Source: Saccharothrix carnea (GTDB lineage: Bacteria > Actinomycetota > Actinomycetes > Mycobacteriales > Pseudonocardiaceae). From it: 64,000 nt of DNA. Positions 1-64,000 of this stretch are shown in pieces. Positions within the stretch are counted from its first letter, which is position 1. Each line of letters opens with the position of its first letter. The notes beneath the pieces were generated by a model, which was not told the DNA's origin, searched no databases, and saw nothing but the letters and a program-made list of their open reading frames with translations. Both the position numbers and the translations under genes were made by a program. The DNA is taken from assembly GCF_003014735.1 (NCBI RefSeq), contig NZ_PYAX01000026.1, positions 1-64,000 of the forward strand, written 5' to 3'.

Positions 1-43
1 CCCACAACTCATCGGGCACCAGACGTCGAGACAACTCGTCCAC
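1..43 (-). CDS. IS5-family transposase, N-terminal fragment (runs off window)
   Basis: A GTG at 43 opens a frame reading VDELSRRLVPDELW. That matches the usual N-terminus of actinobacterial IS5-family DDE transposases, where a 'LVPDELW' helix precedes the DNA-binding region. A TGA in the same frame lies just upstream (53-55), and a GGGG tract precedes the GTG. Only 14 residues are visible, so the call rests on this motif plus the nearby IS end. Confidence 0.6.
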   Translation of the reverse strand, partial: MDELSRRLVPDELW

Positions 44-93
44 GAACCCCGATCATGCACCAACACATGCAAGACCCACGTGAGACACGCTCT
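1..93 (-). mobile_element. Terminal part of an IS5-type insertion sequence
   Basis: Read on the minus strand, this edge starts with an IS-like terminus (AGAGCGTGTCTC, positions 82-93) next to a TA/TTA trinucleotide of the kind duplicated by IS5-family elements. About 40 bp further in, a transposase-like reading frame begins at position 43. Only this end is in the window, so the second inverted repeat and the target duplication cannot be checked. Confidence 0.6.
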
Positions 94-106
94 TAGGCTG
101 GTCGAA

Positions 107-151
107 GCCGGGCAGGCTTGGCGGGCGCTTTATCCGCCGGGCCTGCCCGGC
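107..151. terminator. Long stem-loop, possible bidirectional terminator
   Basis: GCCGGGCAGGC (107-117) pairs perfectly with GCCTGCCCGGC (141-151), and an inner GGCGG/CCGCC pair extends the stem. It lies between the IS end and the 3' end of the DUF899 gene on the minus strand. There is no U-tract, as is common for actinomycete terminators. It could also be an IS-associated structure. Confidence 0.5.
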
Positions 152-221
152 TTTGGCCTGCCTGGAGTGCCCGTAAGGGGCCCCATGTCAAATCGAGCCG
201 AACCCAACCACCGCACCCACC

Positions 222-1040
222 TCAGTGACAGCAGTCCCCCCGCCCTTCACCCTGCCCCTCGGCCTCCCCGCCACCCTGCCTCCCACCCTGCGTCTCCGCC
301 ACCTTGTCCATCCACTCCTGCCCAGGCCCCGCGTCCCCGTACTCGTCGTGCCAGTTCCACCACTCGTACGCCGGCGCCTGCGGGTAGCCCTCGGGCGAGT
401 CCTCCCACTCCTCCTGCCTCCCGAGCGCCGTCATGTCGAGGTAGCTGAACGTGCTGCCCAACGCCTCGTCCCCGCGTTCGTTGATGAAGTACGTGCGGTA
501 CACCCGGTCGCCCTCGCGGAAGAACGCGTTCGTGCCGTGCCACTCGTCCACGCCGAAGTCGGCGTCGAAGTCGTCCAGGATGGTGACCCACGGCATCCGC
601 CAGCCCATCCTCGCCTTCAACCGCCCGATGTCGGCCTGCGGCGCGCGCGAGGCGAGCACGAGGCTGGTGTCGCGGGCGTGCAGGTGGGCGACGTGCCCGA
701 CCTGGTCGGCCGTCACGAGCGAGCAGCCACGGCACGCGTGGTCGGGCCAGCCGAGCACGCCCGGCTCGTAGAACGCCCGGTAGACGACCAGCTGACGGCG
801 GCCCTCGAACAGGTCGAGCAGGCTCATCCGGCCGCCTGGCGTGTCGAACGCGTACTCCTTCTCCACCGCCAGCCACGGCATCCGCCGCCGTGCCGCCGCC
901 ATCGCGTCCTTCGCCTTGGTCAGCTCCTTCTCCTTGACCAGCAGTTCCCGGCGGGCTTCCTCCCACTCCGACGCGGAAACGACCGGAGGGGTCTTCATGC
1001 GTGCGGGTGTTGCCGTGCGACCTGCATCGGCGCGGACCAT
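222..1040 (-). CDS. DUF899 family (thioredoxin-like) protein
   Basis: A 272-aa protein whose body matches DUF899, a thioredoxin-fold family of unknown reaction common in actinobacteria. Visible family features are the 'SEWEEARRELLVKEKE' N-terminal helix, 'YAFDTPGGRMSLLDLFEGRRQLVVYRAF' region, the Cys pair in 'HACRGCS' and 'TYSFINERG'-like segments followed by a 'TFSYLDMTALGRQEEWEDSP' region. The last ~25 residues are low-complexity Gly/Glu and end in DCCH. The start at 1040 has an excellent Shine-Dalgarno (AGGAGG, 5 bp before ATG). An internal ATG at 998 would remove 14 residues lacking family similarity. The intergenic repeats at 1059-1099 suggest control by a small HTH regulator encoded elsewhere. 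It is probably unrelated to the protease island. Confidence 0.85.
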   Translation of the reverse strand: MVRADAGRTATPARMKTPPVVSASEWEEARRELLVKEKELTKAKDAMAAARRRMPWLAVEKEYAFDTPGGRMSLLDLFEGRRQLVVYRAFYEPGVLGWPDHACRGCSLVTADQVGHVAHLHARDTSLVLASRAPQADIGRLKARMGWRMPWVTILDDFDADFGVDEWHGTNAFFREGDRVYRTYFINERGDEALGSTFSYLDMTALGRQEEWEDSPEGYPQAPAYEWWNWHDEYGDAGPGQEWMDKVAETQGGRQGGGEAEGQGEGRGDCCH

Positions 1041-1058
1041 GACGACCTCCTACGAGTA

Positions 1059-1099
1059 GCAACCATTCAGTTGCGACACTATGGCAACCGGATGGTTGC
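1059..1099. promoter_or_regulatory. Two tandem inverted repeats, probable operator
   Basis: GCAACCATTCAGTTGC (1059-1074, arms GCAAC/GTTGC) and GCAACCGGATGGTTGC (1084-1099, arms GCAACC/GGTTGC) start 25 bp apart, immediately upstream of the DUF899 start at 1040. Such GCAACC/GGTTGC dyads are typical binding sites for ArsR- or MarR-class dimeric regulators. No regulator gene is adjacent in the window. Confidence 0.6.
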
Positions 1100-1214
1100 G
1101 TCAACCAGGCCGGAACCCGCCTCCGCGCACCGCACGTCAGCCGGTGCAGCCACCCGTCCACGTCCGGCACACGGCCGTGCTGCAGGGCGACCACTTCAGT
1201 GCCCTGGACCTGAC

Positions 1215-1228
1215 TAGGGTTCCTGCGG
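1215..1228 (+). promoter_or_regulatory. -10 element of a probable leaderless promoter
   Basis: TAGGGT (1215-1220, fits TANNNT) ends 7 bp before the in-frame GTG at 1228. This spacing puts the transcription start at or beside the start codon. No convincing -35 hexamer is seen. It is the main reason for choosing GTG 1228 as the caspase start. Confidence 0.45.
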
Positions 1229-3111
1229 TGGATCGGAACCAGGGTGGTGGCGCGCGGCGGGCGCTGGTCGTCGCCAGCGAGGTCGGCGGCCTGTCCGGCT
1301 GCGAGAACGACGCCGACGCCATGGCGTCCCTGTTGCGGGCGAACCGGTTCGACGTCGTGCGGCTCGGTGGTGCGACCGCGACCCGTGCGGGCATCCTCGC
1401 CGCTTACGACCGGCTGGTGCGGGATTCGCGGCCGGGGGACGCGGCGGTCGTGTTCTTCGCCGGGCACGGCGGACTCGTCCCCGGTGAACCGGAGCTCCGG
1501 TTCATCCAGCCCACCGACATCGACGACAGCACCGAAGACGACTTCCGCGGCGTGCTCGCGGAGGAGCTGAGCGTGCTGCAGTGGCGGCTGTCCCTGCGCA
1601 CGGCCAACGTCACGACGATCCTCGACTGCTGCTTCTCCGGCCGGATGTCGCGCGACTGGCCCTCGGCGGGCCTGAAGGCGCGGGCCAGGGACGGGAAGTG
1701 GCCGCCCGGCGGCATCGAGGCGCGCAGGCGGGCGGCGGCCGAGGAGTTCCGCCGACTGCGGGCGGCGCACCCGCGGGCCGAGTGGTACGACGCCAACCCG
1801 CACGCGGTCCGGGTGCTCGCGTGCGGCCAGGGCCAGCTCGCCCACGAACGCCGCTCGCCCCGGTTCGGGCGGGTCCACGGGCTGCTGACCGCCGCACTGG
1901 TCGCCGAGCTGACCGACGCGCCGGACCGGACCTGGCAGGACGTGGCGGACCGCGTCCGGCTCGGCGTGCTCAACCTCAACCCGTCCCAGCGCCCGGAGGT
2001 CGAAGGCCCGGTGGACCGGGTGGTGTTCACCGAGGACACGGACGCCGTGGTGCCGACCTTGCCGGTGAGCGTCGACCTGCTCACCGGGCAGGCCCGGGTC
2101 GACGGCGCCTTCCTGCACGGCCTGGACAGCGGTGACGAGCTGCTGCTGGTCCCGGTCGAGCGCGGCGCGGAGCGGCTCCGGGCGAAGGTCGGGGTGGTCA
2201 GCGGCGGTTCGGCGTACCTGACCGTCGAAGGGGACGCGGCCGTGCCCGAGGGCGTGATCGCCCGGCGGGTGGGGCCGAGGCGGTCGAAGCAGGTCGTCCG
2301 GGTGGACAGCCGATCCGGCCCGCCGCCCGTCGACCTGGTGGCGGCGCTGGCGGAGGTCGCCGAGGTGAGCCCGGACGGTGGGACCACAGGCCTGCTGGCG
2401 ACCGTGGTCGTGGCCGAAGGCCGCTACCGGCTCGACGACGCCGAGGGCCGGGCGCTGCACGCCGACTGGCGACCCCTGGACGGCCTCGGTCTCGGCCGCC
2501 TGCGGCGCGAGGTCGGGCACCTCGTCACCGCGGCACGGCTGCGCGACCTGTCATTGCGGGCGGACGAGGACGGCTTCGACGCGCCGGTGGAGTTGGCCGT
2601 CACCGTCGTGGGCGGTCGGCCGTGGTCTCCGGAGGACCCGGTCGTGCACGTCGGCGAACGGCTGCGGATCCGGGTGCGCAACGACGCGGAGAGCGGGAAA
2701 CCGGTCTACGCCAACGTGGTCGACCTCGGTGTCGGTGGCCGGGTGACGATCCTGAACAGCGCCGAGCCCGCGGGCGTGGAGCTGTTCGCCGGCACCGGGC
2801 GCCCGCTGGGTGCCGATCCTGGTGGCCACGAGCCGGGCCTGCCGCTGACCTGGCCGCGCGGGCTGCCCGCCGGGTCCGCGCGGTTCGAGACGGTGCTCGC
2901 GGTGTTCTCGGACAGCCCGCAGGACCTGCGCGGCCTCACCCAGGACGGTGTCGGCCACCGCGGGCGCCCGCGGTCGGCGTCGGAAGAACTGGCCGAGCTC
3001 CTGCGGCCGGGACGGCGGGACCTCGGCGGCGGCGACCCGGCAGCGGTGCGGTTCGTGATCAGGAACCTGACCTTCCTGCTGTGCCCCGGCGGCGACGCCT
3101 GCGCCCACTGA
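1228..3111 (+). CDS. Caspase-family (peptidase C14) protein
   Basis: A 627-aa cytoplasmic protein with an N-terminal caspase/metacaspase fold. The N-terminal strand 'RRALVVASEVGGLSGCENDA' is followed by the catalytic His in 'VVFFAGHGG' (His80) and the catalytic Cys in 'TTILDCCFSG' (Cys135). The remainder, about residues 270-627, carries beta-rich segments without a recognised domain. The segment 'LRIRVRNDAESGKPVYANVVDLGVGGRVTIL' resembles the DUF4384-like module often fused to bacterial caspases. GTG 1228 is preferred over ATG 1081 because ATG 1081 precedes and overlaps the operator-like repeats and gives a low-quality N-terminus. It converges with the NTPase gene with only 4 bp between stop codons. 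Known relatives are activated proteases in bacterial conflict systems; the substrate is unknown. Confidence 0.85.
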   Translation: MDRNQGGGARRALVVASEVGGLSGCENDADAMASLLRANRFDVVRLGGATATRAGILAAYDRLVRDSRPGDAAVVFFAGHGGLVPGEPELRFIQPTDIDDSTEDDFRGVLAEELSVLQWRLSLRTANVTTILDCCFSGRMSRDWPSAGLKARARDGKWPPGGIEARRRAAAEEFRRLRAAHPRAEWYDANPHAVRVLACGQGQLAHERRSPRFGRVHGLLTAALVAELTDAPDRTWQDVADRVRLGVLNLNPSQRPEVEGPVDRVVFTEDTDAVVPTLPVSVDLLTGQARVDGAFLHGLDSGDELLLVPVERGAERLRAKVGVVSGGSAYLTVEGDAAVPEGVIARRVGPRRSKQVVRVDSRSGPPPVDLVAALAEVAEVSPDGGTTGLLATVVVAEGRYRLDDAEGRALHADWRPLDGLGLGRLRREVGHLVTAARLRDLSLRADEDGFDAPVELAVTVVGGRPWSPEDPVVHVGERLRIRVRNDAESGKPVYANVVDLGVGGRVTILNSAEPAGVELFAGTGRPLGADPGGHEPGLPLTWPRGLPAGSARFETVLAVFSDSPQDLRGLTQDGVGHRGRPRSASEELAELLRPGRRDLGGGDPAAVRFVIRNLTFLLCPGGDACAH

Positions 3112-3115
3112 CACC

Positions 3116-6100
3116 TCACCGTCCGACGCGTTCGCCCGACCGCCGCTCCACGTCCTCGGTCAACTCCACCAGCACCTCGCGTGCCGCCCGCGACAGCCCC
3201 GGGACGGCGAGCCGGTCCACCAGCCACCGCGCGATCGCGGCCGGTTCCGCGAACGCCGCCGGCGTGGCCGGGCCGGGGGTCCACAGCGTCACCGCTTGCC
3301 GTGCCGCCACGCGCAGCCGTTCACCGCCCTCCACCGCCTCCAGCAGCGGCACGCAGTCGCCGAGGTAGCCCGCACCGATCAGCCTGCCCTCGCGCAGGCT
3401 CGGGTGCTGCGCGTCGAGAGCGGTGTCGCGCAACAGCCGGACGACCTCCGCCACCTCGTCCGGCCGCTCGCCCCGGTCGTGCGCGAGCCGGGCCAGGTAC
3501 CCGAGGGAGGACAGCACGTCGGCGGCCGGCGCGAGTTCCAGCACGCCGTAGCGCGGGCTGCTCACCAGGACCGGTTCGTGGTCGGCGCACTCCGCGACCA
3601 GGCGCCGGACGCGGCGCAGCGCCTCGGTGAGACCGGCGGCGGCGACCGCGACCGCCCACCGCGGGGTCGCGCCGTCCTCCAGCAGCCCGCCGGGATCGGC
3701 CGGGGCCCCGTTCGGACGGCGTCCGTCGCGGTGGAAGTCGTCGGCGGCCAGGGCGTCGAGCGCGGACGAGCCGGCGCGGGCGCGGGCGATCGCGGTGGAC
3801 CACGGCCACGTCAGCCGTTCCCGCACCCCTCGCCCGGCCAGCGTCGCCGCGCACGTCTCGGCGAGCCGGGCACCTTCCGCCGGGTCGACCGCGGCGACGG
3901 CGTTCAGCAGCGCGGCACACCCCTCGAACCGGTCCTGCTCCACCACCGGCACGAGTTCGCGCACCACCCGGACCACGTGCGACAGCGCCGCACCACCGGC
4001 GTGGGGCAGCGCGGCGGCGGCGATCAGCAGCAGGTGTCCACCGGACTCCGCCGACGCCGCCGAGACGAGGTCGTCGGCGTGGTCGGGCAACGCCCGGTGC
4101 GCGACCAGGTTCGCCTCGCGCACGGACAACGCGGCCAGGCCGCGCACGGCCTCGGGGTCGGCGTCACCGGCGAACACGCCCAGGCCGTGCAGCGAGTCGG
4201 CCACCTCGTCCGCGATCTCGTAGCGGAACCTCCGGTCGAGCAGGATCTCCGGGTCCACCAGGTGCCGCAGCAGGTTCACCCGTTCGTCCTGCAGCGACAC
4301 CTTGCGCGCGACCACGGCCGTGCGGGGCAACGCGGCCTCGACCACGGCGAGCCGGTCGCGCAGGTGGCGGAGGTAGGCGTCACGCAGCCGCGGCGGCACC
4401 GCCGCGTCCAACCGGAGCAACGCCGACCACGCCTCGGTCGCGACCTCCCAGGCCGGGTCCGTGACCAGTTCGCCGATCAGCAGCTCCAGCCCCGGCACGC
4501 CGGTCACTGTCACCGCCCGCAGCGCCGCCACCTTGGTGGCGACCGGTGCGCCCGGGTCCAACGCGCGCACGGCCACCTCCCGGAACGCCTCGTCCAGCCG
4601 GTTCCGGTCGGCTCCGGGGTACAGGCCCTTGCGGATCGCCGCCATCCCCTCGAACGACCCGGTCTCGGCCAGCACGCGGTAGGCCTCCGGCGTGCCCAGC
4701 GCGACGAGCGCCCGCACCGCGCGGTCGACCTCCACGCCGCCGCGCCACTCCTGGCCGAGCACCTCCCGCTGCGCCGCGAGGAAGCGCGTCACCAGTTCGG
4801 CCGGCGGGTGCCGGCGACGGGCGAGCAACGCGCCCGCGAACGGCGGGTCCGCGCCGATGGCCTCGGTGACGATCGCCTCGATGATCCGGGAACCCGTCCA
4901 GGCGAGGTCCACCGCGATCAGGCAGGCCTCGCGCCAGCGGAACCGGCGTGCCCGCCGCCGCACCTCGTGGTCCGGCATGCGATCCAGCGCCAGCGCCCCG
5001 AAGTGGTCGAGCCGTGCCTGCGACCGGAACGCCCGCGCGTCGCCCCAGTCGTCGAGCACCCGCGCCGCGAGGTCGACCAGCTCGTCTTTCTCCTGCTCGT
5101 TGAGACCCGCCGTGAACACCGCGGCGCTGGTGAGCGCGATGTGGCCGGTACGGATGAACTCCGCGAGACCCGCGGGAAGCTGCAACACGCGGTGCGCGTC
5201 CGGCCAGGTGGCGGAAAGCCGGTCGAGGAGCAGCCGGCCGTACGCGGGCTGGGTCCGTCGCAGCACGACGAGCCGCTCGATGTGGTCGTAGACCTGCTGC
5301 GGGGTGAGCGGTCGGATCCGCACCTCGGGGAACACCGGCGGGGCTTCGCCGCGTCCGAGCACCACCACGGGCGTCCGCGGATAGCGGCGGCGCAGGCCGT
5401 GCAACCAGCGGACGACCCGCGTACGTGCCTGCGGTGGGAGCAGGTCGACATCGTCCACGACGAGGTGCAGCGCGCCGAGCACGAGCAGGGAGCGGACGGG
5501 CAGCACGTCGTCTCCCCGGTCCGCGATCGCCCACGCGTCCACGTGCGCCACCATGCGCATGGGAGCGTCGAACGCGGTCCGCTCGCGATCGCCCACCACG
5601 TCCAGCGCCATCCGGTACGCGAGCGCTCGCATGGCGGTCGTCTTGCCCGCACCGGACTCGGCGATCAGGGCGCACTCCGCCCGGTCGGCGACGAGCCGCC
5701 AGACCTGACCGTACTCGCCGTCGTCGGCGTCGCCTGCCAACTCGACCAGTTCGACGGCCTCGTCGGCGAAACCGATCACCACCCGGCCCGCCTCGTCGCG
5801 GCGCGTGTCGCGGAGCACCCGGTCGCGCAGCTCGTCCACCCCGACCGCCGGGTCGACCGCCGCCACCAGCGAGGCCGCGAACTCCACCGCTTCCTCGGTG
5901 GCCGGGCGCAGCACCGACGTGACGGCGCGCAACGCGGGCTCGACGTCCGCCCAGTGCGTGAAGGGGCCGGTGTCCGCCAACCACTCACCCGCCACCGAGG
6001 CGACCGCGGCGGCCACGCGCAACCGCTCGTCGGTCTGCTGCTCGTCGTCCCACTTGACCGTCCGGTGCGCGCACAGCAGGAGCATCGCCGCGTGCGCCGC

Positions 6101-7399
6101 CCACCACTCGTCCGGGAACGGGTAGGACTTCGCCGCCTGCGCCCGGATCGCGAACACGACCCGGAACGCGTCGGCCACCGCCCCGTCACCGACGAGGTCC
6201 GCGCACGCCGTCCCGACCTCGTCGGCCGCACCGCCGAGCGAGAGCAGCCGACCGGCGAGGCCCAGCGCCCGTTGCAGCCGCACCAGGTCGGCGAAGCCCA
6301 GTGCCGAGTGGACGTTGCGCAGCAGGCAGACCTCCAACCAGGCCGCGTCCACCAGCACCGGCTGCCCCTCGGCGGTGCGCGCGTAGTCGATCAGGATCAC
6401 CTGGTCGCCGACCGGCACCACCATCGCGTTGCGCGGGTTGAGGTCGCCGTGCACGACCGCGCGCACGCGGCCGAACCTGCTGTCGGTCAACGCCTTGTGC
6501 AGCCCCGCGAACGGGTCGGCGCACCGCACCCCGTCTGCCACCACCGCGTCACCGTCACGGTCGAAGGCGGCGAACGCGCCCGCGATGCGCTCGGCGTGCC
6601 GGGCGTACCGGGTCCGCACGACGTGACCGCTCACGTCCGGGGTGCGCTCGCCGCCCTCCACCCGGATCGTGATGTCGTCGACCCGGCCCAGCGGTGAGCC
6701 GTCCGCCCACTCCACGTCGTCGAGCCGGATCGGGTCGCCCTCCCGGACACCGGCCCGACCCGCGGACGTCAGGAAGACCTCCTCGGCGTACGTGTGAGGG
6801 CCGTCCACCTCGCCCGCGCGGATCACCGCGTCCGGGCCGAGCGTGTGGTTCAAGTCGCGCAGGGACTTGTGCTTGAGCGGCTCCGCCCGGTGGTGGAACG
6901 GCGAGGCCATGCCGGTGAAGAGGCGCTCGATCAGGCGGACCGCGAGGTCGGTGTCGCCGCCGCGGACCAGGTCCTCCAGCGTGAGCGCTTCGGTGTCCGG
7001 GCGGCCGGCGAACTGCGCCACGTGGTCGTACACCAGCGCTTCCAGCCGGTCGGACGAGCCGGTGGCCGGTGACCACGCGTCGATCGGCGCGCAGACGACG
7101 TTGAGGTGGGGCTGCACGATCTCGGTGAAGTTCCGCCGCTCCGCGAGCAGCTCGGCGGCCGGTCCGATCTTCGCGATCCGGCGCAGCTGCTGGTCGCCGC
7201 GGTGCAGGAGCAGCTGCGCGACCACCGCGCCGCTGAGGCCGCCGCCGATCAGCCCGGTCACCTCGACGTGGTCGGGCGTGACGCGCCACCCGCCGGGACG
7301 CCCGCTCGGCGGAATCCGCCGCAAAGCCGCCCGTATTTCCGCAATCCTGCGGTCCGGGAGGTCGAGGTCGGGCGCGAAGGTGAGTTCCACGTCCACCAC
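3116..7399 (-). CDS. Kinase-like (TCAD9-type) + P-loop NTPase + helical-repeat protein
   Basis: A 1427-aa multidomain protein. An N-terminal phosphotransferase-like fold has a catalytic-loop signature 'VVHGDLNPRN' (near residue 315) and a metal-loop-like 'VILIDYAR'. This resembles the ternary-complex-associated kinase-like domain found with NTPase conflict systems. A P-loop 'AESGAGKTTAMRAL' (near 581) and Walker B 'LHLVVDDVDLL' (near 646) define an AAA/STAND-type NTPase. The C-terminal ~600 residues are Leu/Ala/Arg-rich HEAT-like helices. The start is GTG 7399 or GTG 7396, since the open frame further upstream runs through the divergent gene. Family knowledge suggests a switch that senses a trigger and controls an effector; the caspase or CHAT proteins nearby are candidate effectors (inference). 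Confidence 0.75.
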   Translation of the reverse strand: MVDVELTFAPDLDLPDRRIAEIRAALRRIPPSGRPGGWRVTPDHVEVTGLIGGGLSGAVVAQLLLHRGDQQLRRIAKIGPAAELLAERRNFTEIVQPHLNVVCAPIDAWSPATGSSDRLEALVYDHVAQFAGRPDTEALTLEDLVRGGDTDLAVRLIERLFTGMASPFHHRAEPLKHKSLRDLNHTLGPDAVIRAGEVDGPHTYAEEVFLTSAGRAGVREGDPIRLDDVEWADGSPLGRVDDITIRVEGGERTPDVSGHVVRTRYARHAERIAGAFAAFDRDGDAVVADGVRCADPFAGLHKALTDSRFGRVRAVVHGDLNPRNAMVVPVGDQVILIDYARTAEGQPVLVDAAWLEVCLLRNVHSALGFADLVRLQRALGLAGRLLSLGGAADEVGTACADLVGDGAVADAFRVVFAIRAQAAKSYPFPDEWWAAHAAMLLLCAHRTVKWDDEQQTDERLRVAAAVASVAGEWLADTGPFTHWADVEPALRAVTSVLRPATEEAVEFAASLVAAVDPAVGVDELRDRVLRDTRRDEAGRVVIGFADEAVELVELAGDADDGEYGQVWRLVADRAECALIAESGAGKTTAMRALAYRMALDVVGDRERTAFDAPMRMVAHVDAWAIADRGDDVLPVRSLLVLGALHLVVDDVDLLPPQARTRVVRWLHGLRRRYPRTPVVVLGRGEAPPVFPEVRIRPLTPQQVYDHIERLVVLRRTQPAYGRLLLDRLSATWPDAHRVLQLPAGLAEFIRTGHIALTSAAVFTAGLNEQEKDELVDLAARVLDDWGDARAFRSQARLDHFGALALDRMPDHEVRRRARRFRWREACLIAVDLAWTGSRIIEAIVTEAIGADPPFAGALLARRRHPPAELVTRFLAAQREVLGQEWRGGVEVDRAVRALVALGTPEAYRVLAETGSFEGMAAIRKGLYPGADRNRLDEAFREVAVRALDPGAPVATKVAALRAVTVTGVPGLELLIGELVTDPAWEVATEAWSALLRLDAAVPPRLRDAYLRHLRDRLAVVEAALPRTAVVARKVSLQDERVNLLRHLVDPEILLDRRFRYEIADEVADSLHGLGVFAGDADPEAVRGLAALSVREANLVAHRALPDHADDLVSAASAESGGHLLLIAAAALPHAGGAALSHVVRVVRELVPVVEQDRFEGCAALLNAVAAVDPAEGARLAETCAATLAGRGVRERLTWPWSTAIARARAGSSALDALAADDFHRDGRRPNGAPADPGGLLEDGATPRWAVAVAAAGLTEALRRVRRLVAECADHEPVLVSSPRYGVLELAPAADVLSSLGYLARLAHDRGERPDEVAEVVRLLRDTALDAQHPSLREGRLIGAGYLGDCVPLLEAVEGGERLRVAARQAVTLWTPGPATPAAFAEPAAIARWLVDRLAVPGLSRAAREVLVELTEDVERRSGERVGR

Positions 7400-7477
7400 T
7401 GGGCCCCCGTTCGAAGCGGAACGTAGAGTCTGCCGGCAGGGTGGTACCCGGTGGCACTCGACATGGCTGGGAGCGGG

Positions 7478-7837
7478 ATGGGTGACGCGGCCGAGTGGGC
7501 GCGGATCTGCGCGGAGTTCCAGGAGATCCTGCGTGACGCCAACCGGTTCGGGTTGCGCGCGCGGCTGACGCGGCTCGTGGAGCGCACGCGTTCCGGTACC
7601 CGGGCGCTGGCGGACTGGCGCGTGCTGCTGGCCGACCTCGAGCGGCTGCGCGCGGCGGAGGAGTCCGGCGGGTCGCGCAACGGCGACTCCGGCCGGCCGT
7701 GGAAGTCGTGGACCGCCGCCGCGGAGACCGTCGACCACGTGTGCCCCGGCGGTGTGTGCGACCGGTCGGCCGCACGGGTGCTCGGGCGGGCGCCGACCTG
7801 CGACCTGCTCGCGGCGGCCATGAGGCCGAACGGGTAG
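7478..7837 (+). CDS. Small protein with Cys-containing C-terminus, unknown function
   Basis: About 119 aa. The first ~70 residues are amphipathic helix ('AEWARICAEFQEILRDANRFG...LARLTRLVERTR'). A C-terminal motif 'HVCPGGVCDRSAARVLGRAPTC' contains three Cys that could bind zinc. The ATG at 7478 has GGGAG 4 bp upstream; GTG 7451 and ATG 7463 are in frame with weaker signals. It is the first gene of a co-directional run with NUDIX, cyclase-like and TPR-CHAT genes (6 bp, then 4-bp overlaps). It is divergent from the NTPase gene. Its position suggests an adaptor or regulator of that system. No family name can be given from sequence reading. Confidence 0.7.
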   Translation: MGDAAEWARICAEFQEILRDANRFGLRARLTRLVERTRSGTRALADWRVLLADLERLRAAEESGGSRNGDSGRPWKSWTAAAETVDHVCPGGVCDRSAARVLGRAPTCDLLAAAMRPNG

Positions 7838-7842
7838 CCGGC

Positions 7843-8550
7843 ATGGGCTCGCTGGTCTTCCGGCAGGGACCCGGGCCGGGCCGGGCGCGGCCGGGTCGCG
7901 CCGTGCGGATCTCCTACTGCGCGTTGCTGCGGATCCGGGACGACGACCGGTTCGTGCTGTTCCACACCGCGTCCCGGCCGGGCGCCTACGCGCCGCCCGG
8001 CGGTGTCTTCAAGTACTTCCCGCCGGCGGTGGGGTTGCTGGAGGGGCTGGGCTTCGAGGCCGAGCGGTCGACCTCGCGCGGCGCGCGGACGCGGGCGGAC
8101 CTGCGCGGCGTGCTGCCGCTGCGGTCGTTCACGGGCTTCCGGCAGTGGTTCGCCAGCGGCGCCTACCGGGAGGACGCGCGGGAGTGCCTGCGCCGTGAGC
8201 TGACCGAGGAACTGGGCGAGGTGGGCTTCCCCGAGCTGGGCGACCGGGTGCGTGAGGTCGCGCTGGCGCACGTGCGGACCGTGTCGGAGGGCCCGTACCC
8301 GGTGCCGGACGAGGACTACCGCCAAGCGCGTCTGTTCGAGGTGCACGACCTGGTGGTCACGGACGGTGCCTCGGAGCGGCTGCGGGAGGCGCTGGTCGCG
8401 CTGAGCACCGACCCCGGTGTCCCGACCGTGGTCAGCGCGACCGCCGGGGAGATCGCGCACGGCCGGGCCGGGCACGCGCTCATCGCGCCGCACACCGCCT
8501 ACCTGGTCGGCACCCGGCGCACCAGGGCCGACCTGCCCCCGGTCCGATGA
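7843..8550 (+). CDS. NUDIX-domain protein (SMODS-associated-like)
   Basis: 235 aa. The segment 'ISYCALLRIRDDDRFVLFH...GAYAPPGGVFKYF' followed by 'ARECLRRELTEELGEVGF' supplies the GG and REx2EExG elements of a NUDIX box, with an unusually long insertion (about 60 residues) between them. That layout resembles the NUDIX domains associated with second-messenger (SMODS/CBASS-like) conflict systems. Such domains are thought to bind or hydrolyse nucleotide signals. The gene starts 5 bp after the upstream stop, and its own stop overlaps the next start (ATGA, 8547-8550), so the genes are probably co-translated. Partnership with a cyclase-like protein suggests handling of a nucleotide ligand (inference). 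Confidence 0.72.
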   Translation: MGSLVFRQGPGPGRARPGRAVRISYCALLRIRDDDRFVLFHTASRPGAYAPPGGVFKYFPPAVGLLEGLGFEAERSTSRGARTRADLRGVLPLRSFTGFRQWFASGAYREDARECLRRELTEELGEVGFPELGDRVREVALAHVRTVSEGPYPVPDEDYRQARLFEVHDLVVTDGASERLREALVALSTDPGVPTVVSATAGEIAHGRAGHALIAPHTAYLVGTRRTRADLPPVR

Positions 8551-9665
8551 CCGCGCCCGAACGGCGCGAGGTGGCCGCGCACCGGTGGTCGGCCGGTGGC
8601 ACCCGGGCCAGGCCGGTGACCACGGCGGCTGTCGGGCGGCCCGCCCTCGGCGTGGACGGCGACGGCCGGGTGCTGATGACCGTCCCGGTGGAACTCGGCG
8701 ACCTGCCGACCGGGTGGCGCCACACCGCGGTGTTCCTGCGCGTCGGCTTGGAGGACAACGGGATCCGGCCGGTGGACCTGTGGTGCGACGCGGGCGTGCC
8801 GGTGGCGGTCTCCGGGCTCGGTGATCGCACGTTCGGCTGGTTCCTCGGCGGTTTCACCGACCGTCCGCTCGACCTGCGGCGCTTCACCGCGACCGCCGCG
8901 CTGGACGTGCCCGGGGGTGTCGCCGCGCTCGCGGTGCAGGTGCGGCTGGACGCCTCGGTGACCGGTCGGCCGGTTCCGGTGCTGCCGCTGCGGAAGATCC
9001 GCCACGTCCGGGTCGAGCGACCGTGGGAGTTCACCGCCCCGCTGCCCGCGGACCGACCGGTGCCGGTCGCCCGACCGTCGACCGCCGTGCCCGCCGACAC
9101 GCCGACCACGCGCCTGTGCCTGGCCGCCGACGTGGAGAACTACCGCCGGTTCCGCAACCCCGAGGCGGCCCGGGCCCAGGAGCGGTTCCGCGAACTGCTG
9201 ACCAGGGCCAGGGAACTGGCGGGGGTGGACGAATCGGCCGTGCGGGTGGAGAACGCGGGCGACGGGCAGTTCGCCGTCCTGCCCGCGGGCCTGGACGAGA
9301 CCGCGGTGATCCCCGGGCTGGTGGCGGGCCTGCGCACGGCGCTGCGGTACGCGAACGCCGACCTCAACGACCACGCCCGGCTGCGCATCAGGGTGGCGTT
9401 GCACCGGGGCACCATCGGCGCGGTGCCGAGCGGGTGGGTCGGCACGGCCGCCATCGCCGTGCACCGGATGCTGGACTCCGCTCCGCTGCGCCAGGCGCTG
9501 GCCACCGCACCGCGGGCCGACCTGGCGGTGATCGTGCCGGATTCCCTGTACCGCGACGTGATCGCGCACGGCTACGGCGACCTCACCCCCGAGTCGTTCC
9601 ACCCGACCACGGTGGAGCTTCCGGACAAGGGTTTCACCGAGCCCGCCTGGATCCACGTCCCGTGA
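8547..9665 (+). CDS. Class III nucleotidyl cyclase-like protein
   Basis: 372 aa. Residues ~1-180 form a beta-rich domain of unknown type. Residues ~185-370 resemble a class III adenylyl/guanylyl cyclase core. 'LCLAADVENYRRF' carries the first metal-type Asp, 'VENAGDGQFAVLP' the second, and 'LRIRVALHRGTIG..GWVGTAAIAVHRMLD' matches the 'G-N-x-A-R' helix region, although the canonical Asn/Arg are replaced. Activity is therefore uncertain; the domain may sense rather than make nucleotides. The gene is embedded by 4-bp overlaps between NUDIX and TPR-CHAT genes, implying one complex or pathway. Homologous domains are widespread in actinomycetes next to CHAT proteins (general recollection). Confidence 0.65.
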   Translation: MTAPERREVAAHRWSAGGTRARPVTTAAVGRPALGVDGDGRVLMTVPVELGDLPTGWRHTAVFLRVGLEDNGIRPVDLWCDAGVPVAVSGLGDRTFGWFLGGFTDRPLDLRRFTATAALDVPGGVAALAVQVRLDASVTGRPVPVLPLRKIRHVRVERPWEFTAPLPADRPVPVARPSTAVPADTPTTRLCLAADVENYRRFRNPEAARAQERFRELLTRARELAGVDESAVRVENAGDGQFAVLPAGLDETAVIPGLVAGLRTALRYANADLNDHARLRIRVALHRGTIGAVPSGWVGTAAIAVHRMLDSAPLRQALATAPRADLAVIVPDSLYRDVIAHGYGDLTPESFHPTTVELPDKGFTEPAWIHVP

Positions 9666-12600
9666 CGGCCGACCCCGACCCGCGCGCGTTCACGGCAGCG
9701 GCCGTGCCTCTCCTGCAAGCCGCCGAGGCCACCGGTGACGCGGAGGCGCTCGACCGGGGGATCGCGCTGCTCGCCGCAGGGCTGGAGGCCACCGGGGATG
9801 ACGACCCGATGCGCGCGGCCCGGCAGGGGAACCTGGGCAACGCCTGGTCGCTGCGCTTCCACCTCCGCCGCGACCCGCACGACCTGCGGACCGCGCTCGA
9901 CCTGCTCACCGAGGCGACCGGGCGCACCGGCCCCGGGCACCCGCACCGCCCGAACACCCACCTGTTCCTCGGCGTCGCGCTGCTGCGCGGGCTGGACCTG
10001 GCCCCGCGCACCGAGGTGATCACCGCCGCCGTGACGGCCCTGGAGGTCGCCGCCGCCGAGGCCACCGACAACCGCCCGCTCTACCTGGTCAACCTCGGCA
10101 ACGGGCTGCGGATGTCGTTCGAGTGGCAGGGCGGCCGGGAGGACCTGGACCGCGCGGTGGCCGTGCTGGAGGAAGCGGCCCGCCTGGCACCCGCCGACCC
10201 GGTGGCGGTCGGCGCCCTCGGTGGCGTGCTGTCGCGCCGGTACGCCGCGACCGGCGAGGTCCGGGACGGGCTGCGGGCGCTGGAACTGCTGCGCGCCACG
10301 GTGGACCCGGTGCCGGCGGGACATCCGGCGCGGATCGTGGCCGGGTGCAACCTGGGGCACCTGCTCGTCGAACTCCACCAGCGGACGGGCGGCGCGGGCC
10401 TGGTGGACGACGCGATCACCGTGCTGGACGACGTCCTGTCGACGACAGCGCCCGGCCACCCGGAACGGTCGCGCTGCCTGCTGGGGCTGGGCACGGCGCT
10501 GCGCCTGCGTGGCGCCGAGGCCGGCGACGTCGAGGTGGTCGAGCGGTCCGTCGCCGTGCTGCGCGAGGCGGCGGCGGACGGCGGCGTCGACCACGCCCGC
10601 CAGGCGTTCGCGCTGGCCAACGCACTGCGGGTGCGGTTCGACCTGACCGGGGCGCGCGACGCCCTGGCGGAGGCCGTCACGCACTACCGGTCGGCGGTCG
10701 CCGCCGTGCCCGGCACGAACCCCGACCACGTCGTGTTCACCACCGGGCTCACCGCGGCGCTGCGGCTGTCGTTCGAGCACACCGGTGACGTGGACGCGCT
10801 CGCCGAGGCCATGCGCGCGCACGAACGCGTGGTGCCGACCGGGACGCCGGAGGTGCTGAGCGGGTGGAGTGCGCTGCTGCGGACGGCGTTCCACCGCAAC
10901 GGCGACCTCGCCGTGCTGCACGAGTCCGCCCAGGCCGCGCAGCAGGCGGTGGACGCGCTGGAACCGGGCAGCCCGCGTCGTCCGGTGCTGTTGTCCAACC
11001 TGGCGATGACGATCACCGACCTCGCCGGGCGCACCGGTAGGACCGACCTGCTCGACCACGCCGTCACGATCGCCGAGGCCGCCGTCGACGCGACACCGCC
11101 GGGGCACGCCGACCACGCGACCCGCGCCACCAACCTCTCGACCGCGCTCGTCACCCGGTTCGAGCTGACCGGCGACCTGGCGGCGATCGACGCGGCGGTG
11201 CGCGTGGCCCGTGCCGCGGCGGACGGCCACACCCGGCCGGACCCGCGCCGGGCCGCATACCTGACCAACCTCGGCAACGTCCTGGTGCGCCGGTACGAGC
11301 ACACCGGGGACACGCCGTCGCTGCACGAGGCGGTCGCCGTGCAGCGGGACGCCGTCGAGGCCGCCACCGAAGGCCACCCGGACCGCGCCCGTGCGCTGGC
11401 GAACCTGGGTCACGCGCTGTCGGTGCGGTTCGAGGCGGAGTCGGCGGACGACGTGCTGAAGCAGGCCGTAAAGACGCTGGCCGCCGCCGTCGACGCCTCC
11501 GCCCCCGGTGACCCGTCGCTGCCCGGACGGCAGGGCAACCTCAGCTCGGGGTTGGTCGACCTGCACCGACGCACGGGCGAGGCGGAGCTGCTCGACCTGG
11601 CGATCGCGCTGCGCCGGGAGGCACTGGACGCGCTGGACCCGGCCCACCTCGACCGTGCGACCCACCTGAACGGCCTCGGCATCGCCCACCTGCGCCGCTA
11701 CGAGGCCACCGGCGACCGGTCCGACCTGGACCGGTCGATCACCGCGCTGGAGCGGGCCGTCGAGGCCGCACCCGCGGGCGACCGGCGGGCAGGCACCCAC
11801 CTGTACAACCTCGGCAACGCGCTGGCGACGCGCGCCCGGCGGCACGACGACCGGGACGCCACCGGACCCGCCCACCACGCCTACCGCCGCGCGGTGGCCG
11901 AGGTCGGCGCGCCCGCGCTGATCCGCGCCTCGGCGGCCCGCGCGTGGGGCGGGCTGATGGCCGAGGTGGGCGACCACCCGGCCGCCGTGGAGGGCTACGA
12001 GCAGGCCGTCGAGCTGCTGGACACCCTCGCCTGGCGCGGTCTCGGCCGTCGTGACCAGGAACTGCTGCTGACCGGGTTCGGCGCCGTCGCGGGCGAGGCG
12101 GCTGCCGCGGCGATCTCCGCGGGACGGCCGGAGCGCGCGGTCGAACTGCTGGAGCAGGGGCGTTCCGTGCTGTGGAACCAGGTGGTCGGGGTCCGCCGCG
12201 ACCGGGGCGGGATCGGACCGGGGACGACCGCCCGGTTGGACCGGCTGAGGGCGGCGCTGGACGGTGCGACGGGCGACGCGGACCGGCGCCTCGCGTTGGC
12301 CGCCGAGTGGGACCGGCTGGTCGCGTCCGTGCGGGAGAGCGGGTTCCCGGACTTCCTGCGCGCGCCGTCGTTCGACCGGCTCCGGGCGGTCGGCGACCAC
12401 GGGCCCGTCGTGGTGGTCAACGCCGCGTCGAGCCGGTGCGACGCGCTGGTCGTCGCCGGTGGCCGCGTCGAGGTCGTGGAGCTGGGCCGGCTCGACCCCG
12501 GCGAGGTCGCCCGGCTCTACCTGGACACCGCCGAGCGCCTCCGCGACTACCCCCACCTGTCCCGTGCGCACCGGGCCGAGGTGGACGGCAGGCTGCGGGC

Positions 12601-13405
12601 CGTGCTGGAGTGGCTGTGGCGGTCGGTCGCGGCGAAGGTGCTCGACGCGGTCGGTGACGCCGACCGGCTGTGGTGGTGCCCGGTCGGACCGTTCGGCCTG
12701 CTCCCGCTGCACGCGGCGCAGTGGCACGATCCCGTGGCGCTGACCGACTCCGGCGTGCTCGACCGCGTCGTCTCGTCGTACACGCCGACGTTGCGCGCGC
12801 TGCTCGAGGCACGGGAACGGCCCGAGGTGGAGGCGGACGTGCTGGCCGTCGCCCTGCCCGAGACGCCGGGCAAGCCGCCGTTGCCGCACGCGGTGGAGGA
12901 GGTCCGGTCCATCGGCCCGGCCCGCAGCGTGCTGGACTCCGCGCGGGCGACCGTGACGGCCGTCCGCGCGGCAGTGGCGGAGCACTCGTGGCTGCACTAC
13001 GCCGGGCACAGCAGCCAGGACCTGCGCCACCCCGCCGCGACCCGGCTCGACCTGCACGACGGCGGCCTGGCCGCGATCGACCTGGCCCGGCTGGACCTGT
13101 CGGCCGCCGAACTGGCCTACCTGTCGTCGTGCGAGAGCGGCCTCGGCGGCGCGGACCTGCCCGACGAGGCGATCCACCTGGCGGGCGCGTTCCACGTCGC
13201 CGGCTTCCGCCACGTGGTGGCGAACCTCAACTCGGTGGGCGACCACACCGCCCGGCTGGTCGCGGGCCTGGTGTACGACCGACTGCGCGCCTCCGGACGC
13301 CTGACCGCGACGCACGCCGCCCGGTGCCTCACCGAAGTCCTCCGGGAGGTGCGGACCGACCACCCGCTCGCCGCCTGGGTCGGCTACCACCACATCGGCC
13401 CCTGA
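9662..13405 (+). CDS. TPR-CHAT caspase-like protease
   Basis: 1247 aa starting at GTG 9662, which overlaps the previous stop (GTGA). Residues ~1-850 are tandem ~50-residue TPR-like units, recognisable by repeated 'LxNLGxALxxRFexTGDxxxLdeAv' signatures (more than ten copies). The C-terminal ~400 residues form a CHAT (caspase HetF-associated with TPR) domain. The catalytic His is in 'LHYAGHS' (His1116) and the catalytic Cys in 'YLSSCESG' (Cys1157). The TPR array presumably recognises a trigger or substrate, as in the TPR-CHAT proteases of CRISPR type III-E and gasdermin systems. It is the last gene of the plus-strand operon, and its stop lies 7 bp from the convergent partner gene. Confidence 0.88.
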   Translation: MTADPDPRAFTAAAVPLLQAAEATGDAEALDRGIALLAAGLEATGDDDPMRAARQGNLGNAWSLRFHLRRDPHDLRTALDLLTEATGRTGPGHPHRPNTHLFLGVALLRGLDLAPRTEVITAAVTALEVAAAEATDNRPLYLVNLGNGLRMSFEWQGGREDLDRAVAVLEEAARLAPADPVAVGALGGVLSRRYAATGEVRDGLRALELLRATVDPVPAGHPARIVAGCNLGHLLVELHQRTGGAGLVDDAITVLDDVLSTTAPGHPERSRCLLGLGTALRLRGAEAGDVEVVERSVAVLREAAADGGVDHARQAFALANALRVRFDLTGARDALAEAVTHYRSAVAAVPGTNPDHVVFTTGLTAALRLSFEHTGDVDALAEAMRAHERVVPTGTPEVLSGWSALLRTAFHRNGDLAVLHESAQAAQQAVDALEPGSPRRPVLLSNLAMTITDLAGRTGRTDLLDHAVTIAEAAVDATPPGHADHATRATNLSTALVTRFELTGDLAAIDAAVRVARAAADGHTRPDPRRAAYLTNLGNVLVRRYEHTGDTPSLHEAVAVQRDAVEAATEGHPDRARALANLGHALSVRFEAESADDVLKQAVKTLAAAVDASAPGDPSLPGRQGNLSSGLVDLHRRTGEAELLDLAIALRREALDALDPAHLDRATHLNGLGIAHLRRYEATGDRSDLDRSITALERAVEAAPAGDRRAGTHLYNLGNALATRARRHDDRDATGPAHHAYRRAVAEVGAPALIRASAARAWGGLMAEVGDHPAAVEGYEQAVELLDTLAWRGLGRRDQELLLTGFGAVAGEAAAAAISAGRPERAVELLEQGRSVLWNQVVGVRRDRGGIGPGTTARLDRLRAALDGATGDADRRLALAAEWDRLVASVRESGFPDFLRAPSFDRLRAVGDHGPVVVVNAASSRCDALVVAGGRVEVVELGRLDPGEVARLYLDTAERLRDYPHLSRAHRAEVDGRLRAVLEWLWRSVAAKVLDAVGDADRLWWCPVGPFGLLPLHAAQWHDPVALTDSGVLDRVVSSYTPTLRALLEARERPEVEADVLAVALPETPGKPPLPHAVEEVRSIGPARSVLDSARATVTAVRAAVAEHSWLHYAGHSSQDLRHPAATRLDLHDGGLAAIDLARLDLSAAELAYLSSCESGLGGADLPDEAIHLAGAFHVAGFRHVVANLNSVGDHTARLVAGLVYDRLRASGRLTATHAARCLTEVLREVRTDHPLAAWVGYHHIGP

Positions 13406-13412
13406 CCGGCCG

Positions 13413-14660
13413 TCACCCCTCGGCGTCGAGCCCCAGGTACCGGCGGATCATCGCGCGCGGGTGGCGCAACTGCTCGGGTACTTCGTCCTTCAGCGCCAAC
13501 GACTTCAACGGGAACTCGTAGAGCTGCCGCGCGGCCGCCGGGTGCCACCGGCCGAGGCAGTTGTGGACGTGCGCGACGACCAGGTACCGCGTCGGGTGGG
13601 CCGGCCCGTAGTACCGCAACGCGGTTTCGGCGATGTCGAGCAGCATGTCCGCCGCGGTGTCCGGCTCGCCGGCCGGGAGGTGTGCCATGGCGAGGTCCGC
13701 TTGGACGTGCAGGGTCGTCGGGTGGACGGGGCCGAGAACGGATCGGCTGAGCGCCACCAACTCCCGCAGCGCGTCGTGGTGGGCCCGCCAACTCCCGCCC
13801 ACGGGCTTGTCCAAGAGCTCCTGTCGCAGTGACTCGACGCGGGTGCGGTCCTCGGTGTCGTGCGGTACGGCGAGCGGGATCCGCTCGTGCCGGGGCAGCG
13901 GCTCCCGGTACAGGTGGCGGCGTCCGTGGCGGGAGATCGCGTCGCTGGTGTGCATCCCGGCGACGAGGGTGACCTCCTTCCCACGCCGGTGCAGCTCCTC
14001 CGCCGAGTCGGGCGTGGCCAACCAGGTCACCGCGTACCCGGCGAACTCGTCGACCGCGTGGTCCAGCTCCCGCTGTGCCGGATCACGCGGACGTTCCGGG
14101 CTCAGGTCGACCACGAACGCCACGAGCACCCGGACCGCCCGGACGAGTTCCGCCTTGTACTTCGCCCTCATCGTGGTCCGCAGCGCGTCCAGCTCCGGTG
14201 GGAGCCGATCCGCGAAGCGCAGCGTGCGCGTGCAGGCGCCGATGCGGCTCAGCATGACGCCGTAGTCGAAGTAGCGACCTCGCCGGGTGCCGACCGCTTT
14301 CCGCGCGACGCCGAGGAACTCTTCGAGCCGGACAACGATCCGCTGCCGCTCGTCCGCCCGCTGCTCGGTGATCCGGTCCGGGTTCTCGCCGGGACCTGGC
14401 ACCCCGGCCAGCAGTTCCTCGAACCGGTCGACCGAGGCCGCGTCCACCCCTCGCGCACGCAGTTCGTCGGCCGCCCAGCCGCCCAGGTCCCGGATCCGCT
14501 CGACCTCCGGTTCCGGGTGACCACCGGCGACCAACCCGGACCACTCGACGTAGGCGCAGTAGACGTCTTCGAGGCAGAAGCCGATCCGGAACTCAGGGTA
14601 GGACTCGACCCCGGAGGCCGGGGCCGGTGGTTCGAGGTCGCGACGTCCCGCCCCGGTCAC
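13413..14660 (-). CDS. CHAT-associated partner protein B (TPR-like), unknown function
   Basis: 415 aa, GTG start at 14660 overlapping the stop of the upstream CHAT gene (GTGA). It is an all-helical protein with a C-terminal TPR-like part ('LHVQADLAMAHLPAGEPDTAADMLLDIAETALRYYG'). It is a paralogue of the 373-aa protein at 17044-18165. Both share an N-terminal 'lEdvYcayvewsgLva'/'IEELYFFFGEGERAYLIAL' segment and a C-terminal 'HP...D(L)A..L..G' TPR pair. It has no catalytic motif. Because each CHAT gene is followed by one of these paralogues, it may be a regulator, substrate or ligand sensor for its cognate protease (inference). Confidence 0.7.
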   Translation of the reverse strand: MTGAGRRDLEPPAPASGVESYPEFRIGFCLEDVYCAYVEWSGLVAGGHPEPEVERIRDLGGWAADELRARGVDAASVDRFEELLAGVPGPGENPDRITEQRADERQRIVVRLEEFLGVARKAVGTRRGRYFDYGVMLSRIGACTRTLRFADRLPPELDALRTTMRAKYKAELVRAVRVLVAFVVDLSPERPRDPAQRELDHAVDEFAGYAVTWLATPDSAEELHRRGKEVTLVAGMHTSDAISRHGRRHLYREPLPRHERIPLAVPHDTEDRTRVESLRQELLDKPVGGSWRAHHDALRELVALSRSVLGPVHPTTLHVQADLAMAHLPAGEPDTAADMLLDIAETALRYYGPAHPTRYLVVAHVHNCLGRWHPAAARQLYEFPLKSLALKDEVPEQLRHPRAMIRRYLGLDAEG

Positions 14661-17047
14661 GCGGCACCGAACAGCTGGAAGCCCGCCCAGTGGTACGGGT
14701 GGGCGGTGGCGGGGTTCGCGGCCATCCGCCGCTGCGCCTCGCGCAACGCCGCCGCCGGTGAGGCGGGCGTGGCGAGCGCCGAGTAGAAGTACCGCATGAG
14801 CAGCGCGGTGGAGAGGTCCGACACCGCCCACAGCGGCGCGAGGACCTGACGGGCGCCCGCCGTGAGGAACGCGCCCGGGAAGCCGACGTACTCCGAGCCG
14901 AACGCCACCGAGCCGGTACCCGCGTGGCACGCCGCGAGAACCACCAGCCGTGCCCTGAGCCGGTACCGCGCCAACTCGCCGTACCACAGGACTTCCGGGT
15001 CGTGCGCCGGTCCGGCCAGGAGCAGCGCCGAGAAGTCGGGGTACTCCGGGAAGAACAGGCCGTGGCAGGCGATGTGCGCGACGTCCGCGTCCGCCAGGTT
15101 CGCCATTGCCCGGTGGTAGCCCAGGTCCTCGCCGAGGAGCGTGAACGAGTCGGCGAACGTGCCCGCGGCGTGGCGGATCTCGTCACGCGCGTGGCGCAGG
15201 CTGCCGTCCGGGTCGCCGAAACCCACGAAGCGCTCCACCCGGCGGTCGAGGTGGGCCGCCCCGAGCAGCCGGGCGAGCAGCGACAGGCTCGGCACGCAGC
15301 TCACGTCCCGACCGCGCAGTTCCACCGGTGCGAGCGCGGCGAGGGGAATGCGCCACAGCGCCTCGGACGGGACGACGACCAGCCGCGCACCTTCCCGCAC
15401 GTGCTTACGCAAGGGCCGCACGACGTGGTCCACCAGGTAGGCGACCGACGCCGCGCCGCCCGGGGTGGCGGCCTCCGGTGCCGACAAGTGGCTCAACGCG
15501 GTGTCCACGTGGTCCTGGACGCGCTCGTGGTCCACCTGACCGATGAGGCGGCAGTCGTCGCGGGAGATCAGGAAGACTGCCCCTGACGACGCGTACACGA
15601 CGACCCGATGGTCATCTGCCAGCAGCGTGCGAAGGGTCCGCACCGGGACGGGCGGTGGGGTGGTGGTCGGGCTGCCCTCGGCGGACAGGAGCCACCGCTC
15701 GGTGTCGTCCTGAGCCGACCGCTCGTGCTTGAACGCTTGGAGCAGCAGGCGCCGGGTGCGCTCGGTCGGCTGGACGGCGAACCGGCCCAGCAACTCCGCC
15801 AGGCGGACCGGGCGGGTCTCCTCCAGCAGGCCGGGGTGCCACCGCTCCCACCACCGGTGCGCGTCGGTCTGCACGAGCAGGGCGCGGCTGCTCGCCAGCT
15901 CGTTGAGGTCGACGGCCCGCTCGGGTCCGCCCGACGCCAGCGCCGACCTGACGGCGGCGTCGTAGACCAACTGGTGCGCCAGGGACAGCTCTCGCTGCAC
16001 CGCCTGGGATCGCGCGTACCTCCGGAGGTCTTCGACCTCCCGCACCAAGCGGTCGATCAGCTCGGTGGTCTCGTGCGTCGGACCGTTCCGCGCGAGGTCG
16101 ACCATCGTGACCGCCGCGCGGAACGCAGGGGTGTCCCGGTCGTGCACCGGGACGCGGCGCTCCTCGTAGAACGCGAGCTTGCCCGCGCACATGTCCCGGT
16201 AGAAGTCGGCGTGGAAGCCCAGCAGCCCGGCGTGCTCGACGCACCAGCGCAGACCGCTGATCGTCCGGTCGAGGTCGTCCGACCGCATCGTGGTGGAGTA
16301 CTCACGCCACCACCGGCCGCTGTCGGCGTCCAGCAGCGCCAACCTCTTCAGCGCGACGTCCAGCCGCAGCGGTTCCGAGGTGTGGGTCAGCACGGTGACC
16401 ATCGCCACCAGCGCGTGGCACTCGCCCTCGACGTCCGCGGCCCGGCGGTACGCCTGCACGGCCTGTTCCGCGTGCTCCAGCTTCCGCCCCCGCGCGCCCG
16501 CGATGTTCGGCGGCAACGCGAAGAGCCCGAGCTCCGCTTCGCCTTCGACGCCCGGGTTCCCCTCGACGCGGGCCTGCCGCACCGCCTTGGTGAACGCGTT
16601 CCGTGCTTCCTCGGTGCGACCTTCGGCCTTCAGCCCCCGTGCCGTCGCCACCCACCGTGCCGCGTCTGGCGGCCCGTCGTCCTCGGGCAGGTGGGCGCGA
16701 GGGTGCTCCGGGATCAGGTCCAGGTCGTAGTCGCCCAGCCGTACGGCTGTGAACATCCCGAGGTGGCCGGCGAAGTAGTGCGTTGTACGAGCGTCCGCGC
16801 CCGCGTCCCGGCTGAAGACAGCGGCGCTGTCGACGAGCCGTTCCGCCTCGTGGCTCAGCAGTTCGGGCCGTGCGGCGATCATCCGGATCTTGGTGCGCGG
16901 ACTGCGCTGCACCAGCACCGCGATGACGGCATCACGCACCTCCTCCGGGATGAACTCACCTCGTCGGGCGAGTTGGTGCCAGGCCGCCGTGATCACGTCG
17001 ACCACGACCACCCGTGCGGCCGCCAGGCCGTCCTCGTCCGCCGTCAC
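14657..17047 (-). CDS. CHAT caspase-like protease, module B
   Basis: 796 aa, GTG start at 17047 overlapping the previous stop (GTGA). The N-terminal ~500 residues are helical, TPR-like repeats. The C-terminal CHAT domain has the catalytic His in 'VAHIACHG' (His662) and Cys in 'VVLAACHAG' (Cys707). The ending 'ATAHPYHWAGFQLFGA' is the normal end of CHAT domains. It is colinear with the 793-aa CHAT protein of module A: shared 'RVERFVGFGDPDGSL', 'EYVGFPGAFLTAGARQVLAPLW' and the same C-terminus. The two therefore arose by duplication of a CHAT-plus-partner pair. It likely acts as a regulated intracellular protease; the target is unknown. Confidence 0.87.
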   Translation of the reverse strand: MTADEDGLAAARVVVVDVITAAWHQLARRGEFIPEEVRDAVIAVLVQRSPRTKIRMIAARPELLSHEAERLVDSAAVFSRDAGADARTTHYFAGHLGMFTAVRLGDYDLDLIPEHPRAHLPEDDGPPDAARWVATARGLKAEGRTEEARNAFTKAVRQARVEGNPGVEGEAELGLFALPPNIAGARGRKLEHAEQAVQAYRRAADVEGECHALVAMVTVLTHTSEPLRLDVALKRLALLDADSGRWWREYSTTMRSDDLDRTISGLRWCVEHAGLLGFHADFYRDMCAGKLAFYEERRVPVHDRDTPAFRAAVTMVDLARNGPTHETTELIDRLVREVEDLRRYARSQAVQRELSLAHQLVYDAAVRSALASGGPERAVDLNELASSRALLVQTDAHRWWERWHPGLLEETRPVRLAELLGRFAVQPTERTRRLLLQAFKHERSAQDDTERWLLSAEGSPTTTPPPVPVRTLRTLLADDHRVVVYASSGAVFLISRDDCRLIGQVDHERVQDHVDTALSHLSAPEAATPGGAASVAYLVDHVVRPLRKHVREGARLVVVPSEALWRIPLAALAPVELRGRDVSCVPSLSLLARLLGAAHLDRRVERFVGFGDPDGSLRHARDEIRHAAGTFADSFTLLGEDLGYHRAMANLADADVAHIACHGLFFPEYPDFSALLLAGPAHDPEVLWYGELARYRLRARLVVLAACHAGTGSVAFGSEYVGFPGAFLTAGARQVLAPLWAVSDLSTALLMRYFYSALATPASPAAALREAQRRMAANPATAHPYHWAGFQLFGAA

Positions 17048-18165
17048 GACGACGCGCTCGTCATGGTGCGCGACAGCGCCTCGGCCGCCTCGCCCCGCCC
17101 GGTGGCGCGGAGCACCCAAAGCGCGCCGTGCGCGACCGCCAAGGTGACTCGGTGGTGCTTGCCGAGGTGTGCCACCGCCTCGGTGACCGCGTCCAGGGCC
17201 AGTTCGGCGCACAGCGGGTCGCGGCCCAGTACCAGCAGCGCCAGGCTGAGGTCGGACTTGATCAGGAACACCCGGGGGTCGTGCGGGCCGACCGTGCGGC
17301 GCGCGGTGACGAGCAGGCCGCGCAGGCACTCCTCCGCGGCCTCGGGGTGGTGGCCGAGCAACGCCTCCCGGCACGCCGCGTGCCGCCGGTCGAGGTCCGC
17401 GACCGGGTCGGGCGCCGGTCCGTCGGTCGTGGGCGCGTCGCGACGCACGGCGAGGAGTAACGGGTTGGACTCCGTGTAGGTCATGCCGATGGCGGTGAAC
17501 ACCGCGTCCACGTGCTCGCGCGTGGTGCGGTTCCAGTCCGGTGCGCCGTCGTCGAAGGCGATGATGTCGTCCACGAGCACGGAGATCGACCGGACCAGTG
17601 ACGTCGGTGCCGAGGCGGTCGAAGCGTGCCGGACGAGCCGGAGCAGGGTGTGCGCGAACACCGGCACGATCCGGCGCAGTTCCACGAGGTAGATGCCGTG
17701 CAGCTCCCGCAGCGGTTCGGGAGGTGGGCTCTGGGTGAACTCGAGGCACAGGTGCAGCTTGGCGAGGCCGACGCCCAGGTCGTACCAGGGCACGGCGTCG
17801 TCCGGCAACGCCAGTCGGAGCGTGTGCATCAGGTCGTCGAAGAGCCGTTCGAGCGACTGGTCGCCTTCGGCGCCGGCCGCCGTGGTCGTCGGCGCCGGGC
17901 CCAGCAGGTCGTCCAGCCGGTGCACCAGGCCCGCGCCGTCGGGCAGGGACCAGAGCCCGGTGCGGACCCGGTCGACCTTGTTGGCGTACCCCTCCGGCAG
18001 TCCTCCTCCGACGCCGAGCGCGATCAAGTAGGCTCGTTCGCCCTCACCGAAGAAGAAGTACAGCTCTTCGATGTCGATCCCGAGCCTCAACGCCTCCGGT
18101 ACGGCGTGGTCGTCGGCCGGTGGTGGTGGCGGGGTGAGGTCGCGACTCGTCGGCGTGTGGGTCAT
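17044..18165 (-). CDS. CHAT-associated partner protein A (TPR-like), unknown function
   Basis: 373 aa, ATG at 18165 overlapping the stop of the upstream CHAT gene (ATGA); its own stop overlaps the next CHAT start (GTGA). It has a Pro-rich first 20 residues, then 'IDIEELYFFFGEGERAYLIAL', a helical middle, and a C-terminal TPR-like region with 'DPRVFLIKSDLSLALLVLGRDPLCAELALDAV'. It is paralogous to the 415-aa protein B of this operon. There are no transmembrane segments and no enzyme motif. Strict pairing with CHAT genes in a tandem duplication implies a dedicated accessory role. Confidence 0.7.
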   Translation of the reverse strand: MTHTPTSRDLTPPPPPADDHAVPEALRLGIDIEELYFFFGEGERAYLIALGVGGGLPEGYANKVDRVRTGLWSLPDGAGLVHRLDDLLGPAPTTTAAGAEGDQSLERLFDDLMHTLRLALPDDAVPWYDLGVGLAKLHLCLEFTQSPPPEPLRELHGIYLVELRRIVPVFAHTLLRLVRHASTASAPTSLVRSISVLVDDIIAFDDGAPDWNRTTREHVDAVFTAIGMTYTESNPLLLAVRRDAPTTDGPAPDPVADLDRRHAACREALLGHHPEAAEECLRGLLVTARRTVGPHDPRVFLIKSDLSLALLVLGRDPLCAELALDAVTEAVAHLGKHHRVTLAVAHGALWVLRATGRGEAAEALSRTMTSASS

Positions 18166-20543
18166 GGCAGCCCGAACAGCTGGAACGCGGCCCAGTAGAA
18201 CGGGTGCGCGGTGGCCGGATCGGAGCGCACGGCCCGCTGTGCGTGGCGCAGTGCGCCGGCTGGACCGGCTTCGGCCGACACCTCGTGGAAGTGGGCCATG
18301 AGTCGTGCGGTCACCCGGTCGTCCACCTGCCACAGCGGACCGAGGACGGCACGCGCGCCGGAGACGAGGAAGACGCCGGGCAGGCCGACGTACTCGTTGC
18401 CGGGCAACGCTTTCGACAGTCCGGCGTGGCAGGCGGCGAGCACGACGAGGCGTGCCCGCAGGCTCAGGCGCACCAGATCGGGTGCCCACAGCAGCTCCCG
18501 CTCGCTCCCGGTACCGGCGACGTGCAGCGCCGACAGGTCCGGGAACTCGTCGAACGCGATGCCGTGCGACGCGATGTGGACCACGTCGGCGTCGGACAGG
18601 TCGGCGCGGAAGTCCTCGACGTCGATGCCCGCGCCGGTCTCGACGGTCCGGTCGTAGAACCGGCTCGCCGCGTCCGCCAGCTCCCCGGCGGCGTGCGGCA
18701 GGCTGCCGTCCGGGTCGCCGATGCCGACGAACCGCTCGACCCGCCGGGGCACGTGCGGCCGGGTGAGCAGGTGGTCCAGGACGGACAGGCTCGGCACGTA
18801 CGACACGAGGTGGTCCGTGTCGAGCGGTCGGTCGCCCAGCGCGCCGAGCGGCACGCCCCACAAGGGCTCGTTCGGCACCACCAGGACCCGGCGGTGGCCG
18901 GCGACGGTCGCACGGACCGGGTCGACGCACGCCGCTTCGAGGTCCGCCGCTGGCTCCGCCGGGTCACCGTCGTCGTGGTCCGGGGTCGAGGCGAGCCGCC
19001 GGTAGTCGGCGCACCAGCGCTCGACAGCCCCGGTGTCGAAGTCGGCGACCCTGGTGACACCGCCCCGGGTGACCGCGTAGACCACCCCGATCGGTGCGTA
19101 CACCAGCACGACGTCATCCTCGCCGAGGTGCTCGGCCAGCCGGGTGGCCGGGACCGGCGGCTCGGCCCGGCGCGCGGCCGACGCCGTAACCAGTACCTGG
19201 TGCTCGGCGGCGGCCAGCGCTTCGCGGAGGCGGTGCAGCGCGGTGTCCAACTGCTGTCGTTCACCGGTGCCGCCGCGTTCGGCGTCGGTCAGGTACCTGA
19301 CCGCCTGCCGCCGGTAGAGGTTCGGCAGGACGAGCAGGTCGGCACCGGCGTCGCGCCACAGGCGGTGCGTCGTCAATCGGGCGAGCTGGCTCCGGCTGGT
19401 GTTGAGCTCCACCAGGTCGAGTGCTTCGGTCGGCGTGCCGGCGCGGTCGGCGGTGACGGCGGCGAGGTGGTGCAGCGGTGCGAACGAAACGGACAGCGCG
19501 AGGTGCGACACCTCGGTCACCACGGACCGGCGGCGTTGCTCGGCCAGCAGCACGGCGCGCCGCAGGCGGTCGGCGGCCTCCTCGGGCCGGTCCCGTTTGA
19601 GCGCCAGGATGGCCGCGAGGAACTGGTCCACGGCGGTGTCGTCGGTCGTCTCGGGCACTACCGCGTCGTCGATGAACGCGAGCTTGCGGGCGCACTCGTC
19701 GCGCCAGTGCGCCTGCGCTTGCGGCTCGGCGCCGACCAGGTGGATCGAGTCGACGCACCACTGCAGCGCGGCGCGTCCCTCCTCCGGATCGGTGAACATC
19801 AGCCTGGCGCCGCGGACGTACTCGCGCAGCCACGTCGCGAGGTCGGCGTCCAGTTCGGCGAGCAGCCCGCGGTAGTGGTCGGACCGCGCGCTGCGGGGTG
19901 CCACGACGTCGGAGTCGATGGCGAGGACGGTGAGGGCGTGGCGCAGCTTGGCGCGGTCACCCGCCTTGCGGTACGCCGCGGCGGCTTTCGTCGCGTGGAC
20001 CAGGGCCGCCGCCGTGTCGCCGGTCGCCCGGTCGCCCCGCACCGCCTCCCAGAGCAGCATCTCGGTGTCGGCCGCGAGCGCGTGCCACCCCCGCTCGTGC
20101 ATCGGGGTGACCGCCCGCTTCAGGTAGGCCACGGCCTCGTCGAGCCGGCCGAGGCCGAGCAGGATGGTCCCCTCCCGCCAGTCCATCGCCACCTGGTCCG
20201 TGCCCAATTGCGACTTGTCGATGCCGGGGAAGGAGTCCTGCGACCACTCGGCCGGCACGGTCCGCCGCACGGCGTCGACCCCGCGCAGCCGGCAGTCCCG
20301 CAGCACGCGGCGGAGGCGTTCGAGCCAGCGCCGTTCCCCGGCGAGCGGAGGCTCGTCGCGTTCCCGCGCTGCTACCTGTGCGATCAGGCCGCTGAGCACT
20401 TCCTCCGCCTCGACGCCCAGCAGCACGGGCCGCTGCTCCACCAGGTCGAACAGGGCGTCCGCGTCCGCCGGCGGGTCGCGCAGGAGGTCCAGCACGGCCC
20501 GCACCGCCATCGGTTCCTGGAGTGCCGGCTCGGACTGCGTCAA
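18162..20543 (-). CDS. CHAT caspase-like protease, module A
   Basis: 793 aa. A helical TPR-like N-terminus (about 1-520) precedes a CHAT domain with catalytic His in 'VVHIASHG' (His660) and Cys in 'VVLAACHAG' (Cys705), ending 'FYWAAFQLFGLP'. It is the first gene of the four-gene minus operon. The start is either TTG 20543 (GGAG 6 bp upstream) or ATG 20510 (AGGA 4 bp upstream); the two differ by 11 residues. The tandem paralogue in module B shares the whole layout. In known systems CHAT proteases are zymogen-like and are activated by protein partners, so the trigger may come through partner A. Confidence 0.87.
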   Translation of the reverse strand: MTQSEPALQEPMAVRAVLDLLRDPPADADALFDLVEQRPVLLGVEAEEVLSGLIAQVAARERDEPPLAGERRWLERLRRVLRDCRLRGVDAVRRTVPAEWSQDSFPGIDKSQLGTDQVAMDWREGTILLGLGRLDEAVAYLKRAVTPMHERGWHALAADTEMLLWEAVRGDRATGDTAAALVHATKAAAAYRKAGDRAKLRHALTVLAIDSDVVAPRSARSDHYRGLLAELDADLATWLREYVRGARLMFTDPEEGRAALQWCVDSIHLVGAEPQAQAHWRDECARKLAFIDDAVVPETTDDTAVDQFLAAILALKRDRPEEAADRLRRAVLLAEQRRRSVVTEVSHLALSVSFAPLHHLAAVTADRAGTPTEALDLVELNTSRSQLARLTTHRLWRDAGADLLVLPNLYRRQAVRYLTDAERGGTGERQQLDTALHRLREALAAAEHQVLVTASAARRAEPPVPATRLAEHLGEDDVVLVYAPIGVVYAVTRGGVTRVADFDTGAVERWCADYRRLASTPDHDDGDPAEPAADLEAACVDPVRATVAGHRRVLVVPNEPLWGVPLGALGDRPLDTDHLVSYVPSLSVLDHLLTRPHVPRRVERFVGIGDPDGSLPHAAGELADAASRFYDRTVETGAGIDVEDFRADLSDADVVHIASHGIAFDEFPDLSALHVAGTGSERELLWAPDLVRLSLRARLVVLAACHAGLSKALPGNEYVGLPGVFLVSGARAVLGPLWQVDDRVTARLMAHFHEVSAEAGPAGALRHAQRAVRSDPATAHPFYWAAFQLFGLP

Positions 20544-20677
20544 CCACTACTCCGAGGAATGTCCGCAATGGAGAAAAACGCTTCGCCGCGACCATACCGG
20601 GCGGTGCAGGCGGTGTTCCCGCAGAAAGCGGGCCTGCCGCAGCGGTCCCGGGCGGTGCACGATGGCCAGTCTGTCGG

Positions 20678-21088
20678 GTGACATCGGCACCGGCGATCGA
20701 GGAGTGGGGCCACGCCGTGCTCAAGCCGCGGCGCGGCTGCTTCGGCCGGGGCGTGCTGTTCATCGACAACTTCACCGCGCTGCGGGACGTCGTCGGCTAC
20801 CTCGACGCGGAACGCGGCGGTGGCGCGGTCGAGTACCGGGACGTGCCCGCCACGCACGCCGCGCTCGCACTCCGCGCGCAACAGGTGTTCGGCCTGCCGC
20901 TGCTCGGCCTCGACATCATCCGCCACGAAGGCGAGCCGATCGTGGTGGACGTCAACACCGGTCCCGCGCTCTACCCGGAGCTGTTCGCCGCGGCGGGCCG
21001 GTCCCTGCCGCACGAACTGCACCGCGTGTTCACCGCCGCGATCGGCGAGGTCGCCGGTCAGCCGGTGCGGGCCAGCGGCATCAGGTAG
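20678..21088 (+). pseudogene. ATP-grasp protein remnant (internally deleted)
   Basis: The frame from GTG 20678 encodes 136 aa. It begins with an ATP-grasp lysine strand ('AVLKPRRGCFGRGVLFIDNF') and ends with the metal-binding strand ('GLPLLGLDIIRHEGEPIVVDVNTGPAL'). In intact RimK-type ATP-grasp enzymes about 80 residues, including the glycine-rich loop and the adenine-binding strand, lie between these parts. Here they are joined directly near 20815-20826 ('DAERGGGAVEYRDVP'). The N-terminal pre-ATP-grasp domain is also missing. It is probably a decayed relic, perhaps of a peptide ligase or RiPP enzyme; a short expressed protein is not excluded. Its 3' end overlaps the convergent thiopeptide gene by 31 bp. 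Confidence 0.6.
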
Positions 21089-22596
21089 ACCAGCGCGTCG
21101 TCCACGCCGTCCAGGCACAGCACGTCGTGCGCCAGGTCGTCGTAGAAGCCGCCGATCAGGCCCAGCGCCAACCCCGACGACGCGGCGACCAGCGCGAGGT
21201 TCTGCGCCAGGTGCCCCGCCTCGGTGAACGCCAGCCGCAGCGCTCGCAGGCCGTAGACCTCCCGCAGCGCGCCGACCCGCGCGTAGAGCGCCAGCACCGC
21301 GGGCGTCGTGGCCGGGTCCACCCGGTCCTCGCCGTCGCCGAACCACATAGAAGTCGCCCGCACGTCGTCCACCGGTGGCGCGGGCGCGACGTGCACCAGC
21401 GTCCGCCGCACCTCGTCCACTTCGTACACACCCGGTTCCAGGCCGGCCACCCGCCACGCCACCAGCCGCAGCCGGGCGCTGTGCCGCGCACCGGCACTCG
21501 GGTAGGGCCTGCGGCCGTCCGGCAGGGCGCCTTGCGCGGTCCACAGCAGAGTGGCCAGCCGCGCGGCGTCGAGCGGGCCGGACAGCTCCGCACCCCGCGC
21601 GGTGTGCCGGGTGCGCAGCGCGTCGGCCAGGGCGTCGGGCACGGGCGCGACCTCGGGCAGCGGCACGTCCGGCCACCACGGCGGTGTCGTCGACGGTGTC
21701 ACCCCGACCTTGCGCGGACCCTGGTCCGGCACGCCCGGCTGGAACCTGCTGGCCGCCAGGTAGCGCCGGTCGGGTGCGGTCGCGCCGTCCTCGTGGAACG
21801 GCGTCGGCCCGTCCGGCGCTTCGGCCGTCATCGCCACCAGCCGGCAGGCGGTGCGCTCCTCCTCGGGGCCCAGGCCGAGGCGGTTGAACAGCATGTGCAG
21901 CTGCGAAGCCCAGGCGTAACGCGGCAGGTCGGCCGCCCGGACCCGGTCCGCCCAGTAGGCCACCACGCCCGTGGCGTGCGTTTCGAGCCGGTCCCACCGG
22001 GCGGCGAGGCGGGTCGCGCGTGCCTCGTGCAGCGTCCGCGCGGCGATGTGGGAGCCGAGCCCGGGCGGTGCGACGGGCTCGCGCGCCTGCCGCCACCCCG
22101 TCGCCAGCGAACGCAGCCACGACGCCGCCTCCACCCGGTCCATCCCGAGCGCGATCGTCGTGGCCATCACCAGCTCCACGGCCGCGGTGAACTTCGCCGC
22201 GCGCGCGGACCGCAGCACGGCCACCGCGACCTCGGTGCCCCGGCAGAACACCTCCTCGGCGACCGGCAGCGACTCCGGGCCGCCGTACCGCCGCACCTCC
22301 GGCTCGTACGGCGTCTCCCGGACGTCACCGTGCGGCAGCCAACCGTCCGCCGCCGCCTCCACCGGGTGATCGGCCGCCGCCACGAGCGAGCGCAACCGAC
22401 CGGCGAGGTCCACCCCCGCGTCACGCACCCGGACGCGCAGGTGCGGCCCGGCCTCCCAGTACCGCACGTAGAACCAGTCGGCGACCCGTCCCGCCGCGCG
22501 GTGCCCGTCCAGCTCGGGCGCGAGGACGTCGGCGAGGAACGCGTCGACGTCCTCGACCGACCACGACAGCCGCACGTGCAGGCTGGTCCACGTCAT
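21058..22596 (-). CDS. LazF-like fusion: split-LanB domain + SagB-type dehydrogenase
   Basis: 512 aa. The N-terminal ~270 residues match the thiopeptide-type/LanB C-terminal domain ('SLHVRLSWSVEDVDAFLADVL', 'WFYVRYWEAGPHLRVRV', 'LHMLFNRLGLGPEEE'). The C-terminal ~240 match SagB/McbC flavin-dependent azoline oxidases ('RRPYPSAGARHSARL', 'LAFTEAGHLAQNLALVAASSGLALGLIGGFYDD'). The same bifunctional organisation is known from LazF of lactazole biosynthesis, where it combines glutamate elimination from dehydrated Ser with azoline oxidation. ATG 22596 overlaps the upstream stop (ATGA). It is the last gene of the thiopeptide operon and is convergent with the ATP-grasp relic. Confidence 0.82.
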   Translation of the reverse strand: MTWTSLHVRLSWSVEDVDAFLADVLAPELDGHRAAGRVADWFYVRYWEAGPHLRVRVRDAGVDLAGRLRSLVAAADHPVEAAADGWLPHGDVRETPYEPEVRRYGGPESLPVAEEVFCRGTEVAVAVLRSARAAKFTAAVELVMATTIALGMDRVEAASWLRSLATGWRQAREPVAPPGLGSHIAARTLHEARATRLAARWDRLETHATGVVAYWADRVRAADLPRYAWASQLHMLFNRLGLGPEEERTACRLVAMTAEAPDGPTPFHEDGATAPDRRYLAASRFQPGVPDQGPRKVGVTPSTTPPWWPDVPLPEVAPVPDALADALRTRHTARGAELSGPLDAARLATLLWTAQGALPDGRRPYPSAGARHSARLRLVAWRVAGLEPGVYEVDEVRRTLVHVAPAPPVDDVRATSMWFGDGEDRVDPATTPAVLALYARVGALREVYGLRALRLAFTEAGHLAQNLALVAASSGLALGLIGGFYDDLAHDVLCLDGVDDALVYLMPLARTG

Positions 22597-23687
22597 GGCG
22601 TCTCCAGTGGGGTGAGGTCGTAGGTGAAGCCCGCGCCACGCGGGCGGCCGACCAGCAGCAGGTAGAGCAACGCGTGCGACGCGGGCGCGCCGACCAGGGC
22701 CTCCAGCGGGCCGTCGTCGGTGCTGCGCGCGGGTCGGCAGAACGCACCGGTCTCCGCCGCGGCCGTGCCGACGTGCTGCGCGACGGCACCCGCCGCGCGC
22801 AGCAGGGCCCGGTAGCCGTCCGGACCGCCGGACGCCACCGCGGCGGCCGGGTCGCCGGTCGTCACCAGGGCGAGGTTCATCGAGGCGACGTGGATCGTGC
22901 CGGGCGGGTGCCCGAACACCGGTCGCAGCCCCGGCACCGCCGGTCCGGGCGCCACCGGCCGCAGACCGCCGTCCACCGCGTACCAGCCGTCGGCGACGCC
23001 CTCCACGTTCCGCACGGCCAACCGGTGCCGCAGGTCGTCGCGCACGGGCGACCCGGCGGGCGGGTGGTCGACGGCGTCGACCACGGCGTGCAGCACGCGC
23101 CGGGGCAGTGGCCGGGGATCGGCCGCGATGCCGCGCGGACCCACTCCCGAACTGCGCCGTGCGACGGGGCGCGGGTCAGTGGCGCCGTCGAACGTGACGG
23201 TGACGGTCGACCCGGACACCCTGGCGCTCATGCCCCGCCGTGCCGCGTGCTCGACCAACGCCGCCGCGACGTGTCCCACCTCCAGCTCGGTGAGCACGTC
23301 ACCGAACTCGCGGTAGCCGGGGGAGAGGCGGTCGCGCCGGCGGACCAGCTCGACCCGCACCGGCCCGTCGACCACCGGCGTGCCCGCACCGACCAGCGCG
23401 CGCCGCACCGGGTCGAGCAGCCACCGCCCCTCGACGACCAGGTCGACGGTGGCCGCCGCCCGTGCCGAGGGGTACGCCCGGTGGTCGTTGTACTGGTTCC
23501 ACGGCTCCCACCGCAGCGGTGTCGCCACGTCGGTCAGCAGCCGCGCCAGCGCCGTGCCGAAGCGTCCCCGCAACGCCGTCAGCGGCACGTGCGGCCCGAC
23601 CGGCGCCGGTGTGCGCGGTGACGCACCCGGCTCGACCACCCGGCCCGGCCCGTGGGTGTACGCGGCGCGCAGGGCGTCGGCGTTCAC
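22593..23687 (-). CDS. Second SagB/nitroreductase-like RiPP protein
   Basis: 364 aa, GTG 23687 overlapping the YcaO stop (GTGA). It starts with a helical N-terminal part ('RGRFGTALARLLTDVATPLRWEPWNQYNDHRAYPSARAAATVDLVVEG') and ends in a nitroreductase-like half ('GTIHVASMNLALVTTGDP', 'YRALLRAAGAVAQHVGTAAAETGAFCRP...LEALVGAPASHALLYLLLVGRP'). This fits the McbC/SagB-like dehydrogenase superfamily, but FMN-binding residues are less clear than in the fused protein at 21058. Lactazole-type clusters need only the fused oxidase, so this extra copy may be a partner subunit, a second oxidase for the Cys-rich tail, or a degenerate paralogue. Confidence 0.7.
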   Translation of the reverse strand: MNADALRAAYTHGPGRVVEPGASPRTPAPVGPHVPLTALRGRFGTALARLLTDVATPLRWEPWNQYNDHRAYPSARAAATVDLVVEGRWLLDPVRRALVGAGTPVVDGPVRVELVRRRDRLSPGYREFGDVLTELEVGHVAAALVEHAARRGMSARVSGSTVTVTFDGATDPRPVARRSSGVGPRGIAADPRPLPRRVLHAVVDAVDHPPAGSPVRDDLRHRLAVRNVEGVADGWYAVDGGLRPVAPGPAVPGLRPVFGHPPGTIHVASMNLALVTTGDPAAAVASGGPDGYRALLRAAGAVAQHVGTAAAETGAFCRPARSTDDGPLEALVGAPASHALLYLLLVGRPRGAGFTYDLTPLETP

Positions 23688-25354
23688 GGGAACGGGTGGG
23701 GCAGCGGGGTACCGGCCGGGCGCAGTCGCGGCAGGCCGTGCGTGCGCCGGTTCAGCTCGCCGAACGTCATCGGCACCGTGCCGGGCACGATCACCTTCGC
23801 CGAGTGCAGGCCGAGCCGGTCGCGCACCACCGGGTCGCTCTGGTCGACCGCGATCACCTCCAGCCCGAGCGCCGCCCACGCGCGCACGTAGTGCTCCAGC
23901 ACCGCGTCCAGGTCGTCCCGGGGCACGTCCGGCACCCGCGGGTCCGCTTCCGGACCGGGTACCAGGAAGTCGTACCGCCCGGCGGCCTCGGCCAGGCCGT
24001 TGACGTTGACGTGGTCGTCCATGCCGCGGATCAGCCGCGGTTCGCGCAACAGCCGCCGCAGCCGGTCCGGGTCGTAGTCGTCCGGGTCGACGCGGTAGCG
24101 CTTGGCGCCCGCCTCCACGTCCATCGCCACCTCGGCCGCCGCCGACCGCATCGCCGCGTCCGGGTCGAGCCCGGCGCCCGCGGCGAAGAACGCGTGCGGT
24201 CGCTTCGGGGAGCGCGCGAGCGACAGCACCGACGGCACGCCCAGGTCGTTCGTGGCGTCGTAGAGCTCCAACCGGTAGCCGAGCTGCTCCAGCCGGTCCG
24301 CGAGGTGTGTCGTGACGTCGTCGCGCACGCGCAGGGTGGGCAGCGGCGTGCGCTGGTACCAGGCCATCAGGAACGCGTCCCGTTCGGCGACCTCGAACAG
24401 CCCGTACAGCACGGCTTCGGTGAGGCTGTTGCCGGTGCCGCACCCGTTGGACGTCTCGTCCACGAACCGCGCGCCCTCGCCGTGCCCCCAGTACGCCACG
24501 TGTTCCGGCACCAGCACCGGACGTCCGTGCGTGTAGGACCAGCCATGCACCCACCGGGTCGGTACGTCCGGGCGGTACGGAACGACGTGCGGCGACTCGT
24601 GGTCGGGCAGGCCGAGCCGCGTCGGGTCGAGCGCCCGGTCGCCGAGCTCGGCGAACGACGCCTCCACGACGGTGGTGACGCGCCGGGGCCGCAGGCCCGC
24701 GTGCCGTTCCACGGCTTCGTACAGCGCGACCCGTTCGGCCTCGGCGTAGTCGGCGGTGCGGCCGAACCCGGCCTGCCCACCGCCCAGCTCCGCGCTCACC
24801 GCCGCCACGGTCAGGTCGCCGATGCGGTGCAGGCCGCCGACCGGGCCGTGCCTGAGGTCGAACAGCTCGCGGTGCAGGGCGTCGCCCGCGGTGAGCGGGT
24901 TCGGTCCGCGCAGCGTGCCGGGCACCACCGCGACCGGTTCGCGGACCACCGCCTCCGGTGCGTCGTCGGGCAGCGGCCCGCACGTCGCACAGCCACCGGA
25001 CCGCGGCCGGACGCGGTGCTCGCCCACCGTCGCCAGGTCGGTCCGCAGCGCCAAGACCTTGTCGCGGTACGCCTCCGGGTCGGCCAGCACGCGCTCCACC
25101 AGCACCGCCACCAACGGCCGTAACGCCGCCGACGCCAGGCCGCCCAACCCCATCCGCCGGTCGTCGCGCGGCACGGACGGGCCGAGCGTCGCCAGCCGCG
25201 CGTCCTCGGCGCACGCCACGCACACCCCGTCCGACACCGGGCCGATCAGCACCAGCGCACCGTCGAACCGCACCGGCAGCACGGGGCCGTCCGCGCCGAC
25301 GCCGTCCAGGTCGCCGATCGCGTAGTCGGCCAGCTCCACCACCCGCACGGTCAC
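23684..25354 (-). CDS. YcaO cyclodehydratase (azoline-forming)
   Basis: 556 aa, GTG 25354 overlapping the previous stop. YcaO domain from about residue 170: 'AVSAELGGGQAGFGRTADYAEAERVALYEAVERHA' and 'SNGCGTGNSLTEAVLYGLFEVAERDAF' give the ATP/Mg-binding residues. 'DAAMRSAAAEVAMD' continues the active site, and the C-terminus ends in a Pro-rich 'PLPHPFP' tail, typical of RiPP YcaO enzymes. The N-terminal extension holds two CxxC pairs (Cys45/48 and Cys122/125) that could form a zinc site. It activates peptide amides with ATP to cyclise Cys (and perhaps Ser/Thr) to azolines, working with the ThiF-like partner encoded immediately upstream. Confidence 0.92.
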   Translation of the reverse strand: MTVRVVELADYAIGDLDGVGADGPVLPVRFDGALVLIGPVSDGVCVACAEDARLATLGPSVPRDDRRMGLGGLASAALRPLVAVLVERVLADPEAYRDKVLALRTDLATVGEHRVRPRSGGCATCGPLPDDAPEAVVREPVAVVPGTLRGPNPLTAGDALHRELFDLRHGPVGGLHRIGDLTVAAVSAELGGGQAGFGRTADYAEAERVALYEAVERHAGLRPRRVTTVVEASFAELGDRALDPTRLGLPDHESPHVVPYRPDVPTRWVHGWSYTHGRPVLVPEHVAYWGHGEGARFVDETSNGCGTGNSLTEAVLYGLFEVAERDAFLMAWYQRTPLPTLRVRDDVTTHLADRLEQLGYRLELYDATNDLGVPSVLSLARSPKRPHAFFAAGAGLDPDAAMRSAAAEVAMDVEAGAKRYRVDPDDYDPDRLRRLLREPRLIRGMDDHVNVNGLAEAAGRYDFLVPGPEADPRVPDVPRDDLDAVLEHYVRAWAALGLEVIAVDQSDPVVRDRLGLHSAKVIVPGTVPMTFGELNRRTHGLPRLRPAGTPLPHPFP

Positions 25355-26898
25355 CGCCCGCCTTCCGCCACCGCGAACGCCACCAGACCCGCCGCCTCCA
25401 GCACCGGGCCGAGGGGCACGGACTTGACGTCCGCGCCGAGCGCCCGCAGGTCGTCCTGGAACGCCTCCTCGCCGTCACGCAGCCCGTACGGCCAGTGCCA
25501 GTCCCGGTTCGTCCACGGCGCGGCGGCGCCATCGGGCTCGGCGAACGGCGCGGCGCCGCACAGCACCACGGTGTCTGCCACCCCGGCTTGCGCCCGCCCG
25601 GCGGCGGCCATCGCGGCGAACGCGACCGCGTCCGCCGGTGACGCCTCCACCGCCCAGGACAGCTCCTCGCCGTCCGCCCGCACCACCGCCCGGACCACGC
25701 CCGGACCGAGCCGGGTCACCTCGGCCGAAGCGGGCAGGGCGAACCGCAGCGCCACGGCCTTCCACCACCGCCGGGCGGTCGGGTCGGCGGCCCACTCGTC
25801 CTCGGTGACCGGGGTACCGGCCAGGTGCCGGACCGCCGTGCGCAAGGCCGAGCCGAGCGCGTGCACGCGATCCGCCCCGAGCACCACGTCGTCCGGTGCG
25901 AGCGCACGCGCGGCGCGGAGCAGGGCGTCGAGCCGGGCGGCGTGCTCGGTCGTGCCGAAGCCGACCACGTCACCGGCCGCGGCCAGCTTCACCGGCAACT
26001 GCGGCAGGTCACCGGGCAACGGCGTGGGCACCGGGCCCAGCTCGCGGTTGCCCAACACCTCCAGCAGGGTGCCGTTCGGCTCCCTCGGCCGCACCTCCGA
26101 CAGCCACGGGTGGTACTCGGCGTGCAGCGGGTCGAGCCGCGCCACCAGGACGGGCTGGTGCGGCGGCCCGGTCGGGGGCACGTCGCTCCACATGTCCACG
26201 ACCTCCGTGGCCGGATCGGGCAGTCCGCCCACCGCGCACACCAGCCGGTGCGCCGCGGCCGACCCGACGAGCGCGGCCAGCACCTCCGGCGGCGTGCCCG
26301 GGGCACCGGCCAACCGCCGCGCCACCGCCGCCGCGTCGGCCTCCACCTCCGCCACCGCACCCGGCGCGACCGCGAAACCGACGTCCGCCGCGCACCCGGC
26401 CGCGACCGCGGCCCCGCCACCCGCCACCAGCAGCCCGGGACCGGGCCGGACGGGCGCGACCGCCAGACCCGCCGCGACCAGCGCCCGGTGGGCGTGCGCG
26501 GCCAACGCGCCATCACCGGTCACGACCACCGTCACCGAGCGCAGCCGCCGCCACGCCTCGAGCGGTGACGGGGCGACCGACTCCAGCCAGCTCGCGATCT
26601 CCGCGGGCGGCGCGTCCTCACCCCACTCGCCGGGCACCTCCACCAGCATGTCGTGCTCGCGCAGCTGGCCGATGAGCAGCTCCAGCGCCCGCGCCACCGC
26701 AGGCGGGGCGTTGTCCGGCACGGCCAACTGCTCCGGCGGGACGCCTTCGGCGAGCGGACCGGCCAGGCGTTCCCAGATCGTCCACAGGCCCTTGCCGCCG
26801 TCGAGGGTGAAGCTGGACCGCCAACCCCGCACGTGCAGACCGGTCGCGGTGGGCGTCGCGTGCACGATCGGCCGCAGCCGCACCGAGTTCGGGCTCAT
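25351..26898 (-). CDS. Ocin-ThiF-like cyclodehydratase partner (LazD/TbtF type)
   Basis: 515 aa, ATG 26898 overlapping the previous stop (ATGA). The N-terminal ~90 residues ('VRLRPIVHATPTATGLHVRGWRSSFTLDG..GLWTIWERL') look like the RiPP recognition element that binds the leader peptide. The middle has a Rossmann-like, E1/ThiF-related part ('SVTVVVTGDGALAAHAHRALVAAG') without an adenylation site. The C-terminal part ('TNRDWHWPYGLRDGEEAFQDDLRALG') is typical of this family in thiopeptide clusters. Known relatives present the precursor to YcaO and raise its activity. Position directly before the YcaO gene supports this role. Confidence 0.83.
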   Translation of the reverse strand: MSPNSVRLRPIVHATPTATGLHVRGWRSSFTLDGGKGLWTIWERLAGPLAEGVPPEQLAVPDNAPPAVARALELLIGQLREHDMLVEVPGEWGEDAPPAEIASWLESVAPSPLEAWRRLRSVTVVVTGDGALAAHAHRALVAAGLAVAPVRPGPGLLVAGGGAAVAAGCAADVGFAVAPGAVAEVEADAAAVARRLAGAPGTPPEVLAALVGSAAAHRLVCAVGGLPDPATEVVDMWSDVPPTGPPHQPVLVARLDPLHAEYHPWLSEVRPREPNGTLLEVLGNRELGPVPTPLPGDLPQLPVKLAAAGDVVGFGTTEHAARLDALLRAARALAPDDVVLGADRVHALGSALRTAVRHLAGTPVTEDEWAADPTARRWWKAVALRFALPASAEVTRLGPGVVRAVVRADGEELSWAVEASPADAVAFAAMAAAGRAQAGVADTVVLCGAAPFAEPDGAAAPWTNRDWHWPYGLRDGEEAFQDDLRALGADVKSVPLGPVLEAAGLVAFAVAEGGR

Positions 26899-27968
26899 CG
26901 GGTCACCTTCACCATCTGCTGGACGTGCTCGGGCCACTCGACGCCGGTGATCCGCGGCACCGCCCGCACGACCAGGCTCGCCGCGAGGTAGCGCTCGACC
27001 GGCGTCACGTCGCACACCGCCAGCAGCCGGTAGAGCATGTTGGTCCCGAACCGGTAGACGGTGACGGGCCGCTGGTAGTCCGGGTGGTCGAAGTCCACTT
27101 CGCGCAACCTGGCGTGGTAGTCGCTGATCCGGTCGGCGTGGTCGCGGTGCCAGCGCCGGATCGCCTCGTCCTCGCCCATCTCCAGCGCGCGTTCGCCGAG
27201 GTGCGTCGAGTAGGCGGTGGGCAGCTCGCCGCGGTCGAACACCTCCTCGACCACCGCGCGCGTGCCGTCCGTCCACGCCGTCCACGGCGTGACGATCGCG
27301 CCCTCGGCGACACGCCGCACGGTCGCCACCACCTGGTCGGCGTTGCGCTCCCACACCCCGTCGAACCGCCGGCGCAGCACGCCATCGGGATCGCTGTGCA
27401 GCAGGAACCCTTCCAGGTGCGACAGGAACGAGTGGTAGCCGTTCACCAGTCCCGCCGGGAACCGGCTCGCGTGCGCCGTCATCGCGACCATCGCGAGCCG
27501 CACGCGCGACTGGCTGGTGCCGTCCGCGGCCACGGCGCCCCGGACCGCGGGCACACCCAGCCGCAGGCACCGGGCGCGCAGGTCCACCAGCACATCGGAT
27601 CCCAGCAGTTCCCGCAGGACCGTCAGGTCGGTCGGCTCGACGACCACGGTGTTGTCCGGGTGGATCGGCTCGTACGGCGGCGGCACCAGCTCGGCGATCC
27701 CGTTCTGCCGCGACTGCGCCAGCAGCACGGTGTGCGCTATGTCCACTGTGGACGGGTGGGCCGCGAGGTGTGTGCGCAGCCGTGCGGCGACGAGCTCCGC
27801 CGCCTCCTCCGAGCCGAGTCGCACCCGCAGGTGCGGCCCGTGCAACCAGTGCCGCTCCACGTGCCCGGCCGCGCCACCGCGCTCCGCCTCCGCCAGCGCG
27901 GGCAGCACGGCGTCGCGGAGCAACGGCGCCTTCACCGGGTCGTGGTAGTAGCAGACGACGTCGGTCAC
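26895..27968 (-). CDS. Thiopeptide-type LanB-C-like enzyme, probable [4+2] pyridine synthase
   Basis: 357 aa, GTG 27968 overlapping the dehydratase stop (GTGA). It belongs to the thiopeptide-type domain family ('CYYHDPVKAPLLRDAVLPAL', 'HWLHGPHLRVRL', 'YHSFLSHLEGFLLHSDPDG', 'FGTNMLYRLLAVCDVTPVERYL'). Members either eliminate glutamate from glutamylated Ser/Thr or catalyse the formal [4+2] cycloaddition that makes the pyridine of thiopeptides. An elimination-type domain is already present in the fusion at 21058, and the gene order matches lazB-lazC, so pyridine synthase is the better guess. A homologue occurs at 47935-49056. Confidence 0.75.
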   Translation of the reverse strand: MTDVVCYYHDPVKAPLLRDAVLPALAEAERGGAAGHVERHWLHGPHLRVRLGSEEAAELVAARLRTHLAAHPSTVDIAHTVLLAQSRQNGIAELVPPPYEPIHPDNTVVVEPTDLTVLRELLGSDVLVDLRARCLRLGVPAVRGAVAADGTSQSRVRLAMVAMTAHASRFPAGLVNGYHSFLSHLEGFLLHSDPDGVLRRRFDGVWERNADQVVATVRRVAEGAIVTPWTAWTDGTRAVVEEVFDRGELPTAYSTHLGERALEMGEDEAIRRWHRDHADRISDYHARLREVDFDHPDYQRPVTVYRFGTNMLYRLLAVCDVTPVERYLAASLVVRAVPRITGVEWPEHVQQMVKVTR

Positions 27969-30367
27969 GATGCCCTCCAGTACGTTTCCGCGATCAGTTC
28001 GACCACCCGGCCGCCGGCGCCGGGCACGGGCAGCGCCTCGGTCAGCCGCACGCCGTCGGGGAACCGCGCCAGCAGACGCGGCAGGCAGCGCAGGTGCAAC
28101 GGGTCGCCCAAGTCGACGTACTGCGGCTTGCCCGCGGTGAGCGCCCGTTGGTAGGCGTCGACCGACACCGGACCCCGGTCCGGCCCGACGAAGACGTGCT
28201 CCGGCAGCCCGTGCCGGGCCCGCAACCGCGCCACGTCGAGCCCCGCCCGTTCCTCCGCGCCGACCTCGGGCGGCACGGCGAAGTCCCAGGAACGGCGCGC
28301 CAGCACGATGTCCCCGTACGTCAGCCGCCCCTGGGAGGTCACCTCGCCGTCCGCGGTGGCGGTGCGCAGCCGGTCGAGGTCCACCCACCCGCAGGCGAGG
28401 TCGGAGTACAGCGCCACCTGCCGGTCCGGCAACGCCAACGGGATCAGGAAACCCAGATACAGCACGTCGAGCGGGACACCGCCGTGCGTCACGCGCACCT
28501 CGTCGGTCACCGGGTCGTGCCGCACGTCCAGCTCGTCGGCCGCCAGGTCGGCCCACCGGGCGTCCTCGCCGACCTCCCGCGCGCCGAGCAACGGGTGGAG
28601 GTTGGCGTTGAAGCCCTGGACCGGCCGGAACTGCACCGGATCCGTGGTGTGGCGGCGCACCTGGCGGGTCACCGCGTCCCGCGCGCCGGGCAGCAGGTCC
28701 AGGAACCGGCTGGTGAACTTGCCGAACCCGGCGTACACGCGGTTGACCACGAGCCGCCCGTCGTGCGTCGGCTGGGCGAAGAAGCCGTACGAGCCGGTGC
28801 GGCGGGTCGCCCACGCGGGCAGCAGATCGGCGGCGGACGCCAGCACGTCGTCGGTCACCACGCCGTCGCGCACCTGCCCGGCGAGCTTGTCGCGGGTCTC
28901 GACCACCGCGCGGACGTCGGGATCGTCCACGCGGTCGGTGTCCATGGAGTCCTGCCACGCTTGGGACAGCGGCCCGGAGCAGTCGGCGAGCGTGGCGACA
29001 CCGCCCACGCCGAACCGCTCGACGAACCTGGTCCGGATCAGCCGGCGCAGCAGCACGTGCTGGTCGAACGCCACCAGCAACGGCGTGAGGCGGGTCAAGG
29101 CGGGCACGGCACCCGGCGGCACGGGCACCGGCTCGGGCAGCACCACGTCCTCGACCACCGGGGTCACGCCGGTCAGGTCCGCGCCGACCCGCTCACCGAG
29201 GTCACGCCACCCGGCGGAGAGCCGCGCGAGGACGGCGGCACGGGTGGGCGGGTCCGCGGTGGCGAACGAGGCGGTGGTCGTGGCGAGCTCCCGCAACCGG
29301 CGGGCGGTGTCACCGTCTGTCGGCGCGAGCCAGGAGGCCAGCGAGCCCACCGCGTCCGGGTCCTGCGGGTGGATCGGGGACACCGGCACCAGCAGGCCCA
29401 GTTCCCGGGTCTTGGCCACGAACGGCGCCGCGCCCTCCGGCTTGCCCAGCTTCGCCGCCAACGCCGCCACGATCCGGTCCGGTGCCAGCCCGTCCGGCCC
29501 GGCGGCCCGCAGCACCTCGACGACGAACCGCAGCGGCCGTGTCGCCGCGACGTCCACCTCTTCCTCCCGCACCACCGCGGCCCGGCCGACACCTCCGACC
29601 GGCACGTCCCGGCGGAACAGCAAGCGCCCGTCCCGTTCCCGCAACCCCGGCGCGAGGCGGTGCGGCAGCGCGGGACCCAGGGCGTCGACCAACCGCGTCA
29701 CCAGCAGCCGGTGCACCGCCGGGTGCGACACCGGCTCGGCCGCCGGCCACGGCCCGTCACCCCACGCGCCCCAGCCGACGTGCGTGTACCAGGACAGGGG
29801 ACTGGTCTTGGCGGTCGCCCGCAACGCGTACCGGAGCACGGTCGGTTCCGCCTTGCGCGCCTTGCGGTCCGGCTCACCCCGGCCGCGCGCGGTGCGGTCC
29901 ACGCCGTGCAACAGGTCCGGGCCGGTCAGCACGCTCGCCCGGCGCAGCGCGTCGGTCGCGCACACCTCCGCGAGCCACCGGCGCGCGGCGGCCAGGTCGT
30001 GCGGCCACGCCGCCAGCACCGCGTCCACCGCCCGTGCCCGTTCCTCGTGCGCCGCCAACCACCGCGCCAGCAACGGCACCCGTTCGGGCAAGCCGCCGAA
30101 GTCTCCGGGACGCGGCGGCCGACCGTTGTGCACGTCACGGCGCAGCGGCAGCACGACCCTGTGGTGGAACGCGGGGGAGTGGCCGCCCGCGCTGTCGTGC
30201 AGGGCGTCGGCGAGGTCGGGTGCCAGCGCGGCGATCCGGGCCTCGGCCGCGACCACGGCGTCCAGCCCGGTCCGCACGCCCGAGGGTGCCGGCCGGGGGT
30301 GCGCCAGCGCGGCCACCCGGACCAGCGCGTACGGCGCGAGTTCGGTGGTGATGCGGTCACTGGCCAT
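27965..30367 (-). CDS. Lantibiotic dehydratase N-terminal protein (tRNA-Glu-dependent glutamylation)
   Basis: 800 aa, the size of stand-alone LanB N-terminal proteins (TbtB/LazB). Family features: 'FHHRVVLPLRRDVHNGRPPRP', 'LRYALRATAKTSPLSWYTHVGWG', 'GSYGFFAQPTHDGRLVVNRVYAGFGKFTSRFLDLLP', 'FNANLHPLLGAREVGED' and 'SQGRLTYGDIVLARRSWDF'. Such enzymes transfer glutamate from Glu-tRNA to Ser/Thr of the core peptide; a separate domain then eliminates it to give Dha/Dhb. ATG 30367 is the first enzyme start of the operon, 63 bp after the precursor stop and just past a strong stem-loop. Its stop overlaps the next start (GTGA). Confidence 0.9.
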   Translation of the reverse strand: MASDRITTELAPYALVRVAALAHPRPAPSGVRTGLDAVVAAEARIAALAPDLADALHDSAGGHSPAFHHRVVLPLRRDVHNGRPPRPGDFGGLPERVPLLARWLAAHEERARAVDAVLAAWPHDLAAARRWLAEVCATDALRRASVLTGPDLLHGVDRTARGRGEPDRKARKAEPTVLRYALRATAKTSPLSWYTHVGWGAWGDGPWPAAEPVSHPAVHRLLVTRLVDALGPALPHRLAPGLRERDGRLLFRRDVPVGGVGRAAVVREEEVDVAATRPLRFVVEVLRAAGPDGLAPDRIVAALAAKLGKPEGAAPFVAKTRELGLLVPVSPIHPQDPDAVGSLASWLAPTDGDTARRLRELATTTASFATADPPTRAAVLARLSAGWRDLGERVGADLTGVTPVVEDVVLPEPVPVPPGAVPALTRLTPLLVAFDQHVLLRRLIRTRFVERFGVGGVATLADCSGPLSQAWQDSMDTDRVDDPDVRAVVETRDKLAGQVRDGVVTDDVLASAADLLPAWATRRTGSYGFFAQPTHDGRLVVNRVYAGFGKFTSRFLDLLPGARDAVTRQVRRHTTDPVQFRPVQGFNANLHPLLGAREVGEDARWADLAADELDVRHDPVTDEVRVTHGGVPLDVLYLGFLIPLALPDRQVALYSDLACGWVDLDRLRTATADGEVTSQGRLTYGDIVLARRSWDFAVPPEVGAEERAGLDVARLRARHGLPEHVFVGPDRGPVSVDAYQRALTAGKPQYVDLGDPLHLRCLPRLLARFPDGVRLTEALPVPGAGGRVVELIAETYWRAS

Positions 30368-30387
30368 CCGGTGCTCCCGTGGTGTGG

Positions 30388-30419
30388 GCCGGGAGCGCCC
30401 ACGCGTGGACGCTCCCGGC
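30388..30419 (-). terminator. Stem-loop between precursor and dehydratase genes (attenuator-like)
   Basis: GCCGGGAGCG (30388-30397) pairs perfectly with CGCTCCCGGC (30410-30419). It lies between the precursor stop (30431) and the dehydratase start (30367). RiPP operons often have such a partial terminator or RNA-stabilising hairpin after the precursor, so that precursor mRNA exceeds enzyme mRNA. Confidence 0.65.
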
Positions 30420-30430
30420 TCCGGTCGGAC

Positions 30431-30601
30431 TCAGCCCAGGGTCGTCGGCAGCTGCGGCTGCTGGCAGCAACAGCACGAGGTGCCGCTGCACGAGCACGCC
30501 GCCGCCGAGGCGCCGGTCTCCGGCAGCGCCACCGCGTCACGCATCGCGGTCACGGCCAGGTCGCCCAGGTCGAGTTCCGAGTCGTCGAAGGTCAGGTCCA
30601 T
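30431..30601 (-). CDS. Thiopeptide precursor peptide, lactazole-like
   Basis: 56 aa. The acidic leader (about residues 1-31, 'MDLTFDDSELDLGDLAVTAM' then 'RDAVALPETGA') strongly resembles the LazA leader end, which as recalled reads '..RDTVALPENGAS'. The core begins at Ser32: SAAACSCSGTSCCCC, then a Q-Q-P-Q-L-P-T-T-L-G tail. By alignment to lactazole, Ser32 (core 1) and Ser42 (core 11, followed by Cys43) are the likely [4+2] partners. Cys36/38 would be in-ring thiazoles, and Cys43-46 would give up to four consecutive thiazoles. ATG 30601 is preceded by GGAAGGA about 9 bp upstream. The gene is first in the operon with the six modifying-enzyme genes. Confidence 0.88.
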   Translation of the reverse strand: MDLTFDDSELDLGDLAVTAMRDAVALPETGASAAACSCSGTSCCCCQQPQLPTTLG

Positions 30602-30936
30602 CGGGTCACGTCCTTCCTGCTCCAGTGCGGCGGCACCGGGATCGGCGCGCCGCGTCGGGTGGTGCCGCCGGCCCGCCCGGGATCGGCACCGACCCGTCGC
30701 GGCGACCGGCGACCCGCGACGCGCTCGGCGTTGCGGATCCCCGAATCGGGATGCGGCGGGACCATCGGGTGCCTCCCCGCGGTGCGGGTGGCGAACCGCA
30801 CGCTCTCACCTGCCGGTATACGTCCGGTATGCGTTGCGCCGTCCGGTGGTTCGCGGCGTTCGGCGTACCGCCGGGCACTTCTGGCCTCGACATACCGTGG
30901 GCGGTGACCGAGGGGTTCGAGGTGGGGAGATCCGGG
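30602..30936. other. Divergent promoter region between precursor and SARP genes
   Basis: 335 bp without a convincing gene. It must hold the promoters for the thiopeptide operon (minus) and for the SARP gene (plus). It contains the heptamer repeats at 30813-30830 and a TACCGT (-10-like) at 30893-30898 on the plus strand, 5 bp before GTG 30904. The minus-strand open frame 30592-30801 has no homology signature and is not called. Confidence 0.6.
30813..30830. promoter_or_regulatory. Direct heptamer repeat, probable SARP binding site
   Basis: CCGGTAT occurs at 30813-30819 and again at 30824-30830, a period of exactly 11 bp (one helical turn). This is the hallmark of SARP/OmpR-type activator sites. 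It sits upstream of the precursor gene and beside the SARP gene, so the SARP is the obvious candidate ligand. No clear -10 element was found at the expected 8 bp downstream on the minus strand. Confidence 0.55.
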
Positions 30937-31722
30937 GTGTCGATCCGTTCGACGTCGCTGGTGCAGCGGGAAGTCGACATCCGACTGTTGGGCGGGCCCG
31001 CCGTGAGCGGGCCGAGGGCGACCGACGTGGTGCCCGGAGGGGTGAAGTCGCGGACGTTGCTGGCCGCGCTGGCACTGGACGCCGGTTCGGCCGTGTCCAT
31101 CGAACGCCTGATGGACTACCTGTGGGAGCGCGAGCCACCGCGCAGCGCGCTCAAGAACCTCCAGCTGTACGCGTCACGCCTGCGCCGTTGCCTGGACGCG
31201 GCGAACACCGGCTTCTCCCGCCTGCTGGTCCACGTCGGCCACGGCTACCGGCTGGACGTGCCCGCGCAGGCCGTGGACGTGTTGCGCGCGGGCGGTTCGC
31301 TGCGCGACGGCGTGGCGGCGCTGCGCCGGGGCGAGCCGCGGTACGCCGTCGTCGCGTTGACCGAGGCGCTGTCGGGGTGGCCGGTCGACGGCCTGGCCGG
31401 GCTGGTGCCGTCGGGTCCGGCCACTGCGGCGGCGGCGTTGTGGCGGGAACGCCGGATCACCGCCGTGGAGCACCTCGCGACGGCGAAGGTCGAGCTGGGC
31501 GCGTGGGAGGAGGCGGCGGACCTCCTGGCGTCGCACGCGTCCGCCCACCCGACCCGTGAACCGTCGCAGGTGCTGCTGATGCGCGCGTTGGCGCACCTGG
31601 GTGACCGGGTGGGCGCGATCGCCGTCTACCGCAGGCTGTGGCGGGTGCTGGACGCGGACCTGGGCATCCGGCCCGGTGGCGAAGCGCGTGCGGTGTTCGA
31701 GGGGTTGCTGGGCAACGCCTAG
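30937..31722 (+). CDS. SARP-family transcriptional activator (BTAD)
   Basis: About 261 aa. The N-terminal OmpR-type winged HTH ('VDIRLLGGPAVSG...VKSRTLLAALALDAGSAVSIERLMDYLWEREPPRSALKNLQLYASRLRR') is followed by a bacterial transcriptional activation domain ('RRITAVEHLATAKVELGAWEEAADLLASHASAHPTREPSQVLLMRALAHLGDRVGAIAVYRRLWRVL'). GTG 30937 has GGGGAG 7 bp upstream; GTG 30904 behind a TACCGT -10 is a leaderless alternative. It is divergent from the thiopeptide operon with a matching repeat in between, so it is most likely the cluster-specific activator. Its stop overlaps the convergent ROK gene stop. Confidence 0.85.
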   Translation: MSIRSTSLVQREVDIRLLGGPAVSGPRATDVVPGGVKSRTLLAALALDAGSAVSIERLMDYLWEREPPRSALKNLQLYASRLRRCLDAANTGFSRLLVHVGHGYRLDVPAQAVDVLRAGGSLRDGVAALRRGEPRYAVVALTEALSGWPVDGLAGLVPSGPATAAAALWRERRITAVEHLATAKVELGAWEEAADLLASHASAHPTREPSQVLLMRALAHLGDRVGAIAVYRRLWRVLDADLGIRPGGEARAVFEGLLGNA

Positions 31723-32885
31723 CGCCGCCGGTCGAGTTGCGGCCGCTCGGAGATGGCGCCGGTGATCGTGGCCTTGATCGCGAGCGCGGCGCCGGACCGG
31801 GCCCACTCGGTGAAGTCGAACGGCCGCGCGTCGAGGTCGATCAGGTCGGGGTCGTCCTCGTAGGTGTCCTCGATGCCGTCGTGCACGAGTTCGGACGACA
31901 CCTCGTACAGCGGCAGGCCCTCGCCGGTCAGCAGGACCTTCTGCGGGTCGATGACGTTGGCGACGGTGCCGATGAGGACACCGAGCGCGTAACCGGCCTC
32001 GGCGAACACCTGCCCGGCCTCCCGGTCGCCCGCGCGGACCCGGTCCAGGGCCTCCTCGTAGGTCGGCCGCCCCGCCAACCGCCGCAGCATCACCTGCGTC
32101 ATCAGGTAGCTGGAGATGCAGCCGCGCCGCCCGCAGCCGCACTGCGGGCCCTTGGCGTCGACCAGCGTGTGGCTGAAGTGCGGCGGCAGCCCGTGCGAGC
32201 CCGCGACCAGCCGCCCGTCCACGATCAGCCCGGTGCCGACGCCCGCGCCGACGGTGATCACTGCCAGCGACCTCAGGCCCGCGCCCGGGCCGAACCAGTG
32301 CTGTGCCGCGGTCAGCGCCTGCACGTCGTTGTCGACCGCGGTGGGCACGCCGGTCGCCCGCGTCACCGCCGCCTTGAGCGGCACGTCGGTCCAGCGCAGG
32401 AACTCGTCCCACGCGACCAGGCCGTCGAGCACGACACCGCCCAGCGTCACCCCGATGCCCGTGACGCCGGGGAACCGCCGGGCGACGTCGGCGATCTGGG
32501 CGACGACTTCCTCCGGTGCACAGGAGCGCAGCGGCTCCTCGGCCGCCGCGACGGGGGTGGCGGTCAGGTCGGTGACCGCGGCGAAGAGCCGTTCGGGGGT
32601 CAGCTTCACGCCGAGGAACCGGTGGGCCGCGCCACGCACGTGCAGCATCTCCGATGGGCGGCCGGCCGAGGAACGCGGTCTGGTGTCGCCTTCGACCAGC
32701 AATCCCCGCTGCACCAACGCCTTGGCCACGCGGGTCAGGGTCGGCCGGGACAGCCGCAGGCGGCCGGCGATCTCGGCCCGGGACAGCGGACCGTGGATCA
32801 GCACCTCCAGCAGGACGTCGCGCGGTACCTCGCTCAGCTTCGGCCAGGAGGAGGTGGCGACACCGGTGTCCGCTTCGGAGATCAC
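31719..32885 (-). CDS. ROK-family transcriptional regulator
   Basis: About 388 aa. N-terminal winged HTH ('VPRDVLLEVLIHGPLSRAEIAGRLRLSRPTLTRVAKALVQRGLLVEG') and a ROK sugar-kinase-like domain with 'DNDVQALTAAQHWFG', 'VGAGVGTGLIVDGRLVAGSHGLPP' and the Cys-rich ROK signature 'CGCGRRGCISSYL'. GTG 32885 is chosen because a TATGTT -10 (32892-32897, minus strand) ends 6 bp upstream, giving a leaderless transcript. A CebR-like box overlaps the -35 position, implying repression or autoregulation. It is divergent from the secreted mannanase, which suggests control of polysaccharide use. The sugar ligand is unknown. Confidence 0.85.
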   Translation of the reverse strand: MISEADTGVATSSWPKLSEVPRDVLLEVLIHGPLSRAEIAGRLRLSRPTLTRVAKALVQRGLLVEGDTRPRSSAGRPSEMLHVRGAAHRFLGVKLTPERLFAAVTDLTATPVAAAEEPLRSCAPEEVVAQIADVARRFPGVTGIGVTLGGVVLDGLVAWDEFLRWTDVPLKAAVTRATGVPTAVDNDVQALTAAQHWFGPGAGLRSLAVITVGAGVGTGLIVDGRLVAGSHGLPPHFSHTLVDAKGPQCGCGRRGCISSYLMTQVMLRRLAGRPTYEEALDRVRAGDREAGQVFAEAGYALGVLIGTVANVIDPQKVLLTGEGLPLYEVSSELVHDGIEDTYEDDPDLIDLDARPFDFTEWARSGAALAIKATITGAISERPQLDRRR

Positions 32886-32891
32886 GGCTCG

Positions 32892-32920
32892 AACATAGCG
32901 GCGTTCTGGGATCGCTCCCA
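32892..32920 (-). promoter_or_regulatory. ROK gene promoter with CebR/CelR-like box
   Basis: On the minus strand, TATGTT (32897-32892) serves as -10 for the leaderless ROK gene. TGGGATCGCTCCCA (32907-32920) covers the -35 region. It differs at one base from the known CebR/CelR operator TGGGAGCGCTCCCA, so binding would block RNA polymerase. Confidence 0.65.
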
Positions 32921-32971
32921 GTCCTAGGCCCATCGGAGGATTACCCACTGCAATGTTGCGCAACTCGGATC

Positions 32972-33000
32972 TTGACGGCCGGGGGCCTCGACCGTAGCGT
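32972..33000 (+). promoter_or_regulatory. Sigma-70-type promoter for the mannanase gene
   Basis: TTGACG (32972-32977), a 17-bp spacer, and TAGCGT (32995-33000) make a canonical HrdB/SigA-type promoter on the plus strand. Transcription from about 33007 would give a 120-nt leader that contains the operator at 33068-33081. Confidence 0.6.
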
Positions 33001-33067
33001 AACCCATAAGTTCCATTCGGAAACTAATACCGGTCGCATCGTGGGCGTCACTGTGCGACAGCATTAC

Positions 33068-33081
33068 TGGGAGCGTTCCCA
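33068..33081. promoter_or_regulatory. CebR/CelR-like operator upstream of mannanase
   Basis: TGGGAGCGTTCCCA differs by one base from the CebR/CelR consensus TGGGAGCGCTCCCA. It lies 47 bp before the mannanase start, downstream of the predicted promoter, where a LacI-family repressor could act as a roadblock. A second box at 32907-32920 flanks the divergent ROK gene. Confidence 0.65.
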
Positions 33082-33127
33082 GAGCTGGAGCGGGCCGAAT
33101 CTCGACTCAACGAGGTGTCGAAGAGCC

Positions 33128-34462
33128 ATGAGAAGCAGAATCGCCATGATCAGCGCCGCGCTGCTCGTCGTCGCGGGCTTCGGGCTGACGGTCCTGCCGC
33201 AGGCACAGGCGGCGGTGGGGCTGCACGTCAGCGGTACCAGGATCGTCGAGGCCAACGGGCAGCCGTTCACCATGCGGGGCGTCAACCACCCGCACGTCTG
33301 GTACACCGGCCGGACGAGCTCGTTCGCCGACATCAAGGCGACGGGCGCGAACACCGTGCGGGTGGTGCTGGGCACCGGCAAGCGGTGGGGGCCGTCCGAC
33401 GACGTGCCCGCCGTGATCGACCTGTGCAAGCGCAACCGGATGATCTGCGTGCTGGAGGTGCACGACACCACCGGCTACGGCGAGGAGGCCGCCGCCGCGT
33501 CGCTGGACGAGGCCGCCGACTACTGGATCAGCCGGAAGGGCGCCCTGGTCGGCCAGGAGGACTACGTCGTCATCAACATCGGCAACGAGCCGATCGGCAA
33601 CGTCGACGCCGCCCAGTGGACCGATGCCACCGCCAACGCCATCAAGAAGTTGCGCGCCAACGGCTTCCAGCACCTGCTGATGGTCGACGCGCCGAACTGG
33701 GGCCAGGACTGGCAGCACGTCATGCGGGACAACGCCAAGGCGGTCCTCGACGCCGACAGCGCACGCAACACCGTGCTGTCCATCCACATGTACTCCGTCT
33801 ACAACACCGCCTCCAGCATCACCGACTACCTCGACCGCGTCCAGGCCAAGGGCTGGCCGCTGGTCATCGGCGAGTTCGGGTGGCGGTTCGCGCCGAACGA
33901 GGTGGACGACGAGACGATCGTGCGCGAGGCGCAGGCCCGCGGCCTGGGCTACCTGGCCTGGTCGTGGAGCGGCAACTCCGACCCGATCCTGGACATGGTC
34001 GCCGAGTTCGACCCGGCCCGGCTCACCACCTGGGGGCAGCGGATCGTCAACGGCCCCAACGGGATCAAGGCCACCGCCAAGGAAGCCACCATCTTCGGCG
34101 GCACCACCACGACCACCACCACGTCCACGACGACCACCACCACCACGACTCCCGGCGGTGGACTCGCCTGCACCGCCAGGTACACGGTCGTCCACCAGTG
34201 GCCGGGCGGTTTCCAGGGCGAGGTCCGGGTCACCGCCGGCAGCGCGCCGATCAAGGGCTGGACGGTCGGGTGGACGTTCGCCGACGGGCAGACCATCACC
34301 AACGCCTGGAACGCCGCGGTCACCAGCAGCGGATCGGCTGTGACGGCCCGCAACGCCAACTACAACGGCACCCTCTCCGCCGGGGCGAGCGCCACGTTCG
34401 GGTTCACGGCCACGTCGCGCGGCGCCAACACCGCGCCGATGGCGTCCTGCACCGCGAGCTGA
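33128..34462 (+). CDS. Secreted GH5 (subfamily 8-like) beta-mannanase with CBM2
   Basis: 444 aa. A Sec signal peptide (residues 1-28, cleavage after 'AQA') precedes a GH5 catalytic domain to about 324. 'MRGVNHPHVWYTGRTSSFADIKATGANTVRVVL' and 'VINIGNEPIGN' contain the acid/base Glu154; 'PLVIGEFGWRF' contains the nucleophile Glu249. The pattern resembles bacterial GH5_8 mannanases more than cellulases. A Thr-only linker (about 326-341, coded by an ACC/ACG repeat) leads to a CBM2 cellulose-binding domain ('CTARYTVVHQWPGGFQGEVRVTAG...WTVGWTF', terminal Cys). It would cleave mannan at the plant cell wall. The divergent ROK regulator and the flanking CebR-like boxes suggest induction by cello- or manno-oligosaccharides. 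The ATG at 33128 has only a weak SD (GAAGAG). Confidence 0.9.
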   Translation: MRSRIAMISAALLVVAGFGLTVLPQAQAAVGLHVSGTRIVEANGQPFTMRGVNHPHVWYTGRTSSFADIKATGANTVRVVLGTGKRWGPSDDVPAVIDLCKRNRMICVLEVHDTTGYGEEAAAASLDEAADYWISRKGALVGQEDYVVINIGNEPIGNVDAAQWTDATANAIKKLRANGFQHLLMVDAPNWGQDWQHVMRDNAKAVLDADSARNTVLSIHMYSVYNTASSITDYLDRVQAKGWPLVIGEFGWRFAPNEVDDETIVREAQARGLGYLAWSWSGNSDPILDMVAEFDPARLTTWGQRIVNGPNGIKATAKEATIFGGTTTTTTTSTTTTTTTTPGGGLACTARYTVVHQWPGGFQGEVRVTAGSAPIKGWTVGWTFADGQTITNAWNAAVTSSGSAVTARNANYNGTLSAGASATFGFTATSRGANTAPMASCTAS

Positions 34463-34492
34463 CCGGAACCGCCGCTGCGCGGACCGGTCCCA

Positions 34493-34526
34493 CCGGTGCG
34501 CGGACGTGCCGGCGTCCGCGCACCGG
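34493..34526. terminator. Bidirectional terminator
   Basis: A perfect 14-bp inverted repeat, CCGGTGCGCGGACG (34493-34506) and CGTCCGCGCACCGG (34513-34526), with a 6-nt loop. It sits between the convergent mannanase (stop 34462) and NYN gene (stop 34530). Confidence 0.8.
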
Positions 34527-34529
34527 CGG

Positions 34530-35363
34530 TCACTCGAACCGGATGGACTCCGCCCGGGGGTACTTCCGGCCCGGTGACGGCACCGGCGACCCGGTGAACG
34601 ACACCGGCGTACCGGTGGGCACCATGGCGACGCCGACTGGCAGGTCGTCGCGGGAGGCGTACCACGAGCCGCCGCGGGTGTCGGTGATGAAACCGTGCGG
34701 CTGCCCGCTCTTCCAGGCGGTCACCGTCCCGCGTCGACGGCCGCGCGGCGTGCCCGCGGGGGAGGCCACGACCTCGGAGGACCGCACGAACGGGCGGCTC
34801 AACGGGTAGTCGGCGCGGTCGGCGGGCGCGAACAGGTCGTCGAACGCGGGCGTCAGCGTCGCCGCCGCCCGCAGCGGCGCGGCGCTGCGCGGCGTCCACG
34901 CGGGCAGCGACTCGGGTGCCGACCGGTCGTCCACGACCGGCACCACCACGCCGACACCGCGCGCGGTCAGCCGGGTGGCCAGCGGCGTGAAGTCGGCGTC
35001 GCCGGTGATCAGCACGACCCACTGCAGCGGCACGGTGGTCGCGCGCTCCCAGGCTTCGAGTGCGAAGTGGACGTCGACGCCCTTCTCCTTGCCGCCGTGC
35101 AGCGGGAGGTCGTGCCGGATGACGCCGGCGGCGGCCAGGGCCGCGTCGAACGACGCCGCCGGGGTCTCGATGCGTCCACGCACGTAATGCGCCTCGTGCA
35201 GCACGCAGTCGTCGAGCGCGCTTCCGGTCTCGGTGTGCAGGTACCAGCGCAACGCGTCGTGCAGGCCGTCCAGCGAGACCCGCGCGCCCCGCGGATGGGC
35301 GGTGGCGTAGTAATCGCTCAGGTAAGCGAACCACGTCCCGTCGTAGAACACCCCGATGCGCAC
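34530..35363 (-). CDS. NYN-domain (PIN-like) ribonuclease fused to cold-shock-like domain
   Basis: 277 aa. Residues ~1-165 are an NYN/PIN-like nuclease domain: 'RIGVFYDGTWFAYLSDYY' (first acidic residue), 'GKEKGVDVHFALEAW' and 'VVLITGDADFTPLATRLTARGVGVVV' (metal-binding Asp). Residues ~210-277 ('RRGTVTAWKSGQPHGFITDTRGGSWYASRDDLP...VSFTGSPVPSPGRKYPRAESIRF') look like a compact S1/cold-shock (CSD) barrel. The combination suggests an RNA-binding endoribonuclease. ATG 35363 follows GGGGAGAT. It is a single gene, convergent with the mannanase. Confidence 0.8.
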   Translation of the reverse strand: MRIGVFYDGTWFAYLSDYYATAHPRGARVSLDGLHDALRWYLHTETGSALDDCVLHEAHYVRGRIETPAASFDAALAAAGVIRHDLPLHGGKEKGVDVHFALEAWERATTVPLQWVVLITGDADFTPLATRLTARGVGVVVPVVDDRSAPESLPAWTPRSAAPLRAAATLTPAFDDLFAPADRADYPLSRPFVRSSEVVASPAGTPRGRRRGTVTAWKSGQPHGFITDTRGGSWYASRDDLPVGVAMVPTGTPVSFTGSPVPSPGRKYPRAESIRFE

Positions 35364-35411
35364 GATCTCCCCTGGTGGTTTGGGCCGTCACCGAAGGGAT
35401 ACACCACCTGG

Positions 35412-35579
35412 GTGAGCACACCCGAACCGGACCCCGTCACCGCGGCCGAACAGGAGCGGGAACCGGACTTCGCCGACGAGCACTCGCGGCCGACGTTCGC
35501 CGACGAACAGGCCGAAGAGGACCACACCACACCGGACGAGTCGACGCCGGCGGACTCCGGCGGGATGGACCCCGGCTAA
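35412..35579 (+). CDS. Small acidic hydrophilic protein, unknown
   Basis: 55 aa from GTG 35412. It is highly acidic (about 15 Asp/Glu), Pro/Thr/Ser-rich and Cys-free, with near-duplicated 'PDFADEHSRP'/'PTFADEQAEE' segments. No Shine-Dalgarno is obvious. Its stop overlaps the convergent AfsR-like gene stop by 4 bp. It may be a disordered protein or a chance frame; codon usage is consistent with coding. Confidence 0.4.
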   Translation: MSTPEPDPVTAAEQEREPDFADEHSRPTFADEQAEEDHTTPDESTPADSGGMDPG

Positions 35580-38341
35580 CCGAGGGTGTCCAGCTTCTCC
35601 CGCACGCGCCGCGCCTCGGCGTGACGACCCTGCTGCCGGTACAGGTCGAGGGCTTCCCGCCAGGTCGCGCGCGCCTCGTCGGCCTGGCCCAGCGCGGCCT
35701 GCGGGTGGCCGAGGCGTTCGAGGGAGTCGGCGGCGGACGTGGTGTTGCCCAGGCCGCGGCGCAGGGCGATGGCCTGCCGGTAGTGCTCGACGGCGAGCCC
35801 GTGGTGACCGGTCCGGTGGTCGATGTAGCCGAGGCTGTCGAGGACGTCCGCCTCACCGCTGCGGCCGTGGTGGCGCCGGTGCAGGGCGAGGGCGGCGTGG
35901 CAGTGCGCGCGGGCCGTGTCGTAGTCGCCGAGGCGGGCGGCGCACCACCCGACCGCGTTGAGGCCGCGGGCTTCCCACACCGGTTGGTCGAACTCGCGGT
36001 AGAGGTCCAGCGTGCGCCGCGCGTGCTCCAGGGCCCGCCGGTCGTCGCCGCGTTGCAGCCACGCCCACATGAGCTCGTGGTGGCTGTGCGCCTGTTGGGT
36101 CAGGTCGTGGTGGTGCTCGGCCTGGGCGAGGGCGCGGTGCAGGTGCTCGGTCGCCTGCTCGAACCGCCCGAGCTTGGTGTGCGCGCGGCCCAGCCGCCGG
36201 TGGGCCAGCATGCGGGGGACCGGGTCGGTCAGGTGCTCGGCCGCCCGCAAGGCCGTCCGCCAGACGACCAGCTGGTCCTGGAGGTGGCCGCGCCGCTGGT
36301 GGAAGTTGGTCAACGACCACGCCAACTGCCACACCACGTCGTGCCGGTCGTGGGAGGCGGCGGCCTGCTGCACGGCGAGCACGTGCGGGTGCTGGGCGTC
36401 CAGCCACGCCATCGCGGCCGATTCGTCGGGCAGGGGGTGGGGTCGGGCGCCGGGTGCGGGCGGGTCGAGGTGGATCGGCTGGGCGTGGGGGTCCAGGAGC
36501 CCTTCGGCGGTGCGGGCGGTGTGCAGGTAGTGGTCCACGAGCCGGTCCGACGCCTCCTGCCGCACGTCGTCGCTCAGGTCGCGTTCGGCGGTGGTGGCGG
36601 CGTAGGTGCGGATGAGGTCGTGCATGCGCCAGCGGCCCGCGGTGTCCTGCGCGACCAGGGAGGCTCGTTCCAACGCGCGCAGCACGGCCCGGGCCCGGGC
36701 AGGGGAGAGACCGGTGAGCCCGGCGGCGGCGGGCAGGCCGATGTCGGGGCCGGGTGCGCTGCCCAGCAGGGCGAACGCGGTGGCCTGCTCGGGCGTGAGG
36801 GCGCGGTGGGACCACGACAGCACGGTGGGCAGGCTGGCCGTGGGGTCGCCGTCGTCCAGCGCGTCGAGGCCGAGGTCGCGCAGTTCCGCGACGAGCGCGG
36901 CGGTCGGCAGGCGGGGCCGGGTGCAGGCGTGGCCCGCGACGATGTTCAACGCCAGCGGGAACCCGCCGCAGAACCGGATCAGCTCCCGCACCGACGCCGG
37001 GTCGGCCTCGACCCGCTCCGGGCCGAGCCGGTCGGTGAGCAGCGCGCGTGCCTCGGCGTCGGACAGCACGTCCAGCGACACGTGCTGCGCGCCGTGACCC
37101 GTGACCAGGCCGGACAGCCGGTTGCGACTGGTCACGACCACCGTGCTGAACCGGCCGCCGGGCAGCAGCGGCAGCACCTGGGCGGTGTCGACGGCGTTGT
37201 CCAGCACCAGCAGCACCCGCTGGTCGGCGACCAGGCTGCGGAACAACGCCGCCTGCGCGTGCAGGTCGACCGGGATGCGATCGGCCGGGACGCCCAGCGT
37301 GTGGAGGAAACCGCGCAGCGCCACCGCCGGGTCCATCGGCGCGCTGTCGGGGCTGAACCCCCGCAGGTCCACGAACAGCTGCCCATCGGGGAACTCGCCC
37401 GCGTGCCGGTGCGCCCAGTGCAAGGCCAGTGACGTCTTGCCGATGCCTCCCGCGCCGACGATCGCGGAGACGGCGGCCGGGTTGGCGTCCAGGCGGTCCA
37501 GCTCGTCGCGGCGGCCGACGAACGACGGTGGCGCAGCGGGCAGTTGGCGCGGCACGACCACCGGCGTGATCACCGGCTCGGCGGGCGTGGCCGCGGGTGC
37601 CGAGAGGGCGGTGTCGGCGGCGAGGATCCGCTGGTGCAGCTCTTGCAGCGCGGCGCCGGGCTCCGTGCCCAGGTCGTCCACCAGGCGCCGGCGGACCTGC
37701 CGGTAGTGCGCCAGCGCGTCGGCGGTGCGCCCGGCGCGGTGCAGCGCCAGCACGTACTGGCCGGCCAGCCGTTCGTCGAGGGGCCACTCGACGACCCGGG
37801 TGGCGAGGTCGGGCACCAGGTCCTCGCCGTGACCCAGCCGCAGCAAGGCGTCCACGAGGTCGTGCTCCGCGTCCAGGCGCTCCTGGTGCAGCCGCACCCG
37901 TTCGGCCGCCGCCCACCCGCCGCCGAGCCCGGTCAACGCCTCACCGCGCCACAGGCCCAACGCCTCCCGCAGCAGCGCCGCGACCCGGCCGTCGTCACCG
38001 GCGCACGCGCGCGCCCGGGCCCGTCGATCGCGGAACCGGTGCAGGTCGATCGCCGCCGGGTCGACTTCCAGCGCGTAACCGCCGGGTCGGCGCGCGATGT
38101 CGCCGGCACCGGCGGCGGCCAGCACGTGGCGCAACCGGGACAGGTAGCTCACCAGCGTCGCGCGGGCCCGCAACGGCGGCGCCTCGTGCCAGACCCGCTC
38201 GATCAGCCGCTCCACCGACACCACGCGCCCGACGTCCACCGCCAGCGCCGCGAGCACGCGGCGCTGCCGATCCGGCCCCGGGTCGAGCGTGCGATCACCC
38301 ACCGCGACGGCCACGTCCCCCAACAAGCGGAAGTCCGCCAC
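35576..38341 (-). CDS. AfsR/SARP-type regulator with NB-ARC NTPase and TPRs
   Basis: About 921 aa. OmpR-type HTH ('DFRLLGDVAVAVGDRTLDPGPDRQRRVLAALAVDVGRVVSVERLIERVW') and BTAD (to ~250), then an NB-ARC/STAND NTPase with P-loop 'VGAGGIGKTSLALHWAH' (near 300), 'VLLVLDNAVD' Walker B and 'VVVTSRNRLSGLV'. A C-terminal TPR array follows ('ARGLNAVGWCAARLGDYDTARAHCHAALALHRRHH', 'LEHYRQAIALRRGLGNTTSAADSLERLGHPQAALG'). GTG 38341 is taken as start (GAGGGGG 4 bp upstream); GTG 38359 is in frame. It is an AfsR-like activator of secondary metabolism or development; no target is evident nearby. Confidence 0.88.
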   Translation of the reverse strand: MADFRLLGDVAVAVGDRTLDPGPDRQRRVLAALAVDVGRVVSVERLIERVWHEAPPLRARATLVSYLSRLRHVLAAAGAGDIARRPGGYALEVDPAAIDLHRFRDRRARARACAGDDGRVAALLREALGLWRGEALTGLGGGWAAAERVRLHQERLDAEHDLVDALLRLGHGEDLVPDLATRVVEWPLDERLAGQYVLALHRAGRTADALAHYRQVRRRLVDDLGTEPGAALQELHQRILAADTALSAPAATPAEPVITPVVVPRQLPAAPPSFVGRRDELDRLDANPAAVSAIVGAGGIGKTSLALHWAHRHAGEFPDGQLFVDLRGFSPDSAPMDPAVALRGFLHTLGVPADRIPVDLHAQAALFRSLVADQRVLLVLDNAVDTAQVLPLLPGGRFSTVVVTSRNRLSGLVTGHGAQHVSLDVLSDAEARALLTDRLGPERVEADPASVRELIRFCGGFPLALNIVAGHACTRPRLPTAALVAELRDLGLDALDDGDPTASLPTVLSWSHRALTPEQATAFALLGSAPGPDIGLPAAAGLTGLSPARARAVLRALERASLVAQDTAGRWRMHDLIRTYAATTAERDLSDDVRQEASDRLVDHYLHTARTAEGLLDPHAQPIHLDPPAPGARPHPLPDESAAMAWLDAQHPHVLAVQQAAASHDRHDVVWQLAWSLTNFHQRRGHLQDQLVVWRTALRAAEHLTDPVPRMLAHRRLGRAHTKLGRFEQATEHLHRALAQAEHHHDLTQQAHSHHELMWAWLQRGDDRRALEHARRTLDLYREFDQPVWEARGLNAVGWCAARLGDYDTARAHCHAALALHRRHHGRSGEADVLDSLGYIDHRTGHHGLAVEHYRQAIALRRGLGNTTSAADSLERLGHPQAALGQADEARATWREALDLYRQQGRHAEARRVREKLDTLG

Positions 38342-38518
38342 CAAGCCCCCTCGGATCACCCCAGCCCCACCGGCTGCATACCACTCCGACCGGCCGTCCT
38401 GGGCGTTACGCGGTCAGTTCACACGTTCGGGGCACACCGGCGCGGCCACTGCGACGTCGTGCTCACCGACTGATCGCGCGCCCTCCCGGTGGGCCGGGGC
38501 GGTCGCGGTCCAGCGGGA

Positions 38519-39370
38519 TCAGGGCGTTCGCGGCGCGGGCGCGTGATCGGCCCGCAGCGCGGCCAGGCGGCGGTGGTGGAAGCGGGCGAGGACGGCGATC
38601 CCGGTCAGCGACACGACGGCGCTCGCCACCAGGACCACCACCGTGCCGCGGCCCGCGCCCTGGGTCTCGTCCAGCAGCACCATGCCGATCCACGCGGCGA
38701 CGATCGGGTTCAGCACGGTCTGGCCGGCGACCACGAGGTCCGCCGGACCGCTCGCGTACCCCAGTTGGATCAGCGACGCGCCGACCAGGAAAGCCAGCGC
38801 CAGGCCGACGAACGACACCCACGGCACCCGCGGCAGCGAGGTCGCCACGTCCCGCACCAGCACGGCGACCAGCCCGTAGGCGGCACCCGCGCCGGCGGCG
38901 AGCGCGAGGGCACGCGCCGTCCCGCTCCGCAGCGCACCGACGAGCACGAACGCGCACACCACACCGGCGACGACCTGGCCCGCCCGCAGCGCCACCGCCG
39001 GCGGCACGTCCGTCGTCACCGCGGACCGCGCGGCGATCGCGACGAACGTGCCCACACCGCACGTCGCCGCCATCACGGCCACCATGAACCCGCGCGTCAC
39101 CTGGCGGACCCCGATCGCCGCGATGATCGGCAACGACAGCACCGCCAGCGGCGCCACGACCGTCACCGGGGCCAGTGCCAGGGCCAGGATCTGCAGCACC
39201 GCGGCGACGAACAGCACCGAGAACCCGAGCAGCCACTTCCGGTTGCGCGCCAGTCGGGTGAACCTGCGCACGGTGAGGTCGCCGACGTCCTGGACGCCGA
39301 CGTACTGCAGCGCCGCGCCCACGGCGCTCAGCACCGCGGCCGTAAGCCCGCACAGGATCGCGATCCCCAC
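38519..39370 (-). CDS. DMT-superfamily membrane transporter (EamA/NIPA-like)
   Basis: 283 aa, almost entirely hydrophobic, with about nine to ten predicted membrane helices ('AILCGLTAAVLSAVGAALQYVGV', 'LLGFSVLFVAAVLQILALALAPVTVVAPLAVLSLPIIAAIG', 'VSFVGLALAFLVGASLIQLGYAS', 'VVVLVASAVVSLTGIAVLARF'). The two-half layout with 'APVTVVAPLAVLSLP' resembles drug/metabolite or NIPA-type transporters. The substrate is unknown. It is divergent from the secreted protease gene across a 116-bp promoter region. Confidence 0.75.
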   Translation of the reverse strand: MGIAILCGLTAAVLSAVGAALQYVGVQDVGDLTVRRFTRLARNRKWLLGFSVLFVAAVLQILALALAPVTVVAPLAVLSLPIIAAIGVRQVTRGFMVAVMAATCGVGTFVAIAARSAVTTDVPPAVALRAGQVVAGVVCAFVLVGALRSGTARALALAAGAGAAYGLVAVLVRDVATSLPRVPWVSFVGLALAFLVGASLIQLGYASGPADLVVAGQTVLNPIVAAWIGMVLLDETQGAGRGTVVVLVASAVVSLTGIAVLARFHHRRLAALRADHAPAPRTP

Positions 39371-39486
39371 GTGCCCAGAGTAGGTGCCGTCCGGGGTCGC
39401 GTGCGGTGGTCGTTGCCCACGAACGGTCGCTGTTCAGCGCGATCCGCGGCCGTTACCGTCGCGGTTCTCCAGGAGGGGAGCGGACC

Positions 39487-40371
39487 ATGACCCGTGCCGC
39501 TGTCGTGCGTCGAGCGGGTGCGGCTGTGCTGGCGGCCGGTCTCGCGTTCACCTCGGCCGGACCCGTGTCCGCGGAACCGGCGGCGCCCGCGGTCGGCCTG
39601 GAACGGCTGGACCGGGGTGCCGCGACCCGTCCGCACGCGGTCACCGGCTGGTACGTCGACGCCGGGGCGCTGGTGGTGTCGGTGCGCGGTTCCGCCGCCG
39701 GTGTCACCGAGTGGGCGCGCGGGCTCGGCGCGGGCCCGGTCACCGTCGAGCACGTCGCCGAAGCACCCCGCCCGGTCTGGGACCTCGTCTCCGGCCAGCC
39801 GATCACCAGCGGCGGCACGCGGTGCACGCTGGGCTTCAACGCCCGGTCCGGCACCAACCGCTACGTGCTGTCCGCGGGCCACTGCGTCCGGGCGGGCACC
39901 GAGTGGCAGGGCGTCGGCGGCTACCTCGGCCCGGCGGTCGGTTCCTCGTTCCCCTCCAACGACTACGGGCTGATCCGCGTGGCGTCGACCGCGGCGACGT
40001 CGACGGCGCTGGTCGACCGGTACAACAGCGGTTCCGACGTCACCGTCACCGGTGCCGCGACCCCGCCAGTCGGCTCGTCGGTCTGCTACTCCAGCCCGGT
40101 CTCGGGGTGGCGGTGCGGCAGCGTCACGGGGATCAACCACACGGTGTGCTACCCGCAGGGCTGCGTGAACCAGTTGATCCGCGTGACCGCGTGCCCGGAG
40201 CCCGGCGCGTCCGGCGCACCCGTGGTCACCAACCCGGGTTCGGGCACGACGGTCCGCGCGGTGGGGCTGGTCTCGGGCGGCTCCGGCAGCTGCACGTCCG
40301 GCGGCACGACGTGGGTCCAACCGATCGCCGAGCCGTTGTCCGCGTACGGGTTGACCCTCGTCACCGGGTGA
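39487..40371 (+). CDS. Secreted S1 (streptogrisin/alpha-lytic-like) protease, atypical Ser motif
   Basis: 294 aa preproprotein: signal peptide (1 to ~29, 'VSA'), a propeptide to about residue 100, then a chymotrypsin-fold domain with His132 ('LSAGHC'), Asp159 ('SNDYGLIR') and Ser242 ('CPEPGASGAP'). Six Cys in the mature part probably form disulfides. The Ser motif lacks the usual Asp of GDSGG (GASGA here), which normally shapes the active site. Activity or zymogen behaviour may therefore differ, or a distinct subfamily is involved. Excellent SD (AGGAGGGG) precedes ATG 39487. A TTACCGT near 39447 may be the -10. Confidence 0.85.
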   Translation: MTRAAVVRRAGAAVLAAGLAFTSAGPVSAEPAAPAVGLERLDRGAATRPHAVTGWYVDAGALVVSVRGSAAGVTEWARGLGAGPVTVEHVAEAPRPVWDLVSGQPITSGGTRCTLGFNARSGTNRYVLSAGHCVRAGTEWQGVGGYLGPAVGSSFPSNDYGLIRVASTAATSTALVDRYNSGSDVTVTGAATPPVGSSVCYSSPVSGWRCGSVTGINHTVCYPQGCVNQLIRVTACPEPGASGAPVVTNPGSGTTVRAVGLVSGGSGSCTSGGTTWVQPIAEPLSAYGLTLVTG

Positions 40372-40504
40372 GCGCGTCCCGCTGTGGCGGGCGGGTCGCT
40401 GGTCAACTGTCAAGAACCACCCACGATCACCGGTGCCGTCCGGGAGCGGTGTCCCCTAGCGTCCGCCACGGTCGTGCCGACGTTCACCGCCTGGGGGTTC
40501 CGCG

Positions 40505-42742
40505 ATGCGAGTCCGCCGTCTGCTGGTCGCCGCCGGAGCGCTGATGCTGCTCGCACCGCCGCCCGCGCTCGCCGCCGACCCACCCGGCACCGGCCAGCCC
40601 GGCGAGTACCGGCCGGTCCGCGGTCCGTCCGCGCCCGCCGAGCACCGGTTCCTGCAGAAAGCCGTCCGCGGCGACACCATCCCGCGGCACGCGCACGAGC
40701 TCGCCGCCGCCCAGGCCGACCGGATCCCGTCCACCGGCGCGCCGTGGCGGTCGATCGGCCCGACGAACATCGGCGGCCGGATCGTGGGCCTGGCGCTGGA
40801 CCCGCGCCGTCCCGACACCGTCTACGCCGCCGCGGCCAGCGGTGGGCTGTGGCGGTCCACCGACGCCGGGCGCACGTTCGCCACCGCGTGGCCCGACAAC
40901 GCCACCCAGGCCATGGGCGCGGTCGCGACCGCGGCGGACGGCACGCTGTACGTCGGCACCGGCGAGCCCAACCCGGGCGGCGGCAGCGTGACCTACGAGG
41001 GCACCGGCGTCTACCGCTCCGCGGACGGCGGCACGTCCTGGCGCAACGTCGGCCTGCGCGACTCCGGCACGATCGGCGGCATCGCGATCGACCCGACCGA
41101 CCCGGACCGGCTGTTCGTCGCCGCCAACGGTTCGCTCTACAGCGCGGGCGGCGACCGGGGCGTGTACCTGTCCACCAACGGCGGTGGCGGCTGGCGGCGC
41201 GTGCTCGACGTCCCGAACGAGTTCACCGGCGCGGTCGACGTGCAGATCGACCCGACCGACCCCCGACGCGTGTACGCCGTGCTGTGGGACCACCGGCGCA
41301 CCCCGGTCAAGCGGACCTACGGCGGCGAGGGCTCCGGCGTGCACCGCTCCACGGACGGCGGCCTGACGTGGCAACGGCTCGAGGGCGGGTTGCCGCCCGC
41401 CGGACCCGACGTCGGCCGCATCGGCATCGGCGTCTCCGCGTCCGAACCGGGCAGGCTGTACGCGATCGTCAACAGCACCGCGGGCCCGTTCGCCGGCTTC
41501 TACACCTCGGCCGACGCGGGCGGTACCTGGACGCGGCTGCCCGAGCCGGACGTGCTGAAGTCCTCGCAGTCCAGCTTCGGCTGGTGGTTCGGCAAGGTCT
41601 GGGTCGACCCGGACGACGCCCGGCACGTGCACGTCGCCGGCGTGCCGCTGCTCACCAGCAAGGACGGTGGCGCGACGTGGACGGCGGACGACGCCTCGAT
41701 CCACGTCGACCACCACGCCATGGTCTGGGACCCCCGCTACCCGGCCCGGGTCTACCTGGGCAACGACGGCGGCGTGTACCGGTCCGACGCGGACGGCGAC
41801 GGCGGCTGGGTCAAGGCCGTGCACGAGCCGTGGACCCAGTTCTACAGCGTGGCGATCAGCCCGCAGGACGTCGGCCGGGTGTCCGGCGGCACCCAGGACA
41901 ACGGCTCGCTGCGCTCGTGGGGCGGGCCGGCGTTCAACGAGTACCTCGGCGGCGACGGCGAGGAGAACATCATCAACCCGCGCGACAAGGAGAACGTCTT
42001 CGCCTGCTACCAGTACGGGAACTGCTTCCGGTCCACCGACGGCGGCACGACGATGACCTACTTCACCCCGGCCACCACCGCGGACCGGCGCAACTGGTTC
42101 ACGCCGGTGCAGTTCGACCCGTCCGACCCCAACGTCCTGTACTACGGCGGGAACCGGCTCAACCGGTCGGCCGACAACGGCGTGACGTGGACGCCGATCA
42201 GCCCCGACCTGACCGGCGGACCGGGCCAGGACACCTACCCGTACGGCACGATCACCGCGGTCGCCGCCGCGTCGTCGGACCCGCGCACGATCTGGGTCGG
42301 CACCGACGACGGCCGGGTGTGGCTCACCCGCGACCTGGGCGCCACCTGGGCGAAGGTGCTCGACGGCCAACCGTGGGTGACCCGGATCGCGGTGTCCGAG
42401 CGCGATCCCGCCACCGCGTACGTGACGCTGTCCGGCTACCGGTCCGGCTCCGCCCAGCCGCACGTGCTGGCCACCCGCTCGGCGGGCGCCCGGTGGACCG
42501 ACATCTCCGGCAACCTGCCGTCCGCGCCGGTCAACGACGTGGTGCTCGGCCGCGGGGGCACGTTGTACGTGGCCACCGACCAGGGCGTGTTCGTCGGCAG
42601 CACAGTCGTGGCCGGGCACTGGCTGCGGCTGGGCCACGGCCTGCCCCGGGTCGCGGTGGACGACATCGAGTACGACGCCCGCCACCACCGGCTCGTGGCG
42701 GCGACGTTCGGCCGGGGGCTCTACGAGACGATCGTGCCCTGA
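40505..42742 (+). CDS. Secreted Asp-box (BNR/VPS10-like) beta-propeller protein
   Basis: 745 aa with signal peptide (1-23, 'ALA'). It contains about ten Asp-box motifs of the type 'S-T-D-G-G-x-T-W' ('LWRSTDAGRTF', 'VYRSADGGTSW', 'VHRSTDGGLTW', 'LLTSKDGGATW', 'LNRSADNGVTW', 'VWLTRDLGATW' and others) spread over the whole length, as in sortilin/VPS10, sialidase and GH74-type propellers. No catalytic residue set of sialidases or xyloglucanases is clear. It is exported and may bind or degrade glycans or proteins. A TAGCGT (40458-40463) could be its -10. The downstream gene follows after 30 bp. Confidence 0.75.
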   Translation: MRVRRLLVAAGALMLLAPPPALAADPPGTGQPGEYRPVRGPSAPAEHRFLQKAVRGDTIPRHAHELAAAQADRIPSTGAPWRSIGPTNIGGRIVGLALDPRRPDTVYAAAASGGLWRSTDAGRTFATAWPDNATQAMGAVATAADGTLYVGTGEPNPGGGSVTYEGTGVYRSADGGTSWRNVGLRDSGTIGGIAIDPTDPDRLFVAANGSLYSAGGDRGVYLSTNGGGGWRRVLDVPNEFTGAVDVQIDPTDPRRVYAVLWDHRRTPVKRTYGGEGSGVHRSTDGGLTWQRLEGGLPPAGPDVGRIGIGVSASEPGRLYAIVNSTAGPFAGFYTSADAGGTWTRLPEPDVLKSSQSSFGWWFGKVWVDPDDARHVHVAGVPLLTSKDGGATWTADDASIHVDHHAMVWDPRYPARVYLGNDGGVYRSDADGDGGWVKAVHEPWTQFYSVAISPQDVGRVSGGTQDNGSLRSWGGPAFNEYLGGDGEENIINPRDKENVFACYQYGNCFRSTDGGTTMTYFTPATTADRRNWFTPVQFDPSDPNVLYYGGNRLNRSADNGVTWTPISPDLTGGPGQDTYPYGTITAVAAASSDPRTIWVGTDDGRVWLTRDLGATWAKVLDGQPWVTRIAVSERDPATAYVTLSGYRSGSAQPHVLATRSAGARWTDISGNLPSAPVNDVVLGRGGTLYVATDQGVFVGSTVVAGHWLRLGHGLPRVAVDDIEYDARHHRLVAATFGRGLYETIVP

Positions 42743-42772
42743 GCCGCGACCCGGTTTTGTACCGTGCAGCGC

Positions 42773-43990
42773 ATGAACCCTGGTTCGGACCGGCCGTCCC
42801 TCGACCGGCTCGTCGCCGACGTCGAGCCTGACCTGATCGCGTTGCGGCGCGACGTGCACCGGTGGCCGGAGTTGGCCGGCGCCGAACGCCGCACCGCGGC
42901 CCTGGTCGCGGCACGGCTGCGCGCGGCGGGGCTCGCGGTGTCGACCGGCGTCGGCGGTCACGGGGTGGTGGCGGTGCTGGACGGCGCCCGTCCCGGCCCG
43001 ACCGTCGCCTACCGCGCCGACCTGGACGCGGTCGCCGCCGACGAGCGGGCCGCGGTCGAGTTCGCCTCGCGGGTGCCCGGTGCCGCGCACCTGTGCGGCC
43101 ACGACGTGCACACGGCGGTCGGCGTCGGCGTCGCGCTGGTGCTCACCCGGTCGCGGGAGCGGATCGGCGGTCGGGTCGTGTTCGTGTTCCAACCGGCCGA
43201 GGAGACGCTGGCAGGCGCCCGTGCGATGCTCGACGCCGGTGTCCTCGACCCGGTCGCGCCGGACGAGGTGTACGCCCTGCACTGCGCCCCGCTGCCGGTC
43301 GGCACGTTCGCGGTCATGCCGGGCAACGGGTTGCCCGGCCTGGACGCGGGGCACGTCGACCTGACCGGGCCGGACGCCCGCGAGGCTGGTGAACGCTTCC
43401 GCGCCGCGATCGAGGGGTTGTCCACCGTCCACCGGCCCGCCACGCCCGAGGAGTTCGCCCGGATGCTCGACGACGTCCGCACCCCGGGCGGTCCGCTGGC
43501 GCGGTTCGTCACCGCTGCCGCGCAGGCCGTGCCCGGTGACGGCGGCGCGGTGCGGGTCCGGTTCTGGTTGCGGGCCTGGCCCGACGACCGGTACGACGCC
43601 CTGCGCGAGGGCGTGCGCCGGCTGGCGGACCGGGTGGGCGGACGTGTCGCGTTCCCGGCGCCGCCGTTCCCGGCGATGGTGTGCTCGCCGGAGCTGAGCC
43701 ACGCGGCGGCGGCACACCTGCGCGGCCTCGACGCGGTGCGCGGGGTCGACGTGTTCCACGCCGCGTTCCCGTTCAACGGCGAGGACTTCGCGCTGTTCCT
43801 GCACCGGGTGCCGGGGGCGATGCTCTACCTCGGCGTGGCCGATCCGGCGGCCGGGATCAACGGCGTGCCGCACGCGCCGGACTTCGCCGCCGACGACCGG
43901 GCGATCGGCATCGGCGTGCGCGCGATGGCGGACCTGCTGCTGCACCGCCTCGACACCTTGGGAGGCCGCCCGACCCGCCGGTCCGCGTGA
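42773..43990 (+). CDS. M20-family amidohydrolase/peptidase
   Basis: 405 aa. M20 metal-binding features: 'AYRADLDAVA' (Asp), 'AHLCGHDVHTAVGVGVAL' (Cys/His), 'FQPAEETLAGARAMLDAGVLD' (Glu pair), 'EVYALHC' and the C-terminal 'FPFNGEDFALFLHRVPG'. These match IAA-amino-acid hydrolase/hippurate hydrolase-like enzymes that cleave N-acyl amino acids. The dimerisation (lid) domain is short and divergent (about residues 190-290). ATG 42773 is chosen; a TACCGT 7 bp upstream suggests a leaderless transcript, and GTG 42764 is an alternative. Confidence 0.82.
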   Translation: MNPGSDRPSLDRLVADVEPDLIALRRDVHRWPELAGAERRTAALVAARLRAAGLAVSTGVGGHGVVAVLDGARPGPTVAYRADLDAVAADERAAVEFASRVPGAAHLCGHDVHTAVGVGVALVLTRSRERIGGRVVFVFQPAEETLAGARAMLDAGVLDPVAPDEVYALHCAPLPVGTFAVMPGNGLPGLDAGHVDLTGPDAREAGERFRAAIEGLSTVHRPATPEEFARMLDDVRTPGGPLARFVTAAAQAVPGDGGAVRVRFWLRAWPDDRYDALREGVRRLADRVGGRVAFPAPPFPAMVCSPELSHAAAAHLRGLDAVRGVDVFHAAFPFNGEDFALFLHRVPGAMLYLGVADPAAGINGVPHAPDFAADDRAIGIGVRAMADLLLHRLDTLGGRPTRRSA

Positions 43991-44163
43991 CCGGCGGGTG
44001 GACGCCCGGAATTCGACGTCTCGTTTCGGGTTTTCCGCTGAACGGTCGAAGCCGGGTCCGAGCCCGCCTGTCGCCCGGACGGCCGTTGGTGCGGCTCCGT
44101 GCCCGTGCCAGCATGAAACCGCCGCCTTTCCCGCCGCGTTGACCAACCTGATGGGGGTTGTGG

Positions 44164-47049
44164 GTGCTGGCCGTCCAAGTGCTCGGTCCCGTCCGAGCCT
44201 GGCGTGACGGCACCGCGCTGGCGTTCGGACCGGCCGGCCGCAAGGCCGTGTTCGGCCTGCTCACCCTCGCCGGTGGCAAGCCGGTGAGCCGGGCCGAACT
44301 CGTGCAGGCGCTGTGGGGCGAACGTCCGCCGCCCAGTGCGACCAACGTCATCCACACCCACGTCAAGCACCTTCGGCACGTGCTCGAACCCGGCCGGGGT
44401 GCCCGCACGCCGAGCACGACCCTGCCCACCGTCGGCGACGGCTACGCGCTGAACCTGCCCCGCGACGGGGTGGACGTGGCGCGGTTCCACTCGTTGGTGT
44501 CCCGTGCGGATTCCGTCCTGCCCGGGCAACCCCGGCAGGCCGCCGAGCTGCTGGGCCGGGCGCTGGCACTGTGGCACGGACCGCCGCTGGCCGACGTGCC
44601 GGTGCTCGGCGACCACCCCGCCGTGGTCACGTTGGCCGCCGCGCAGAGGGTGGCGCTGGCCAGGTACGCCGAGGTGATGATCGCGACCGGCTCGGCGCGG
44701 GACGTGCTGCCCGCGCTGGTCGCGGACACCGCCGAGCACGAGCTGGACGAGGCGGCGCACGCGCTGCTCATCCGGGCGTACACGGCGACCGGTCAGCGGG
44801 ACCGGGCGTTCGGGGCCTTCGAGGTGGTGCGCCGCCGACTCACCGAGGAACTCGGCGTCGGTCCAGGCCCGGAACTGACCGCCGCGTACCTCGACGCGCT
44901 CGAGGAAGCACCGCGACGCCCGGCCGCGGCGGTGAACACGCTGCCCGGTGACGTGTTCGCGTTCACCGGCCGCGCGGCGGAACTCGCCGAACTCGGCCGG
45001 GTTCCCGGGACCGACCGCACCGGGGTGCCGATCGTCGTCGTGTGCGGCACAGCGGGTGTCGGCAAGACCGCGCTCGCGCTGCACTGGGCGCACCGGATCC
45101 GGTCGGACTACCCGGACGGTCAGCTGTACGTGGACCTGCGCGGCTACGACGCGCGGTTGCCGGTGTCGGCGAACGACGCGCTGGGCCGCCTGCTCGACGG
45201 CCTCGGCGTCACCGGCGCGGACGTGCCGCACGACCCGGATCGCCGTGCCGCGCGCTACCGGGCCGAACTCGCCGACCGGCGGGTGCTGGTCGTGCTCGAC
45301 AACGCGTCGGCGGTCGACCAGGTGCGGCCGCTGCTGCCCGGTACGTCCGGCTGCCTGGTCCTGGTCACCAGCCGCAACAGCCTGGCGGGCCTGGTCGCGC
45401 TGCACGGCGCGCACCGGCTCGACGTGGACCTGCTGCCCGCGCCGGACGCGGTGGCGTTGCTGGGCGCGCTGATCGGCGACCGGGTGCGCCGGGAACCCGG
45501 TGCGGCGGCGGAACTGGCCGCCCGGTGCGGTCGGTTGCCGCTGGCGTTGCGCGTCGCCGCCGAGCTGGCCGCGTCCCGGCCGGGCAGCACGCTGGCGGAG
45601 CTGACCGGTGAACTGGCCGACCGGCGACGCCGGCTGCGCGTGCTCGACGTCGGCGACGACGCCCGTGCGGCGGTGCGGACCGTGTTCTCGTGGTCGTACC
45701 GGCAGCTGCCGCCGCGGGTCGCGAAGGCGTTCCGGCGGTCGGGCCAGCACCCCGGGCCGGACGTGACGCCGTTCGCGCTCGCCGCGCTCACCGGGACCGA
45801 CGCCGAGGAGTCGCGGCGGGCGCTGGAGGTGTTGGCGCGCAACCACCTCGCGCAGCCGACGTCCGGCGGCCGGTTCGTCGTGCACGACCTGCTGCGCGCC
45901 TACGCCGAGGAGCTGGCCGGCGAGCACGACCCGGCGCCGGAGCGGTCCGCCGCCGTCGACCGGCTGCTCGCGCACCACCTGGCCGCCGCGTCGGCCGCGA
46001 TGGACCTGCTGTACCCGGCCGACCGCCCCTACCGGCCGCCGGTGGACGTCACCGTGACGCCGCCGTTCGCGACCGCAGACGGCGCCCGCGCCTGGCTCAA
46101 CGCCGAACGGCCCACGCTGGTCGCCCTGTGCCGCTTCGCCGCGCGGGACGGACGGCCGGGCTACGCCGTCGACCTGGCCGGCACGCTGTACCGGTACCTG
46201 GAAGGCGGCCACTACGCGGACGCGTCGACCATCCACGAGTGCGCGTTGCGCGCCGCCCGGCGGGCCGGTGACGAGACCATGCTGGCCGCGGCGCTGACCA
46301 ACCTCGGCGCGTTGCGCCGGCTGCTGGGCGACTACGACCAGGCGGCCCGGCACCTGCGCGAGGCGATCGGGCTGCACCGGCGGACCGGTGACCACTACGG
46401 CGCGGCACGGGCGCTGTCGAACCTCGGCATCGTGGAGGAACGGCAGGGCGATCACGACGCGGCGGCGGCGTCCCAGCGGGAGGCGTTGGCCGTGCACCAG
46501 CGGTTGGGCAACGAGTACGGGGTGGCGGCGGTGCTGCTCAACCTGGGCAACGCCTACAACCGCCCGGGTCACCACCACCGTGCCGCCGAGCACCTGGAGG
46601 GCGCGCTGGAGCTGTTCTGCCGCCTTGACGACGCCATCGGGCAGGCCAGCGCGCTGTCGAACCTCGGTGACGTGTGCGGCAGCCTGCGCCGCTTCCCGGA
46701 CGCGGTACGGCACCTCGACCGGGCGCGGGAGTTGTTCCAGCGGCTCAACCACGACTACGGCGTGGCGGTGACGTTGAGCAACCTGGGCAACGTGCACCGC
46801 CGGCTCGGCGACTGGTCGCAGGCGCACCACTGCTACACGTCGGCGTTGCCGATCTTCCGGGACATCGGCCACCGGTACGGGGAAGCGAGCGCGCTCAACG
46901 GTCTCGCCGAGGCGTTGCGCGGTCTGGGCCGGTTCGGCGAGGCCCGTGCCGCGCACGCCGACGCGCTGCGGATCGCCACCGAGACGGGCGACCAGGACGA
47001 GCGGGACCGGGCCAGGACCGGGCTGGCCGTCGTGCTCGAACAGGCCTGA
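44164..47049 (+). CDS. AfsR/SARP-type regulator with NB-ARC NTPase and TPRs (second copy)
   Basis: About 961 aa. OmpR-type HTH ('LAVQVLGPVRAWRDGTALAFGPAGRKAVFGLLTLAGGKPVSRAELVQALWGERPP') and BTAD to ~240; NB-ARC with P-loop 'CGTAGVGKTALALHWAH' (near 295), 'RVLVVLDNASAVDQV' and 'LVTSRNSLAGLVALHGAHRL'; then about eight TPRs ('LTNLGALRRLLGDYDQAARHLREAIGLH', 'LLNLGNAYNRPGHHHRAAEHLEGALELF'). GTG 44164 has GGGGG 6 bp upstream. It lies directly upstream of the RiPP precursor at 47338, so it is the likely pathway regulator. The homologous regulator at 35576 shares the domain order. Confidence 0.88.
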   Translation: MLAVQVLGPVRAWRDGTALAFGPAGRKAVFGLLTLAGGKPVSRAELVQALWGERPPPSATNVIHTHVKHLRHVLEPGRGARTPSTTLPTVGDGYALNLPRDGVDVARFHSLVSRADSVLPGQPRQAAELLGRALALWHGPPLADVPVLGDHPAVVTLAAAQRVALARYAEVMIATGSARDVLPALVADTAEHELDEAAHALLIRAYTATGQRDRAFGAFEVVRRRLTEELGVGPGPELTAAYLDALEEAPRRPAAAVNTLPGDVFAFTGRAAELAELGRVPGTDRTGVPIVVVCGTAGVGKTALALHWAHRIRSDYPDGQLYVDLRGYDARLPVSANDALGRLLDGLGVTGADVPHDPDRRAARYRAELADRRVLVVLDNASAVDQVRPLLPGTSGCLVLVTSRNSLAGLVALHGAHRLDVDLLPAPDAVALLGALIGDRVRREPGAAAELAARCGRLPLALRVAAELAASRPGSTLAELTGELADRRRRLRVLDVGDDARAAVRTVFSWSYRQLPPRVAKAFRRSGQHPGPDVTPFALAALTGTDAEESRRALEVLARNHLAQPTSGGRFVVHDLLRAYAEELAGEHDPAPERSAAVDRLLAHHLAAASAAMDLLYPADRPYRPPVDVTVTPPFATADGARAWLNAERPTLVALCRFAARDGRPGYAVDLAGTLYRYLEGGHYADASTIHECALRAARRAGDETMLAAALTNLGALRRLLGDYDQAARHLREAIGLHRRTGDHYGAARALSNLGIVEERQGDHDAAAASQREALAVHQRLGNEYGVAAVLLNLGNAYNRPGHHHRAAEHLEGALELFCRLDDAIGQASALSNLGDVCGSLRRFPDAVRHLDRARELFQRLNHDYGVAVTLSNLGNVHRRLGDWSQAHHCYTSALPIFRDIGHRYGEASALNGLAEALRGLGRFGEARAAHADALRIATETGDQDERDRARTGLAVVLEQA

Positions 47050-47337
47050 TCGGCGGTCGTTCCCGCTTCCGGGGTTTCCTCGACCCGGATCGGCGATGAC
47101 GGGCGGGGCGTGGCTGACTGCCCGTGACCCACCGGACCCCGGCACCGCACCACGACAAGGTGACGGAACACCGCGGTGGCACTTTTCGGCGACCACGGGT
47201 CGTGCGGTGCGGAACATCGGCCAGGACACCCGCACGGGTGGTTTCGGCCCGGGTGCGGAATGGACCGTGCTGCACTGGACGTCGTGCCGGGATGCGTTCG
47301 GGCACAACGGTGGTCCCGATCCTGGGAGTGATCTCAC

Positions 47338-47523
47338 ATGACTGTCCCCAAGCCCGCGTCGCACGTCGACGCCCTCGACGTCGAGATGATCGGCGTCGTC
47401 CCGCCCGTGGGTCTGGAAGAGCTGACGGAGGGGTACGGGCAGACCGAGCTGGGCGCGTGCGGTGGAACCTGCCTGTGCGACGACTGCGACGGAGGCACCG
47501 ACTTCGGCAGCGCGATCGCCTGA
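47338..47523 (+). CDS. Cys-rich RiPP precursor peptide (second locus)
   Basis: 61 aa. The leader 'MTVPKPASHVDALDVEMIGV' and onward ends in 'EELTEGYGQTELGA', reminiscent of thiopeptide and lanthipeptide leaders that end '..MTEVGAS'. The probable core 'CGGTCLCDDCDGG' (Cys41, 45, 47, 50) is followed by 'TDFGSAIA'. SD-like GGGAG/GGAGTG lies about 9 bp before ATG 47338. It is flanked by an AfsR-like regulator and a thiopeptide-type LanB-C enzyme. The core is acidic and has few Ser/Thr, unlike known thiopeptides. The assignment rests on size, leader motif, Cys pattern and context. Confidence 0.75.
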   Translation: MTVPKPASHVDALDVEMIGVVPPVGLEELTEGYGQTELGACGGTCLCDDCDGGTDFGSAIA

Positions 47524-47611
47524 CCGGAGGCCCGGGTCCCGTGAGCTGACGCCGTGCGGTGTGCGGATGCCCGCCACGCAGCCGCGGCGGTGTCGGAGCT
47601 GGGAGGAAGCG

Positions 47612-47938
47612 TTGCCGAACAACGCGATCCCCGCACGCGGCGGCGACCACGGGCCACGCGTCTTCGGGCCGCCCGAGACGGAACCGCATGGCTGAGCCCA
47701 CCCGCGCCCGGACGGCCGCGACGACCTCCTCGACCAGACCCGCCGCCTGTGGGACCGGCTGTCGTCCGACCCTTCCGACCGCTCCGACCCTTCCGACGGC
47801 TCCGACCCTTCCGAGCGCCCCGCCCCTTCCGGCCCCTCCGAACCCGCCGGCCCTTCCACCCTCTCCGGCCTCACGCCGACCGACCCCCTCACCGCCCGCA
47901 CGCTGTCCGAACTGCACGAGGAGGTGGCTCCGCTGTGA
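47612..47938 (+). pseudogene. Reading frame with in-frame TGA, coupled to thiopeptide-type enzyme
   Basis: TTG 47612 has a perfect SD (GGAGG, 5 bp spacing) and opens a frame reading 'LPNNAIPARGGDHGPRVFGP...EPHG' that stops at TGA 47693-47695. The same frame continues without another stop, G/C in nearly every third position, as 'DLLDQTRRLWDRLS' followed by an S-D-P-rich linker and 'LTARTLSELHEEVAPL'. It ends at TGA 47936-47938, overlapping the GTG of the next gene (GTGA). This looks like a ~108-codon gene broken by one nonsense codon, or two coupled small ORFs, the second without a good start. ATG 47688 is in another frame. A sequencing error is possible. The function is unknown. Confidence 0.45.
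47764..47860 (+). repeat. Degenerate 9-bp tandem repeat
   Basis: About ten copies of a 9-bp unit (CGACCCTTC/CGACCGCTC variants) encode the repeating S-D-P/S-x-x tripeptides in the frame ending at 47938. It is typical of a flexible Ser/Asp/Pro linker. It is not a CRISPR array, since there are no spacers. Confidence 0.6.
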
Positions 47939-49056
47939 CCGTCGAGACCGAAGGCGCCGACCAGGCCACCGACCCGAGCTGGCACTGCTTGCACGTCTAC
48001 TACTACGAACCGGACAAGGACCGGCTGATCCTCGACGCCGTCCGCCCCGCCTTCCAACAGGTGCGCTCCCGCGTGGCCGGGCTCCACCTCACCCGGCACT
48101 GGCGCCGGGGACCCCACCTGCGCCTGTTCGCCAAGACCGACCGGGAGACCTGGGCACGCCTGGTCCGGCCCCGCATCGTGGCCGTCGTCGGTGACTACCT
48201 GGCGGCGCACCCGTCGACGGCCGAACCGGACCTGGAGCACGACCTGGCCCAGCACCGCGTCCTGGCCAGGCGTGAGCGGGAGCACGGGCCGCTCACCCCG
48301 TGGTTCCCCGACAACTCCATCCACGAGCAGCCCTACGACACCCGGTCGCACGTGATCCGCAGCGCGGAGACCGGCGAGCTGATGGCGTCGCTGGCCTCCG
48401 AAGGCACGCACCTGCTGTTCCGGATGCTCGACCGGACCCGTGCGGGCGCCGACGCCAAGGACCTGATCGCGCTGGAGCTGATGCTGGCCACGACGGTGGC
48501 CGCGTGCCCGCCCGTCACGGCCGGCTTCGCGTCCTACCGCTCCCACGCCGAGGGCTTCCTGTACTCGTGCGGCGACCCGGGCGCCGCGCGTGCCGCGTTC
48601 GACGCGCACTACGACGCGCACCGCGAGGCCTTCGTCGCCCGGACGCGGGCCGTGCTCGCCACCCTGGACGGCGGCGCGCCCACCGCGCCGTACGCCCGCC
48701 GCTGGGCGTCGGTGTGCCGTGACTACGGCCGCCGCGTCGACCCGCTCGTCGAACGAGGTTCGGTCTTCCCACCGCTGCCCGCCGCACCGCCCGCGACCCC
48801 GCCGCACGCACCGGTGCACGCGCTGGTGTTCGGCAACCGCGCCTACCGGGAGGCCGTCTTCCGCGACCCCGCGTTCCTGCGCCACCGGTTCCTGCTCAAC
48901 TGCACCTACCTCCAGATCGGTCGGCTCGGCCTGACCCCGTTCCAGCGCTTCCGGACTTGCCACGCGGCGGCGAACGCGGTGGAGGAGGTGCACGGCCTCG
49001 CGGCCGTCGACGTGATCCGGAGCTCTGCGGAATTCCACCCGAACGCGGCAACCTGA
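47935..49056 (+). CDS. Stand-alone thiopeptide-type (LanB C-terminal-like) enzyme
   Basis: 373 aa, GTG 47935 overlapping the upstream stop (GTGA). It is clearly homologous to the 357-aa enzyme of the first cluster: 'CLHVYYYEPDKDRLILDAVRP', 'LTRHWRRGPHLRLFA', 'YLAAHPST', 'FASYRSHAEGFLYSCGDPG', 'RFLLNCTYLQIGRLGLTPFQRF'. Family members act as glutamate-elimination or pyridine-forming enzymes on dehydrated peptides, but no glutamylating LanB is present here. It may use a dehydratase encoded elsewhere (for example 27965-30367) or catalyse a different step on the precursor at 47338. The segment 'VEEVHGLAAVDVIRSSAEFHP' closes the protein. Confidence 0.8.
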   Translation: MTVETEGADQATDPSWHCLHVYYYEPDKDRLILDAVRPAFQQVRSRVAGLHLTRHWRRGPHLRLFAKTDRETWARLVRPRIVAVVGDYLAAHPSTAEPDLEHDLAQHRVLARREREHGPLTPWFPDNSIHEQPYDTRSHVIRSAETGELMASLASEGTHLLFRMLDRTRAGADAKDLIALELMLATTVAACPPVTAGFASYRSHAEGFLYSCGDPGAARAAFDAHYDAHREAFVARTRAVLATLDGGAPTAPYARRWASVCRDYGRRVDPLVERGSVFPPLPAAPPATPPHAPVHALVFGNRAYREAVFRDPAFLRHRFLLNCTYLQIGRLGLTPFQRFRTCHAAANAVEEVHGLAAVDVIRSSAEFHPNAAT

Positions 49057-49280
49057 CCGCTTCACCGGCGGCCCACCACCGGCCCCGGGCGAATCCGGAA
49101 GACTGTTCGCATTAACAGGATCGACGCGGCCGCGTGGCTGTGCCGCGGTGGATCTCGCTGGATATTGGAATCGGATGGATCTACCGTGGGTTACAGGTGT
49201 TCTGACCGAGCGTGACCGGTTTCGGTGGGTGTGCCGTCGGGTGCGGGCGGCGCTGTGGGGACGTTCACGAGGGGGCCGGA

Positions 49281-50552
49281 ATGGGGCATTCGGCGGGTCG
49301 GTCGTGGTCCAAGGGAAGTAGGGACGCTCCGCTGTTCGAAGCGTTCCTGCCCTTGGGGCGCGGCACGCTGATGGCTGTCGGGCACGGCGACGAGGCCTCG
49401 GGAACGTTGTGCGCGGCCGAACGCGCGCTGCGCCTGCTCGTGGCCGGACGGGACTGGGTCGGCGCGATGCGTTGCGCCGAAGAGGCGCTGGAGGACGAGG
49501 CCTGTCGGAGTCGTGAGGTGTGCGTCGCCCGGGCGCTGTCGACGTTGATCTACGGCGGCGAGCTGGTCACCGCGGACGCGCACAGCCTGCTCAACGCCGA
49601 CCGGCCGGAGGTCTCCGGCGTGGTGGCGCTGCTCCAGGCGCGCATCGCGCGGCTGTTCGGCGACGTGGAGCGCGCGCACGCGCTGCTCGGCCCGCTGATG
49701 TCGGTCGTCACGCCGTTCGAGATCCGGATGGTCGCGATCGGGTGGTCGGTGGAGTTGCTGGCCGAGTGCGGTGACGTGGACGGCGCCCGCGCGCTGGCCC
49801 GGGAGCACCGGATGGACGAGGCGCTGGACTCCGGCATCGGGTGCCGCCCGGTGCTGCTCGCCGCGCGCGGCGCGGTGGCCGTGGCGGAGGGGCGGCCGGG
49901 GTTGGCCGTGTCCCAGTACCTGACGTGCGGGCGGGACCTGATCGCGCGCGGCGTGGTGAACCCGGCGGTGATGCCGTGGCGCAGCGAGGCGGCGCTGGCG
50001 GCGTTCGCGGCGGGGCGCGACGAGCTCGCCGTGGCGCTGGCACGTCAGGAGTACGAGGCCGCCGTGCTGTGGGGCGAGTCGCGCACGGTCGGGCGCGCGT
50101 TGTGCGCCTTGGCGGTCGTGGACGCCGATGGCCAGGAGATGGCGCGGCTCAGCGAGGCCGTGCAGCTGCTGGAGTTGGCGCAGGCGTGGCCCGAACTTGG
50201 TCGGGCCCAGTACGAGCTGGGTGTCCGGTTGGCCGCGCGCGGCGACGTGGTGACGGCCAGGCAGCGGCTGCACTGCGCGCTCGCGCTGGCGCGGCGGACC
50301 GGAAACCCGCAACGGGCGCAGTCCGCGGAGCGCGCCCTCGCCGCGGTCGCCGCGCCGCCGCGCAGGCCCGCGCTGACCCGTCAGCAGGCGCGCATCGCCG
50401 AACTCGTGGTCGCGGGCTACTCCAACCGCGAGATCGCCACGAAACTGTTCCTGGCGCTGCGCACGGTCGAGTTCCACCTTTCCAACACCTACGAAAAACT
50501 GGGTGTCACCGGGCGCGACGAGCTGCGCGCCGCACTGGGGCAGCAGGGCTGA
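49281..50552 (+). CDS. LuxR-family transcriptional regulator with helical N-terminus
   Basis: 423 aa. The C-terminal LuxR HTH reads 'LTRQQARIAELVVAGYSNREIATKLFLALRTVEFHLSNTYEKLGV'. The N-terminal ~340 residues are TPR-like helices ('ALLQARIARLFGDVERAHALLGPL', 'ALCALAVVDADGQEMARLSEAVQLLELAQ') without the P-loop of full LAL regulators. It thus resembles the C-terminal half of a LAL protein. ATG 49281 is chosen because GAGGGGG lies 5 bp upstream; GTG 49212 is in frame. It lies between the RiPP locus and the PKS cluster and could regulate either. Confidence 0.82.
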   Translation: MGHSAGRSWSKGSRDAPLFEAFLPLGRGTLMAVGHGDEASGTLCAAERALRLLVAGRDWVGAMRCAEEALEDEACRSREVCVARALSTLIYGGELVTADAHSLLNADRPEVSGVVALLQARIARLFGDVERAHALLGPLMSVVTPFEIRMVAIGWSVELLAECGDVDGARALAREHRMDEALDSGIGCRPVLLAARGAVAVAEGRPGLAVSQYLTCGRDLIARGVVNPAVMPWRSEAALAAFAAGRDELAVALARQEYEAAVLWGESRTVGRALCALAVVDADGQEMARLSEAVQLLELAQAWPELGRAQYELGVRLAARGDVVTARQRLHCALALARRTGNPQRAQSAERALAAVAAPPRRPALTRQQARIAELVVAGYSNREIATKLFLALRTVEFHLSNTYEKLGVTGRDELRAALGQQG

Positions 50553-50795
50553 AGCAGTACTGAAGTAGGACCAAGGCGGTATCCGGGCATCCTCCTTGCC
50601 CATTCGGGCAACGGGGCGCGGTGACCTGGGTCACAAATCTCCGGTGGCGAGTTTGCGGGTCGACCGTAGTATCCGGGGGCAAGCCTTGTCGGCGCCGAAG
50701 ACGCCGTGCCAACATCAATCCCGTATGAATCAGTCGGGTCCCCGGACGACATTTCCGATAAGAAGTCGGGATCGGGACCTCGGCACTGATCGCAA

Positions 50796-51314
50796 ATGCG
50801 ACGAAGGGTTTGGTGTGCCTTGCCCGGAGAACCCGATCTGGTCACCCAGCTGAAAGCGCTCGCCGCTCGCGTCCACGAGTTGGAGCAGGTGCGCGCGCTG
50901 CACGAACTGCGCAACCGGCTGCCCCGGCTGATCAACGAGGACGCCTGGGGGCGCGTCGGCGAGCTGTTCACCGAGGACGCGCACCTCGACTACGGCGAGG
51001 TGGGTCGGGCGGACGGCCGCGCGGCCATCGCGGAGTACTTCGCCGGGCTGCCCGCGCGGATCGAGGCGGACAACCCGGTGGCCTCCGGGGTGCTGGTCAA
51101 GCAGTTCGTGCACGGGCACGACGTGGAGGTCGGCGGCGACCGGGCGACCGGCGTGTGCTTCTTCGAGGAGAAGGTCGTCTTCGACAAGGAGACGTACCTG
51201 GTCGCGGGCCGGTTCGCCGACGAGTACGCGCTGGTGGGCGGCCGCTGGCTGTTCGACCGGATCACGCTCACGCCGTTCTGGGTGATCCCGTACGACCGCG
51301 GCCACGGCCGCTAG
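50796..51314 (+). CDS. SnoaL/NTF2-like family protein
   Basis: About 160-172 aa. NTF2/SnoaL-like cone fold: '[52 protein letters not shown]', then '[68 protein letters not shown]'. Relatives in aromatic polyketide clusters act as cyclases, hydroxylases or ketoreductase-like helpers. The start is uncertain: ATG 50796 lacks an SD; TTG 50820 is in frame. As the first gene before the MarR and PKS genes, it may belong to the angucycline-type pathway. Confidence 0.72.
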
Positions 51315-51380
51315 CCGCCACCGCAGGCTGCCACCGCGAGCCGCCACCGCACGGCCGCAACCGCCCCAGGGGGAGGGTCC

Positions 51381-51815
51381 ATGCTCCAGCAGAACACCAC
51401 CAAGCGCATCGGCTACTGGCTGCTCCTGCTGCACCAGGCGTTCGACGCCGCCACCACCACCGCGTTGCGGGACGTGGGGCTCAACCGCAGGCAGTGGCAG
51501 GTGCTGCACGCCATCCACATCGGCGTGCGCACGGTGCCCGGGATCGACGAGGCGTTCGCGCCGTTCCTCGTCGCGGACGGCGAGCGGTCGTACCGGCCGG
51601 TCGTGGAGGATTTCGTCGCCCGCGGCTGGGCCCGGTTGGACGGCGACACGATCACCTCGACCGAGGTGGGCGCCGAGGCGCACGCGAGGGCCGAGGTGCT
51701 GGTCAACGAGCACGCCGCGAAACAGTTGCGCGGCATCACGCAGGAAGAGTTCCTCGCGGCCAACGACGTGCTGCGGCGGATCGCCGAGAACATGCGGGAG
51801 AACGGTTCCGCCTGA
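51381..51815 (+). CDS. MarR-family transcriptional regulator
   Basis: 144 aa with the usual MarR layout: dimerisation helix ('[26 protein letters not shown]'), winged HTH ('[11 protein letters not shown]...[28 protein letters not shown]') and C-terminal helix ('[20 protein letters not shown]'). It has a strong SD (GGGGGAGGG) before ATG 51381. It is placed 66 bp after the SnoaL-like gene and upstream of the PKS operon, so it could repress the cluster or respond to its product. Confidence 0.85.
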
Positions 51816-51831
51816 GCTTTCACGCTCATTT

Positions 51832-51852
51832 CCCCCGAATTCTTTCCGGGGG
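51832..51852 (+). terminator. Short GC stem-loop after the MarR gene
   Basis: CCCCCG (51832-51837) pairs with CGGGGG (51847-51852) over a 9-nt AT-rich loop, in the 92-bp gap between the MarR and carboxylase genes. It could be a terminator or attenuator separating the regulator from the biosynthetic operon. Confidence 0.5.
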
Positions 51853-51907
51853 CGGTCGAACCTGCCCGGGCACGGTCGTGGTTCGGAACGGGGATGGGGG
51901 TCCAACC

Positions 51908-53647
51908 GTGCGAAAAGTGCTGATCGCCAATCGCGGCGAGATCGCGGTGCGCGTTGCCCGCGCGTGCCGGGACGAAGGGCTGGAAAGCGTGGCGGTGTAC
52001 GCCGAACCTGACCGGGACGCACCGCACGTGCGCCTGGCCGACGAGGCCTTCGCGCTGGGCGGCGACACACCGGCCACGAGCTACCTCGACATCGACAAGG
52101 TGCTCGCCGCCGCACGGGAGTCGGGCGCGGACGCCGTGCACCCCGGCTACGGCTTCCTGTCCGAGAACGCGGCGTTCGCGCAGGCCGTCCTGGACGCCGG
52201 GCTGACCTGGATCGGGCCGTCGCCGGACGCGATCCGGGCGCTCGGCGACAAGGTGCAGGCGCGGCGCATCGCCCGCGAGGTGGGCGCGCCGCTGGTCGCG
52301 GGCACGCCCGCACCGGTCACCGGCGCGCAGGAGGCGGTCGCGTTCGCCGACGAGCACGGGCTGCCGATCGCGATCAAGGCGGCGTTCGGCGGTGGCGGCC
52401 GGGGCCTGAAGGTGGCCCGGACCCGCGAGGAGATCCCCGAGCTGTACGAGTCGGCGGTGCGCGAGGCCACCGCCGCGTTCGGCCGGGGCGAGTGCTTCGT
52501 GGAGCGCTACCTGGACCGGCCGCGGCACGTCGAGACGCAGTGCCTGGCCGACCGGTACGGCACCGTCGTGGTCGTCTCCACCCGGGACTGCTCCCTGCAG
52601 CGCCGCCACCAGAAGCTGGTCGAGGAGGCGCCCGCGCCGTTCCTCACCGCCGCGCAGAACGCCGAGCTGTACCGGGCGTCCAAGGCGATCCTGGCGCACG
52701 TCGGGTACGTCGGCGCGGGCACGTGCGAGTTCCTGGTCGCCCGGGACGGCACGATCTCGTTCCTGGAGGTCAACACCCGGCTGCAGGTGGAGCACCCGGT
52801 GACCGAGGAGGTCACGGGCGTCGACCTGGTGCGGGAGATGTTCCGGGTCGCCCGCGGCGAGCGGCTGGACGACACCGACCCGGTGCCGCGCGGGCACTGC
52901 CTGGAGTTCCGGCTCAACAGCGAGGACCCCGGTCGTGGCTTCCTGCCCGCGCCGGGCACGGTGACGCGGTTCGCGCCGCCCTCCGGGCCGGGCGTGCGGC
53001 TGGACTCCGGCGTGGAGAGCGGCACGGTCGTCCGGCCCGCGTGGGACTCGTTGCTGGCCAAGCTGGTCGTCACCGGTGCCACCCGCGGGCAGGCGTTGCG
53101 CCGGGCGGCCCGCGCGCTGGCCGAGTTCGAGGTCGAGGGCGTGCCGACCACGCTGCCGTTCCACCGGGCGGTGGTGGAGGACCCCGCGTTCGCGGGTGAG
53201 CCGTTCGCCGTGCACACCCGGTGGATCGAGACCGAGTTCGACAACCGCGTACCGCCCTACGACGGCGAGCCGCACGACGAACCCGCCGCCGCAGCGCGCG
53301 AGACGGTGGTGGTCGAGGTCGGCAGCCGCCGCCTGGAGGTGTCGCTGCCGTCGCTCGTGCCCGCGTCGCGCGGACCCGTCGCCACGGCGGTCCGCAAGCC
53401 GCGTGCGGCGGCGCGCAAGGCCACCGCGACCGGCGACGAACTCGTGTCGCCCATGCAGGGCACCGCCGTGAAGGTCGCCGTCGAGGAGGGCCAGCGGGTC
53501 GGCGCGGGTGACCTGGTCCTGGTCGTCGAGGCGATGAAGATGGAGCAACCGGTCCTGGCCCACCGCGCCGGGGTCGTGCGCGGCCTCACCGCGAAACCGG
53601 GCGACGCGATCGCCGCGGGCGCCGTCGTCTGCCGGCTCTCCGAATGA
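51908..53647 (+). CDS. Acyl-CoA carboxylase alpha subunit (biotin carboxylase + BCCP)
   Basis: 579 aa. Biotin carboxylase domain from the N-terminus ('[24 protein letters not shown]', 'ATP-grasp '[14 protein letters not shown]', '[16 protein letters not shown]') and a C-terminal biotin carrier domain with '[10 protein letters not shown]' (biotinylated Lys544). GTG 51908 has GGGGG 7 bp upstream. With the beta subunit at 61973 and epsilon at 63541 it would form an acetyl-/propionyl-CoA carboxylase. The placement at the head of the PKS operon indicates a dedicated malonyl-CoA supply, as in jadomycin-type clusters (JadJ). Confidence 0.93.
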
Positions 53648-53673
53648 AGCCTTCCACCCCTGGGGAGGGGACT

Positions 53674-55125
53674 GTGTACGCATCGGTCGTTGTCGTGGGC
53701 GCGGGACCGGCGGGTCTCATGCTGGCCGGCGAGCTGCGGCTGGCGGGCGTCGACGTGGTCGTGCTCGAACGGCTGCCCGAGCGCACCGGCGAGTCGCGGG
53801 GCATCGGGTTCACCATCCGCACGATGGAGGTGTTCGACCAGCGCGGCCTGCTGCCGCGGTTCGGCGGCATCCAGACCGGCACGTTCGGGCACTTCGGCGG
53901 CATCCCGCTGGACCTGGGCGTGCTCGGCGCGGCGCGGGAGTCGGCGAAGACCGTGCCGCAGTCGCGCACGGAGGCCGTGCTGGAGGGCTGGGTGCGCCGG
54001 CTGGGCGCGGACGTCCGGCGCGGCACCGAGCTCGTCGGGTTCGAGGAGGACGCGGACGGCGTCACCGTGCACGTCCGCGGCACGTCGGAGACGGTGCGCG
54101 CCCGCTACCTCGTCGGCTGCGACGGCGGCCGCAGCACGGTGCGCAAGCTGGCCGGGTTCGACTTCCCCGGCACGGACGCGACGACCGAGTTGCTCATGGC
54201 CGACGTGCGCGGCATCGAGATCGAGCCGCGGATGATCGGGGAGCAGGTGTCCGGCGGGATGGTGATGTCCGCCCGCCTGCCCGATGGCACCACCCGGGTC
54301 ATCGTGGGCGAGCGGGGCACCCCGCCGCGCCGCCGCACCGGCCCGCCGCCGTTCGCCGAGGTCGCGGAGGTCTGGAAGCGGCTGACCGACACCGACATCT
54401 CGCACGCCGAGCCGGTGTGGGTGAGCGCGTTCGGCGACGCCGCCCGGCAGGTCACCGAGTACCGGCGCGGCCGGGTGCTGCTCGCAGGCGACGCCGCCCA
54501 CGTGCACCTGCCCGCGGGCGGCCAGGGCATGAACACCGGCATCCAGGACGCGCTGAACCTGGGCTGGAAGCTCGCCGCCGTGGTCAACGGCACCGCGCCA
54601 CTGTCCCTTGTGGACACCTACCACGCCGAACGGCACGAGGTCGGCCGCCAACTGCTGGTCAACACCCGCGCGCAGAGCATGTTCATCCTCGGCGGCGCGG
54701 AGGTGTCGCCGCTGCGCGAGGTGCTGACCGAGCTGCTGCGCTACCCCGAGGTGGAACGCCACCTCGCCGCGCGGGTGAGCGGCCTGGACATCCGCTACGA
54801 CGTCGGCGGCGGCGCGAACCCGCTGCTCGGCCTGCGGATGCCCCACCTGGACCTGACCCGCGGCAACCGCCGGACCAGCAGCACGGAGCTGCTGCGCCGG
54901 GGCCGCGGCGTCCTGCTCGACCTGGCGGACAACGCCGTCCTGCGCCGGAGGGCGGCTCCCTGGGCCGACCGGATCGACGTCGTCACCGCGACCGCGGCCG
55001 ACGACCTCCCCGGCGGGACCACGGCGGTCCTCGTCCGGCCCGACGGCCACGTGGCCTGGGCCGCGCCGGGCAGTCACCACGACCTGCCGACCGCCCTGGA
55101 CCGCTGGTTCGGGCCGACCGGCTGA
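53674..55125 (+). CDS. FAD-dependent aromatic polyketide oxygenase (PgaE/UrdE-like)
   Basis: 483 aa. N-terminal Rossmann FAD motif 'VVVGAGPAGLMLAGEL', '[17 protein letters not shown]' (DG motif) and '[35 protein letters not shown]' (GD motif), with the C-terminal thioredoxin-like domain of this hydroxylase class. GTG 53674 is chosen (GGAGG with 5 bp spacing); ATG 53644 overlapping the upstream stop (ATGA) is in frame 10 codons earlier. The first-oxygenase position in a PgaE-F-A-B-C-D-L-M-like order suggests C-12 hydroxylation of the angucycline scaffold (inference by synteny). Confidence 0.9.
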   Translation: MYASVVVVGAGPAGLMLAGELRLAGVDVVVLERLPERTGESRGIGFTIRTMEVFDQRGLLPRFGGIQTGTFGHFGGIPLDLGVLGAARESAKTVPQSRTEAVLEGWVRRLGADVRRGTELVGFEEDADGVTVHVRGTSETVRARYLVGCDGGRSTVRKLAGFDFPGTDATTELLMADVRGIEIEPRMIGEQVSGGMVMSARLPDGTTRVIVGERGTPPRRRTGPPPFAEVAEVWKRLTDTDISHAEPVWVSAFGDAARQVTEYRRGRVLLAGDAAHVHLPAGGQGMNTGIQDALNLGWKLAAVVNGTAPLSLVDTYHAERHEVGRQLLVNTRAQSMFILGGAEVSPLREVLTELLRYPEVERHLAARVSGLDIRYDVGGGANPLLGLRMPHLDLTRGNRRTSSTELLRRGRGVLLDLADNAVLRRRAAPWADRIDVVTATAADDLPGGTTAVLVRPDGHVAWAAPGSHHDLPTALDRWFGPTG

Positions 55126-55141
55126 CGCAGGAGGAGGAGCG

Positions 55142-55468
55142 ATGCACAGCACCTTGATCGTGGCACGGATGGACCCCGGATCCGCGGGCGACGTGGCCGC
55201 GCTGTTCCGGGAGTTCGACCAGAGCGACATGCCGGGCCTCATGGGCACCCGGCGGCGCCAGCTCTTCCACTACCGCGGCCTGTACTTCCACCTGCAGGAC
55301 TTCGACGAGGACCACGGCGGCGAGCGCATCGAGGACGCCAAGGGCGACCCGCGCTTCGTCCGGATCAGCGACGACCTCAAGCCGTTCATCGAGGCCTACG
55401 ACCCGAAGACGTGGCGCTCGCCCGCGGACGCGATGGCGAGCCGGTTCTACCACTGGAGCACACCGTGA
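55142..55468 (+). CDS. Polyketide cyclase (TcmI/PgaF-type)
   Basis: 108 aa, typical length of TcmI-type cyclases. '[51 protein letters not shown]' and '[37 protein letters not shown]' match the family. It closes the later rings of the polyketide. SD AGGAGGAG lies 4 bp before ATG 55142. Its stop overlaps the KS-alpha start (GTGA). Confidence 0.93.
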
Positions 55469-56736
55469 CCAACCGTCGAGTGGTGATCACGGGGGTAGGT
55501 GTCACCGCCCCCGGCACACCGGGCGTGAAGAGTTTCTGGGACCTGCTCACCGCGGGTCGCACCGCCACCCGCCGCATCTCGTTCTTCGACCCGTCGCCGT
55601 TCCGCTCGCAGGTGGCGGCCGAGGTCGACTTCGACGCCGAGCTGCACGGCCTGAGCCCGCAGGAGATCCGGCGGATGGACCGGGCCGCCCAGTTCGCCGT
55701 CGTCACGGCCCGCCAGGCGGTGGAGGACAGCGGGCTGGAGTTCTCCTCGGTCGACCCCGACCGGGTCGGCGTGACCATCGGCAGCGCGGTCGGCGCCACG
55801 ATGGGCCTGGACGAGGAGTACCGGACGGTCAGCGACGGCGGCAGGCTGGAGCTGGTCGACCACCGGTACGCCGTGCCGCACCTGTACAACTACCTCGCGC
55901 CGAGCTCGTTCGCGACGGAGGTCGCCTGGGCGGTCGGCGCGGAGGGGCCGAGCACGGTCGTCTCCACCGGCTGCACGTCGGGCCTGGACGCGATCGGTTA
56001 CGCCACCGACGTGATCCGCGAGGGTTCGGCGGACGTGATGGTCGCGGGCGCCACCGACGCGCCGATCTCGCCGATCACGGTGGCCTGCTTCGACGCGATC
56101 AAGGCCACCACGCCGCGCAACGACGACCCGGAGCACGCCTCGCGGCCGTTCGACGCGAGCCGCAACGGGTTCGTGCTCGGCGAGGGCGCGGCGGTGTTCG
56201 TGCTGGAGGAGCTGGAGAGCGCCCGCGCCCGCGGCGCGAAGGTGTACGCCGAGGTCGCCGGGTACGCGACGCGCTCCAACGCGTTCCACATGACCGGCCT
56301 CAAGCCCGATGGCCGGGAGATGGCCGAGGCGATCCGGGTGGCGCTGGCGCAGGCGCGGCTCAACCCGGAGGACATCGACTACGTCAACGCGCACGGCTCC
56401 GGCACCCGGCAGAACGACCGGCACGAGACGGCGGCGTTCAAGCGCAGCCTCGGCGAGCACGCCTACCGCGTGCCGGTCAGCTCGATCAAGTCCATGGTCG
56501 GGCACTCGCTCGGCGCGATCGGCTCGATCGAGGTGGCCGCGTCGGTGCTGGCCATGCAGCACGACGTGGTGCCGCCCACGGCGAACCTGCACACACCGGA
56601 CCCGGAGTGCGACCTGGACTACGTGCCGCTGGTGGCCCGCGACTGGCGGACCGACGCGGTGCTGTCGGTCGGCAGCGGGTTCGGCGGCTTCCAGAGCGCC
56701 GTGGTGCTCGCCGACCCGGGGCTGGTGCGGTCGTGA
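55465..56736 (+). CDS. Type II PKS ketosynthase alpha (KS-alpha)
   Basis: 423 aa, GTG 55465 overlapping the cyclase stop. '[14 protein letters not shown]' start, active-site Cys170 in '[16 protein letters not shown]', His residues in 'VNAHGSGT' and '[13 protein letters not shown]' complete the Cys-His-His triad. It carries out chain elongation of ACP-bound malonyl units with the KS-beta encoded next (GTGA overlap, 56733-56736). Confidence 0.97.
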
Positions 56737-57947
56737 GCGTCGTGGTGACGGGCCTGGGCGTGGCCGCGCCGACCGGGCTCGGTGTGGACGCCTACTGGGC
56801 CAACACCCTGGCGGGCGTCGGCGCGCTGGACCGGATCTCCCGGTTCGACCCGTCCGGCTACCCGGCCCGGCTCGCGGGCGAGATCCGCGACTTCGTCGAC
56901 GAGGACCACCTGCCGGGCAGGCTGCTGCCGCAGACCGACCGGATGACCAGGCTCGCGCTGGTGGCCGCCGACTGGGCGTTCGCCGACGCCGAGCTGACGC
57001 CGTCCGACCTGCCCGACTACGACATCGGCGTGATCACCGCCAGCCACTCGGGCGGTTTCGAGTTCGGCCAGAACGAGCTGCGGGCGCTGTGGAGCAAGGG
57101 CGGCCAGTACGTCAGCGCCTACCAGTCGTTCGCCTGGTTCTACGCGGTGAACAGCGGCCAGATCTCCATCCGCAACGGGCTGCGCGGCCCGAGCAGCGTG
57201 GTGGTGAGCGACCAGGCGGGCGGCCTGGACGCGGTGGCGCAGGCCCGCCGCCAGATCCGCAACGGCACGTCGGTGGTGCTGGCGGGCGCGGTGGACGCGT
57301 CGATCTGCCCGTGGGGCTGGGTCGCGCAGCTCACCAGCGGCCGGCTCAGCGAGCACGACGACCCGCGGCGCGCGTACCTGCCGTTCGACGAGGACGCCGC
57401 CGGCCACGTGCCGGGCGAGGGCGGCGCGCTGCTGGTGCTGGAGGACGGCGCGCACGCCGCCGCCCGCGGTGCCCGCGTCTACGGCGAGATCGCCGGTCAC
57501 GCGTCCACGATGGACCCGGCGCCGGGACGTGACCGAGCGCCGACGTTGCAGAAGGCGATCCAGCGCGCGTTGGCCGACGCGGGCGCGGTGGCCGACGAGA
57601 TCGGCGTGGTGTTCGCCGACGCCGCCGCGGTGCCGGAGCTGGACCGGGCCGAGGCGGAGGCGATCACCAAGGTCTTCGGCCCGCGCGGGGTGCCGGTCAC
57701 GGCACCGAAGACCGGGACCGGGCGGCTGTACTCCGGTGCCGCGCCGCTGGACCTGGCCGCCGCGCTGCTGTCGCTGCGCGAGGGCCTGATCCCGCCCACG
57801 GTCAACACCCGCCCGTCCGAGCGCTACGAGCTGGACCTGGTCACGGGCGAGCCGCGCCGCGCGCACCCGCGTGCCGCGCTGGTGGTCGCGCGCGGCCACG
57901 GCGGGTTCAACTCCGCGGTGGTCCTGCGCGCACCGGACCCGTCCTGA
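56733..57947 (+). CDS. Type II PKS chain length factor (KS-beta)
   Basis: 404 aa, GTG 56733 overlapping the KS-alpha stop. The KS fold has the active-site Cys replaced by Gln161 ('[15 protein letters not shown]'), the diagnostic of CLF proteins. It pairs with KS-alpha and sets chain length, probably decaketide given the angucycline-type gene set. Confidence 0.96.
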
Positions 57948-57968
57948 GACTTGCCGAGAGGATCCACC

Positions 57969-58232
57969 ATGTCCGCGAAGTTCACCATCGACGACCTGAA
58001 ACGCATCCTCCGCGAGGGCGCCGGCACCGACGAGACCGTCGACCTCGACGGCGACATCGCCGGGAGCGACTTCGAGGAGCTGGGCTACGAGTCGCTGGCG
58101 CTGCTGGAGACCGGCAGCCGCATCGAGCGCGAGTACGGCATCTCCCTGGACGAGGACGCGCTGGCCGACGCGCGCACACCCGCCGCCCTGGTCGACCTCG
58201 TCAACTCCCACCTCGCCGCCCGAGCGGTCTGA
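57969..58232 (+). CDS. Acyl carrier protein of the type II PKS
   Basis: 87 aa, ATG 57969 with GAGAGGA upstream. Phosphopantetheine attachment Ser42 lies in 'EELGYESLALLE'. Helical ACP fold with 'SAKFTIDDLKRILREGAG' N-terminus and 'PAALVDLVNSHL' C-terminus. Confidence 0.96.
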   Translation: MSAKFTIDDLKRILREGAGTDETVDLDGDIAGSDFEELGYESLALLETGSRIEREYGISLDEDALADARTPAALVDLVNSHLAARAV

Positions 58233-58252
58233 GCGGCCTCCGGCCGGAAGGA

Positions 58253-59041
58253 ATGACCATGACGGACAACGGAAAGGTCGCGCTGGTCACCGGCGCGACG
58301 AGCGGTATCGGCCTGGCCACCGCGCGGTTGCTCGCCGAGCAGGGGCACCGGGTCTTCCTGTGCGCCCGCGGTGAGGAAGCGCTGGTGCGCACCATCAAGG
58401 AACTGCAGGACGACGGCCTGGACGTGGACGGCACGACCGGCGACGTGCGGGAGAAGGCCGACATCGCCCGCGTCGTGCGGGCCGCCGTGGACCGCTACGG
58501 CCCGATCGACGTGCTGGTCAACAACGCGGGCCGCAGCGGCGGCGGCGTGACCGCAGACCTCGACGACGACCTGTGGCTCGACGTCATCGCGACCAACCTC
58601 ACCAGCGTCTTCCTGGTCACCCGCGAGGTGCTCAACACCGGTGGCATGCGGCGCAAGGACCGCGGCCGGATCATCAACATCGCCTCCACCGCGGGCAAGC
58701 AGGGCGTGGTGCTGGGCGCCCCGTACTCGGCGTCCAAGCACGGCGTCGTCGGTTTCACCAAGGCCCTGGGCAACGAGCTGGCGCCGACCGGCATCACGGT
58801 CAACGCCGTGTGCCCCGGATACGTGGAAACGCCGATGGCGCAACGGGTCCGGCAGGGCTACGCGGCGGCGTACCAGACCTCCGAGGAGGCGATCATGGAG
58901 AAGTTCACCGCCAAGATCCCCCTCGGCCGGTACTCCACGCCCGAGGAGGTGGCGGGCCTGGTCGGCTACCTGGCCTCGGACACCGCCGCGTCGATCACCT
59001 CGCAGGCGCTCAACGTCTGCGGCGGCCTGGGCAACTTCTGA
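58253..59041 (+). CDS. Type II PKS C9-ketoreductase (SDR)
   Basis: 262 aa SDR: 'KVALVTGATSGIGLATARLL' NADP motif, catalytic Ser145, Tyr158 and Lys162 ('YSASKHG'). The 'NNAGRSGGGVT' segment corresponds to the actinorhodin KR Pro-Gly-Gly loop, here Ser-Gly-Gly. It reduces the C9 ketone of the nascent polyketide. ATG 58253 follows GGAAGGA. Confidence 0.94.
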   Translation: MTMTDNGKVALVTGATSGIGLATARLLAEQGHRVFLCARGEEALVRTIKELQDDGLDVDGTTGDVREKADIARVVRAAVDRYGPIDVLVNNAGRSGGGVTADLDDDLWLDVIATNLTSVFLVTREVLNTGGMRRKDRGRIINIASTAGKQGVVLGAPYSASKHGVVGFTKALGNELAPTGITVNAVCPGYVETPMAQRVRQGYAAAYQTSEEAIMEKFTAKIPLGRYSTPEEVAGLVGYLASDTAASITSQALNVCGGLGNF

Positions 59042-59066
59042 GCAGCACCGACCGGGGAGGACACCC

Positions 59067-60011
59067 ATGACCGGATTTCCCGTCCGCGAGGTCGAGCACG
59101 AGATCACCGTGCAGGCACCGCCCGCGGACGTCTACCGCATGCTCGCCGAGGTGGAGAACTGGCCCAGGCTGTTCCCGCCCTCGGTGTACGTCGACTACCT
59201 GGAGCGCGAGGGCGACAGCGAGCGCATCCGGATCTGGGCGACGGCCAACGGCGAGCCCAAGAACTGGACCTCGCGCCGCGAGCTGGACCCGGACAACCTG
59301 CGCATCACGTTCGCCCAGGAGGTGTCGTCGCCGCCGGTGGCGGAGATGAGCGGCACCTGGGTCATCGAGCCGCAGGGCGAGCAGACCCGGTTGCGCCTGC
59401 TGCACACCTACCGCGCGATCGACGACGACCCCGAGGGCCTGGAGTGGATCGACGAGGCGGTGGACCGCAACAGCAAGGCGGAGCTGCCGTCGTTGAAGGC
59501 CAACGTCGAGCTGGCCACCCGGACCGCGGAGCTGACGCTGTCCTTCGTGGACTCCGTCACGATCGACGGCGCCGCCAAGGACGTCTACGACTTCGTCAAC
59601 GACGCGGGCCGGTGGACCGAGCGCCTGCCGCACGTGGCGTCGGTGACGTTGACCGAGGACACGCCGGGCCTGCAGGTGCTGCGGATGGAGACGCTCACCA
59701 AGGACGGCTCGTCGCACACCACCGAGTCGGTCCGGGTCTGCTTCCCGCACCACAAGATCGCCTACAAGCAGACCACCCTGCCCGCGCTGATGGCCCTGCA
59801 CACCGGGTACTGGACGTTCGAGGAGGACGGCGACGGGGTCACCACGGCGTCGTCCCAGCACACGGTGATCATCAACGCGGACAACATCGCCAAGGTGCTC
59901 GGCCCGGACGCGGGCGTCGCGGAGGCGCGGACGTTCATCCGGGACGCGCTCGGCAACAACAGCCGGGCGACGCTCAACCACGCCAAGGCCTACGCGGAAG
60001 CGCGGCGCTGA
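59067..60011 (+). CDS. Di-domain aromatase/cyclase (PgaL/UrdL-like)
   Basis: 314 aa, two START/SRPBCC domains: N-terminal 'REVEHEITVQAPPADVYRMLAEVENWPRLFPPSVYVDYLERE' and C-terminal 'LSFVDSVTIDGAAKDVYDFVNDAGRWTERLPHVASVTLTED'. Di-domain ARO/CYC enzymes aromatise the first ring of C9-reduced polyketides. SD GGGGAGG before ATG 59067. Confidence 0.94.
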   Translation: MTGFPVREVEHEITVQAPPADVYRMLAEVENWPRLFPPSVYVDYLEREGDSERIRIWATANGEPKNWTSRRELDPDNLRITFAQEVSSPPVAEMSGTWVIEPQGEQTRLRLLHTYRAIDDDPEGLEWIDEAVDRNSKAELPSLKANVELATRTAELTLSFVDSVTIDGAAKDVYDFVNDAGRWTERLPHVASVTLTEDTPGLQVLRMETLTKDGSSHTTESVRVCFPHHKIAYKQTTLPALMALHTGYWTFEEDGDGVTTASSQHTVIINADNIAKVLGPDAGVAEARTFIRDALGNNSRATLNHAKAYAEARR

Positions 60012-60015
60012 CGCG

Positions 60016-61959
60016 ATGGACACCGACGTCGTCGTGGTCGGGGCGGGTCCGGTCGGACTGCTGCTCGCGGGCGACCTGTGCGCGGGTGGCGCGCGGGTCA
60101 CCGTGCTGGAGCGGCTGACCGTGCCCACCACCGAGTCGCGCGCCTCGACCCTGCACGCCCGCACCATGGACGTGCTGGCCGAGCGCGGCGTGCTGGAGGT
60201 GCTCGGCGAACTGCCGTCGGGCGGCCCCGGCCACTTCGGCGGCATCCGGCTCGACCTCACCGCGGCCGACCCCGGCCACCGCTTCGCCGGGCAGTGGAAG
60301 TGCCCGCAGGCCGTGCTGGAGCAGGTGCTCGGCGACCGTGCGGTCCGGCTGGGCGCGCGGGTGCTGCGCGGACGGGAGCTGACCGACCTCGGCCGGCACG
60401 AGGACCACGTCGTCGCGGTATCCGGGACCGACCGGATCTCCGCCGCCTACCTGGTCGGCTGCGACGGTGAAGAGAGCAGCGTGCGGGTGCTCGCCGGGTT
60501 CGACTTCCCCGGCGAGGACGCCACGCTGGAGATGCTGAGGGCCGACGTCGAGGGCCTCGACATCCCGGACCGGCGGTTCGAGCGGCACCCGGACGGCCTG
60601 GCCACGGCCCACCGCTGGCCGGACGGCAGCACCCGGGTGATGGTGCACGTGTTCGGCACGACACCGTCGCCGCGCACCGGGCCGCCGACGTTCGGGGAGG
60701 TCGTCGAGGCGTGGGCGAAGGTCACCGGCGAGGACATCGGCGGCGGCCGGCCGACGTGGCTCAACGCGTTCGGCAACACCCGCCGCCAGGCCGCGACCTA
60801 CCGCCGAGGCCGGGTGCTGCTCGCGGGTGACGCCGCGCACCGGCAGATGCCGGTCGGCGGCCAGGCGCTCAACCTCGGCCTGCAGGACGCCGCCGAACTC
60901 GGGCAGCGGCTGCTCGCCCGGCTCGCGGGCGGCGACGACGGGCCGCTGGAGCGGTACGACGCCGTGCGGCGCGCCGTGGGCGCACGGACCTTGACCAACA
61001 TCCAGGCGCAGGCGCTGCTGCTGCTCGGCGGGCCCGAGGTGGAGCCGCTGCGCGAGGTCTTCGGCGAGCTGATGCGGTTCGACGCCGTGCGGGCGCACCT
61101 CGCCGGGATGGTCAGCGGCCTCGACACGCCGAGGGCGAGCGGCCTCGACACGCCACCCGGGCCACGGGACACACCTCAGGAGAGGACCACGATGGGCAAG
61201 CTCGAAGGCAAGACCGCGCTGGTCACCGGCGCCAGCCGGGGCATCGGACGGGCCACCGCGCAGCGGCTGGCCGAGGAGGGCGCGCTGGTCGCCGTCCACT
61301 ACGCGAGCAACGACGAGGCGGCGGCCGAGACCGTCGCGCTGATCGAGAAGGACGGCGGCCGGGCGTTCGCCGTGCGCGCCGAACTCGGCGTGCCCGGTGA
61401 CGTGCACGAGCTGTTCCTCGGCCTGGAGCAGGGTCTGCGCGAACGCACCGGCACCACGACGTTGGACATCGTGGTGAACAACGCGGCGGCGCAGACCGCG
61501 GCGGGCCTCGCGCCGGAGGACGTGACGCCGGAGGACTTCGACCGGCTGATGGCGGTCAACGCCAAGGCGCCGTTCTTCATCGTGCAGCGCGCTTCGTCGC
61601 AGCTGGCCGACAACGGCCGGATCATCAACATCTCGTCCGGCGTCACGCGGGTCGCGAACCCCGAGCAGCTGGCGTACTCGATGAGCAAGGGCGCGATCGA
61701 GCAGCTGTCGCTGCACATGGCGCGCCACCTGGCGCCGCGCGGCATCACGGTGAACAGCGTCGCACCGGGCATCACCGACAACGGCAGCCCGGTGTTCGAC
61801 GTGCCGGAGATCGTCGAGGCGATGTCGCAGCTGTCGGCGTTCAAGCAGGTCGCGAAGGCGCAGGACGTGGCGAACGTGGTGGCGTTCCTGGCCACCGAGG
61901 ACGCGCGCTGGATCACCGGCGCGTTCATCGACGCCAGCGGCGGCACCCTGCTGGGCTGA
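60016..61959 (+). CDS. FAD oxygenase-SDR fusion (PgaM/UrdM-like)
   Basis: 647 aa natural fusion. Residues 1 to ~380: FAD monooxygenase ('[17 protein letters not shown]', '[22 protein letters not shown]', '[27 protein letters not shown]'), apparently without the full C-terminal thioredoxin-like domain. Residues 393-647: SDR ('[19 protein letters not shown]', 'VNNAA', '[12 protein letters not shown]'). The same organisation occurs in PgaM and UrdM of angucycline pathways, where the oxygenase part modifies ring B and the reductase reduces the C-6 ketone. An internal ATG at 61192 with its own SD could make a free reductase. ATG 60016 is 4 bp after the aromatase stop. Confidence 0.93.
61178..61194 (+). 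promoter_or_regulatory. Internal ribosome binding site for a separate reductase
   Basis: CAGGAGAGG (61177-61185) precedes the in-frame ATG 61192 by about 6-7 bp, exactly at the oxygenase-SDR junction (codon 393). In pgaM an internal start producing the free reductase, which associates with the full-length protein, has been described; this site has the right position for the same. Confidence 0.65.
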
Positions 61960-61972
61960 GATCGGGGGAAGC

Positions 61973-63544
61973 ATGACGACAGTCCGGGAACCGGAGACGC
62001 ACGTCGACCGGATCGGCGAACTGGCCGCGGTGAAGGAGCTGACCAGGGTCGGCCCCGACCCGCGCGCCACCGAACGCCAGCACGCCAAGGGCAAGCTCAC
62101 CGCGTACGAGCGGATCGAGCTGCTGTTGGACAAGGGCTCGTTCAGCGAGCTGGAGCCGTTGCGGCGGCACCGCGCCACCGGGTTCGGCCTGGAGGCCAAG
62201 CGCCCGCACGGCGACGGCGTGGTGGCCGGGTGGGGCACGGTGGACGGACGCCGGGTGTTCGTCTACGCGCACGACTTCCGCGCGTTCGGCGGCGCGCTCG
62301 GCGAGGCGCACGCCCAGAAGATCCACAAGGTGATGGACCTGGCCATCGCGGCGGGCGCGCCCCTGGTGTCGCTCAACGACGGCGCGGGCGCGCGCATCCA
62401 GGAAGGCGTGTCGGCGCTCGCGGGCTACGGCGGGATCTTCCAGCGCAACGTGCGCGCGTCCGGGGTGATCCCGCAGATCAGCGTGATGCTGGGGCCGTGC
62501 GCCGGTGGTGCCGCGTACTCGCCCGCGTTGACCGACTTCGTGTTCATGGTGCGCGACATCTCGCAGATGTTCATCACCGGGCCGGACGTGGTCCGCACGG
62601 TGACCGGTGAAGAGATCTCGATGGACGGGCTCGGCGGCGCGGAGGTGCACGGCGGCACGTCCGGGGTGGCGCACTTCGTCTACGACGACGAGGAGAGCTG
62701 CCTGGCCGACGTGCGACTGCTGCTGTCCATGCTGCCCGCCAACAACCGCGAGCTGCCGCCCGTCGTGCGCGGTGACGACCCGGTGGACCGGCCCGGTGAC
62801 GGGCTGCTCGACCTGGTTCCGGTGGACGGCAGCCGGTCCTACGACGTGCGGGACGTGATCGAGGAGATCGTGGACGACGGGCACCACTTCGAGGTGCACG
62901 CGCTGTGGGCGCCGAACCTGGTGTGCTCGTTCGCCCGGCTGGACGGGCAGCTGGTCGGGATCGTGGCGAGCCAGCCGTCGGCGTTGGCGGGCGTGCTGGA
63001 CATCCGGGCGAGCGAGAAGGGCGCGCGGTTCGTCCAGTTCTGCGACTCGTTCAACATCCCGCTGCTGACCCTGGTCGACGTGCCGGGCTTCCTGCCCGGG
63101 GTGGACCAGGAGCACGACGGCATCATCCGGCGCGGTGCGAAGCTGCTGTACGCGTACTGCAACGCCACCGTGCCGCGGGTGTCGGTGGTGCTGCGGAAGG
63201 CTTACGGCGGCGCGTACATCGTGATGGACTCGCGCTCGATCGGCGCGGACGTCGCGTACGCGTGGCCCACCAACGAGATCGCGGTGATGGGCGCGGAGGC
63301 GGCGGCGGACGTCGTGTTCCGGCGGGAGATCGCCGCGTCGCCCGATCCCGCGCGGACCAGGCAGGAGAAGATCGCCCGGTACCGCGAGGAACTGGTCCAC
63401 CCGTTCTACGCGGCCGAGCGCGGCCTGGTGGACGACGTGATCGACCCGCGCCGCACCCGCGAGGTGCTCGTGCGGACGTTCGCGATGCTGGAGACCAAGG
63501 ACGCCGACCTGCCGCGCCGCAAGCACGGCAACCCACCGCAATGA
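61973..63544 (+). CDS. Acyl-CoA carboxylase beta subunit (carboxyltransferase)
   Basis: 523 aa. Typical actinobacterial AccB/PccB sequence: 'RQHAKGKLTAYERIELLLDKGSFSELE', 'SLNDGAGARIQEGVSALAGYGGIFQRN', 'GPCAGGAAYSPALTDFVFMV', 'TLVDVPGFLPGVDQEHDGIIRRGAKLLYAYCNATVP', 'YGGAYIVMDS'. It transfers the carboxyl group from biotin to acetyl- or propionyl-CoA. SD GGGGGAAG before ATG 61973. Partner alpha subunit at 51908, epsilon at 63541 (ATGA overlap). Confidence 0.95.
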   Translation: MTTVREPETHVDRIGELAAVKELTRVGPDPRATERQHAKGKLTAYERIELLLDKGSFSELEPLRRHRATGFGLEAKRPHGDGVVAGWGTVDGRRVFVYAHDFRAFGGALGEAHAQKIHKVMDLAIAAGAPLVSLNDGAGARIQEGVSALAGYGGIFQRNVRASGVIPQISVMLGPCAGGAAYSPALTDFVFMVRDISQMFITGPDVVRTVTGEEISMDGLGGAEVHGGTSGVAHFVYDDEESCLADVRLLLSMLPANNRELPPVVRGDDPVDRPGDGLLDLVPVDGSRSYDVRDVIEEIVDDGHHFEVHALWAPNLVCSFARLDGQLVGIVASQPSALAGVLDIRASEKGARFVQFCDSFNIPLLTLVDVPGFLPGVDQEHDGIIRRGAKLLYAYCNATVPRVSVVLRKAYGGAYIVMDSRSIGADVAYAWPTNEIAVMGAEAAADVVFRREIAASPDPARTRQEKIARYREELVHPFYAAERGLVDDVIDPRRTREVLVRTFAMLETKDADLPRRKHGNPPQ

Positions 63545-63807
63545 CGTCCGCGCACAGGCACGCCCCCGCGGACCGCGCCGCCGCCCTGGGCGATGAGACG
63601 GCGGCGACGGGTGACCCACAGCCCGGACTGCTGCTGCGCGTCGAGAAGGGCGAACCCGACGCGGTGGAGCTGGCGGCGTTGGCCGCCGTCCTCCAACGGC
63701 GGGTGGCGGCGGTCGCCGTGGCGGAAGAGGCACCCCGGCGGTCGGCGCGGTGGCGCAGGCCCGAGCGCGTCGCGGGCTTCGCGGGCGCGCGCACCTGGCG
63801 TAACTGA
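63541..63807 (+). CDS. Acyl-CoA carboxylase epsilon subunit
   Basis: 88 aa, ATG 63541 overlapping the beta-subunit stop (ATGA). The diagnostic motif of epsilon subunits is visible: 'LLLRVEKGEPDAVELAALAAVLQRRVAA', followed by a basic tail ('PRRSARWRRPERVAGFAGARTWRN'). Epsilon subunits are specific to actinobacterial carboxylases and bind the beta hexamer, raising activity. Confidence 0.88.
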   Translation: MTSAHRHAPADRAAALGDETAATGDPQPGLLLRVEKGEPDAVELAALAAVLQRRVAAVAVAEEAPRRSARWRRPERVAGFAGARTWRN

Positions 63808-63822
63808 CCAAGGAGACCCGGT

Positions 63823-64000
63823 ATGGACGTCGGCTTCATCTTCGACCTGCGCAACCCGGCGCAGTGGGAACGGCCCTGGGCGGATCACTACGCGCGCAGC
63901 CTGGAGCTGTGCGAGGAGGCCGACCGGCTCGGTGCCGGCGGCCTGTGGTTCACCGAGCACCACCTGTTCCCCGACGGCTACCTGCCCCAGCCGCTGACCT
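63823..64000 (+). CDS. Luciferase-like (LLM) flavin oxidoreductase, 5' part
   Basis: 59 codons visible before the window ends: 'MDVGFIFDLRNPAQWERPW' with 'SLELCEEADRLGAGGLWFTEHHLFPDGYLPQPL'. This is the N-terminus of F420/FMN-dependent LLM-class oxidoreductases ('WFTEHHL' motif). SD AAGGAG lies 8 bp before ATG 63823. It continues the PKS operon and is probably a tailoring redox enzyme. Confidence 0.88.
   Translation, partial: MDVGFIFDLRNPAQWERPWADHYARSLELCEEADRLGAGGLWFTEHHLFPDGYLPQPLT

Follow-up and report, generated by a model that had tools for sequence, protein, structure and literature searches.

A lactazole-type thiopeptide locus of Saccharothrix carnea with a predicted Ser1/Ser11 ring, a run of four cysteines and an additional nitroreductase-fold protein

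Lactazole and other described systems compared with the locus

Lactazole-like gene clusters made up 251 of the 508 thiopeptide clusters in one survey cited in the excerpted text of PMC7210931, and according to the same excerpt laz was their sole characterised member in 2020, with its natural role unknown. A survey of Lentzea also reported lactazole-like clusters of low similarity (PMC9120177, excerpt). In the precursor LazA, the pyridine arises from Ser1 and Ser12, thiazoles from Cys5, Cys7 and Cys13 and an oxazole from Ser11, and all known thiopeptides were 26- to 35-membered as of 2020 (both from the excerpt of PMC7210931).

The window, a stretch of 64,000 nucleotides from Saccharothrix carnea, shares with laz of Streptomyces lactacystinaeus (MIBiG BGC0000606 according to the excerpt of PMC7210931), the cluster of lactazole A, the precursor family, the split dehydratase, the split YcaO and the LazF-type fusion, and the order A-B-C-D-E-F is the same in both apart from X and the regulator of the window. 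The leader ends alike, with VALPETGAS, which is also present in L101 and L102, relatives with lactazole-type cores, and the window core resembles that of LazA in its unmodifiable residue 2 and in Cys5 and Cys7 at the thiazole positions. Differences were found around the ring closure. Lactazole A has a ring of 32 from Ser1-Ser12, whereas the window core has no Ser at position 12 and would use Ser1-Ser11 (predicted 29); one Cys follows the ring-closing Ser in lactazole but four adjacent Cys in the window; the azole residue before the ring Ser is Ser11 in lactazole and Thr10 in the window; and Gly9 stands at the place of the needed Laz Ser10. Furthermore, laz has five modifying enzymes, whereas the window encodes a sixth protein, X, between E and F, and its SARP regulator is another feature that differs from laz. 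The locus is thus of a kind already known, the lactazole-like thiopeptides, and its core and gene set are a variant.

Among other thiopeptides, the predicted ring size and the Ser1-Ser11 spacing are like those of the 29-membered compounds GE2270, thiomuracins, GE37468, amythiamicins and baringolin; the EF-Tu-binding members have a ring Asn described as 'very preserved' (PMC3917276, excerpt), whereas the predicted window ring is without Asn and the locus has a laz-type fused F. These two differences give no reason to expect the target of the EF-Tu-binding group, and a prediction of an EF-Tu-type target from the 29-membered ring was rejected for the missing Asn. Cyclothiazomycin has a Ser1/Ser11 core and, like the window, a Cys-rich stretch after the ring-closing Ser, a likeness drawn from the core alone. 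It is called a polythiazole-containing peptide in a title cited in the excerpt of PMC3917276. The pyritides of Micromonospora rosaria have a pyridine-closed ring from two Ser, as predicted for the window, and natural ones are 14- and 17-membered, but they come from two precursors without Cys and a cluster without azole-forming genes (PMC9247985, excerpt), whereas the window has six core Cys and a YcaO.

The precursor gene and its operon

Gene A (30431..30601, minus strand) translates as MDLTFDDSELDLGDLAVTAMRDAVALPETGASAAACSCSGTSCCCCQQPQLPTTLG followed by a stop, 56 aa in all, with the leader in residues 1-31 and the core in residues 32-56; the plus strand in the frame of gene A reads through without such a peptide. 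The core, SAAACSCSGTSCCCCQQPQLPTTLG (30434..30508, minus strand), has Ser1 at 30506-30508, AAACSCSGT as residues 2-10, Ser11 at 30476-30478 and Cys12-15 at 30464-30475, holds six Cys and ends in the 10-residue tail QQPQLPTTLG. The precursor scored 46.2 bits against Pfam PF19409 Thiopep_pre (cut-off 23.5) and 57.7 bits against NCBIfam NF033400 (cut-off 30), and a purine-rich GGA..GGAC ribosome-binding site lies 5' of the gene. Across 12 genomes pN/pS was 0.070, with 26 of 47 codons differing in sequence and only 4 in amino acid, and pN was 0.006 in the leader and 0.040 in the core. Since purifying selection is joined by two precursor models over cut-off, this minus-strand ORF is a real coding gene, beyond chance, and its laz-type leader and Ser1 core identify it as the precursor of a lactazole-type thiopeptide. 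The sequence-only reading had therefore been right about a 56-aa ORF here, although it named no strand, about its lactazole-like character, which PF19409, NF033400 and the homology to lactazole-type precursors all support, and about the four adjacent Cys and the 10-residue tail, as the translation confirms. It had also called the ORF 'hidden', which does not hold, because it exceeds the cut-offs of two curated models and would appear in routine annotation. What this soil actinobacterium encodes here is a sulfur-rich, predicted ring-shaped peptide of the lactazole kind.

In a family-level search, 33 genomes out of 390 had a precursor match, the genome of the window among them, and within the Saccharothrix group 16 of the 25 listed genus genomes had a match. 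The Ser1-Ser11 precursor type was present in 12 of these 25, and the 15-residue core SAAACSCSGTSCCCC was identical in three of the 12 orthologues, so that neither is unique to the window. The other nine cores have Ser9 for Gly9, some also with Gln3 or Thr2. Ser11 and Cys12-15 are invariant in 12/12, and the tail varies in sequence and length. The remark that no product with such a core came to mind agrees with a full-text search of CC0, CC BY and CC BY-SA papers, in which SAAACSCSGTSCCCC as a printed string occurred in no paper; a 2018 survey (508 clusters) may list the core. A shorter string from the core gave one match in the full-text search, which was unrelated.

The genes follow each other on one strand in the order A, hairpin, B, C, D, E, X and F, with the SARP regulator divergent from them, and all of these genes are kept, with the operon intact, in 12 orthologous loci. 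B (27965..30367, minus strand) is LazB-like and corresponds to the half of a split LanB dehydratase that carries out tRNA-Glu-dependent glutamylation (PF04738, 69.8 bits, cut-off 28). C (26895..27968, minus strand) covers model positions 6-353 of 354 in NF045556 with 151.9 bits (E 2.5e-44), short of the 325 bits required of a TbtD/PbtD equivalog, and is by homology a LazC-type pyridine synthase. D (25351..26898, minus strand) has no family over cut-off and a weak ThiF match of 12.3 bits as its sole family signal, and it is kept in the LazD position among relatives. E (23684..25354, minus strand) is a LazE-like YcaO cyclodehydratase with an N-terminal TOMM leader-binding-type region (PF02624, 261 bits; TIGR03604, 253.4 bits, cut-off 219.25; TIGR03882, 43.5 bits, also above cut-off). 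X (22593..23687, minus strand), a 364-aa tandem nitroreductase-fold protein, lies between E and F. F (21058..22596, minus strand, 512 aa) is LazF-like, a glutamate-elimination domain fused to an FMN-dependent dehydrogenase domain (PF14028, 126 bits, cut-off 24.4; PF00881, 41.9 bits, cut-off 23.5; TIGR03891, 94.5). Counterparts of LazB, LazC, LazE and the LazF fusion were thus each found. The enzyme genes had been placed directly downstream of the precursor, and they are there, on its strand; the enzyme set had been called complete, which is correct for the laz type but leaves out one further gene, X. Neither X, nor the hairpin 3' of gene A, nor a second lactazole-type cluster in the genome figured in that reading.

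The SARP-type regulator (30976..31722, plus strand; PF03704, 99.5 bits; PF00486, 34.5 bits) is kept at the same place in the 12 orthologous loci; its start codon is not fixed, the frame being open from 30379. Immediately 3' of F lies a gene for a CHAT-domain protein (18162-20543, minus strand; PF12770, 169.7 bits). It was rejected as a cluster member, being found only in the window among 62 stretches, of which only some reach far enough beyond F, the orthologous loci L093, L094 and L096-L099 being the six that do.

Between the stop of A and the start of B lies a GC-rich hairpin of 14 bp (30388..30419, minus strand). The spacer folds with -38.3 kcal/mol (z -2.97), and 3 of 200 shuffles were as stable. 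A strong hairpin is predicted at this position in 12/12 orthologous loci; in their alignment 96.4% of 168 cells pair, a value reached by 0 of 500 shuffles, and compensatory changes, on both sides of a pair, occur in 4 of 14 pairs, equalled by 4 of 500. No support came from the measure of further pair types, which 135 of 500 shuffles equalled. The hairpin has no T-run and is therefore not called an intrinsic terminator; a scan of 30300-31000 for sigma-70 promoters and T-run terminators found nothing, and an Rfam scan of 18000-33000 gave no match at gathering scores. We infer that the hairpin probably ends or protects the precursor message, which would leave precursor in excess over enzymes.

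Protein X and runs of adjacent cysteines

X was found to have a nitroreductase fold in tandem, and it scored 14.1 bits against PF00881, below the cut-off of 23.5, and matched no NCBIfam model up to E 1. With no curated sequence model over cut-off, X is not filed as a proven member of the azoline dehydrogenase family. Other thiopeptide clusters (here L105 and L135-L138) encode stand-alone tandem nitroreductase-like proteins, dehydrogenase candidates that we take to be TbtE-type and that are like X in fold, motifs and E-F position; their frames have 483-597 aa against about 364 aa in X, and their motifs N.HR.YPS.R, SG..P.G and RP.R are kept in the aligned X rows. Judged by these likenesses, X is a shortened relative of these stand-alone dehydrogenase candidates. 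Unlike the stand-alone relatives in their setting, X is accompanied by a second dehydrogenase domain, the one fused in F, and the operon encodes two azoline-dehydrogenase-like proteins by sequence. We propose that X helps to oxidise runs of thiazolines.

The occurrence of X was compared with that of adjacent Cys in 54 loci with an E over 500 bits, a close X being defined by 400 bits or more. All 21 loci with CCC or longer had a close X, and none of the 23 without adjacent Cys had one. Among loci with CC or longer, 24 had a close X and seven did not, namely the L046 reverse cluster, L105, L115, L118, L120, L123 and L124; three of the seven have a distant, longer relative and four have none, the L046 reverse cluster, L115, L118 and L120 combining a CC core with no X. 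When distant X (80 bits or more) was counted in the 47 loci with a fused F, adjacent Cys occurred 25 times with X and four times without, and cores lacking adjacent Cys occurred 0 times with X and 18 times without. L125 combines a distant X relative with a second dehydrogenase-like domain, and its core lacks adjacent Cys. Nine of 63 rows were left out for want of an E over 500 bits (L061, L100, L108, L114, L117, L119, L121, L122 and L127); of these, CCC is present in L127, together with X, and in L100, whose 20 kb contain neither X nor any of B, D, E and F; the others are cut or distant. In the order sample of 397 genomes, close X was confined to genus g1, G513, G670 and G699, with weaker matches in G452 and G536. 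In a separate comparison, two lactazole-core genomes had no X. The pairing of X with Cys runs was not met in the literature passages seen during searches on other aspects.

X and Cys runs thus co-occur in the scored loci, in a pattern that roughly two independent changes account for. The distribution of close X on the E tree takes 2 changes, and the tree offers no more than 2 independent pairs, too few for a sign test (p 0.5-1) to reach 0.05. It is accordingly quite conceivable, although we do not favour it, that X and the Cys run are functionally unrelated and were simply inherited together within a single clade, as the four fused-F loci that have two adjacent Cys but neither a close nor a distant X would also suggest. 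Lentzea speaks against such co-descent, since it is nested in the X-bearing clade yet has lost both, with CSSC where others have CCCC and X missing genome-wide (0/10 genomes), and so does the fact that close X never stands without adjacent Cys in the 54 loci.

If X is functionally tied to the run, it need not be a dehydrogenase itself; that it is a pseudo-enzyme, or serves as a partner subunit and stabilises, for instance, F or the D/E complex, is a real though tentative option. X may be inactive, given its score under the Pfam cut-off, the lack of an NCBIfam match and a length far below that of its relatives. The PSAG-like stretch of F, RPYPSAG, is altered to HRAYPSA-R in the first half of X and absent from the second, and an Acg homologue is among the fold matches. 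On the other side, the motifs common with the long stand-alone relatives are kept, and X is retained in every scored locus with CCC or longer. A part for X in azoline oxidation continues to be our proposal.

Ring closure, proposed pathway and sister clusters

Aligned with LazA, the window core has Cys5 and Cys7 in place and its Ser-Cys junction one residue earlier, so that Thr10 would be the (methyl)oxazole residue and Ser11 the ring Ser. A Ser stands immediately before the Cys run in 12/12 orthologues and in sister cores, even those without C-S-C, and S42 of the precursor is invariant in 14 aligned family members. Ser1/Ser11 is therefore the best-supported ring-closing pair, as had been suggested from the sequence, with a predicted ring size of 29 (3n-4). 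As a claim of novelty the ring size falls away, 29-membered rings being an established thiopeptide class (PMC3917276, excerpt). In LazA, Ser10, two places before the ring-closing Ser, is needed by the Laz enzymes (LazC) (PMC7210931, excerpt). Gly9 occupies the matching place in 3/12 orthologues, which would be a natural exception to this need, and the C enzyme of these loci should have looser requirements. Other thiopeptides usually have an azole-Dha-azole arrangement at their second Ser. If Ser1 instead paired with Ser6, which lies within C5-S6-C7, the ring would be 14-membered, like that of a pyritide, and the azole tail long. Such a closure would suit the azole-Dha-azole context and lies within reach of the Laz enzymes at low efficiency (PMC7210931, excerpt), but it is improbable, because lactazole shares the C5-S6-C7 positions and yet uses Ser12, the first cores of L049 and L092 retain a Ser just ahead of the Cys run without any C-S-C, and Ser11 and S42 are constant as described above.

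With closure at Ser11, a pathway can be modelled step by step on the reconstituted Laz enzymes by homology. D and E would bind the leader and turn the six Cys, probably together with Thr10, into azolines. Oxidation of these to azoles would fall to the dehydrogenase activity of F and, by our proposal, of X, which would be required chiefly for a putative tetrathiazole from Cys12-15. B and the N-terminal half of F would convert Ser1, Ser11 and probably Ser6 and Ser8 to dehydroalanine, after which C would join Dha1 and Dha11 into the pyridine and release the leader as its amide. The expected product combines a 29-membered ring and a polythiazole tail, followed by Q/P/L/T residues that would stay unmodified and that drift fast. 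For this product with its entire tail, 7 azoles, Dha6 and Dha8, and Ser1/Ser11 in the pyridine, the calculated M is 2171.678 ([M+H]+ 2172.685, [M+2H]2+ 1086.846), with +18.01 for each Ser that stays intact and +20.03 if Thr10 forms no azole; applied to the 16-residue core of lactazole A, the calculation gave 701.203 against a reference value of 701.20. The hairpin 3' of the precursor gene probably keeps the precursor message above the enzyme message. Taken as a whole, this reading of a lactazole-type thiopeptide with Ser11 closure, X acting on the Cys run and the hairpin in its role seems to us fairly likely.

We also infer that the product is made at all. A silent or decayed cluster would fit the description of lactazole as cryptic and without antibacterial activity (PMC7210931, excerpt), and no transporter, resistance gene or leader-processing enzyme was noticed among the genes assigned in the cluster. 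We nevertheless regard it as unlikely, with the precursor frame intact under strong purifying selection in 12 genomes and the operon intact in their loci.

In sister cores the Ser before the Cys run is Ser8 (L045, L049), Ser9 (L045, L095), Ser10 (L048, L049, L092, L100) or Ser13 (L047, L059), for which rings of 20, 23, 26 and 35 are predicted. If the rings close as assumed, the 20- and 23-membered ones would be new among natural rings of this kind, lying between those of the pyritides and the range of known thiopeptides as of 2020; several sister cores have Gly instead of the azole residue before the ring Ser, and the assumption is weaker for those. Tentatively, these loci may represent a lineage with two azoline dehydrogenases, in which X is specific for adjacent thiazolines and enables a tri- or tetrathiazole arm on 20- to 35-membered pyridine macrocycles (Ser1 to Ser8, 9, 10, 11 or 13), the natural 20 and 23 included. 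Such a lineage would allow a direct test, in the established cell-free system, of whether a second dehydrogenase is needed for thiazole runs, and a natural series of ring sizes from related enzymes would be useful for macrocycle engineering.

The genome of the window holds a second lactazole-type cluster, L092 (G000:C25, 48000-67999), with B, C, D, E, X and F, two precursors with the cores SGGSCCGGSSCCCCPNPM and SGGSCSGGSSCCCSVQPPDPTF (predicted 26-membered) and a third precursor-like ORF without VALPE, ..AVPASCSCCSVETRA. In Saccharothrix obliqua (L045, 9953-10938), five tandem precursors, for which rings of 20 and 23 are predicted, precede a single enzyme set. In the laz-type cluster L106, from genome G058 of the same genus, B, D, E, X and F are accompanied by two precursor-like ORFs with the ends ASCSCCSRPTQG and ASCSCCSQPTQA; a pyridine synthase was not found in its 20 kb, and its product is possibly a linear azole/dehydroalanine peptide derived from a thiopeptide pathway. 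L095 (G077) is a partial laz-type locus without B, and L100 (G070) is another, in whose 20 kb a precursor and C are all that is present; each genome has a complete cluster elsewhere, whose enzymes might therefore act in trans. Two divergent thiopeptide clusters stand back to back in Streptosporangium pseudovulgare (L046); in the forward one X goes with three precursors containing CCC or CC, and in the reverse one the core has CC and X is missing. Another precursor type, with the leader end VALPEMGAS and cores ..CCSSSSSSS..CC, was found in L105, L114/L138, L117 and L136, and in L105, L138 and L136 stand-alone X-like dehydrogenases lie beside it.
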